Assembly (NCBI GenBank): GCA_002709295.1
Contig: PAQL01000012.1
Location: forward strand, 281,328 to 317,896
From: Phycisphaerae bacterium
GTDB lineage: Bacteria; Planctomycetota; Phycisphaerae; Phycisphaerales; SM1A02
DNA: 36,569 bases
Reading direction: 5' to 3'
The stretch's first letter is position 1; each line of letters starts with the position of its first letter. Shown one piece after another: positions 1 to 36,569 of this stretch. The position numbers and the translations under genes are program-made. The notes below the pieces were generated by a model. That model was not told where the DNA came from. It ran no database searches and was given only the letters and a program-made list of their open reading frames with translations.

Positions 1-186
1 GGCGAGGGCAAGGATCGCAGCTGGACGGTGGAAGGCTTCGGCGTGGTGTCGATCTCCGGTGCGAACTCCTTCGTCCGCGAGAACGCGGACGGAGATCGGG
101 AACTCATGGTCAAGATCCCCTTCCGGATGGTCGGAAGGGACGACGCGATGTTCGAAGGCACGTTCGAGGTCGACACGGGTTGGTGA
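1..186 (+). CDS. C-terminal end of an unknown protein (5' truncated by window)
   Basis: Frame 1 is open from the first base to a TGA at 184-186 and gives the last 61 residues of a protein ending in FEVDTGW. The tail alternates polar and hydrophobic residues (LMVKIPF, MFEGTFEV) as in a beta-rich domain, but there is no motif that identifies a family. The next gene begins 22 nt after the stop with its own Shine-Dalgarno sequence, so the two are probably co-transcribed. Function unknown. Confidence 0.6.
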   Translation, partial: GEGKDRSWTVEGFGVVSISGANSFVRENADGDRELMVKIPFRMVGRDDAMFEGTFEVDTGW

Positions 187-208
187 TCCCGGAAACAGGA
201 GCCTGGTC

Positions 209-1789
209 GTGAGTCATGAATTCAGATTGCCGTTGGTCCTCGCCTCGTGTCTTCTCGTCGCCCCGACCGCGTCGGGCATGGACGAGTCGGACTACTGGAT
301 GATCCGCACCATCCCCGAACCCGAAGGCGTGGTGCTGGAGGTCGGAGGCATCCTTCCCCTCGGCGACGGCGAGGTGATGGTCTGCACCAGGCGGGGCGAG
401 GTCTGGGTGATCGAGAACGCCTTCGACCCGGAGGCCACCGTCGCGGTCATCGCGGGTTCCGAAGCCGATCTCTCGTCTCAGGACGATCCGCATCGGGTGC
501 GCTACACCCTCCATGCGGACGGACTCCAGGAGCCTCTGGGTCTCGCGGTCGCGCCGGAGGAGAACGCCGGTCGCCTCGCGGCGATCGCGAAGGGCGAGCG
601 ATGGAACGGACCCGTTCACGTCTCCCAGCGGGGCGAGATCGCGATCATGGAGGATGACGACGGCGATCGGCGGATGGACCGGATCCGGACCATCTGCGAC
701 GACTGGGCGATCAGCGGGAACTATCACGAATACACCTTCGGACCGGTCTTCCAATCCAACGGCGATCTCTGGTTCACCCTCAACCGACCATTCGGCAGCG
801 AGCCGTTCGGAAAGAAGGACTGGCGCGGCTGGGCGATGCGCATCGGAGAGGACGGCTCGATGCAGCCGGAGGCCGCTGGACTGCGCTCCCCCTGCGGGGT
901 GGCGGTGGGACCGGACGACCGCGTGTACTACACCGACAACCAGGGCGAGTGGTGCGGCGCCAGCAAGATGTCCATCATCGAACGCGGCGACTTCCACGGA
1001 CATCCCTGGGGGGTCCAGAGCACCCGACGCCCCGAATCCCACGTGGAGTTTCCGGGCGAGATCCCGGACGGGATCCCGATGCCCGAAGCGGCGAAGGTCG
1101 TGCCGGGTTTCAAGATGCCGGTCGTGTGGTTCCCCTACGACAAGTGCGGCAAGAGTCCGGGTGAGATCGTCTGGGACACCGAAGGCGTGCTGGGACCGTT
1201 CTTCAAGGGACAGTGCTTCATGGGGGACCAGCACCACGCCGCGGTCTACCGCATCTTCACCGAAGAGGTGAACGGACACCTTCAGGGCGCGGTCTTCCCG
1301 TTCCGGGAGGGCTTCCAGTGCGGGATCATCCGCATGGCGATGGGCGAGGACGGTTCGCTCCTGGTGGGCGAGACCAACCGGGGATGGGGTGGACGCGGCA
1401 CCGAGATGTGGGGACTCGAGGCCCTGACGTGGACCGGCGAGACGCCCTTCGAGGTCAGGACCATGGAGGCGATCCCCGGTGGATTCCGCCTCAGCTTCAC
1501 GAAGCCGGTGGATGCCGCGACCGCCGTCGAACCCACCAACTACCACATGTCGAACTACACGTACCTCCTGCACTCGCCTTACGGCAGTCCGGAGACCGAC
1601 AAGGACACGGTGGCGGTGAAGCTCGCCCAGGTGTCGGGGGACCGCCTGACCGTCGATCTGACCTGCGAACCGCTCAAGCCCGGCTACGTCCACGAACTTC
1701 ATCTGGATCTGCTCCGGGACGAGGACGGGGAACCTCTCCTTCATCCCCGCGCCTACTACTCTCTGATCGAGATCCCGGCGGTAGAGTGA
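209..1789 (+). CDS. Secreted beta-propeller protein, sorbosone/glucose dehydrogenase-like
   Basis: A GTG start at 209 is chosen because AGGAG lies 7 nt upstream (197-201) and because it gives a short signal peptide (hydrophobic core about residues 8-20, ending near TASG). The frame stays open upstream to an ATG at 59, but that would overlap the preceding gene. The 526-residue product has a propeller-like body (about 30-405) with repeated Gly/Asp-rich turns and the segment VYYTDNQGEW (239-248), typical of the sorbosone dehydrogenase-like proteins that planctomycetes secrete in number. A beta-sandwich-like tail follows (about 412-520). No haem-binding CxxCH is present. In related proteins the propeller binds PQQ or is non-enzymatic; which applies cannot be decided here. 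Two cysteines near 229 and 249 could form a disulphide. Confidence 0.75.
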   Translation: MSHEFRLPLVLASCLLVAPTASGMDESDYWMIRTIPEPEGVVLEVGGILPLGDGEVMVCTRRGEVWVIENAFDPEATVAVIAGSEADLSSQDDPHRVRYTLHADGLQEPLGLAVAPEENAGRLAAIAKGERWNGPVHVSQRGEIAIMEDDDGDRRMDRIRTICDDWAISGNYHEYTFGPVFQSNGDLWFTLNRPFGSEPFGKKDWRGWAMRIGEDGSMQPEAAGLRSPCGVAVGPDDRVYYTDNQGEWCGASKMSIIERGDFHGHPWGVQSTRRPESHVEFPGEIPDGIPMPEAAKVVPGFKMPVVWFPYDKCGKSPGEIVWDTEGVLGPFFKGQCFMGDQHHAAVYRIFTEEVNGHLQGAVFPFREGFQCGIIRMAMGEDGSLLVGETNRGWGGRGTEMWGLEALTWTGETPFEVRTMEAIPGGFRLSFTKPVDAATAVEPTNYHMSNYTYLLHSPYGSPETDKDTVAVKLAQVSGDRLTVDLTCEPLKPGYVHELHLDLLRDEDGEPLLHPRAYYSLIEIPAVE

Positions 1790-1817
1790 GTGCTTCGAAC
1801 CCGAAGTCCACCCAGCC

Positions 1818-2309
1818 ATGTCCGACTCCGATCCAGACGACCATCGATTCATGCAACGGGCTATCGACCTCGCGAGAGAGGTCGCCCTCGAACGCTCCGA
1901 GGCCGGCCCCTTCGGCTGCGTGATCGTGAAGGACGGACGCATCGTCGCGGAGGGCATGAACCGGGTGCTGGTCGACGGGGATCCGACCGCCCATGCCGAG
2001 ATGGTCGCGATCCGGGCCGCCTGCAAGGCGCTGGGCACGCATGATCTGACGGGCTGCACCGTGTACACGAGCAGCGAACCCTGTCCGATGTGCTACGCCG
2101 CGTGCTGGTGGTCGAGGGTCGATGCCATCTGCTGTGCCAGCTCCATCGACGATGCCCACCACCACGGCGGTTTCGACGACCGGCCGATCCTCGACGCCCT
2201 TCGACTGTCCCCCGAAGATCGTCCCATCGCCTTCCGGCGACGGTGCCGCGATGAGATGCTGGACGTGTGGCGGGAATTCGAGAACCGGACCGATCGCCCC
2301 CACTACTGA
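1818..2309 (+). CDS. Guanine deaminase-type zinc nucleobase deaminase
   Basis: A 163-residue member of the cytidine/deoxycytidylate deaminase superfamily. Zinc ligands and the catalytic acid are visible as H59-A-E61 and the PCPMC motif with C89 and C92. The segment GGFDDRPILDAL near the C-terminus resembles the GFDD stretch of Bacillus-type guanine deaminase (about 156 aa), so guanine to xanthine is more likely than tRNA adenosine deamination, though the substrate is not proven. ATG 1818 lies 28 nt after the previous stop with no clear SD; a TAGAGT hexamer at 1782-1787 could be a -10 element. The stop overlaps the ATG of the next gene by one base (TGATG), so these two are translationally coupled. 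Confidence 0.8.
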   Translation: MSDSDPDDHRFMQRAIDLAREVALERSEAGPFGCVIVKDGRIVAEGMNRVLVDGDPTAHAEMVAIRAACKALGTHDLTGCTVYTSSEPCPMCYAACWWSRVDAICCASSIDDAHHHGGFDDRPILDALRLSPEDRPIAFRRRCRDEMLDVWREFENRTDRPHY

Positions 2310-2947
2310 TGCCGCGTCTCGTCGTCGAATTCCTGGTCTTCTTCTGGATCGCTCCCTTCGCGATCGCGGCCGCCCCTTCCAGATACGCCCCTCCGATCCC
2401 GATCCTCTGGATCGCCGCGATCACCACCCTGATCGTCCTCGGGCGATCGAAGAACGTGGATCGGTCGATGATCTGGGGCGCCGGAGGGATCCTTGCCGGA
2501 CTGAAGGGAGTGATGCTCCGGTTCTGCATCTTCGGTCCGCTCATGGTGGGCTTCGCCTGGCTGATGGAACCCGAGCACTTCCTCTCGCTGCCCCGGGAAC
2601 GACCCGTGGTCTGGGTCGTGATCCTCCTGCTCTATCCGATCTTCTCCGTCATCCCCCAGGGGATCGTCTACCGGTCGTTCTTCTGCCAGCGGTATCGCCC
2701 CCTGTTCGGGGAGGGATGGCTGATGATCCTGGCCGCGGCGGCCAGCTTCGCCATCGCCCACATCGTGATGCACCGCTGGGAGCCGGTGTTGATGACCTTC
2801 GTCGGCGGCCTGATCATGACCCGAACGCTGCTCCGACGTCGCAGCGGCCTGCTGGCCGACGCCGAACATGCGTTGTACGGCGATCTCGCGTTCACCCTCG
2901 GTCTCGGAGTGTGGATCTACGTCGACGCCGCCCGCCAGGGGTTGTGA
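2309..2947 (+). CDS. CPBP-family-like membrane protein lacking the catalytic glutamate
   Basis: A 212-residue, strongly hydrophobic protein with about six membrane segments, coupled to the deaminase by a one-base overlap. The core resembles CPBP intramembrane proteases (CAAX protease/bacteriocin-processing fold): SVIPQGIVYRSFF at 113-125 aligns with motif 1 (usually PQE[LI]xxRxFF), FAIAH at 147-151 with motif 2, and H187xxxxD192 with motif 3. The motif-1 glutamate that activates the water is Gly118 here (codon GGG at the position expected to be GAG/GAA), while the arginine is retained. It may be a non-proteolytic relative, perhaps a binding or quality-control protein. The family assignment is moderately secure, the function unknown. 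Confidence 0.65.
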   Translation: MPRLVVEFLVFFWIAPFAIAAAPSRYAPPIPILWIAAITTLIVLGRSKNVDRSMIWGAGGILAGLKGVMLRFCIFGPLMVGFAWLMEPEHFLSLPRERPVVWVVILLLYPIFSVIPQGIVYRSFFCQRYRPLFGEGWLMILAAAASFAIAHIVMHRWEPVLMTFVGGLIMTRTLLRRRSGLLADAEHALYGDLAFTLGLGVWIYVDAARQGL

Positions 2948-2971
2948 AGATCGATCGACGGATCCCCCCGC

Positions 2972-4366
2972 CTAGCGAAACGTCTCGCGCAGCACCACGT
3001 CGGGAGCTCGCGAGAGCATGTCGATCAGGCCCCGGATCGCCGCCCCGCGTCCGCGGCCCAGCTCCGCGAGCGTCTCGAGCAGCGCGTCGGCGATCAGATC
3101 CGCCTCCGACTCCCCGATGACCAGGGGCGGGACGATCTTGATGACCGAACTCGACTTGGCGGTGGACTGCACGAGGATGGCGTGCGTCTCGAGCATGCGA
3201 AGAGCCACGGCCTGGGCCACCAGCGTCGGAGTGCGTGCCCCGAATCCCGGAAGGTCGAAGGCCATCGCCGCAGGGTCGAGTTCCACGCCGATCATGAGTC
3301 CCCGACCTCGAACCTCGCGGATCCCCGTCGCCCAGCCCGAATCGGTCTTCAATCCCGCGGTGATCCGCCGCCCGAGTTCCGCCGACCGCCGCACCAGATC
3401 CTCGTCCTCGAGGACCTGGAGGGTCGCGAGACCCGTGACCATCGCCAGCGGATTCTCCCGGAAGGTCGAGGAATGGACGACGGAACGTTCCACGGAGTCG
3501 AACACCCGATCGAAGATCTCCGTCCGACCGATCACCGCGCCGACCGGAACCGTGCCCGCGCTCAACACCTTTGAGAGACAGACCAGATCGGGCTCCACGC
3601 CCTCCTGTCGACTCGCCAGCGTCGCCCCGGTCCTCCCCAGCCCGGTCTGAACCTCGTCGGCCACCAGCAGCGTTCCCGTCTGGCGACAGATCTCCGCAAC
3701 CTCCTGAAGAAGGCCCGACTCGTGCTCCACGACTCCCTTGCCCTGGATGGGCTCGTAGAAGAACGCGGCGATGCTCCGGTCCTCGAGGGTCGTGCGGAGC
3801 GCCTTCAGGTCTCCGAAGGGCACTTCACGGCAGCCGGGGACCAGCGGCCGGAAGCCGCGTCGCAACCACTCCGAGCCGTTGAGGGAGAGGGCTCCCATCG
3901 TGAGACCGTGAAATGCGTTCGACCAGTGCGCGAACCCGGGCCGGCCGGTGGCCGCGCGGCAGATCTTCATCGCGGCCTCGACCGATTCGGTTCCGCTGTT
4001 GACGAAGAAGACCCGGTCTTCGGTCCGATCGACGAATCGCTTCAGCCGATCGGCGAGTGCCACCGCCAGGGGAGGGACCTCGAACTGGATCAGACCCGGC
4101 AGTCCCGCGGCGAGCACCTGCTCGAGGGCCTGGCGGATCACCGGATGATTCCTGCCCACCGCGAGGCAGGCGTAGCCGCCGATCGCGTCGAGATGCCTCC
4201 GTCCCGAATCGTCGATCAACCAGGGACCGTGTCCCTCGACGAACCGACGATCGAGCCCCGTCAGTCGGAGGAGGTCGTGGAAACGGGGATTGAGATGCGC
4301 GACATCCTGCGCCGTCGGCTTTCCGCCGTATGCATCGATAATGGACTGAAGGTCGAATCCACCCAC
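2972..4366 (-). CDS. Class III PLP aminotransferase (ornithine/acetylornithine-type)
   Basis: The 464-residue protein shows the fold-type I class III signature: SGTES (124-128) for phosphate binding, ADEVQTGLGRTG (236-247) with the cofactor aspartate, and the Schiff-base lysine K266 in LVCLSKVLSAG. Length and motifs fit ornithine, acetylornithine or putrescine-type omega-aminotransferases; the substrate cannot be read from sequence. The start is a GTG at 4366, only 5 nt after the stop of the upstream secreted gene, so the pair is an operon read away from the pigment-like cluster. No good SD precedes it, consistent with coupling. A role in the adjacent biosynthetic cluster is possible but unsupported. 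The gene converges on the CPBP-like gene with a 24-nt gap. Confidence 0.8.
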   Translation of the reverse strand: MGGFDLQSIIDAYGGKPTAQDVAHLNPRFHDLLRLTGLDRRFVEGHGPWLIDDSGRRHLDAIGGYACLAVGRNHPVIRQALEQVLAAGLPGLIQFEVPPLAVALADRLKRFVDRTEDRVFFVNSGTESVEAAMKICRAATGRPGFAHWSNAFHGLTMGALSLNGSEWLRRGFRPLVPGCREVPFGDLKALRTTLEDRSIAAFFYEPIQGKGVVEHESGLLQEVAEICRQTGTLLVADEVQTGLGRTGATLASRQEGVEPDLVCLSKVLSAGTVPVGAVIGRTEIFDRVFDSVERSVVHSSTFRENPLAMVTGLATLQVLEDEDLVRRSAELGRRITAGLKTDSGWATGIREVRGRGLMIGVELDPAAMAFDLPGFGARTPTLVAQAVALRMLETHAILVQSTAKSSSVIKIVPPLVIGESEADLIADALLETLAELGRGRGAAIRGLIDMLSRAPDVVLRETFR

Positions 4367-4371
4367 GGGAT

Positions 4372-5163
4372 TCAGTCTCCGCGACTCACCTTTCGCAGCA
4401 CGCCGGCATGCGCGGTGTCGTCGTTGAAGAAGAGGAAGGCCGAGATGTCACGGTCGTCGGAGAACGCGACCGGACCGGTTCCGGGAGCGACGAAGAGCAG
4501 TCGGGAGCCGTCGACCGAGGCCGGCCCCACGCTTCCCTTGTAGTGGACCCGGAGAAGGCGGGCCTTGAACTCGCCGGCGGGGACCTTCACGCGGAATCCC
4601 CCGAGATCCCGCCAGGTGCATCGCGCGGTTCCGGAGTACTCGACGTCGTCGGGCGAACCGAGATCACTGACCGAGATCCTGATGTCCTCGGGCGGAACAT
4701 CGGATCCGACCGGATGCACCACCGGTTCCGGAGGGTCCAGCTTGATCAGCAGGCCGTTGGGGTGGTTGACCGTGAACTGCGACTGGATCACGCCGTCCTT
4801 GTCGAGGGAGAGAAACCGGGTCGTTCCGTTGGACTGGACGAGCGTCCAGCCCTTGATGGACTTGTCCAGACCCGGCACCTTCTTCGCCGGCGTGATCGTC
4901 CACCGGGTCGTGCGATCCCCGTCACCGGTACGGTCGAAGACGAAGTCGACCTGGGACAGCGGAAGCCAGTCCCTGGCCTCCTTCAACGGCGGAAGATCCT
5001 CGGCTCGCCCCACCACCACGCCGGGCAGGTGCTTCCTCAGCTGGTCCGCCACGGCACTCGGAAGCCCCTTCAGCGGATCATCGGAAGAAGTCGACGCCAT
5101 GGACTGCCCGACCAGAAAGAGTGCAATCAGGGCGGCAGCGATCTGACGTGGGTGTGAAAGCAT
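4372..5163 (-). CDS. Secreted protein of unknown function
   Basis: The ATG at 5163 is chosen because it gives a signal peptide (hydrophobic stretch about residues 9-21, predicted cleavage after SMA) and because a TACCAT hexamer lies exactly 6 nt upstream. The mature part (about 235 aa) is probably beta-rich. A C-terminal stretch with VKVPAGEFKARLLRVHYKG followed by LLFVAPGTGPVAF recalls the VPAGxF...YAPGxGxV pattern of periplasmic DUF3108-like proteins, but this is weak. The proteobacterial pigment clusters carry a LolA-like periplasmic carrier; I see no LolA motif here, so that equivalence is only a thought. It is divergent from the glycosyltransferase at 5195 with 31 nt between the starts. 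Confidence 0.6.
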   Translation of the reverse strand: MLSHPRQIAAALIALFLVGQSMASTSSDDPLKGLPSAVADQLRKHLPGVVVGRAEDLPPLKEARDWLPLSQVDFVFDRTGDGDRTTRWTITPAKKVPGLDKSIKGWTLVQSNGTTRFLSLDKDGVIQSQFTVNHPNGLLIKLDPPEPVVHPVGSDVPPEDIRISVSDLGSPDDVEYSGTARCTWRDLGGFRVKVPAGEFKARLLRVHYKGSVGPASVDGSRLLFVAPGTGPVAFSDDRDISAFLFFNDDTAHAGVLRKVSRGD

Positions 5164-5169
5164 GCGACC

Positions 5170-5175
5170 ATGGTA
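5170..5175 (-). promoter_or_regulatory. TANNNT -10 element, leaderless geometry, for the 5163 gene
   Basis: On the minus strand the hexamer TACCAT ends 6 nt before ATG 5163, placing the expected transcription start at or next to the A of the start codon. No SD and no clear -35 are seen. Confidence 0.5.
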
Positions 5176-5194
5176 CAGAAGCGACCGGACCGCC

Positions 5195-6280
5195 ATGCCC
5201 GACGACACCCGCACCAACTTCGATGTCGACCGCCCCGCCACGGCGATCCTCGTTCCCGTCTTCGAAAACGCAGGAACCATCGAATCCGTGGTCCGCGCGT
5301 GCGCGGATACCGGCGTGCCGGTGTTCGTGGTCGATGATGGTGGCGAAGACGGGTCGGTGGAGATCGCATCGTCGCTCGCGGAGGAGGGACTGGTCCGGGA
5401 GGTCGTCCGGTGTCCTCGCAATCTCGGCAAGGCCGGCGCGCTGCGTCTCGGGTTCCGTCGACTCCGGGAGCTCGGTTTCGACGTGGCGATCTCGGTGGAC
5501 GCCGACGGCCAGCATGATCCGGACTCGATCCCTCCGCTCCTTCGAATCGTCGAGGACGAACCCGATGCCCTCGCACTGGGCTGTCGCTGGCCGCTGCATC
5601 CCGACCAGCCCCGCCGGAATCTGATCGGCCGCTTCTTCTCCAACGTCGCCATTCGCGCCCACTGCGGCATCGCGATCGGAGATGCCCCCTGCGGGTTCCG
5701 GGCCTGGCCGCTGCATGATGCCGTCGAGGTGCGCGGTCTGAGCGGGCGCTACGCATGGGAGCAGGAGATGATCTCCCTGCTGGCATGGCGCGGCGTGCCG
5801 ATCCGGCAACTCGACATCCCCGCGATCTATCATCCGCGCGAGACCAGGATCAGCCACTACCGATTCGGACGCGACTGGCCGGAAGGCATCGCGATCTACC
5901 TCTGGCTGCTGCTGGTCGCCCTGATCCCGATGCCCCTCGGAGGGTGGCGGGGCATCCGACGCGGCTGGCTGCGACGCTTCGACCGACTGCTGTCTCCCGG
6001 GCGGCTTCGAGGTCGACGGCCCGAGACCCGGACCGACCGGATCTTCGTGATCCTCTCCCTGCTGATCGGGCTCCCGGCGGGGCTCCTCCTTCCGGCATCA
6101 CCCTGGACCGCCGGGACCGCCGCGTGGATCGGATGGCGATGGCACGCCGGATTCGGAGCGATCGCCCTCGCGACCATCCCGTCGCTGGAGTCGATGCCGG
6201 CGACGGCATCCTCGATTCCCTGGGTCGCGACCTTCGGGGTCGCGTGGGTGATCAGCGGCTTCGTTCGACCGCCTCGTTGA
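5195..6280 (+). CDS. Membrane-anchored family 2 glycosyltransferase
   Basis: The N-terminal GT-A domain (about 14-225) carries the nucleotide-sugar motifs DDGG (47-50) and DADGQHDPD (102-110), as in DPM1/DPG-synthase-like GT2 enzymes, which move a sugar from a nucleotide donor to a lipid carrier. The C-terminal part has hydrophobic segments near 231-247, 283-300, 310-328 and 340-356 joined by a very basic loop (251-281), so it sits in the inner membrane. ATG 5195 is preferred over ATG 5162 because the latter falls inside the divergent start region. GT2 proteins of this type are regular members of aryl polyene/xanthomonadin clusters. The last 29 bases overlap, tail to tail, the end of the acyl-ligase gene, so the transcripts are partly antisense. 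Confidence 0.8.
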   Translation: MPDDTRTNFDVDRPATAILVPVFENAGTIESVVRACADTGVPVFVVDDGGEDGSVEIASSLAEEGLVREVVRCPRNLGKAGALRLGFRRLRELGFDVAISVDADGQHDPDSIPPLLRIVEDEPDALALGCRWPLHPDQPRRNLIGRFFSNVAIRAHCGIAIGDAPCGFRAWPLHDAVEVRGLSGRYAWEQEMISLLAWRGVPIRQLDIPAIYHPRETRISHYRFGRDWPEGIAIYLWLLLVALIPMPLGGWRGIRRGWLRRFDRLLSPGRLRGRRPETRTDRIFVILSLLIGLPAGLLLPASPWTAGTAAWIGWRWHAGFGAIALATIPSLESMPATASSIPWVATFGVAWVISGFVRPPR

Positions 6281-7733
6281 GGTCGGCGGCTTCCTGAAGT
6301 CGACCACGAAGCATCTTTCCCGTCGCGGATCGAGGCAGTTCGGAGACGAATCGAATCACCCGCGGACGCTGGTGGGCGGGAAGCAGTCGTCGAGCCTCGT
6401 CTCGGACGGCGGTCTCGAGTCCGGTCCGGTCCCGGTCGTCCTCGGGAACCACCACCGCCATCACCCGGGTCACGGTCTCGGTGAGATCCACCGGCACCAC
6501 CGCGACCTCCCGGACGCCCGGCGTGCCGCCCAGCGTCCTCTCCACGTCCTCGGGGTTGACCTTCAGACCTCCGACATCGAACTGCAGCTTCGCTCGCCCG
6601 GTGATCCTCACCCGGCCGGAGGCGTCGATCTCCCCGAGGTCTCCGGTGCGGAGGTGTCCGTCGACCCTGCGGCCCGGATCCGGTTCGACGTCGCAGCGAT
6701 CGAGATAGCCCTTGAACATCGCATCGCTTCGAACCACGATCTCCCCCGCTCCCTCTCGACGCATGCGCGGCGTGGCGGAGGGATCTTCGGGGTCGATCAC
6801 GCCGATCGAGACTCCGGGGACCGGAGAGCCGTCGTCATCGACGCCCCAGGTGATGGTGCCGATCTCGCTCATGCCGTAGAGGTCGCCCACCGGCACGTCC
6901 CATGCGGCCCTGAATGCTTCACGAACCCCGGAAGGCAGTCGGGTTCCGGCCGTGTAGGCCAGTCGAAGAGCGGTTCCTCTCCTTCCGACCCGTGCCGCCG
7001 CCTCGAGGGTCACCGGCACCGCGGGAAAGACGGTCGTGTCCTCGAGCAGGGCGTTGGCACCCGCCATGAGGTCGAAGCCCGCCTTGAAGGCGACCGACGC
7101 GCCCGCCAGCATCGGAGCGAACACGCCGTGTTCGATCCCGTAGGCATGCTGCATGGGGATCGTGGCGAGGACACGATCCTCCTCGCCCAGTTCGAGCACC
7201 TGCACGAGAGTCGAGGCGACCCTGTCGATCGCCGGCGCCTCCCGGAGAACGACACCGGGACGACCCGTGGTCCCGGAGCTCCGAAGAAGCAGGCTCGACC
7301 GGCCGCCCCGATCGAGAGTGTCCCGTCCGCCATTCCACGGGGTCGTGTCGAGATCCACGACCGAACGCGGGAGTCCTTCCGGCGGAGAGGACCAGCAGGA
7401 GGTCGGATCGGTCTCGACGACCGCGGCGACGCGATGAGAGTCCACCAGCGAGGCCCGGTCCGCATCGGTGACGTCCGGACCCACCGGCAGAAGACGACGG
7501 CCGCTTCCCAGCACCGCGATCAGACCCGCCCAGTACCCCGCTCCGCCCGGTCCATGCAGAAGCACCGTCGCGTGTCCGGACACCTCCCGATCCAGCCACT
7601 CCGCCAGTCGGAGGGCCGCGCCAAGGATCTCTCCACGAGATCGCGATCGGCCGGCCTCGACCTCGATCACCGACTGCCGCCCGGGTTCGCGACGAGCCGA
7701 AAGACGGAATGCCTCGATCAGTGCGACTGCCAT
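6252..7733 (-). CDS. Acyl-adenylate-forming ligase (aryl-ACP loading, ApeH/XanA2-like)
   Basis: A 493-residue ANL-superfamily enzyme. Visible core motifs are SSGTTGRPG (152-160), YGMSE (286-290), TGD (363-365), the hinge and GGLKVNPEDVE (388-398), and the catalytic lysine K473 in RSATGKMLRGR. The usual lysine of the P-loop (TGxPKG) is replaced by glycine, which is unusual but lies in a mobile loop. In aryl polyene pathways the homologous ligase activates the aryl acid and loads it onto the carrier protein; the neighbouring chorismatase and ACP support that role here. It is the last gene of the minus-strand run; its ATG lies 16 nt inside the end of the flavoprotein gene. Confidence 0.8.
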   Translation of the reverse strand: MAVALIEAFRLSARREPGRQSVIEVEAGRSRSRGEILGAALRLAEWLDREVSGHATVLLHGPGGAGYWAGLIAVLGSGRRLLPVGPDVTDADRASLVDSHRVAAVVETDPTSCWSSPPEGLPRSVVDLDTTPWNGGRDTLDRGGRSSLLLRSSGTTGRPGVVLREAPAIDRVASTLVQVLELGEEDRVLATIPMQHAYGIEHGVFAPMLAGASVAFKAGFDLMAGANALLEDTTVFPAVPVTLEAAARVGRRGTALRLAYTAGTRLPSGVREAFRAAWDVPVGDLYGMSEIGTITWGVDDDGSPVPGVSIGVIDPEDPSATPRMRREGAGEIVVRSDAMFKGYLDRCDVEPDPGRRVDGHLRTGDLGEIDASGRVRITGRAKLQFDVGGLKVNPEDVERTLGGTPGVREVAVVPVDLTETVTRVMAVVVPEDDRDRTGLETAVRDEARRLLPAHQRPRVIRFVSELPRSATGKMLRGRLQEAADLNEAVERSR

Positions 7734-9088
7734 GAGGGCTCGCCAATCCGTCTCCGCGGGACCGCACGGCTCACCCCCGCGTTCGGGGACGGCAGCCCCA
7801 CTCCGCCGGACTGGAGCAGCGAGTGCGGACGGATGCGTTCATTCAGCGGACGGAAACGGTTGAACTCGCGAAGGCCCTTCATGAGATCCCACCGCCATCG
7901 CACGGAGAAGGGAACCTTCCGAAAGACCTCGCCGGCAAGCATGTTCACCACCGCACGGTGGACCCCGAGGGGACCGTCGCCTCTGACGATGAGCTCCCGG
8001 AATGAATGGTCGTAGAAGTTCCGGATGAGGTTCATGAAGGTCCCACGCAGTCCGGAGATCCGTGCATGGTGCGCCCGTGTGGCGGCACGCGGGCGCATCC
8101 TGCCCGCGGCGACGTCGAGAATCCGTCGCGCCGCATGGACGCCGCCCTCGAGGCCGAGACTCACTCCGGTGGACCAGACCGGGTCGATGAACGCGGCGGC
8201 GTCACCGACCATGAACCATCCCGCATCCGCGTGTCGATCACAGGTGTAGGAGAAGTCGCCCACGACCTGGTTGCGATCGGGCCCGGTGGCATCGGACATC
8301 CGCTGGGCCATGGCCGGACAGTTCTCGAGGCACCATGTGAGACGCTGGTCGGCGGGGACCGGGATCGACTTCGACAGTTCACCGTCGATGACCGCCCCGA
8401 TGCTCGTGGTCTTCTCGTCGATCGGAATCAGCCAGAACCAGCCTTCGCGGCACATTGCAAGGGTCGCGAAGCCGTCCCGATCGCCGGAGTTCCGAAGCAC
8501 GCCCTCGTAATGTTCGAAGTAAGAGACGTTCCGAAAGCCCGGAAGGAACCTCTTCGTGCCGAGATGCCGGGCGAGCACGCAGGCCTGACCGCTGGCGTCG
8601 ATGACCCAGTCGGCACGAAGTCGGCCGCCGTCGAGGGTCATGCGGACATCGCCGTGCTCGATGCTCTCGAACGTCCTGACGCTCTCGCCGAACCGGTAAC
8701 GGGCTCCCGCCTCGGCTGCGGCATCCGCGATCATACGGTCGAAGATCGACCGGCGGATGTTGAAGGTCTGCTTCAACCCGTCCCCGAACATCTCCTCGAA
8801 GGAGATCGCGGCGGGTTCCCGGCGTCCGTCGCCGAACTCGATCTCGAGGCCGCGCTTCACCATGTGCGGCAGCGAGCGCACCCGATCCATCAGATCGAGT
8901 TCCTCCATCAGTCTCTGGGCGTGGGGCAGCATCGACTCCCCGATCCGGAAACGGGGGAACTCGGTCTTGTCGATCACCACGACGTCGAGACCCGCCCGGG
9001 CGAGCTCGAGGGCCGCGACGCTTCCCGCGGGTCCCGCTCCGATGATCGCGACATCGCATCGATCGTCCGACTCTGAGCGGGCGATCAT
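7718..9088 (-). CDS. Flavin-dependent halogenase-like FAD oxidoreductase
   Basis: Starting at ATG 9088 the product is 456 aa. An upstream in-frame ATG at 9148 is less likely because 9088 forms an ATGA overlap with the chorismatase stop. GAGPAGS (17-23) is the FAD Rossmann motif, WFWLIP (217-222) fits the WxWxIP signature of flavin-dependent halogenases, and GDAAAFIDPVWSTGVSLG (295-312) is the second FAD-binding segment. K78 in MVKRG lies after GESMLP, where halogenases acting on carrier- or phenol-bound substrates have their catalytic lysine. Xanthomonadins are brominated aryl polyenes and their cluster contains a homologous flavoprotein, so ring halogenation is plausible; a desaturase/oxygenase role remains possible. 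A flavin reductase is not encoded nearby. Confidence 0.75.
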   Translation of the reverse strand: MIARSESDDRCDVAIIGAGPAGSVAALELARAGLDVVVIDKTEFPRFRIGESMLPHAQRLMEELDLMDRVRSLPHMVKRGLEIEFGDGRREPAAISFEEMFGDGLKQTFNIRRSIFDRMIADAAAEAGARYRFGESVRTFESIEHGDVRMTLDGGRLRADWVIDASGQACVLARHLGTKRFLPGFRNVSYFEHYEGVLRNSGDRDGFATLAMCREGWFWLIPIDEKTTSIGAVIDGELSKSIPVPADQRLTWCLENCPAMAQRMSDATGPDRNQVVGDFSYTCDRHADAGWFMVGDAAAFIDPVWSTGVSLGLEGGVHAARRILDVAAGRMRPRAATRAHHARISGLRGTFMNLIRNFYDHSFRELIVRGDGPLGVHRAVVNMLAGEVFRKVPFSVRWRWDLMKGLREFNRFRPLNERIRPHSLLQSGGVGLPSPNAGVSRAVPRRRIGEPSWQSH

Positions 9089-10038
9089 CGCGAGTCTCCG
9101 ATCGGAGCCCGGTTCGAACTCCCCCTGCAACCGGGAAAGGCGGCGCATTCGATCTCGACGAGGAGTTCCGGTCGGCAGAGCCGCTGCTGGCGGATCTCGA
9201 CGACCGCATCCGTGTCCCGGACCAGTGCCGAGATCTCGTCACTCAGCCGTTCGGAGAAGCGGATCTCCGGGAGGTAGATCAGCCAGTCGTCCATCACCGA
9301 GAGATCCGTGCCGGGCCAGGCCCGCTCGACGATGACCTCCAGGTTGCGGAAGGTCTCCTCGAGTTGCGCGACGAAGTCGTCGTGGACCGATGCCTCTCCG
9401 ACCACGCTCGCCGTCCCGCTCACCAGAAGGGCGTCGGCCCCGGAGATCTCGAGCAGGCACGCTCTCGCGAATGCCGGCGGCGGATCGCCGTAGAGATCCG
9501 AATAGTCGTCGGGCCTTATCTGCCGGGGGTTGTCCACCACCCGGGGCGACTTCTCTCCATGCAGGAGATGGATGACCAGGTCGTCCCCGGCATGCCCGAC
9601 CCCGGAGGCGACCGGATAGCGGACCGTCGATCCATGAACATCGGAGAAGCCCCGGTGGCGACCGGCGTTGAACGACATGTAGCGGTCGCGATCGACGCCT
9701 CCCTCGGAAGCGTCGTCGTTGATCCTTGGAATGAAATTCCAGGCCCGCCAGAGGCGATCCGCATCCAGTCCGTCGAGGACGGTTCGATATGCCTTCCGGG
9801 TCTCCTGCTCGAACTCGGACGGCGTCATCGATGCGGCATCCCGCACCCGCACGCAGCGATGGCCGCCGGTGATGCACGAGGTCTCGCCGGCGTCACCGAA
9901 CAGCTGTCCCGCCCAGGCTGGAAGATCGGAGACCGCACCGGTCGCCGCCCATCCACCGTCTGAGTGATCGCTTCCGAGGGCCGCTTCCGGAGAGGAGGCG
10001 ACCACGACACCCGGTCTGTCCTCGGAGTCTCGGTGCAT
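9085..10038 (-). CDS. Chorismatase (XanB2/Hyg5/FkbO-like), hydroxybenzoate-forming
   Basis: The 317-residue product matches the chorismatase/pteridine-dependent dioxygenase-like family. Motifs include RAWNFIPRIN (98-107), RYMSFNAGRHRGF (119-131), NPRQI (170-174), SGTASVVGE (207-215) and CRPELLVEIE (288-297), in the family order. These enzymes hydrolyse chorismate; subfamilies give a dihydroxy-cyclohexadiene acid, 3-hydroxybenzoate, or 3- plus 4-hydroxybenzoate (XanB2). I cannot assign the subtype. In this operon it most likely makes the aryl starter unit. ATG 10038 lies 2 nt after the ketosynthase stop; an ATG at 10077 with GAGG upstream would add 13 residues and overlap the ketosynthase. It overlaps the flavoprotein gene by ATGA. 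Confidence 0.85.
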   Translation of the reverse strand: MHRDSEDRPGVVVASSPEAALGSDHSDGGWAATGAVSDLPAWAGQLFGDAGETSCITGGHRCVRVRDAASMTPSEFEQETRKAYRTVLDGLDADRLWRAWNFIPRINDDASEGGVDRDRYMSFNAGRHRGFSDVHGSTVRYPVASGVGHAGDDLVIHLLHGEKSPRVVDNPRQIRPDDYSDLYGDPPPAFARACLLEISGADALLVSGTASVVGEASVHDDFVAQLEETFRNLEVIVERAWPGTDLSVMDDWLIYLPEIRFSERLSDEISALVRDTDAVVEIRQQRLCRPELLVEIECAAFPGCRGSSNRAPIGDSR

Positions 10039-10040
10039 CT

Positions 10041-12227
10041 TCAGGATGATATCGACTGGATCCCCACGCTCCCGCATCCACCCGCCTCATCCCGGGCGAT
10101 CACGGTCGCGGGATTCGATTCGGTGATTGCAGCCGCGATCTGGAGCATGGGCTGGACCGAATGCCGCTCGAAGAGGTCTCCCATGCTGCAGGGGCGCCCC
10201 TTCGCCACGCGATCCACGAGACGGTCTCCGGGTCGACCCCGACCCGAATCCGCCCCGCTGATCCGGAGCGGCCCCTCCTCGGCGGCCAGCGTCGCGGCGA
10301 GCGCATCCGCGGCCCCCCTCCAGTCCGAGGTCTCCGGCCACGAGATCGACGTCGAGGCGAGGTGCGCAAGGCCCCGGCGGCCCCGATCGGCCGCGGACGA
10401 TCGACTTTCGAGCAGGAACGCCACCGCCCCTTCGGCACACGGGCGATCGTCGAGCAGACGCAGTCGCTGCAGCACCGTTCGCACCCTGGGATGCGTCTCT
10501 TCCGCCGCCACCACGATCGCACGATCCGCCTGACCGCTCTGAAGATGACGTCGAGCCAGATGCATCGCCTCCAGGCCGGCCAGTCTCGTGCCCGAGGTGG
10601 ACAAAGTGAAGCCCTCGATGCCAAGTCCCAGACTCAGCTGGGCACTTCCGATGTTGGGAACGCTTTCCGCGAAGTGAAGTGGGTTCCCGGCGCCGAGCCC
10701 TTCCCGAATCAACTCCTCGTAGTAGTCGAGGGTGTACTCGGCGGCACCGAAACGGGTGCCCACGAAGGCGGCGGCGGATCGAACCATCGATTCGTCGAGC
10801 CCCGCACTCTCGACCGCAAGACGACCGGCGGCCCGCACCAGCCTGGCGAAGCGGGCGAGTCGTCGAACCGCACGCGGCTCGTCCAGACCCTCGAGGGCCG
10901 CGTCATCGATCATCCGTTCCCCGGGCCTGATCTCCTCGTCTCCGTCGGGTATCAGCACCCCCACCCCGGTGACGACCACGTCCTCGATCTCGTCGACGAC
11001 GGGCAGCATGGCGGTCGCCGGTGGGGATGCCTGCGACGACTCCACGCAGATCGCGGCATCCGCACCGCCGAAACCGAGGGAGACGACCAGACCGCGCTCG
11101 ATGGTCGCCTCGCGGGATTCGAGCACCAGATCGAGATCCGGAAAGGAGTCCGCATCCGGCACCGCGTTGGCGGCCGCGGGGATCCTCCCTCGTTCCATGG
11201 CGGCGATCAGCACCGCAAGCTCGATCGAGCCGGCCGCGGCGAGGGTGTGTCCGATCCGGCTCTTCAGAGCCGTGACCGGGATCTCACGAAGCTTCGGTCC
11301 GAACACCTCCGCCATGGCCTGATACTCCGCCGCATCGTTCGCCGGAGTCGAGGTGGCATGGGCGATCACCAGGTCGGGCGTCTCCACCGCGGCGGAACGC
11401 ACCGCTCTCGCCGCTCCGCGACCATCCGGGGCCGGCTGGGTCAGATGATGCGCATCACTGGCGGCACCCCAGCCCAGGACACGAGCGAGCGGAACCGCGC
11501 CGCGGGCAGCGGCACCGGAGGCCCGCTCGAGGACGAACACGCCGTATCCCTCGCCGACCCGCATCCCCTCGCGGTCCGCGGTGAAGGGCCGAAGCGGACC
11601 CTCGGCCACCAGGCGGAGACAGGAGAAACCGGCGAACGCGAATTCGCTGATCGGGTCGTAGGAGACCGCGATCACGATGTCGGCCTCGCCCAGCAGGATG
11701 GCGGTGGCACCGAGAGACATCGAGGAGACCCCGGACGCGCACGCGGCGGAGATGGTGCTGCCACCCAGCGCGATACCGGTCCCCTCGAGAGCGTCTCGAT
11801 TCACGGTGGCGGTCAGGGTCCGGGCGTAATCCCCCATCGCGTCGTTTCGAATGGCATGACCCAGATGCCGCATGCCCCCCAGGGTCGTTCCGAAGACCGC
11901 CTCCACCGTGGTGCCCGCGGCCCGGAGTTCCTCGATCACCGCGGGTTCGAGTCCCGCCTCCCGAAGCCCGGCGCCGATCACCCCGCGGATCCCGGTCTCC
12001 GCCCGATCGGGCTCCCCGCCGGACAGCGGTTCGGACTGGGCCGCCCGGACCACCCGATCGTCCTCCGGCGGGAACGATCCCTCGATCGCAGGCGCCTCGT
12101 CGATCCCGACCCGGTCCTGAAGCATCGCCTCGAGAATCGCGCGTCGATCCGTTCCCAGCGAACAACATGCCGCGGCGGCGGTGATCACCACGCCATCGTC
12201 GCCGGATTCGATCTCGTTTCCGTTCAT
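10041..12227 (-). CDS. Ketosynthase fused to a cysteine-less ketosynthase-like (CLF-type) half
   Basis: A single 728-residue polypeptide with two thiolase-fold halves. The first (about 10-398) is a complete elongating ketosynthase: active-site Cys163 in SAACASG, His290 in AHATSTPAND, Lys322 and His327 in KSRIGH, and the C-terminal GFGGADA. The second (about 415-728) restarts with DVVVTGVGVL and runs through SVPNIGSAQLSLGL to TLSTSGTRLAGLEA (541-554), where the nucleophile position is Gly546 rather than Cys; the later histidine motifs are also not recognisable. This is the arrangement of KS plus chain-length factor, which in aryl polyene systems are separate subunits. The frame has no internal stop or obvious start at the junction. 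Its ATG overlaps the dehydratase stop (ATGA). Confidence 0.85.
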   Translation of the reverse strand: MNGNEIESGDDGVVITAAAACCSLGTDRRAILEAMLQDRVGIDEAPAIEGSFPPEDDRVVRAAQSEPLSGGEPDRAETGIRGVIGAGLREAGLEPAVIEELRAAGTTVEAVFGTTLGGMRHLGHAIRNDAMGDYARTLTATVNRDALEGTGIALGGSTISAACASGVSSMSLGATAILLGEADIVIAVSYDPISEFAFAGFSCLRLVAEGPLRPFTADREGMRVGEGYGVFVLERASGAAARGAVPLARVLGWGAASDAHHLTQPAPDGRGAARAVRSAAVETPDLVIAHATSTPANDAAEYQAMAEVFGPKLREIPVTALKSRIGHTLAAAGSIELAVLIAAMERGRIPAAANAVPDADSFPDLDLVLESREATIERGLVVSLGFGGADAAICVESSQASPPATAMLPVVDEIEDVVVTGVGVLIPDGDEEIRPGERMIDDAALEGLDEPRAVRRLARFARLVRAAGRLAVESAGLDESMVRSAAAFVGTRFGAAEYTLDYYEELIREGLGAGNPLHFAESVPNIGSAQLSLGLGIEGFTLSTSGTRLAGLEAMHLARRHLQSGQADRAIVVAAEETHPRVRTVLQRLRLLDDRPCAEGAVAFLLESRSSAADRGRRGLAHLASTSISWPETSDWRGAADALAATLAAEEGPLRISGADSGRGRPGDRLVDRVAKGRPCSMGDLFERHSVQPMLQIAAAITESNPATVIARDEAGGCGSVGIQSISS

Positions 12228-12661
12228 GACTGCGATCCGGAGAGACTCACCGCGACCGCGCCGATCACCGCGGTTCTTCCATCCACCTCGGAAGTGAAGT
12301 CGTAACGATGGATCGTGCCCATCGAGCGGTCGAACCGGACCGAGACCTCGATGGTCGCGGGCGGAACCACCGGCTGCTTGAATCTCGCCTCGTGCATGAC
12401 CAGCATTCCCGCCCCGTCGCCACCGAACCGGCGATGGGCGGACGCTCCCGCGAGCTGGGCCGCGGACTCCACCAGAAGGACCCCCGGCACCAGCGGACGT
12501 CCGGGGAAATGGCCGCGGAAGAAGTCCTCCTCGCCGGTGGGACTCCAGACGCCGCGGCCACCCTCGTCATCGAGATGATCGATGCGATCGAGAAAGCGGA
12601 ACGGATCCCCGTGAGGAAGGGCCAGGAGCGCCGCCTCGAATGATGTCGTCTCCTGATCCAT
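12224..12661 (-). CDS. FabZ/ApeP-like 3-hydroxyacyl-ACP dehydratase
   Basis: A 145-residue single hot-dog domain. LPHGDPFRFLDRI (15-27) and HFPGRPLVPGVLLVESAAQ (51-69) are the FabZ-type motifs, with the catalytic histidine at H51 and the acid at E65. It would dehydrate 3-hydroxyacyl-ACP intermediates to give the conjugated polyene. The length equals a typical FabZ. ATG 12661 shares one base with the stop of the acyl carrier protein (TGATG), and the stop overlaps the ketosynthase start, so ACP, dehydratase and ketosynthase are translationally linked. The matching 3-ketoacyl reductase is not in this window. Confidence 0.85.
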   Translation of the reverse strand: MDQETTSFEAALLALPHGDPFRFLDRIDHLDDEGGRGVWSPTGEEDFFRGHFPGRPLVPGVLLVESAAQLAGASAHRRFGGDGAGMLVMHEARFKQPVVPPATIEVSVRFDRSMGTIHRYDFTSEVDGRTAVIGAVAVSLSGSQS

Positions 12662-12921
12662 CAATCCTGCCGAAGTTCGCCGACGAAGTCCACGAAGGCA
12701 CCGATGGTCCGCATCGTGTCCGGACCGAGTCGATCGTTCGGGATCTTGATTCCAAGCCGCTTCTCGGTCCCGGTCACCACCATCAGCAGGTCCAGTGAAT
12801 CGAGTCCGAGCTCCTCACCGACCATCGGGGTGTCGGGAGTGAGCTCCATCGATCCGAGCTTGAGATCGGTTCGAAGGACGTCGCAGACGATGTCGTAGAG
12901 ATCGGTTGATTGATCCGGCAT
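12661..12921 (-). CDS. Acyl carrier protein
   Basis: An 86-residue acidic protein with the carrier signature GEELGLDSLDLLMVV; the phosphopantetheine site is Ser42 in GLDSLD. The ATG at 12921 is chosen by analogy with other ACPs; an in-frame ATG at 12945 would add eight residues and overlap the permease stop. There is no clear SD for either, consistent with translational coupling to the permease. It would carry the aryl starter and the growing polyene. Proteobacterial aryl polyene clusters usually have two ACPs, whereas only this one is seen here. No phosphopantetheinyl transferase is encoded nearby. Confidence 0.85.
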   Translation of the reverse strand: MPDQSTDLYDIVCDVLRTDLKLGSMELTPDTPMVGEELGLDSLDLLMVVTGTEKRLGIKIPNDRLGPDTMRTIGAFVDFVGELRQD

Positions 12922-12935
12922 GTCGGTATTCGATT

Positions 12936-14213
12936 TCACCGCCATCGGGCGATTGCGAGTCGGGCCCCGACGAGACAGACCACGGTGGTCGCGACGATGA
13001 CGCCGATCGCCGGAGCGATCCGTCCGAGCATCGCCCCAAGGGTGTCGTCGGGCGTGGTGTACCAGAGTACCTGTTGCAGGGCCGTGATGGACCTTGCATT
13101 GAAGGCCCATTCCCCGATTGCCTTGAGGGAGGACGGCATCAGGAAGGTCGGAATCATGCTCCCACCCACCGCGCTGAGCACGAGGACGGTGATCGTGCCG
13201 ATCGTCGTCTGTTGCCTCCGGGTTCTGGCCAGACCGGTGATCAGCATTCCCAGGCCCGCGGCCCCCGCGGCCACCACCGGAACGAGAATCGCAAGGGACA
13301 CGAGCTGCCGGACGGAGAAGAAGCGCACGTCGAAGGCCGCCGCGGCCCAGGCCAGCATCACGATGATCTGCACCACGCCCACGGCGATCGCGAAGAGGAA
13401 CCGGTTCAGAACCATCGACCACGCACCGATGCCGGAGGCCCGAAGCCGATCCAGAATCCCTCGTTCGTGTTCCTCGAGCAGCCAGCCGGTGGTCGACAAG
13501 GCGCTGAAGAGCATGAACATCACCCCGATCGCGGCGGTGTAGTAGGTGACCAGCGACGGAGCCCCCTGACCGACCTTCACCTCCGTGGAATCGATCGGCA
13601 CCTGCGCTGATTCGGCGATCCTTCCGATGGCCCCGGCGAAATCGGCATCCTCCTGCCCGGTCGCGGGAGCGGACTGAAGCGATCGTGCGAGTCCCTGCTG
13701 TCTCGGGGTCAGTGGTCCGGCCACCATCTCGAAGACCCTGATCTCCCGGCCGAGCAGCTCCGCGGCGAGGCCCTCCCACGCGGAGGCCGCCAGCACGCCG
13801 CGGGCGAACTCCGGCGCGATGGGGTTCGCACGATCGAATCGGATCTCCAGCGGCCTGATCGCCCCCCCCGGATCGCGAAGCGACTCGCCGAATCCCTTCG
13901 GGACCACGATCCCGGCCGGATACTCGCCACCCGCGATCAGCGTGTCGATCGCCTCGGGCTGATCACCGGTGACGGAGACCAGATCGATGCGGCTGGCCGA
14001 TCTCGCCGCCTCGACCAGTCGCCCGGATGCCTCGCTCCGATCGAGATCGAGCAGGGCCACGCGGACCTTGTTCTCCCCGTTCCGGCCGAATCCTCCGAAC
14101 ACCGTGGCGAAGATCGACAGGAAGACGATCGGCACGATCGCGTAGAGCCCGAGACCGAGGCGGTCGCGGCGCAGTGTGATCCAGGCCATTCGAAGCAGTG
14201 CCAGACGTCTCAT
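12936..14213 (-). CDS. ABC-2 type transporter permease
   Basis: A 425-residue protein with one N-terminal membrane segment (about 19-41), a large extracytoplasmic domain (about 48-225) and a cluster of membrane segments at the C-terminus (from about 228). This is the layout of the larger ABC-2 permeases (YhgE/YbhR-like) that export lipophilic compounds. EEHERGILDRLRASG in the cytoplasmic coupling loop is typical of the family. Its partner is almost certainly the ATPase at 17220-18179, the only ABC ATPase in the window and part of the same operon. The ATG overlaps the stop of the LPLAT gene (ATGA). It is the likely exporter of the pathway product. Confidence 0.8.
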   Translation of the reverse strand: MRRLALLRMAWITLRRDRLGLGLYAIVPIVFLSIFATVFGGFGRNGENKVRVALLDLDRSEASGRLVEAARSASRIDLVSVTGDQPEAIDTLIAGGEYPAGIVVPKGFGESLRDPGGAIRPLEIRFDRANPIAPEFARGVLAASAWEGLAAELLGREIRVFEMVAGPLTPRQQGLARSLQSAPATGQEDADFAGAIGRIAESAQVPIDSTEVKVGQGAPSLVTYYTAAIGVMFMLFSALSTTGWLLEEHERGILDRLRASGIGAWSMVLNRFLFAIAVGVVQIIVMLAWAAAAFDVRFFSVRQLVSLAILVPVVAAGAAGLGMLITGLARTRRQQTTIGTITVLVLSAVGGSMIPTFLMPSSLKAIGEWAFNARSITALQQVLWYTTPDDTLGAMLGRIAPAIGVIVATTVVCLVGARLAIARWR

Positions 14214-15148
14214 GCGGCACTCTCCACGGCGACCCCGGGAGCGGGATCCGCATCACGCCAGACCGGATGGACGTTCAGCCATTCGGTGGGCCGTTCGCGG
14301 ATCACGGTCTCCATCTTCTCGACCCATCCCCGCACCGCGGAGTGATTGCCCGGATCGCCGCGAAGGTCGCCCTCCATCGAGAGCGGTGCATCCATGCGCA
14401 GCGCTAGGCCACCCCCCGGCATTCTCCAGTTGAAGACCGGAACCACCAGGGCTCCGGTCGATTCGGCGAGCTTGAACGGACCGATCGGAATCTCCATCCT
14501 CCGACCGAAGACCGGAACCGGGGTTCCCCGCTGGCCGGGCTGGACGCGATCCGCGAGCAGAGCGACGACCTCGCCCCGGCCGAGCACGTCTCTCAATCCC
14601 GCCCAGGTGCCTAGACCGTCGTCGACCGCATGGCCGACCACCCCGAGTCGTCGTCGGGCCCGGGTCCGCATCCGCTCGAGAGTCCCGATGGAATCGCGGT
14701 GATAGAGCACGTGGATCGGAACGTGCTTCCCGATGTAGGCGGCCGCGGGCTCGAACTCTCCCATGTGCATCGAGAGCAGGACGATGCCTCGACCGCTCCG
14801 GTCGCTGAAATGTCGACGGAACTCCGTGAGTCCCTCCACCGATTCGAGCCGGTCGAGGAGCCGGTCCGTCGGCATCCGCGATGCGACGGCGATCCCCTCC
14901 ATGTATCGCTGCATGCTTTCGAGGACCCCGCGACCGTAGGCGTCGAGTGCCGCGGGATCGGCATCGGATCCGAGAATCACCCGCCCGTTCTCGATCAGGG
15001 ACTCCCGCCAGCCCGTCGCCCGCTTCCAGGTCTGCGCCACCATGGTCGGCCGCAGTCGGGTCGTGATCCAGGGTGCGTGCGCATATCCCCTCAGCAGGAG
15101 GGACACCGCGATGCGTTCGGCCAGAGGCGTCCTCTTCCGGTCGCTCAT
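14210..15148 (-). CDS. LpxL/HtrB-type lysophospholipid acyltransferase
   Basis: With ATG 15148 the product has 312 residues, the usual size of lauroyl/myristoyl acyltransferases. SMHMGEFE with H128 and E133 supplies the HxxxxE/D catalytic pair, and later segments (VVALLADRVQPGQRG, GTPVPVFG, GALVVPVFNW) follow the family order. In aryl polyene clusters members of this family attach the polyene acyl chain to a lipid or sugar-lipid acceptor, in place of a lipid A acyl chain. The acceptor here is unknown. It starts 17 nt after the PlsC-type gene, the largest gap in the run, and its stop overlaps the permease start. Confidence 0.8.
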   Translation of the reverse strand: MSDRKRTPLAERIAVSLLLRGYAHAPWITTRLRPTMVAQTWKRATGWRESLIENGRVILGSDADPAALDAYGRGVLESMQRYMEGIAVASRMPTDRLLDRLESVEGLTEFRRHFSDRSGRGIVLLSMHMGEFEPAAAYIGKHVPIHVLYHRDSIGTLERMRTRARRRLGVVGHAVDDGLGTWAGLRDVLGRGEVVALLADRVQPGQRGTPVPVFGRRMEIPIGPFKLAESTGALVVPVFNWRMPGGGLALRMDAPLSMEGDLRGDPGNHSAVRGWVEKMETVIRERPTEWLNVHPVWRDADPAPGVAVESAA

Positions 15149-15165
15149 GCCTCGTTCCGCATCTT

Positions 15166-15927
15166 TCACGAGACGACTTCCACTTTCGCATCCTCGGTCC
15201 GAGCGTCTGCCGAATCCTCCTCCGGGACTTCCGGAGCCAGCCGGGTGATCGCCTCCCGAAGCCGTGCGGTGAAGGCCGCGGCGGACTCGTCCTCCTCGGC
15301 GTGAAGAGGATCTCCGAACGCGATTCTCAGCGGACCCGCCTGCGGCCAGCGCACTCCGGGCGGAAGCACGGAATCGGTGCCGTCGACGTGGGCCGGAATC
15401 ACGGGAAGCCCGTGACGTCGCGCGAGTTCCGCGGCCCCATGTCGAAATCGTCCCATGCGACCGGAACGGGACCGCGTGGCCTCGGGGAAGACCACCAGGC
15501 TCCAGCCGTCGACGAGCATCGCGTCGATCCGGTCGATCTGGGAGTACTCGCCGCCCTTGCGTTCGATCAGGAGGACGTTCATCGCGCTTCTGATGAACCA
15601 GATGACCACGTTTCTGAAGAGACGCTCCAGGAACGGCTGGGAGGACGTGGCTTCGAAGTAGTCGAGTCCCCCGACCGTCGCGGTCCGGCTCCGCCGGTCC
15701 CCGGGAATGGCGAGGAAGAGAACCGGGGTGTCGACGAGACTGTTGTGGTTGGCCACCACGATCGACTGTCCGAGAGCCTCGAAACGCTCCCGCCCGATCA
15801 CGTGGATGGGGACACGGCAGACCACCTTTCCGGTGTCGTGCAGGAACCGGAGGATGGTTCGAGCCAGCACCCGACTCGGCCATGAGACCGGAACCTTGAA
15901 GCCGGCGATGTCGCTGGATCGCGTCAT
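15166..15927 (-). CDS. PlsC-type 1-acyl-sn-glycerol-3-phosphate acyltransferase
   Basis: A 253-residue enzyme with the PlsC motifs NHNSLVD (60-66, NHxxxxD catalytic pair) and FPEATRSRSG (147-156, the acceptor phosphate site, usually FPEGTRS). Membrane-associated hydrophobic stretches flank the first motif. It may acylate a glycerol-phosphate or another hydroxyl acceptor. A second acyltransferase of this superfamily next to an LpxL type is common in aryl polyene/xanthomonadin-like clusters. ATG 15927 overlaps the stop of the lipoprotein gene (ATGA). The C-terminal tail after 225 is acidic and poorly structured. Confidence 0.8.
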   Translation of the reverse strand: MTRSSDIAGFKVPVSWPSRVLARTILRFLHDTGKVVCRVPIHVIGRERFEALGQSIVVANHNSLVDTPVLFLAIPGDRRSRTATVGGLDYFEATSSQPFLERLFRNVVIWFIRSAMNVLLIERKGGEYSQIDRIDAMLVDGWSLVVFPEATRSRSGRMGRFRHGAAELARRHGLPVIPAHVDGTDSVLPPGVRWPQAGPLRIAFGDPLHAEEDESAAAFTARLREAITRLAPEVPEEDSADARTEDAKVEVVS

Positions 15928-16496
15928 GGGATCTCGTCCCCGAGATCGGATTGCTCGGCCGCCCGCGCCCTGCGGATCCGGGATCGATCGAGCGCGGTCC
16001 CCATCGCGAACCGCACCCGGGTCTCGGGTCGATCGACCTCGAAGCGTGCCGATTCGAACTTGGGACGGGAGAGAAGGATCGAGATGTCGTTGGAGAAACC
16101 CCAGGGCTCGACCGGAAGACCGATGATGTTCCTGGTGAGGGTCTCGTCCCTCTCGATGTCGATGAAACCCGAGACCGCGGTCGGTATCGCCGGGACGTCC
16201 TCGAACACGATCCGGGTGATCGGGCAGGTGACCGGAACCGTCACGCCCTGAACCCATTGATCGACCTCGAGGAAGGACTCCGCGGACTGGTAGACCGCGA
16301 TATAGAGCATCTCCCCTTCCCACTTCGGTGTCTCGACCTCGACGATGAGGGTCATGGTCTCGCTCGGATCCGGCCCGCCGGAGTGGGCGGTCTCGGGTGC
16401 CGTGGCGCATCCGACCAGGGTCGAGACCATCAGAGTGACGATTGCGAACACGGTTCGCCCCGCCGGCATCCATCCGGTCGTGTGCGGCTCACGCAT
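15924..16496 (-). CDS. DUF2141-family lipoprotein
   Basis: A 190-residue protein with a lipoprotein signal peptide: a hydrophobic stretch 14-29 and a lipobox LVGC with Cys30. The mature part follows the DUF2141 pattern: an N-terminal beta strand set, LYIAVYQSAESF, and a conserved C-terminal block in which IGLPVEPWGFSND resembles the family consensus (IPxExYGFSN). DUF2141 proteins are small beta-sandwich exported proteins of unknown function. Placement in the pigment-like operon suggests handling of the exported product at the outer face of a membrane, which is inference. The start overlaps the methyltransferase end by 8 nt, and the stop overlaps the PlsC start. Confidence 0.7.
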   Translation of the reverse strand: MREPHTTGWMPAGRTVFAIVTLMVSTLVGCATAPETAHSGGPDPSETMTLIVEVETPKWEGEMLYIAVYQSAESFLEVDQWVQGVTVPVTCPITRIVFEDVPAIPTAVSGFIDIERDETLTRNIIGLPVEPWGFSNDISILLSRPKFESARFEVDRPETRVRFAMGTALDRSRIRRARAAEQSDLGDEIP

Positions 16497-17223
16497 CGGG
16501 GACCTCCGCACGGAACTCGCCCAGAAGTCCACCGGCGGGTCGGTACTCGACCTCGACGAATCCGGCTGCATTCATGCGATCGACGACGACCTCGGGGGAT
16601 TCGAACGAGGATATCGATTCCCAGAAGTGGCGCATCAGATCACGAACCGAGGCGTCGCCGCAGAGAACCCCCAGCAACGGGGCGCCGAACCAGTGGGCCA
16701 GACCTCCTCCGATTCGACGTCCCATCCGACTTCGTGGAACGATCATCTCGAGCAGGACCACGCGACCGCCGGGGACCACGACCCTCCGGATCTCCTTGAG
16801 GGCTGCATCCAGATCATTCGCATAACGGATCGCATATCCACTCACCAGGGCATCGAAGCAGGCGTCGCCGACGGGGATCGAATCGAAGGAACCCTCCCGC
16901 ACGTCCCTGACCCCCGCCTGTCGCGCGAGCTCCCGCATCTCCGGGCACGGATCGACCGCGACGATCGAGGGGGAATCGGGAAGATAGCGCTGGGCCGCGA
17001 CGGACAGTGCTCCGGTTCCGGTCCCCACATCGACGACCCGGGCGTCCGATGGAAGTTCCAGCGAGAGGATCGTCCTTCGCCGATACCAGTTGCTGGTTCC
17101 CAGACTGGCCAGCATGTTCACACGGTCGTAGCGATGTGCGGAACGTGCGTAGAGCTCCATCACATCGCGGTCGATGCCGGGGCTCGATCGCTTGAAATCA
17201 TGATCGACGGCGGAAGCGTTCAT
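16489..17223 (-). CDS. UbiE/COQ5-like SAM-dependent methyltransferase
   Basis: A 244-residue class I methyltransferase. Motif I is VVDVGTGTGALS (63-74), followed by an acidic loop (VAVDPCPEM) and a post-motif IRRVVVPGGRVVLLEM, typical of ubiquinone/menaquinone C-methyltransferases. The N-terminal YARSAHRYDRVNMLASLG matches the UbiE-type entry helix. In this context it probably methylates the aryl ring or its hydroxyl, as methyltransferases do in other aryl polyene clusters; a quinone substrate is the alternative. ATG 17223 overlaps the ATPase stop (ATGA). Confidence 0.8.
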   Translation of the reverse strand: MNASAVDHDFKRSSPGIDRDVMELYARSAHRYDRVNMLASLGTSNWYRRRTILSLELPSDARVVDVGTGTGALSVAAQRYLPDSPSIVAVDPCPEMRELARQAGVRDVREGSFDSIPVGDACFDALVSGYAIRYANDLDAALKEIRRVVVPGGRVVLLEMIVPRSRMGRRIGGGLAHWFGAPLLGVLCGDASVRDLMRHFWESISSFESPEVVVDRMNAAGFVEVEYRPAGGLLGEFRAEVPDA

Positions 17224-18179
17224 TCCCGGAGCCCCCTTCCCGTCAATCGGAGAAAGACCTCTTCGAGACTCGCTTCGTGGAGTCGCACTCCCTCGATGCC
17301 GCCCGGAATGGACTCGAGGGTCCTGATCGCCGACTGCAGTTCGTCGCCGAGGCCGGACAGCGGAACCCGGATCGATCGGCCGTCCCATTCGCCGATCGGC
17401 GGCTTGAAATCCTCCCCGACCGTCTCCCGCGGCCGCGCCGTGATCACGAAGGGCGAGATGCCCTGGGCCTCCGCGAGAGCCTCGGTCTGACCGCGAGCGA
17501 CGATCCTTCCGTGATCGATGATCGCGACGGAGTCGACCAGGGACTCGGCCTCCTCGATGAGGTGGGTGGCATGGAGAATCGTGGCTCCCTCCTTCTGGAG
17601 GTCGCCGATCATCCTCCAGATCGCCACCCGAGCCTGGGGATCGACACCCTCGGTCGGCTCGTCGAGCAGCAGAAGCCGCGGCTTGTGCAGCACGCTCACC
17701 GCGAGATTCAATCGACGCTGCATGCCGCCCGAATAATGGCCGACGAGATCGTCCGCCCGGTCGGCGAGCTGGCTGAAGTCCAGAGCCCATGCGACGCGGT
17801 CTCGACGATCGGATCCCGGCACCCCCAGGAGATCGCAGTGAAGCTCGAGATGCTCCCGGGCCGTCATCGCATCGTGCAGCGCGATCTGCTGGGGCACGAA
17901 ACCGAGTTCCGAGGCGCCGGGTCTTCCCCGGCCGAAGGCCGAGATGATCCCCTCGTCCTCGCGGATCAACCCCGCGATGCATCTCATCAAGGTCGTCTTG
18001 CCCGCACCGTTGGGACCGAGCAGGGCCGCCCACTCGCCCGCATGGAGCTGGAAGTCCACGCAATCAAGGGCCTGCAGCCGACCGAAGGCGCGACGCACTC
18101 CCGACACCTTGAGGGCCGGCGTATCCGACGGTTCCACGGGAGGAGAACCTCCGACTTCGACTCGTACGGCGCCGGGCAT
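17220..18179 (-). CDS. ABC transporter ATP-binding protein
   Basis: A 319-residue ATPase of the ABC-2 export type. Walker A is GPNGAGKT (55-62), the signature is YSGGMQRRL (149-157), Walker B is LLLLDEPTEGVD (169-180), and the H-loop is HATH. After the nucleotide-binding domain there is a C-terminal extension of about 90 residues, ending in LEEVFLRLTGRGLRE, the tail usual for drug/polysaccharide/lipid-export ATPases such as CcmA/DrrA types. Partner permease is at 12936-14213. The ATG shares one base with the stop of the upstream fusion gene (TGATG). Confidence 0.85.
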   Translation of the reverse strand: MPGAVRVEVGGSPPVEPSDTPALKVSGVRRAFGRLQALDCVDFQLHAGEWAALLGPNGAGKTTLMRCIAGLIREDEGIISAFGRGRPGASELGFVPQQIALHDAMTAREHLELHCDLLGVPGSDRRDRVAWALDFSQLADRADDLVGHYSGGMQRRLNLAVSVLHKPRLLLLDEPTEGVDPQARVAIWRMIGDLQKEGATILHATHLIEEAESLVDSVAIIDHGRIVARGQTEALAEAQGISPFVITARPRETVGEDFKPPIGEWDGRSIRVPLSGLGDELQSAIRTLESIPGGIEGVRLHEASLEEVFLRLTGRGLRE

Positions 18180-20188
18180 CAGTCGAGAGGCCGCCCGTCC
18201 CACTGGACGAAGGCCTCGACGGCCTCGTACTCGGCGAAGCCGAGACGATCCAGGGCTTCCGCCGTGCCGCGATTGCGTTCCTCGGCTCTCTGCCAGAACT
18301 CGCGTTCGTCGGGGCCGGGAAAGAGCGCCTTGTCCTTCTGCGACTGGTGCTTGAAGATCGCCGTGATCTTGCGCCTCAGTTCCTCCGGTGACAGGGGCAC
18401 CGCCATGTCGAAGCGTTCGATGGGCCACTCCTGCCACGCCCCGCGGTAGAGCCAGAGGACGCACTGCGAGGCCCATTCCTCGGAGGCGATCCGCTCCATC
18501 GCACGGAACACCGCGGTCAGACACGTCCGATGGGTGCCGTGGGGATCCGAGAGATCGCCGGCCGCGTAGACCTGCTGCGGCCGGATCTCGCGAAGAAGAT
18601 CCGCCACCATGTCCACGTCGCGTTCTCCGAGCGGCTTCTTGGTGACGCGACCGGTCTCGTAGAACGGAAGATCCATGAAGTGGAGGTTCGTCTCCGGAAC
18701 TCCGCACGAACGCCCCGCATCGGTCGCCTCGATGCGGCGGATCAGCCCCTTGATCTTCTGGACCTCGGGGATGTCCACCTCGCCGGGCGCCTTCTGTCGG
18801 AGCGCCTCGGCGATGCGGTTCTCCATCTCCTTGGCCTCCATGGCGCCGAAGCCGAACATCCCGTTGAAGTGGGAGACGAAGTCGGCGAACCGGATCGCCT
18901 CGCTGTCGAAGACGGCGATGTTGCCCGAGGTCTGATAGGCGACATGGACCTCGTGACCCTGGTCGACGAGGCGGATCAGCGTCCCGCCCATCGATATGAC
19001 GTCGTCGTCGGGATGCGGACTGAAGACGAGGATGCGCTTCGGAAACACCTCGTCGGCCGGACGCGCGATGTCTCCATCCCGTCTCCGACCCGAGGGCTTG
19101 CCTCCCGGCCATCCGGTGATCGATCTCTGCACCCCTCGGAAGACCTCGAGATTGATGTCGTAGGCGCTTCCTCGCTCCGCAAGCAGATCCTGAAGGCCGT
19201 GCTCGTTGTAATCCTCCGGATGCAGCTTGAGGATCGGCTTGTCCACCTTGCCCGCCAGCCAGATCGTGGCCTTGCGGACCATCCGGTCGGTCCAATCGAA
19301 GGTTCCGGGAGCCGCCAGGCTCCAAGGGGTCTCCCCCCGGGTCAGCGCCGCCGCCGCACCCTCGTCGAGATACGCGGCGGCATTCGGGTGGCGCTGCAGG
19401 AAGGACGCCGCGATGGACTCGGTGACCTCGCCCTCGATGGCCTTCGCGGCGACCCCGGCCTTGCCCTCGCCGAAGGCCATCATGACGATGCGACGAGCGG
19501 AGAGGATCGTGCCCACGCCCATGGTGATCGCGCGATTGGGGACGTTCTCCTCGCCGAAGAAGTCGCTGGCCGCGTCCTTCCGGGTCACTCGATCGAGATG
19601 GATGAGCCTGGTGCGGCTCTCGACTCCCGAGCCGGGCTCGTTGAAACCGATGTGACCGGTGCGACCGAGTCCGAGCAGCTGCAGATCCAGTCCGCCCGCA
19701 TCTCGAATCGACTGCTCGTACGCCTCGCAGTACGCCCTGACCTCCTCCGCGGCGAGGCTGCCGTCGGGCACGTGGGTGTTGGCGGGATCGATGTCGATGT
19801 GCTTGAAGAGGTGCTCGTCCATGAACCGGCGATAGGACTGGAGCGCATGCGGCTCCATCGGCCAGTATTCGTCGAGGTTGAAGGTGACGACGTTGGCGAA
19901 GGACAGCCCCTCCTCGCGGTGCATCCGGACCAGCTCGCCGTAGACCTGGGTCGGTGTCGATCCGGTCGCGAGGCCGAGCACGCAGGTCTCGCCCGCCTCG
20001 GCCCTCTTCCGGACCAGCTGCGCGATCTCCTGCGCCACCGTGGAGCTCGCATCGGCCGCTCTTTCGAAGACGAAGGTCGGAATCCTCTCGCAGGGGAAAT
20101 GCGGAGGATGCTCCTCGAGGGATCCGGCGCCGACGAATCGAGAACGCCGAGCCACGTCGCCGGCCAGTGCTGGATCAACGGGATTCAT
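18179..20188 (-). CDS. NagB-like glucosamine-6-phosphate deaminase fused to a PIG-L/LmbE deacetylase
   Basis: With ATG 20188 (AGGAG 7 nt upstream) the product has 669 residues. The N-terminal NagB domain (about 35-300) shows NLDEY (104-108) and GLGRTGHIGFNEPGS (173-187); RT replaces the ND of E. coli NagB, a change I recall in long NagB-like proteins. The C-terminal domain (about 385-640) is a PIG-L-type zinc deacetylase with SPHPDDD (390-396) and a later DPHGTH. The two-domain form is known in Bacteroidetes and planctomycetes. The first domain would convert glucosamine-6-P to fructose-6-P; the second is related to N-acetylglucosaminyl deacetylases. It heads the long operon and overlaps the ATPase by one base, but may be a housekeeping gene that happens to lead it. 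Confidence 0.85.
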   Translation of the reverse strand: MNPVDPALAGDVARRSRFVGAGSLEEHPPHFPCERIPTFVFERAADASSTVAQEIAQLVRKRAEAGETCVLGLATGSTPTQVYGELVRMHREEGLSFANVVTFNLDEYWPMEPHALQSYRRFMDEHLFKHIDIDPANTHVPDGSLAAEEVRAYCEAYEQSIRDAGGLDLQLLGLGRTGHIGFNEPGSGVESRTRLIHLDRVTRKDAASDFFGEENVPNRAITMGVGTILSARRIVMMAFGEGKAGVAAKAIEGEVTESIAASFLQRHPNAAAYLDEGAAAALTRGETPWSLAAPGTFDWTDRMVRKATIWLAGKVDKPILKLHPEDYNEHGLQDLLAERGSAYDINLEVFRGVQRSITGWPGGKPSGRRRDGDIARPADEVFPKRILVFSPHPDDDVISMGGTLIRLVDQGHEVHVAYQTSGNIAVFDSEAIRFADFVSHFNGMFGFGAMEAKEMENRIAEALRQKAPGEVDIPEVQKIKGLIRRIEATDAGRSCGVPETNLHFMDLPFYETGRVTKKPLGERDVDMVADLLREIRPQQVYAAGDLSDPHGTHRTCLTAVFRAMERIASEEWASQCVLWLYRGAWQEWPIERFDMAVPLSPEELRRKITAIFKHQSQKDKALFPGPDEREFWQRAEERNRGTAEALDRLGFAEYEAVEAFVQWDGRPLD

Positions 20189-20231
20189 GCTGGGCTCCTG
20201 CCCGGTGGAGAGAGCGATTTCCGACTCGCCG

Positions 20232-20261
20232 ACGCTATCGGAAGATCGTCCCCGCCCGCAA
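20232..20261 (-). promoter_or_regulatory. Candidate promoter of the long minus-strand operon
   Basis: On the minus strand TTGCGG (20261-20256) and TAGCGT (20237-20232) are separated by 18 nt. The start would fall near 20225, leaving a leader of about 37 nt that contains the AGGAG of the NagB/PIG-L gene. Match to consensus is moderate, and the assignment rests on position. Confidence 0.35.
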
Positions 20262-20301
20262 TGTCGAGCCCCGCACCGACACGAACTCCTCCACTGGGTC
20301 G

Positions 20302-20307
20302 TATCCT
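20302..20307 (+). promoter_or_regulatory. TANNNT -10 element, leaderless geometry, for the sulfotransferase gene
   Basis: TATCCT ends exactly 6 nt before ATG 20314. No SD is visible upstream of this start and no convincing -35 is seen. Confidence 0.55.
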
Positions 20308-20313
20308 CCATTG

Positions 20314-21807
20314 ATGCCACCCGCCGATCTCCAGTCCAAGGTCCAGCAGGCCGCCAGCCTCTACGAAGCCGGTCGATCCCCGGAAGCCGAGGCCATCTGC
20401 CGGGAAGTGGTCAGGAAGGACCCCAGGAACGTCGTCGGGCTCCGCATCCTCGCCCTCTCCTGCGCCCGCTCCATGCGGTGGAACGATGCCATCCGGGCGA
20501 TCGAGAAGGCGCGAAAGCTCGCTCCGAAGGATCCGGGCGTTCTTCTCAACAGCTCGACCGTCCTGCTGGGACTCGGACGTTTCGAGGAGGCCCTCGATGC
20601 GGTCCGAAAGGCTCGTGAGATCTCGCCTCGCGATCCTCGAATCGCGGGGATGTACGCCGAGGGCCTCGTCTACGCGAATCGGCACCGGGAATGCGTGGAC
20701 TTTCTCGAGGAGGCGGCATCGAAGGGGCCGCTTCCCGCCAACGCGATCCTCAGTTACGTGGATGCCTGCATCGAGACGGACGATCTCGAGGAGGCGATCT
20801 CCGCGGCTCGGACGTTCCTCGAATCGGGCCCTGATCGCTCGCCGGCCAGCACCCGTCCCGTCGGAGCCTCCCTCGGTCGGGCGCTGGAGAAGGCGGGTCG
20901 TCACGCGGAGGCGGCCCGGGCATGGAAGGAGATGAACGAGGTCGTCGCGGGCCCGTTCGAGGCCGAGGAGGCGAGTCGGCTCATCGATGGATTGATCGAT
21001 GCCTTTCCCGCCGAGCTCTTCAAGGATCGCTCGGAGACCAGGGCCTCGAAGAATCGCCAGCCGGTGTTCATCCTCGGTCTGGCCAGAAGCGGAACCTCCC
21101 TGCTGGAACGGGTGGTGGGCGCCCATCCCGATGCACACGGGATCGGCGAGAGCACCCTGCTCGACGAGATTCTCGAGGCGCGTCTCGGGGTGTCGGGGGC
21201 CGAAACGGTGTTCAGGATCGCCGAGGCCGACGACGACACGCTGGAAAGGATCCGCACCGACTACCTCCGCGGCATCCAGGCCCTCGCGGGTCGACGCGAG
21301 CGGATCGCGAACAAGAGCCTGATGCTTCCCCGCGAGGCCGGAGCGATCGGACTGCTGTTTCCCGAAGCCGCCATCCTATTCATCGAACGGGACGGCCCGG
21401 ACACCGCGATGTCGATCTACGCGAACACCTTCGACCCGCTGCGCATGGCCTGGACCAGCAGGATGGATTCGATAGGGGTGATGACCGCTCTTCATCACAG
21501 GCTCGTCGAGCACTGGCGCCGCGTGCTGCCGAACCCGATGCTGACCGTCGACTACCAGACCCTCGCCCGGACGCCGGAAGCCGTCGTGCCCCGGGTCCTG
21601 GAGACCTGCGGCCTCGCCATGGACGACTCCTGCCTGTCCCCGGAGAACGCCGCCCGGGACGCCCGGGGCGCAAGGTTCATTCCGACCCTCTCGGAGCAGC
21701 AGGTCCGCAAGCCGATCAACACGACCGCGATCGGCCGGTCGGAGGCCCATGCGGATCTGGTCGCCGACTTCGAACGAGGCCGCGCCAGCATCACCGATCA
21801 GGGCTGA
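20314..21807 (+). CDS. TPR-repeat sulfotransferase
   Basis: A 497-residue cytoplasmic protein. Residues 1-215 are helical TPR-like repeats (for example NAIRAIEKARKLAPKDPGV-type units near 57-75 and 91-108). Residues 250-480 form a sulfotransferase domain with the PAPS 5'-phosphosulfate loop PVFILGLARSGTSLLE (250-265) and a following HPDAHGIGE. This architecture is widespread in marine bacteria and planctomycetes; the sulfate acceptor is unknown. The start codon is fixed by the TATCCT element 6 nt upstream. The gene is divergent from the long minus-strand operon with a 125-nt gap. Because of its position it could act on the pigment pathway product, but nothing in the sequence demands that. Confidence 0.8.
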   Translation: MPPADLQSKVQQAASLYEAGRSPEAEAICREVVRKDPRNVVGLRILALSCARSMRWNDAIRAIEKARKLAPKDPGVLLNSSTVLLGLGRFEEALDAVRKAREISPRDPRIAGMYAEGLVYANRHRECVDFLEEAASKGPLPANAILSYVDACIETDDLEEAISAARTFLESGPDRSPASTRPVGASLGRALEKAGRHAEAARAWKEMNEVVAGPFEAEEASRLIDGLIDAFPAELFKDRSETRASKNRQPVFILGLARSGTSLLERVVGAHPDAHGIGESTLLDEILEARLGVSGAETVFRIAEADDDTLERIRTDYLRGIQALAGRRERIANKSLMLPREAGAIGLLFPEAAILFIERDGPDTAMSIYANTFDPLRMAWTSRMDSIGVMTALHHRLVEHWRRVLPNPMLTVDYQTLARTPEAVVPRVLETCGLAMDDSCLSPENAARDARGARFIPTLSEQQVRKPINTTAIGRSEAHADLVADFERGRASITDQG

Positions 21808-21816
21808 GGCACGGGG

Positions 21817-21905
21817 TCCATGCCTCTGTTGCGCGATCTGGATATCCCGACACCAGGAAGGTCCGCGACGAGGGCTGCTTCTTCCATTGCATGGAGACGC
21901 AACAG
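21817..21905 (+). other. Two interleaved inverted repeats, possible pseudoknot
   Basis: TCCATGC (21817-21823) pairs with GCATGGA (21889-21895), and CTGTTGCG (21826-21833) pairs with CGCAACAG (21898-21905). The pairs cross (A-B-A'-B') with only 2 nt between the stems on each side, the topology of a pseudoknot. It begins 9 nt after the sulfotransferase stop. Confidence 0.3.
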
Positions 21906-22076
21906 CCCCCTCGAGGCACGCAAGTAGTTGACTCAAATGGACTTGTAATCGGCCTGAACTACCGATATCAGTCCCGATCCGACTCTGATTTCGTTGTCTG
22001 GAAAGCAAATCCGCCACAACTGGCGGGTGCATCCTCGACATATCGGGCACAACTGATAAGTTCGTGGCAGCTCCCA

Positions 22077-22119
22077 GCTGGTCGATGTTCTCTCTCTCTC
22101 TCTCTTTCAATCGACCAGC
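22077..22119 (+). ncRNA. Candidate small RNA: stem with pyrimidine (UC repeat) loop
   Basis: GCTGGTCGAT (22077-22086) pairs perfectly with ATCGACCAGC (22110-22119), leaving a 23-nt loop that contains eight TC units (22089-22104). A strong terminator-like hairpin follows at 22141-22180. Together they look like the 3' part of a short transcript. The promoter is not identified, and the boundaries given are only the hairpin. Confidence 0.4.
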
Positions 22120-22140
22120 ACAGACTCCCTTCAAGGAGGC

Positions 22141-22180
22141 CGGTACGACCGCAGGACCCACTTGCGGTCGTACCGTTTTT
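22141..22180 (+). terminator. Rho-independent terminator
   Basis: A perfect 13-bp stem, CGGTACGACCGCA (22141-22153) with TGCGGTCGTACCG (22163-22175), a 9-nt loop, then TTTTT (22176-22180). It ends transcription on the plus strand, either of the sulfotransferase readthrough or of a small RNA starting in this gap. Confidence 0.75.
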
Positions 22181-22222
22181 GGAGCGTGTGATGGCCGAGG
22201 AGGAGGACCGATCGCTACCTCG

Positions 22223-22228
22223 TATCCT
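22223..22228 (+). promoter_or_regulatory. TANNNT -10 element, leaderless geometry, for the DUF1080 gene
   Basis: TATCCT ends exactly 6 nt before ATG 22235. The only SD-like string (AGGAGG at 22201-22206) is far too distant to serve this start. Confidence 0.55.
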
Positions 22229-22234
22229 GACCGC

Positions 22235-23038
22235 ATGGTTCTGAACACCCTCGCCGTGGTCGCCACCATCCTGCTCGCCGGTGCCGCGACCGAACCTCCG
22301 ACAGATGCATCACGGCGCGAGCCGCTTTCCCAACGGACCGACGTCGATCCCGACGAGCACCGCTGGGTCCCGATCTTCGACGGGACGACGCTCGAGGGTT
22401 GGCGCGGCAATCCCCGATTCTGGACGGTCGAGGACGGCTGCATCGTGGGACGCTCGACCCCCGAGAACCCCTGCACGGTCACGACCTACCTGCATCACCA
22501 CGCGGTGCTCGACGACTTCGAGCTGACCTTCGAGATCAAACTCGAGGGTGAAGGCGCCAACTCCGGGATGCAGTACCGCTCGACTCCCTGGTCCACCCCG
22601 GGAGACGGCTTCGACGTGTCCGGCTACCAGGCCGACTTCGACAAGGCCCATCGATATTCCGGGATTCTCTACGAGACCTACGGAAGAGGCATCGCGGTGG
22701 GACGCGGCCAGGCGATCCGCTTCAACAAAGACGGTTCGAAGAAGGAGATCGAACCCGCCCGACCCGATGCCGATCTGAAGAAGGTGCTCGTGGCGGTGGA
22801 TGCCGATCCCGCGACCGAAGGGTGGCACCGGTACCTGATCGTCGCAGACGGCCGCCGGCTCGAACACTGGATCGATGGACAGCGGGTGATGCTGGCCGAG
22901 GATCACGATTCTCGATTCGCCGGGGAGGGCATCCTCGCCCTGCAGGTCCACCAGGGTCCGCCGATGGTCGTCAGGGTGCGGGACATCCGGGTCCGGAAGC
23001 TCGGCCCGAAGAAGCAGCCCGAAGAGGTCAATCCCTGA
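22235..23038 (+). CDS. Secreted DUF1080 (3-keto-disaccharide hydrolase-type) protein
   Basis: A 267-residue protein with a short signal peptide (MVLNTLAVVATILLAGAA). The mature part is one DUF1080 jelly-roll domain, with the hallmarks WVPIFDGTTLEGWRG near the start, then NSGMQYRS in the middle and RVRDIRVRKL at the end. DUF1080 proteins are concanavalin A-like folds, some shown to hydrolyse or cleave 3-keto-glycosides, and they are greatly expanded in planctomycetes. The last 11 bases overlap tail-to-tail with the metallopeptidase gene on the other strand. The start is fixed by the -10-like hexamer 6 nt upstream. Confidence 0.85.
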   Translation: MVLNTLAVVATILLAGAATEPPTDASRREPLSQRTDVDPDEHRWVPIFDGTTLEGWRGNPRFWTVEDGCIVGRSTPENPCTVTTYLHHHAVLDDFELTFEIKLEGEGANSGMQYRSTPWSTPGDGFDVSGYQADFDKAHRYSGILYETYGRGIAVGRGQAIRFNKDGSKKEIEPARPDADLKKVLVAVDADPATEGWHRYLIVADGRRLEHWIDGQRVMLAEDHDSRFAGEGILALQVHQGPPMVVRVRDIRVRKLGPKKQPEEVNP

Positions 23039-24422
23039 TCGCGAGGTCGGTCCGCGAGGCGTCGACGTCGAAGGCGAGCGACTGGAACCACGGGAAGAGA
23101 TCCTCTCCCACCGCGTTGCTCCAGACCGCCACGCAGTCGTCCATCGTGTAGCCCTTGCGGCCCGGTTCCAGCAGGGATCGCTTGGTCTGGAAGTACTTCG
23201 CCATCGCACCGGGGCCGTGCACCCTCTCCAGTTCCTCGAAGACGAAGTAGGACTTCCCCCAGATGAGATCCCGCTTCGCACCATCCGACAGCGGGTCGAT
23301 CGCATCGAGCTGCGGATCCAGACGACGCGCCTTCGTGATCTGCCGCTCCAGGGTGGCGTCCGCTTCCGGATGGCCCATCCGCTGGCCGGTCTTGATGCCG
23401 AGCCAGGTGGCGATCGGCTCGTTCCAGAGCGGTTCCGCATGCGGCAGCACCCAGGAGTGCACGGCCTCGTGGGCGACCAGTTCGACCATCGGATAGCGGC
23501 GCTCGGGGAAGTTTCCCCACCACGCGCCGATCGCGATCTTCACGCCGCTGGAGAAACCGCCCCCTCCGGTCGGGAGGATCAGCATCGATCGGATCATCCC
23601 CGGCGAGGGCTCGACCCCGGTGAGCTCTCGGAGATGCGGCCGGACCTCGGTGTAGACCTCGTGGATGCCGTCGGCGAACTGCTCGGTGCCCTCGTGGTAC
23701 TCGATCTTCAGCGGGCCGATCTGCCGGGACAGCTCGGCGCGGATGGGGCGGGGCGTTCGGGAGGGATCGATCGTCTTGTCGTCGGCCCGGTCGACCAGCA
23801 TCGGGGTCACCCAGGCGGCATTGATCGGATCGCTCGCGTCGGGCTTGCGGCCGAAGAGGCCGCGACTCCCGATGACGACGTGGCCGTCCCCGAATCGTCG
23901 GGCGGCGAGGACCGCCCGGCCGTCGCGATCCTTCATCAGCGGAGACCAGTCGACGGAAGTCCGGAGACAGGTGCCCCGGTGGAAGAAGACGTCGACGCCT
24001 TCAAGCTCCCCCGCTCCCGAGAGCGGCTTGATCGCCCGGTCGGTGGTGAAGCCCGCCCCGAAGGCCTCCGCGATCACCTGTCCCGGCGGCATGGCTTCAG
24101 CGCCGTCGCCCATGAGCAGCAGGGTGCCCCCGTCCTTCACGAACTCGACGACGTGGTCCAGCGAGGCGGGGCTGTAGGGGACCCGGGGATTGCCCGCGAC
24201 CAGGATCAGCAGATTCGCATTGGAGAGGTCCGCCTTGGAGAGGGTCCCCCAGTTCCGGGCGTCCCGGCCATGGTCCTTCAGGTACTGCCGGTGGAACCGG
24301 CCATCCATATAGAAGGTGAACTCCTGGCTGATGTCGGAGATCGAGTGGACGGTCGGGGGTGCTTCGGTCGCGGAGGTGGCCGTGGCGAGGACCGAAACGA
24401 GCATGGTGGCGAGATGGGTCAT
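23028..24422 (-). CDS. Secreted two-domain protein: amidotransferase-like fold plus gluzincin metallopeptidase
   Basis: With ATG 24422 the product has 464 residues and a short signal peptide (about 1-20). Residues 30-205 resemble the class I glutamine amidotransferase-like/DUF4350-type fold (NLLILVAGNPRVPYS, FVKDGGTLLLMGDG) without an obvious catalytic cysteine triad. Residues 220-464 contain HEAVH (318-322) and a downstream Glu335 in LWNEPIATWLG, the zinc-binding arrangement of gluzincin peptidases. It should be an exported zinc peptidase; the substrate is unknown. The start matches a TACCGT hexamer 6 nt upstream. It is divergent from another secreted HExxH protein. Confidence 0.7.
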   Translation of the reverse strand: MTHLATMLVSVLATATSATEAPPTVHSISDISQEFTFYMDGRFHRQYLKDHGRDARNWGTLSKADLSNANLLILVAGNPRVPYSPASLDHVVEFVKDGGTLLLMGDGAEAMPPGQVIAEAFGAGFTTDRAIKPLSGAGELEGVDVFFHRGTCLRTSVDWSPLMKDRDGRAVLAARRFGDGHVVIGSRGLFGRKPDASDPINAAWVTPMLVDRADDKTIDPSRTPRPIRAELSRQIGPLKIEYHEGTEQFADGIHEVYTEVRPHLRELTGVEPSPGMIRSMLILPTGGGGFSSGVKIAIGAWWGNFPERRYPMVELVAHEAVHSWVLPHAEPLWNEPIATWLGIKTGQRMGHPEADATLERQITKARRLDPQLDAIDPLSDGAKRDLIWGKSYFVFEELERVHGPGAMAKYFQTKRSLLEPGRKGYTMDDCVAVWSNAVGEDLFPWFQSLAFDVDASRTDLAIRD

Positions 24423-24428
24423 GGCTCC

Positions 24429-24434
24429 ACGGTA
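24429..24434 (-). promoter_or_regulatory. TANNNT -10 element, leaderless geometry, for the 24422 metallopeptidase
   Basis: On the minus strand TACCGT ends 6 nt before ATG 24422. GGAG sits only 2 nt from the start codon, too close to be a normal SD. Confidence 0.5.
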
Positions 24435-24491
24435 CCGCGGTCGGGTCGGATTCCATTGGAATGTCCCGGCCGGGGAGGTCATCATGCGTGC

Positions 24492-25244
24492 ATGCTCACC
24501 ATCGCCGCCCTCGCAATGGTCCTCGCCGGGCCGGTCCCGGCCATGCCCCCCTGCTCGTGCTCCGAGCTTTCGGTCGTGATCGACGAAGATCCCGCCCCGC
24601 CGACTCCGACCGAGGCCTACGTGGTCCGGAACCTGCGCGGCTGGACGGTCCGGATCAACCCGGATCTGATCGCAAGGAAGGTCCTCTACAACGCCACGAT
24701 GGAGGAACTGGATCACCAGCTCTACGCGATCACCCGCGTGGTGCCGCAGCCGGCCCTGGACCGGATCCGCAAGGTCGAGATCTGGGCGGAGCTGAAGATG
24801 CACAAGACCGCGTGCATGTGCTACCACGTCTCACGGGGATGGCTCATCCCCAACGGCTACAACGGCGACAAGGAGGGCACGGTCGAGATCGGCAACGCCG
24901 AAGCCTTCCTCGAGTGGACGAAGGGCCAGCCCTGGATGGTGCTGCACGAACTCGCCCACGGGTACCACGACCAGGTGTTCGGCTACGACGACGAGGCGAT
25001 CATCGAGGCGTTCCAGCGGTCCCGCGACGCCGGCTACTACGACGAGGTCGGCCACATCTCCGGCAAGCCGCGACGGCACTACGCCCTGACCAACCAGATG
25101 GAGTGGTTCGCCGAGACCACCGAGGCGCTCTTCGGCACCAACGACTTCCATCCCTACGTCCGCAGCGAGCTCCGCGAGGTCGATCCCGAGGGGGCCGCCC
25201 TGGTCGAGAAGCTCTGGCGGATCGACCCGATCCCCGGCCGGTGA
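24492..25244 (+). CDS. Secreted zinc metallopeptidase-like protein
   Basis: A 250-residue protein with a signal peptide ending near VPAMPP. HELAH (152-156) in VLHELAHGYHDQ is a zinc-binding HExxH motif, and NQMEWFAETTEALFG (201-215) offers glutamates at 204 and 208 as the third ligand, as in gluzincins. Cysteines at 21, 23, 108 and 110 may form disulphides. The substrate is unknown and no family name can be given with confidence. The hexamer 6 nt upstream of ATG 24492 is CATCAT (24480-24485), a weak version of the TANNNT element found before other genes. The 69-nt gap to the divergent peptidase gene must hold both promoters. Confidence 0.75.
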   Translation: MLTIAALAMVLAGPVPAMPPCSCSELSVVIDEDPAPPTPTEAYVVRNLRGWTVRINPDLIARKVLYNATMEELDHQLYAITRVVPQPALDRIRKVEIWAELKMHKTACMCYHVSRGWLIPNGYNGDKEGTVEIGNAEAFLEWTKGQPWMVLHELAHGYHDQVFGYDDEAIIEAFQRSRDAGYYDEVGHISGKPRRHYALTNQMEWFAETTEALFGTNDFHPYVRSELREVDPEGAALVEKLWRIDPIPGR

Positions 25245-25471
25245 GCCGGGCCCGGTGAAATTCCTCGCCGATGGTGTCACATCCCCGTCGTCGCTCCCTA
25301 CCGATGGTGGGAAGCGTCACTCGAACCCGCCCCACCGCACGACCGGAGAATGATCCGCGGGACGGAACGAGTGAGCGGCATCTCCACGGAGCCTGCCCCT
25401 CGTCCGGGGGGTCGAGCGAAGGAGGCTTGAAGCACCTCCCGGAACGGGCCGGCCGTCGAGACGCCGAACCG

Positions 25472-25499
25472 GGACGATGACACGGGTCCGTCATCGTCC
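25472..25499 (+). repeat. Perfect 10-bp inverted repeat
   Basis: GGACGATGAC (25472-25481) and GTCATCGTCC (25490-25499) flank an 8-nt loop. There is no T-run after it on either strand, so it is not a classical terminator. Confidence 0.5.
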
Positions 25500-25508
25500 G
25501 GGACACGC

Positions 25509-25556
25509 CCGGAGTGGTGGTCGGTCGTCCGGGGTACTGGCCGACCACCACTCCGG
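25509..25556 (+). repeat. Perfect 16-bp inverted repeat upstream of a promoter
   Basis: CCGGAGTGGTGGTCGG (25509-25524) and CCGACCACCACTCCGG (25541-25556) flank a 16-nt spacer. The right arm ends 18 nt before the -10-like TACGAT of the next gene, so it covers the -35 side of that promoter. It could be an operator or a bidirectional transcription stop. Confidence 0.55.
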
Positions 25557-25574
25557 TCCACGTCCCCCTTCGAC

Positions 25575-25580
25575 TACGAT
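25575..25580 (+). promoter_or_regulatory. TANNNT -10 element, leaderless geometry, for the 25587 gene
   Basis: TACGAT ends exactly 6 nt before ATG 25587. A GAGG adjacent to the start is too close to be an SD. Confidence 0.5.
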
Positions 25581-25586
25581 CGAGGC

Positions 25587-26009
25587 ATGCCCTCGACCGA
25601 CGACCTCATCGCCCATCTCAAGTCCCTTCCCGATCGCGCCGCACGCTACGCGTGGCTCGACGGACTCGAGCGCACCGAACGCAACGGCGTCCTGAACCGA
25701 CTGGGCGATCAGGACCGCCAGCGATACCGCATGCACCAGGAGAACGCGGTTCGGTCCTCGAGGAAGGCCGCCGCCGCCGCCGACCATGCCGATCGTCAGG
25801 CGGCGGCCCTGGCGGGGCGGGCGACCGAGATCCCCGACATGATCGAAGCCCTCTACACCGTGATGCCGAAGCTCACCGAGGCCCAGCGGGAATGGGTGGA
25901 GCGGATCGATCGGACCGCGGCGGCCAGTCGGCGCGAGGGATTCACCACGCGACAGGCGACGGTCATCCGCGACATGTATCGAAAGCAGTTCCAGAAGCCG
26001 CGGGGATGA
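25587..26009 (+). CDS. Small helical protein of unknown function
   Basis: A 140-residue, charged, almost entirely helical protein with no signal peptide or membrane segment. Residues 50-80 are Ala/Arg-rich and could be a coiled coil. The C-terminal part LTEAQREWVERIDR followed by GFTTRQATVIRDMYRK resembles the short two-helix pattern (LTxWExxFVxxI...LSxxQxxVLxxI) that ends many phage- and replication-linked small proteins, where it is thought to mediate binding. I cannot name a family. Coding is supported by regular third-position GC, a good promoter-like hexamer, and a strong inverted repeat upstream. Confidence 0.55.
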   Translation: MPSTDDLIAHLKSLPDRAARYAWLDGLERTERNGVLNRLGDQDRQRYRMHQENAVRSSRKAAAAADHADRQAAALAGRATEIPDMIEALYTVMPKLTEAQREWVERIDRTAAASRREGFTTRQATVIRDMYRKQFQKPRG

Positions 26010-26040
26010 TGCGGAGACGCGAGCCGGTCGCGATCCGGGC

Positions 26041-27411
26041 TCACGTGGTCTGAAGACCGTCCTTCGCGGGAGTCCGGGCCGGCTCGGATGCGGGATCGCG
26101 TTCCAGTTCCTGGGTGGTGATGAGTTCGTTCACCCCGTCCTGCACCACGTACGCCCAGATCCAGGAGCCCATCGCGGAGATCCGACTTCGGAAGTTGACC
26201 AGGAAGGCGATGTGGACGATCGCCCAGATCACCCAGCCGATGAAGCCGGACACGTGCCACCGGCCCCGGTCCAGCACCGCTTGTCCGCGGCCGATGGTCG
26301 CGAGGGATCCCTTGTCCGCGTAGTGGAACGGCTTTCGGACGCCGGACCGCCCCGCCACCTCCCGAGCGATGGCCTTGCCCGCATAGACCCCCATCTGGAT
26401 GGCGCCCTGAGCCACCCCGGGAACCGGTTCGCCGTCGGGTTGTTCGTAGTGGGCGAGGTCCCCGATCACACGGATGTCGGGTCGACCCTTCACCGTGAGA
26501 TCGCCCTCGGCCGGAATCGTGCCGCCGCGGGCCGTCTCCAGCCCCAGCGCCTCGGCAAGCCGTTCCGCAAGGGAACTCGCCCTGACTCCGGCTCCCCAGA
26601 TGACGGTACGGGCGTGGATGAACTCCTCCTTTTCGTCCACCGAGAGTCGAACCCCATCACCCTCGACGTCCACCACGCGAGTGCCGGTTCGGATCTCGAC
26701 TCCGTAGCGTTCGAGGGTCGTTCGTGCCGCGTTCGAGGAACGCTCGGACATCGTGGGAAGGATCCGATCCCCTCCCTCGACCAGGACCACCCGGGCCCGC
26801 GAGACCTCGAGGTCGTGGAACTCCCGTGCCAGACGGTCGACCGCAAGCTGCTTGATCGCACCGGACACCTCGACCCCGGTGGCCCCGGCACCGACCACCA
26901 CGAAGGTGAGCCAGGAGGGAATCGACTCGACATCACCCTGAACGCGGGCGACTTCCGCCTGCTCGAAGGCGTCAAGGATCCTTGCCCTCACCACATGGGC
27001 GTCCTCCAGCGTCTTGAGCCCGGGTGCGAGGGACTCCCAGTCGTTGCCGAAGTAGTTCGTCTGCACCCCCGCCGCGATCACGAGGTGGTCCCAGGGGATC
27101 TCGAGATCCCCGGCCTTGACCAGCTGATTCTCCACATCGAAGTCCTCGACCTCGGCCTTCACCACCGTCACGTTCCTCTGCCGACCGAAAACGCGGCGTA
27201 TGGGCGAGGCGATCGAGCTGTCGTCCAGCACTCCGGTCGCGACCTGATAGAGCAGCGGCTGGAAGAGCGTGTGATTCCTGCGATCGATCAGGGTCACGTC
27301 GACGTCGGACCGTCGAAGCTTCCGGACGCAGGCGACCCCTCCGAAACCGCCTCCCACCACCACGACCCGGGGACGTCCGGCTCCGGGTCTTGCTCGTTCC
27401 ATGCCCGACAT
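26041..27411 (-). CDS. ndh: Type II NADH:quinone oxidoreductase
   Basis: A 456-residue flavoprotein. GGGFGG (20-25) binds FAD, VVVGAGATGVEVSG is the second Rossmann motif for NADH, and RVIGDLAHYEQ is the FAD-contacting aspartate segment; QGAIQMGVYAGKAIA is the quinone-site region of NDH-2. The C-terminal hydrophobic helix in GFIGWVIWAIVHIAFLVNF anchors it to the membrane. It oxidises NADH and reduces quinone without proton pumping. ATG 27411 is chosen over the ATG at 27402 because GGAG stands at normal SD distance. A TACCCT hexamer on the minus strand at 27495-27490 is a possible -10 and would leave a leader of about 70 nt. Confidence 0.9.
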   Translation of the reverse strand: MSGMERARPGAGRPRVVVVGGGFGGVACVRKLRRSDVDVTLIDRRNHTLFQPLLYQVATGVLDDSSIASPIRRVFGRQRNVTVVKAEVEDFDVENQLVKAGDLEIPWDHLVIAAGVQTNYFGNDWESLAPGLKTLEDAHVVRARILDAFEQAEVARVQGDVESIPSWLTFVVVGAGATGVEVSGAIKQLAVDRLAREFHDLEVSRARVVLVEGGDRILPTMSERSSNAARTTLERYGVEIRTGTRVVDVEGDGVRLSVDEKEEFIHARTVIWGAGVRASSLAERLAEALGLETARGGTIPAEGDLTVKGRPDIRVIGDLAHYEQPDGEPVPGVAQGAIQMGVYAGKAIAREVAGRSGVRKPFHYADKGSLATIGRGQAVLDRGRWHVSGFIGWVIWAIVHIAFLVNFRSRISAMGSWIWAYVVQDGVNELITTQELERDPASEPARTPAKDGLQTT

Positions 27412-27580
27412 GAGATCTCCCCAAAAGGCCGTGGGTGGTACGGAGGCCCCGTTTCCGCCCCGCAAGGGCGAAGGCGGCCCAGCAGGGGCAGGGTAGCTGC
27501 GTTCCGAGCCCACCTTCGGCTTCATTGACCGAAGAGGAGGCGTCCTTGGGAACGAGCCTGGGATTCCGGACTCCCACTCG

Positions 27581-27586
27581 TACACT
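27581..27586 (+). promoter_or_regulatory. TANNNT -10 element, leaderless geometry, for the PSCyt gene
   Basis: TACACT ends exactly 6 nt before ATG 27593, and no SD is seen before this start. Confidence 0.55.
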
Positions 27587-27592
27587 GAACGA

Positions 27593-30500
27593 ATGTTGAG
27601 ACCCCTCATGGCGGGATCCACGGTCGGCTTCTCGGCGGTCGCCACGATGGCCATTGCCGCCGCCACGACCGGTTCCACGGATGTCCCGGGGTCCGCGGCC
27701 GTCGACTCCGAGGTTGACTTCGATCTGGAAGTCCGTCCGATTCTCTCCCGTGCCTGTTTTGAATGCCATGGTCCCGACGAGGAGACCAGGGAGGCCGATC
27801 TCCGCCTCGACACCGAGGACGGCCTGCTGGCCGAGGGGGTGGTGGCGCCCGGAGCGTCCGATTCCAGTGAACTGCTTCGCCGCATCACCCATTCCAGCCC
27901 CCGGCGGGTGATGCCGCCACCGGATGCCAGGCATCGACTCTCGGACCATGAGATCGACATCATCCGCCGATGGATCGATCAGGGTGCGGAGTGGAAGGGC
28001 CACTGGTCGTTCGAGCCCGCGGTCCGACATGCGGTGCCGTCGCTCACGGCGCCGGACTGGTCGCGGGATCCGATCGACGACCGCATCCTCGCCGGGATCG
28101 AGGACGCCGGATTCGAACCCGCCCCCGAAGCCGACCGCCTCACCCTGCTGCGAAGAGCGTCGTTCGATCTGACCGGACTTCCGCCGAGCGTGGAGGAGAT
28201 CGAGTCGTTCCTGCGGGACGACAGGGACGGCGCCTTCGAACGGCAGGTCGACCGCCTTCTCGATTCCGAGGCCTTCGGCGAGCGGATGGCCGTGCCCTGG
28301 CTCGACCTCGCCCGCTACGCCGACACCTACGGCTATCAGAGCGACGTCGGCCGGTCGGTCTGGCCGTACCGCGACTGGGTGATCCGGGCCTTCAACCGGA
28401 ACCTCCCCCACGACGACTTCATCCGCTGGCAGATCGCCGGAGACCTCCTGCCCGAGCCGACCCGGGATCAGCGTCTCGCCACCACCTTCAACCGCCTCCA
28501 CCGCATGACCAACGAGGGCGGCAGCGTGGAGGAGGAGTATCGCGTCGAAGGCGTCGCGGATCGCGTGCACACCATGGGCACCGCGATGCTGGGACTGACC
28601 ACCGAATGCGCCCGCTGCCACAGCCACAAGTTCGATCCGATCTCCCACCGCGAGTACTACGAACTCTTCGCGTTCTTCGACGACATCGAGGAAGCGGGGC
28701 TCTATTCCCACTTCACCAGCGCGACCCCGACCCCGTCCCTCCTCCTGACCACCGACGAGGTCGAGGAACGTCTCGGGCGTCATCGCAGCACCATCGCCGA
28801 TCTGGAGGCCGCGCACTCGAGTCGGGATGCCGGGGACGAGGCGAGGTTCGCGGCCTGGTTGAACGACCCGCCTGAACTCGAGGGCATCGAGGCGATCCCC
28901 GACCTCGTCGGTCGATGGCCGATGCACGAACTGCTCGATGGCGGCGGGCTCGGGAACACGATCGACGCGGAGAAGCCCGCCAGCACCGCGGGCGGCCCGG
29001 TGCCCTGTGAAGGCCCGGAGGGCGCGGGCGAGGGCGGTCTCCGGCTGGACGGCGAGAACGCCATCCGAGCTCCCGGGGCGGAGTTCGCCAGACATCGCCC
29101 CTTCACCATCGCCTTGCGGATGCGGGTCCCCGAGACCACCGAGCGCACCGTGATCATGCATCGATCACGCGCCTGGACCGACGCGGGAAGTCAGGGATGG
29201 GAGCTGCTTCTCGAGGACGGTCTGCCCCGATGGTCGTTGATCCACTTCTGGCCCGGTGATGCGATCTCGATCCGGGGCACGCGACCGGTGCCGATCGGCG
29301 AGTGGTTCGACCTCGCGGTGACCTCGGACGGTTCCAGTCGGGCCGACGGTCTCTCGATCTTCATCGACGGCGAGCGATGGCCGACCACGATCACCCACGA
29401 CCATCTGGTGAAGTCGATCACCGGCGGCGGGCCCGGACCGATGACGATCGGACAGCGGTTCCGCGACCGCGGCTTCAAGGACGGCGAGGTCGCCGACCTG
29501 CGCATCGTCGCCCGCGCCTGCACCGACCTGGAGATCCGCCATCTTCACGACGGATCCGCGCTGACCGAGGCGATCGACGATCCCGGAGCGATCCGTGACG
29601 ACGGACTTCGTGCCGCGTACTTCTCGGCCTTCGACGACGCATGTCGATCGAGGCGGTCGACGCTCGACGACGCCCGGGCATCCCTGGCCGGGGAACTCGA
29701 TCGAACGCCGCAGATCATGACGATGGTCGAGCTTCCCGAACCCCGGGTGGCCCGCATCCTCGAACGCGGGCGCTACGACCTCCCCACCGAGGTGGTCGAG
29801 CCGGACACGCCCGCGATGCTGCCGCCGTTCCCCGAGGACGCGCCGCGGAACCGGCTCGGACTCGCGGAATGGCTCGTCGAACCGGAGAACCCGCTCACCG
29901 CGCGGGTGGCGGTCAACCGACTCTGGATGATCGCCTTCGGCACCGGACTGGTCGCGACTCCGGAGGACTTCGGCGTCCAGGGCCTGCGGCCGTCGCACCC
30001 CGAGCTGCTCGACGAACTGACCCTGGACTTCATCGCATCGGGCTGGGACGTGAAGGCGATGCTCCGCCGGTTGCTGCTGAGCTCGACCTATCGCCAGTCC
30101 TCGGTCGCACCCCGCGCACTCCTCGAACGGGACCCGGACAACCTGCTGCTCGCCCGGGCTCCGGCCCGACGACTGAGCGCGGAGATGATGCGGGACCAGG
30201 CTCTCGCTGCGAGCGGACTGATCGTGGACACCATCGGCGGTCCCAGCGTGTTCCCCTACGAACCCGACGGCCTGTGGCAGGAGAAGAGCGGGCATCGCTA
30301 TCCGACCAGCAGCGGGGACGGCCTCCACCGCCGCAGTCTCTACACCTACTGGAAGCGCACCTCGCCGCCGCCGGCGATGCTGATCCTGGATTCCGCGAAG
30401 CGGGACGTCTGCATCGCCCGCCGCAGCGAGACCGCGACCCCGCTCCAGGCCCTGCTTCTTCTGAACGATCCCCAGTTCGTCGAGGCCTCCCGCGTCCTCG

Positions 30501-30781
30501 CCGAACGAGTGCTCGCCGAGACCGATTCGATCGACGCCGCGATCGAATCCGGCTTCCTGCGACTCACCGGACGACACCCGGAGGCCGGGGAGCTCGAGAT
30601 CCTCCGGACCCTCCACGCGACGGAGATCGCCGCCTACCGGGCGGACCCGGACGGCGCGGCCACCCTCGCCGCGATCGGAGAGCATCCCCGACGCGACGGT
30701 CTCGACGACGTCGACGTCGCGGCCATGACCCTGGTCTGCTCGGCGATCATGAACACCGATGCCGCGACGACGAGGCGCTGA
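27593..30781 (+). CDS. Planctomycete secreted cytochrome-like protein (PSCyt1-DUF1549-LamG-DUF1553)
   Basis: A 1062-residue exported protein with a signal peptide (about 1-25). CFECHG (55-60) is the CxxCH haem site of the PSCyt1 domain. DUF1549 follows (about 150-365) with [11 protein letters not shown], a second CxxCH. A LamG/concanavalin A-like domain is inserted at about 435-665, and the C-terminal DUF1553 runs from about 745 to 1045 ([35 protein letters not shown]). This architecture is a hallmark of Planctomycetes and usually has a DUF1501 gene next to it, as here. Exact function is not established; polysaccharide-linked redox chemistry has been proposed for the group. Start fixed by the -10-like hexamer 6 nt upstream. 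Confidence 0.9.
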
Positions 30782-30785
30782 CCCC

Positions 30786-32261
30786 ATGACCACACCCCGC
30801 CACATCCAGATCCGGACCGGAGCCCGCGCCGACGCTCCGATCGATCCGATGCTGCTGACCCGTCGTCGGTTCCTCGCCGGAACCATGGGCGGCATCGGCG
30901 GGATGGCCCTCGCCTCGCTGTCCGCCTCCGCCGCCGAGGCCGGTGGCCTCCCCGGTCTTCCGATCGGGCCGCACTTCGCGCCGAAGGCGAAGCGGATCAT
31001 CTATCTGGTGCAGAGCGGCGGCCCCTCGCAGCTCGATCTCTTCGACCACAAGCCGCTGCTCCAGGAACGGAACGGCGAGGAACTTCCGGATTCGATCCGG
31101 CAGGGCCAGCGGCTCACCGGGATGAGCGGCAACCAGTCCACGCTGCCCCTCGCCGGCGCCCAGTTCAAGTTCCGGCGTCACGGTGAATGCGGGATGTGGG
31201 TGAGCGAACTTCTTCCGCACACCGCGGGGATCGTCGACAAGCTCTGCTTCGTGCGTTCGATGCACACCGACGCGATCAACCACGATCCCGCGATCACCTT
31301 CTTCCAGACCGGATCCGAGATCGCGGGCCGACCGTCCCTCGGCAGCTGGCTGAGCTACGGACTCGGCAGTGCGAACCGGAACCTTCCGGCCTTCGTGGTG
31401 CTGGTCACGAGGGACAAGGGCGGACAGCCGCTCTATGCCCGGCTCTGGGGCAACGGGTTCCTCGACAGCCGGCACCAGGGCGTGCAGCTCCGGGCCGGGG
31501 CGGATCCCGTGCTCTATCTCGCCGATCCCGAAGGGGTCTCCCCCGCCTCGCGCCGCCGCATGCTCGACGGCATCCGCGCCCTCGACGAGCTGCAGCAGCA
31601 ACGATCGAGCGACCCCTCGGTGCGCTCCCGCATCGCCCAGTACGAACTCGCTCATCGCATGCAGATGTCGGTGCCCGAGGTGACCGACCTCTCCGACGAA
31701 CCGGATTCGACCTTCGAGCTGTACGGCGAGGACGCCCGGAGACCCGGCAGCTTCGCCGCCAACTGCCTGCTCGCCCGACGGCTCGCCGAACGGGACGTCC
31801 GCTTCATCCAGCTCTATCACCAGGGCTGGGATCAGCACGGCGGTCTTCCCGCCGGCATCCGGGTGCAGTGCCGCGAGACCGATCAGCCCTCCGCGGCCCT
31901 GGTGCTCGATCTGGAACGGCGAGGCATGCTCGAGGACACCCTGGTGATCTGGGGCGGCGAGTTCGGTCGCACCAACTATTCACAGGGGCGTCTGACCGCG
32001 AACGACTACGGCCGCGACCACCATCCCCGGTGCTTCACGATGTGGATGGCCGGAGGCGGCATGAAGCCCGGCACCATCCACGGCGAGACCGACGAGTACG
32101 GCTACAACGTGGTGCGCGATCCGGTGCACGTGCACGATCTCAACGCGACGGTGCTCCACCAGCTCGGCTTCGATCACGAACGGCTGACCTTCCATCACCA
32201 GGGCCGGGACTTCCGTCTCACCGACGTGCACGGCCGCGTGGTGCGCGAGCTGCTGACCTGA
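30786..32261 (+). CDS. DUF1501 family protein with Tat signal
   Basis: A 491-residue protein starting at ATG 30786, 4 nt after the PSCyt stop, so the two are co-transcribed. TRRRFLAG (25-32) followed by a Gly/Ala-rich hydrophobic stretch is a twin-arginine export signal. The mature protein has the DUF1501 landmarks [31 protein letters not shown] and [16 protein letters not shown], and belongs to the alkaline phosphatase/sulfatase-like fold group. In planctomycetes DUF1501 and DUF1549/DUF1553 proteins are encoded as pairs and thought to work together outside the cytoplasm. The reaction is unknown. It converges with the esterase gene, leaving 6 nt between the stops. Confidence 0.9.
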
Positions 32262-32267
32262 TGACTC

Positions 32268-33911
32268 TCAGCGGTCGTCGACCTCCACCACCCAGTCCGC
32301 CATCGCCCGGCCCAACCAGACCACCGCTTCGGTGTCGAGGACGAGCTGCCGGTCCTGCGACGGGAACCCCGCCATCAGGCGGTGATGGGTGTTCGGGTCC
32401 GTCGACGCCATGGCCGCCATCGCCGCCACCACGTCGACGTTGTTCACACTTTCGTGGTCGGTCGGTGGTTGCTGGCTGATGAAGACCGGCAGGTCGGGCG
32501 TGTCGAGGTCCTTCCTGAGGCCGGCGATCATCGCGGCCACGCGTTCCGGTGCCCCCTGGCGGAACGGATGCCAGGACATGTCGTTCTCGCCGACGTGGTA
32601 GACGATCCCCGCGAGGCGCGGCCGGGCCCCGGATTCGCGCACCGCGGCCATCGACGCCTTCACGAACGCGACGAAGTCGGGATGCAGGTTGCGGGCCTTC
32701 GCCACGCTGCCCTCGGGCGTCCAGTCGATGATCTGCGAACCGCTGTGCGTGAACTTGGCGATCGCGATCGGACGACGACGATCGAGGCTCCGCAACCGGG
32801 CGCCGAAGGAGAGCTCGGGCCCGAAGGTGTCGTACAACCCGGCCGGGGCGAGCGGCTCCCAGTCGGTCGACGCGTGCACCCCACCGCCGGTCGAGTAGCG
32901 ATAGGGAATCCGCTGCGGCCGGGCGAGGCCCTTGCCGTCGTCGATCTGCTCGAGTTCCTGGATGAAGGCCCGTTCGCCTTCCATGTTGCGATGACCGGCG
33001 AGGATCCACAGGTCCACCTCGCGGGTGCGGGAGTACGGCCACCGCTTCATGCCGGCCCGCGGACTCGGCTCGACGCCCTCGTTCACGAGGTACGCCGCCG
33101 CGTAGTTCGCACCGTGCTCGAGCTGACCGAGCGTCCCGTAGTGATAGTGCAGCCCCTGACCGCCGCCGATCTCGACCCCGACGTGCGACGTCGGCACGTA
33201 CCGGGCCAGTGGATCGACCTCGGTCACCGACCGCTGGCCTCGGGCGATGTCCGCCATGCGCGGTCGCAGGTCCATGCCCCAGATCGTCTTGGTGCAGAGT
33301 TCGCCGATGTAGAACCGAAGTTCCGGCGCCTCGAGGTCGGTCCGCACCCGCTTCAGGAAGTTCGCGAGGTTGGGGCCGTAGTTCGCCCGGTACCCCTCGT
33401 CGAACATGTCGTTCTCACCCTGATGCCAGAAGAAGCCCTCGAGCACGGGTTCGAAGCCGCGCTCCTCGAGATCGGCCATCGCGGCCCGCACCGTCTTCAG
33501 GAGCAGGGGATACATCTCGAAGCCCGAGGGGTCGTCGGGATTCCAGTCGCCCCCGAGGTGCGTGCCCCCGGCGGCGACCTTGACGATCGCGATGTCGCCC
33601 TTCGTCGCCTTCGTCACGTCGCGGGCGAAGACGAGTTCGGGACCGACCATGTTCCGCACCGGCTGCAGCGGCACCCAGCCCTTCGAGTCCGCCTTGTCCT
33701 CCCGGCCGATCACGTGCCAGAAACGCACGTCCTCCCGGGGATCGGTCACGCCGCGGAACGGCGGGAAGCGATCGACGTCCGCGACCTTCGAATCCGCCCC
33801 CTCCATGTTGGACTGGCCCGCGAAGACGAAGACCCGGATCTGATCCGCGATCACGGTCGACGGGGAAAGGACGGCGATCGCCAGCGACAGCAGAATCGGA
33901 ACCTTGATCAT
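32268..33911 (-). CDS. Secreted SGNH esterase with tandem SASA-type domains, second one degenerate
   Basis: A 547-residue protein with a signal peptide (1-22). It contains two related sialate O-acetylesterase-like (SASA/CE6) domains. The first (about 25-290) is intact: VFAGQSNMEG with nucleophile Ser34, then FFWHQGEND (161-169) and a late histidine region. The second (about 298-545) begins LWILAGHRNMEG (301-312), where Gln-Ser is replaced by His-Arg, and later has GIVYHVGEND (435-444) in place of WHQGEND. The second domain therefore lacks the nucleophile and is probably not catalytic; a carbohydrate-binding role is possible. Likely removes acetyl groups from polysaccharides. The start matches a TAAGGT hexamer 6 nt upstream, though AAGG there could also act as an SD. 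Confidence 0.85.
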   Translation of the reverse strand: MIKVPILLSLAIAVLSPSTVIADQIRVFVFAGQSNMEGADSKVADVDRFPPFRGVTDPREDVRFWHVIGREDKADSKGWVPLQPVRNMVGPELVFARDVTKATKGDIAIVKVAAGGTHLGGDWNPDDPSGFEMYPLLLKTVRAAMADLEERGFEPVLEGFFWHQGENDMFDEGYRANYGPNLANFLKRVRTDLEAPELRFYIGELCTKTIWGMDLRPRMADIARGQRSVTEVDPLARYVPTSHVGVEIGGGQGLHYHYGTLGQLEHGANYAAAYLVNEGVEPSPRAGMKRWPYSRTREVDLWILAGHRNMEGERAFIQELEQIDDGKGLARPQRIPYRYSTGGGVHASTDWEPLAPAGLYDTFGPELSFGARLRSLDRRRPIAIAKFTHSGSQIIDWTPEGSVAKARNLHPDFVAFVKASMAAVRESGARPRLAGIVYHVGENDMSWHPFRQGAPERVAAMIAGLRKDLDTPDLPVFISQQPPTDHESVNNVDVVAAMAAMASTDPNTHHRLMAGFPSQDRQLVLDTEAVVWLGRAMADWVVEVDDR

Positions 33912-34241
33912 GTCGTCACCTTACCCTTGACGGTACGGTCCCTCCGCCGACGCAGGAACGTCGGGCGGTTTCAGCCTCGATCGAACGCCACGGAGTCCGT
34001 TCCATGGGTCTCGCCCCGCCCGGTCCCGACGCCTGACCGCGACAGCCCCCCGATCGCCCGACGCTGATCGTTCAAAACAACCATGACGCCCTGCGTCGCA
34101 TCCCCGAAGATCGATGCGCTCGTTTGGTTCATGTGATCGACGATGCGGAAGCGACCCCGCTCCGTGGATGGTTGCTAGCCTGCAACGATCCGGAGCCGTC
34201 CGGACTTTCCATACCTCGATGCCCAGGAGAAGGACCACCCG
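33912..34241. other. Divergent intergenic region
   Basis: 330 nt between the esterase and the NTF2-like gene. It contains the -10-like element of the esterase (33918-33923, minus strand), a TAGCCT (34176-34181) that could serve the plus-strand gene with a leader of about 54 nt, and an SD-like AAGGA at 34230-34234. No conserved open frame, repeat or terminator was recognised. Confidence 0.4.
33918..33923 (-). promoter_or_regulatory. TANNNT -10 element, leaderless geometry, for the esterase gene
   Basis: On the minus strand TAAGGT ends exactly 6 nt before ATG 33911. The same bases could instead be a weak SD, so this case is less clear than the others. Confidence 0.45.
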
Positions 34242-35612
34242 ATGCTTCGTTCCATCACCCGCAGTCTCATGAACGCCATCTGCCTGCTCGCCGTCACCAT
34301 CCCCGTCACCGCCATGGCCCAGGACGCCATCGTCACACGGGAGGGCGACGCGCGTTCCAACAGGATCGCCACGTTCCTCGACCAGTACATCGAGGGCGAC
34401 TTCAGCGGCGCCGACGACATATTCAAGCCCGACACCGAGTTCTACTGGGCGGACATGAGCAAGGCGATGACACTCGACGGATGGCGTGAAAGCGTCACCC
34501 TTCAGCACGAGGCGTTCCGCGACTTCAAGATGATGAATCGCGTCATCGTGACGACCGATTATCCCGAATACGGCGTGTGGACCTACGTCTGGACCAACTG
34601 GCAGGCGACCAGCAAGGCGACCGGCGAGCCTCTCGACCTGCCGCTGCACCTCATGTACCGCTGGGATGGTGACAGGATCGCGGACGAGTTCGCCTACTTC
34701 GACAAGGGTCGTTTCGAATCGGTGTTCAAGGACACCATGGCCCGATTGAACCCGGCCGACGATCCCAACCCGTGGAACTGGGTGCTGGGCACCTGGAAGG
34801 TGACCGGAGGCCCCGCACCGGAGGCCGTGGTGAGCTGGACGAAGCTCGACGGCGCAGAGGACATCGTCCGTGGAGAGTGGGTGGACGCCAATGGCGTTCG
34901 TTCGATGCAGATGGTGGACTGGGATCCCTCGACCGGAAGCATCACGTCCACCACCTTCGGCAGCGACGGTTCCACCTTCCGGATGGTGATGACCGACTTC
35001 CCCTCCTCCACCATGATGATCGGCACCTTCCGGGCCCGTGATGCCGAGGGCGTGGTGTCCGGTGGTCCGGTGGAGCTCGAGAAGGAAAGCGACGACCGGA
35101 TGGTCGGACGTTTCACCGACGCCGGCGGAATGACGATGGAGCGGATCTTCACGACCGCGGCCGCGGACGATCCCCTGCGGAAGGCGATCGCCCCCATGAA
35201 CTCGGGCAACGACTGGCGCACCAGGGCGGTCGACGAGATGCACGGCCGCTACATGAAGGGCGACATCGAGGCGATGAAGCCGATCTTCTCGAAGGAATGC
35301 GTCCACAGGTGGGGCGATCCGAACGCGGAGGCCGGACAGGCGGAGTGGGCCGAAGGCCTCGCGATGCACCACAAGGTCTTCAAGGACATCTCCCTCGAGA
35401 ACCTCTACTCCATGAGCGGGGCCTACTCGGACGGCAACGACTGGACCGCCTCGTGGTTCGAGTGGAACGGCACCGACCGGAAGACCGGGGAGAAGGCGGC
35501 GTTCCTCGTCCACTGCGCCTTCCGCTGGGACGGCGACAAGATCGTCGAGGAGAAGGTCTTCTTCGACGTCGATCGATTCCGCAAGCACGTCGAGGCCGCC
35601 GGCCTGAACTGA
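34242..35612 (+). CDS. Secreted protein with two NTF2/SnoaL-like domains around a lipocalin-like domain
   Basis: A 456-residue protein with a signal peptide ending in TAMA (about 1-26). Residues 38-150 and 325-450 are related to each other and to SnoaL/NTF2-like folds: both have FYWADM/HRWGDP-type loops, a HxxFxDxxxxN segment and a closing YRWDGDRIADEFAYFD / FRWDGDKIVEEKVFFD strand pair. The middle (about 158-310) is a beta-barrel-like domain (WVLGTWKVTGG) recalling DUF1579/lipocalin-like proteins. NTF2-like domains are often small-molecule binding or isomerase scaffolds; no catalytic residues can be assigned. AAGGA 7 nt before ATG 34242 supports the start, so this gene has a leadered mRNA. 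Confidence 0.65.
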   Translation: MLRSITRSLMNAICLLAVTIPVTAMAQDAIVTREGDARSNRIATFLDQYIEGDFSGADDIFKPDTEFYWADMSKAMTLDGWRESVTLQHEAFRDFKMMNRVIVTTDYPEYGVWTYVWTNWQATSKATGEPLDLPLHLMYRWDGDRIADEFAYFDKGRFESVFKDTMARLNPADDPNPWNWVLGTWKVTGGPAPEAVVSWTKLDGAEDIVRGEWVDANGVRSMQMVDWDPSTGSITSTTFGSDGSTFRMVMTDFPSSTMMIGTFRARDAEGVVSGGPVELEKESDDRMVGRFTDAGGMTMERIFTTAAADDPLRKAIAPMNSGNDWRTRAVDEMHGRYMKGDIEAMKPIFSKECVHRWGDPNAEAGQAEWAEGLAMHHKVFKDISLENLYSMSGAYSDGNDWTASWFEWNGTDRKTGEKAAFLVHCAFRWDGDKIVEEKVFFDVDRFRKHVEAAGLN

Positions 35613-35639
35613 TCCGACATCCCTCGCGGATCCCCTTCC

Positions 35640-35672
35640 GGCCCCGCTCGCGGCTCCACCGCGGGCGGGGCC
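35640..35672 (+). terminator. GC-rich hairpin after the NTF2-like gene
   Basis: A 14-bp stem with one G-U pair (35640-35653 with 35659-35672) and a 5-nt loop, 27 nt after the stop codon. There is no strong T-run, so termination by this hairpin alone is uncertain. Confidence 0.5.
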
Positions 35673-35735
35673 GCTTCGATTGCGTGCGACCTCGGGTTCC
35701 GGTCCGGATTCGTCGACCCGTCGCCTCGTTGCCCG

Positions 35736-35741
35736 TAGGCT
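35736..35741 (+). promoter_or_regulatory. TANNNT -10 element, leaderless geometry, for the PhoD-like gene
   Basis: TAGGCT ends exactly 6 nt before ATG 35748, without an SD. Confidence 0.5.
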
Positions 35742-35747
35742 GGACGC

Positions 35748-36569
35748 ATGACACGTCTCATGCTCATCATCGTGCTCGCCGTTGTCGGCCCGATCTTCGC
35801 CGACGACCGACTTCAAGGTCCCATGCTCGGAGAACTCACCTCCGACGGCGTGTCGATCTGGGTGCGCTCCGTCGAAGGCGGCGCGGTGTCGCTGGAGATC
35901 GTGGATCCCTCGGGGGTGACGGCGGTCTCCAGGTCGGTGACTCCGAAGGAGACCGACGACGGATCCTGCGTGGTGCGGATCGAGGGCCTGAAGCCGGACA
36001 CCCGCTACACCTATCGGATCGCCGACCGGACCGATCCGGAATGGTGGTTCCAGACCCGACCCGATCCGGACCTCCGCACGAACCTCGCCTTCGGCAGCTG
36101 CGCCCGGGAGGACGAGGGTTCAGCGACGGTCTGGCGTCGGATGAACGACGACGGAATCACCGGGGTCGTCCTGCTCGGCGACACGCCCTACATCGACACC
36201 ACCAACCTCGAGTACCAGCGCAAGCGGTACCGGGAGTTCAGCGCAGCCCCCGGGTTCGCCTCGCTGATCGCCCACGTCCCGGTGTACACGACCTGGGACG
36301 ACCACGACTTCGGCCGCAACGACACCGACGGCCGCCTCGCGGGCAAGGAGAACAGTCGCCGGGCGTTCCTCGAACACCGTCCGCAGCGGAGTGAAGGACC
36401 CGAGGGCGAGGGCATCTTCACCAATTTCCGTCAGGGCCCGATCGACGTGTTCATCCTCGACACCCGCTGGTTCGCGCGGACCGAGGGCGCCGAGGACGAC
36501 TTCACCCTCCTGGGCGCCGCCCAGTGGGCGTGGCTCGAGGCGAAGCTCGCCGCGAGCGACGCTCCCTTC
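35748..36569 (+). CDS. PhoD-like secreted metallophosphatase (3' truncated by window)
   Basis: The first 274 residues are present and the frame is open to the window edge. A signal peptide (1-18, LIIVLAVVGPIFA) is followed by a fibronectin-like N-terminal domain (GELTSDGVSIWVR, GLKPDTRYTYRI) typical of PhoD proteins. The phosphatase domain then shows FGSCAR (115-120), GDTPYID (144-150) and TWDDHDFG (192-199), the metal ligands of PhoD-type alkaline phosphatase/phosphodiesterases. In GDTPYID a threonine stands where most members have GDQ/GDN. It should release phosphate from esters outside the cytoplasm. The rest of the gene lies beyond 36569. Confidence 0.85.
   Translation, partial: MTRLMLIIVLAVVGPIFADDRLQGPMLGELTSDGVSIWVRSVEGGAVSLEIVDPSGVTAVSRSVTPKETDDGSCVVRIEGLKPDTRYTYRIADRTDPEWWFQTRPDPDLRTNLAFGSCAREDEGSATVWRRMNDDGITGVVLLGDTPYIDTTNLEYQRKRYREFSAAPGFASLIAHVPVYTTWDDHDFGRNDTDGRLAGKENSRRAFLEHRPQRSEGPEGEGIFTNFRQGPIDVFILDTRWFARTEGAEDDFTLLGAAQWAWLEAKLAASDAPF

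Follow-up and report, generated by a model that had tools for sequence, protein, structure and literature searches.

A probable variant aryl polyene pathway with a fused ketosynthase-chain-length factor in Phycisphaerae-type planctomycetes

Results

We analyzed a 36,569-nucleotide stretch of DNA (the window) from a Phycisphaerae bacterium and conclude that it probably encodes a variant xanthomonadin/aryl polyene (APE) type II polyketide pathway of Phycisphaerae-type planctomycetes, in which the enzyme families are observed and the reactions are proposed from them. Our more specific reading, which we put forward tentatively, is that a covalent pseudo-heterodimer of ketosynthase (KS) and chain-length factor (CLF) makes a halogenated aryl polyene primed with 3-hydroxybenzoate, with a ketoreductase encoded outside the cluster, and that one lineage has swapped the MMPL/LolA route to the outer membrane for an ABC exporter.

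The cluster consists of 12 minus-strand genes running from 18179 to 6252, with intergenic gaps of -16 to +17 nt (start codons were picked in this analysis and families assigned by Pfam). The first encodes an ABC transporter ATPase (17220-18179; DrrA/NodI-like; Pfam ABC_tran, with NCBIfam drrA as best but sub-cut-off model), and its ATG overlaps the stop of an upstream NagB/PIG-L gene by 1 nt. On the plus strand, a convergent GT2 glycosyltransferase gene (5195-6280; Pfam Glycos_transf_2) overlaps the 3′ end of the ligase gene by 29 nt. These boundaries bear out the co-directional, overlapping genes and converging GT2 of the original prediction. All gene types that it named were located by Pfam where it had placed them, and its limits were exact, falling at the second GT2 start (5195) and the ATPase start (18179). 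It had not mentioned a DUF2141 gene within the operon (15924-16496, minus strand; Pfam DUF2141, 8.1e-18), whose family has 10 members counting the window's own, or two minus-strand genes beyond the GT2. One of these encodes a conserved hypothetical protein with an N-terminal hydrophobic stretch (4372-5163; no Pfam match; alignment of 6), which is restricted to close relatives and whose link to the cluster is uncertain. The other encodes a class-III aminotransferase (2972-4366; Pfam Aminotran_3 and synteny), found together with the GT2 in 13 of 32 chorismatase regions from the same order.

The ketosynthase ORF (10041-12227, minus strand) contains a second KS-like domain that had previously gone unremarked. 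Pfam, alignments, a tree, an AlphaFold model, and Foldseek identify its product as a KS half (residues ~1-400) joined to a CLF-like half (~410-728). Cys163, His290, and His327 of the KS half are kept in 22/22 aligned proteins. In the CLF half, all three catalytic residues are gone, with Arg at the Cys position and both His lost. E. coli ApeC also has Arg there; myxococcal, betaproteobacterial, and acidobacterial CLFs have N, D, Q, G, or E, and Arg at this position is, judging from these sequences, not a general feature. The Gln that is essential in the Lysobacter CLF (PMC3691225) is absent from the equivalent place in the planctomycete CLF half. With E. coli ApeC as query, tblastn hit none of the planctomycete KS-CLF ORFs at 1e-4, and the fused CLF half matched three acidobacterial CLFs. 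KS and CLF share one reading frame in all 37 named planctomycete loci in which both halves were found (L119, L140, and L048 carry both halves in one ORF), while betaproteobacterial, myxococcal, and acidobacterial loci encode them in two frames.

A KS tree grouped the window KS with ApeO and with betaproteobacterial, myxococcal, and acidobacterial cluster KSs at 99/98 support, and the same split separated it from FabF, FabB, ApeR, and the host's own FabF. Since the KS groups with ApeO and the cluster KSs, the predicted affinity to Ape-type rather than housekeeping enzymes held for this protein. The tree covered FabF/FabB-type and APE-type KSs, with E. coli ApeO and ApeR as its only characterized representatives from among the APE, xanthomonadin, flexirubin, ishigamide, ladderane, and PUFA synthase families, and within it the planctomycete KSs form a separate deep clade. 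Among NCBIfam models, those for FabF scored highest, all below cut-off, and the best sequence matches among solved structures were FabFs. The AlphaFold model (pLDDT 87, pTM 0.91) had as its top Foldseek match the PfaC KS-CLF didomain 6riw (E 1.7e-41, TMq 0.76, rmsd 7.7). The VIA-align comparison covered mainly the KS half, and 6QSP, the ApeO/ApeC structure entry (PMC8358021), was not among the 50 matches listed.

The adjoining gene encodes an FkbO/Hyg5-family chorismatase (9085-10038, minus strand), the predicted source of 3-hydroxybenzoate. The protein scored above the Pfam cut-off and reached 100.7 bits with NCBIfam TIGR04444 (cut-off 325). Its Gly221, Cys301, and Glu308, numbered on the 330-aa ORF 9085-10077, align with Gly240, Cys327, and Glu334 of Hyg5; in FkbO, the first two of these positions are occupied by Ala. 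Such residues have been tied to 3-hydroxybenzoate formation in chorismatases (PMC7170507; numbering matched in this analysis). The cluster also has a dedicated AMP-forming acyl/aryl ligase (6252-7733; Pfam AMP-binding), an 86-aa acyl carrier protein (ACP) (12661-12921; Pfam PP-binding; its sole match in the host genome at 0.001), and a FabA/FabZ-type dehydratase (12224-12661; Pfam FabA, 8e-19), all on the minus strand. In a tree, the ligase grouped with planctomycete ligases and apart from FadD, EntE, and MenE; the branch of the E. coli Ape ligase was too long to place.

Two minus-strand genes could modify the aromatic head: a UbiE-type methyltransferase (16489-17223; Pfam Ubie_methyltran) and a flavin-dependent halogenase-like protein (7718-9088; Pfam Trp_halogenase). 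GxGxxG and WxWxIP are motifs of flavin-dependent halogenases. The window's protein has GxGxxG and WFWLIP, and WFW[LMI]IP occurs in 19 of 20 proteins including it, the 20th being truncated. The five best matches among solved structures are named halogenases or alkylhalidase. The NCBIfam CmlS halogenase model gave 164 bits, far under its cut-off of 900, and this flavoprotein could instead be a monooxygenase.

The same gene set is found again in MAGs of Phycisphaerales and of other planctomycetes. Among the 32 order regions, KS-CLF was present in 28, the ligase in 28, the dehydratase in 29, the ACP in 27, the LpxL-type acyltransferase in 27, and the halogenase-like gene in 21. Because cluster content is conserved across these regions, a chance gathering of genes is unlikely, and since the set is widespread, the co-occurrence in related genomes expected of a genuine pathway was found. 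Some sister loci also carry a polysaccharide deacetylase. The chorismatase itself occurred in 37 of 301 sampled order genomes, including its own. Sampling of the wider phylum gave matches in 49 of 392 genomes, mostly weaker; among eight such regions inspected, only L172 had cluster-type genes besides the chorismatase.

The original prediction had also been silent on the lack of ketoreductase, LolA, and MMPL genes in the window's cluster. Neither the window nor any of 43 named planctomycete loci or 32 order-genome loci yielded a ketoreductase, where the compared loci span ~10 kb or less per side and many contigs are cut. SDR/KR matches were present in 7/11 betaproteobacterial, 3/12 acidobacterial, and 3/5 myxococcal loci. 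The host's own FabF and FabG genes sit elsewhere in its genome (C12:16790-18726), and this FabG (C12:16790) is the default candidate for a ketoreductase acting in trans. In a quick tree with many long branches, none of the own-genome SDRs placed (12 of 15 matches) grouped with APE ketoreductases. Pfam likewise found no thioesterase in the window operon.

Genes of the types used for anchoring are present at the locus by Pfam: besides the GT2, minus-strand genes encode a PlsC-type acyltransferase (15166-15927; Acyltransferase) and an LpxL/PIM-type acyltransferase (14210-15148; Lip_A_acyltrans). LolA and MMPL are absent from the cluster by Pfam, and LolA had no match in the host genome, which is 95% complete. 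The transporter comprises the ATPase and an ABC-2 type permease (12936-14213, minus strand; Pfam ABC2_membrane_3). Sister planctomycete loci have LolA in 13/43 and MMPL in 10/43. A gene lying 6-9 kb to the left of the window and matching MMPL was considered as the missing exporter and rejected, as it is an AcrB adjoining HlyD and OEP genes. The hypothetical protein was considered as a LolA-like candidate; its predicted fold was of low confidence (pLDDT 47.5).

Discussion

A model that accommodates these data is that the chorismatase would form 3-hydroxybenzoate from chorismate, and the AMP ligase would load it onto the ACP. The fused KS and CLF may act as an intramolecular heterodimer that repeatedly extends this starter with malonyl units, with the FabZ-like dehydratase and a ketoreductase encoded elsewhere introducing one double bond per added unit. 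The halogenase-like flavoprotein and UbiE-type methyltransferase would modify the aromatic head. Attachment of the acid to its anchor, a lipid or a sugar, would be the task of the GT2 and the two acyltransferases (LpxL- and PlsC-type). The ABC transporter would carry the product across the inner membrane, replacing the MMPL/LolA of sister loci and proteobacterial APE clusters.

The absent ketoreductase leaves room for a different product. A 3-hydroxybenzoate-primed type II PKS could instead make a short, or an unreduced or partly reduced, aromatic lipid, with the FabZ-like protein performing some other step. Consistent with this, none of the planctomycete loci examined has a ketoreductase, and in one in vitro system, from Acinetobacter, FabG could not replace ApeQ (PMC8041823). 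Nevertheless, we consider such a lipid rather unlikely: the dehydratase, which needs a hydroxyacyl substrate, is present in 32/43 named and 29/32 order loci, sister loci carry LolA and MMPL like polyene clusters, and the host has a FabG of its own.

The Foldseek match to PfaC, together with weak NCBIfam matches to cispentacin AmcB/E/F/G, could mean that the proteins derive from a small type II system of cispentacin-like kind, or are related to the KS-CLF of PUFA synthases, and were recruited to make fatty-acyl lipids, the chorismatase serving something else. We regard this as quite improbable, as AmcE, AmcF, and AmcG scored 36.3/140, 154.2/325, and 18.6/80 bits against their cut-offs, the operon lacks a malonyl acyltransferase (AT) or PfaA-type module, and the chorismatase adjoins KS-CLF in many loci. 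An ordinary lipid-modification operon (LpxL/PlsC/GT2/ABC) with housekeeping FAS-like genes would fit the top-scoring FabF models and solved FabF matches of the KS. However, FabF and FabG are encoded elsewhere, the tree splits this KS from FabF, and the chorismatase is rare (37/301 order genomes), leaving this explanation already disfavored and hardly credible.

The original interpretation, a membrane-anchored aryl polyene-like pigment, stands in part. KS placement and co-occurrence support it; this support does not extend to membrane anchoring, as LolA/MMPL are absent and an ABC transporter is present, or to a polyene, as the cluster lacks a ketoreductase. We infer both anchoring and polyene product.

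The claim that such a pathway was undescribed in planctomycetes also needs qualification. AntiSMASH counts of 'arylpolyene' have been published, one for Phycisphaera mikurensis (PMC8882080) and one for a further planctomycete genome (PMC11588811), with the cluster undescribed in the accessible text of either. The portions available of the open-licence PMC papers PMC9902471, PMC13055281, PMC8882080, PMC11588811, PMC11266412, PMC12078418, PMC10132072, PMC12664062, and PMC8041823 hold no description of the planctomycete cluster or KS-CLF fusion; other open-licence papers or subscription journals may hold one. A 2025 review attributes planctomycete colors to carotenoids, and the words 'aryl' and 'polyene' are absent from its text as available (PMC12078418). 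In Lysobacter, the pigment shields against light and oxidants (PMC3691225), and planctomycetes would gain a similar shield from a second, conserved pathway for pigment. The natural fusion offers a single-chain tool for studying CLF chain-length control; among the APE-type loci compared, KS and CLF are separate outside planctomycetes. With the ketoreductase absent, one can ask directly whether a polyene PKS can work with housekeeping FabG. Sister lineages that differ in their exporters would be a natural experiment on pigment destination; if ABC replaced MMPL/LolA, the pigment's final location or anchor should differ.

Comparison with known systems

The cluster resembles the xanthomonadin/arcuflavin systems of Xanthomonas, Lysobacter, and Azoarcus in its XanB2/Hyg5-family chorismatase, AMP ligase, ACP, KS and CLF-like protein, dehydratase, acyltransferases, and glycosyltransferase (PMC3949708, PMC3691225). 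It shares a halogenase-like protein and a methyltransferase with the arcuflavin cluster, as some sister loci share its polysaccharide deacetylase (PMC3949708). Unlike these systems, KS and CLF form one protein, the cluster has no ketoreductase, the window has an ABC transporter and no LolA/MMPL (sister planctomycete loci have both), an aminotransferase and DUF2141 are extra, and the phylum differs. Celluxanthene, an arylpolyene alkaloid, was set aside as a relative because its PKS is type I (PMC12144888).

With the ape cluster of E. coli CFT073, the window shares a KS and an inactive CLF whose Cys position holds Arg, and functions of an ACP, dehydratase, ligase, methyltransferase, acyltransferase, and GT2. 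Only the E. coli cluster has a KR, thioesterase, two ACPs, second KS (ApeR), LolA, and MMPL; neither a chorismatase nor a halogenase is annotated there. PfaC of PUFA synthases, the best fold match (6riw), likewise has KS and CLF in one chain, but the two are 16% identical and no Pfa-type partner genes occur in the window; Pfa systems are multidomain synthases. In Acidobacteriota, where some chorismatase loci have MMPL, polysaccharide deacetylase, or GT2, a KS frame is followed directly by a CLF-like frame at five loci, whereas in planctomycetes the two are fused.

Gene content and layout of the cluster

Pfam and NCBIfam scans, together with a check of gene limits in which we picked the start codons, confirmed every gene type listed in the original prediction. 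Twelve minus-strand genes run from 18179 down to 6252, in the order ABC ATPase, UbiE-type methyltransferase, DUF2141, PlsC-type acyltransferase, LpxL-type acyltransferase, ABC-2 permease, ACP, FabZ-like dehydratase, ketosynthase ORF, chorismatase, halogenase-like flavoprotein, and AMP ligase. Since their intergenic spacing is −16 to +17 nt, they probably form one transcription unit. The predicted convergence of a GT2 gene (5195-6280, plus strand) was also borne out; it overlaps the ligase by 29 nt. Beyond GT2 lie a hypothetical gene and then a class-III aminotransferase (2972-4366), with prodigiosin PigE as its top NCBIfam hit (396 of 850 bits). Upstream, a NagB/PIG-L fusion gene (18179-20320) overlaps the ATPase start by 1 nt; it adjoins the ATPase gene in close relatives also and may be part of the operon transcript. 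A TPR-sulfotransferase gene (19954-21807) is likewise upstream, with homologues near the cluster in three loci of the host's order.

Related loci

Of 301 genomes sampled from the order, 37, the host's included, gave a match in a chorismatase search. Regions were taken from 32 of the 36 other matching genomes (four were left out). Around the chorismatase, these order regions contained a ketosynthase-chain-length factor (KS-CLF) in 28, ligase in 28, dehydratase in 29, ACP in 27, LpxL-type acyltransferase in 27, halogenase-like protein in 21, ABC permease in 12, LolA in 14, and MMPL in 12; the class-III aminotransferase and GT2 occurred together in 13/32. A scan of named genomes also confirmed 323 relatives, of which the top 80 were used. 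By title these were 43 planctomycete (mostly Phycisphaerales/Phycisphaerae MAGs), 11 Betaproteobacteria, 12 Acidobacteriota, 5 Myxococcota, and 9 other, although two of the last (L134 and L137) hold planctomycete-type clusters. As 19 of the 32 order regions are records identical to named loci, the sets are not additive. Loci titled Chitinophaga pinensis, Singulisphaera, and Phycisphaera mikurensis MAGs (L137, L146, and L132) do not differ in cluster type from loci with other titles; these titles are perhaps wrong or loose.

A fused KS-CLF protein

The 728-aa ketosynthase ORF has two separate stretches that match the ketoacyl-synthase model, and is a KS plus a CLF-like half of ~310-330 residues in a single chain. 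In the first half, Cys163, His290, and His327 are invariant across an alignment of 22 planctomycete homologues. In the second, both catalytic His are lost, and Arg takes the place of the Cys in the window protein as well as in 6/7 other aligned planctomycete CLFs (Val in the remaining one). E. coli ApeC, the CLF of the aryl polyene (APE) cluster, shares this Arg, whereas CLFs from Myxococcota, Betaproteobacteria, and Acidobacteriota show N, D, Q, G, or E. The Gln reported to be essential in a Lysobacter CLF (PMC3691225) does not occupy this position in the window protein. A confident AlphaFold model (pLDDT 87, pTM 0.91) gave the PfaC KS-CLF didomain (6riw) as its best Foldseek match; for the KS half by itself, FabF, FabB, ishigamide, and actinorhodin KSs tied.

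KS and CLF share one reading frame in all planctomycete loci with both halves (37/37 named and 27/27 order loci, some frames running to the sequence end); a further 6 named and 5 order loci yielded only one half or neither. Separate frames occur in 5 betaproteobacterial, 3 myxococcal, and 5 acidobacterial loci, with CLF frames of 248-260 aa in the myxococcal ones. KS precedes CLF in these groups as well, which makes fusion of adjacent genes the probable origin of the planctomycete gene. In another class of the phylum, a chorismatase locus (L172, genome G389) has KS-like, halogenase-like, ligase, and MMPL matches; its two KS-like matches lie ~1 kb apart, a spacing that possibly reflects an unfused version within Planctomycetota.

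KS and ligase trees

Clustering of the KS with housekeeping FabF, an outcome raised in the original prediction, was not found. A tree of 46 sequences (planctomycete L113, missing the cutting motif, was left out) placed E. coli FabF, FabB, and ApeR (the second APE KS), the host's three other KSs, one on a long, unsure branch, and four more on one side. Cluster KSs from planctomycetes, APE (ApeO), Betaproteobacteria, Myxococcota, and Acidobacteriota fell opposite (split support 99/98). As other type II families are outside this tree, the window KS would belong to the APE class insofar as FAS is excluded, rather than through comparison with every rival family. Planctomycete KSs form their own deep clade (100/100), without a firm branching order relative to ApeO and acidobacterial KSs; the closest relatives of the window KS come from records titled Phycisphaera or Phycisphaerales. 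The window ligase groups with other planctomycete ligases, apart from FadD, EntE, and MenE; the E. coli Ape ligase branch, ~5 changes per site, is too long for placement.

Elsewhere in the host genome, two adjacent KS genes follow immediately after a class-II DAHP synthase gene (5312-9571 of L163, contig C10:30000-45000). Both KSs fall on the same side of the tree as FabF, and L163 may be another locus for aromatic or polyketide synthesis.

Chorismatase and halogenase-like protein

Aligned to the reference chorismatase Hyg5, the window chorismatase has Gly, Cys, and Glu at Hyg5 chain positions 240, 327, and 334 (we matched published Gly-231 and Cys-318 to this numbering by assuming a constant shift of 9). 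The trio is invariant in 18 planctomycete chorismatases, whereas in FkbO the first two positions are Ala. Gly-164 did not discriminate Hyg5 from FkbO in this alignment. Chorismatase products are not accurately predictable from alignment alone, as PMC3949708 cautions.

The best matches of the halogenase-like protein are solved halogenases, and WFW[LMI]IP is kept in 19/20 such proteins, the remaining one being truncated. Since the protein is far under the NCBIfam CmlS cut-off, that it might halogenate is guesswork.

Export and ketoreduction

LolA and MMPL are absent from the window, and LolA had no match at 0.001 in the host's own genome (95% complete). The nearest MMPL-like gene was rejected as the missing exporter, as it is an AcrB. 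Among the 43 named planctomycete loci, none had both LolA/MMPL and the ABC permease, 14 had LolA/MMPL alone, 18 the permease alone, and 11 neither; the 32 order loci gave 1, 13, 11, and 7. This avoidance (Fisher p 6e-5 and 0.003, respectively, ignoring shared ancestry and truncated contigs) suggests that the export system was likely swapped in one lineage. Planctomycete clusters of the LolA/MMPL type also share two conserved protein families of ~250 and ~550 aa (L044:6006-6761 and L045:2512-4161), with no Pfam match at 0.001 for the members scanned.

Seven ketoreductase queries (E 1e-3) detected no SDR-type ketoreductase in the window or in any of the 43 named or 32 order planctomycete loci. 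The same queries matched in 7/11 betaproteobacterial, 3/12 acidobacterial, and 3/5 myxococcal loci, one myxococcal match being best to FabG. The host FabG adjoins FabF (C12:16790), and none of the 12 (of 15) host SDR matches placed in a quick tree groups with APE ketoreductases. Because A. baumannii FabG could not substitute for the APE ketoreductase ApeQ in vitro (PMC8041823), which enzyme would carry out beta-keto reduction for the window cluster is genuinely uncertain.

Comparison with known pathways

We consider the window cluster to be quite probably a variant of the xanthomonadin/APE-type pathway, with its KS on the ApeO side of the tree; that it instead makes a non-polyene product is unlikely. 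The CLF residue and the CmlS cut-off slightly lower the former and slightly raise the latter. As ketoreductase and LolA/MMPL are both missing, we do not count the cluster as a full xanthomonadin/APE member, and we refrain from calling its product a polyene mainly because beta-keto reduction is not accounted for. Favoring a pathway variant, we note that sister planctomycete loci have LolA and MMPL, some with polysaccharide deacetylase, and in this resemble the arcuflavin cluster, from which the window differs in its export genes.

The original prediction that such a pathway is not described holds in part. Published reports list one antiSMASH 'arylpolyene' in Phycisphaera mikurensis (PMC8882080), a planctomycete count of one (PMC11588811), and Planctomycetes among the phyla in a survey of KS-CLF pairs (PMC10132072), but in the open-licence PMC texts, as far as accessible, we found no account of this cluster, its fused KS-CLF, or its missing ketoreductase. 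Fusion of KS and CLF is itself already known, in PfaC.
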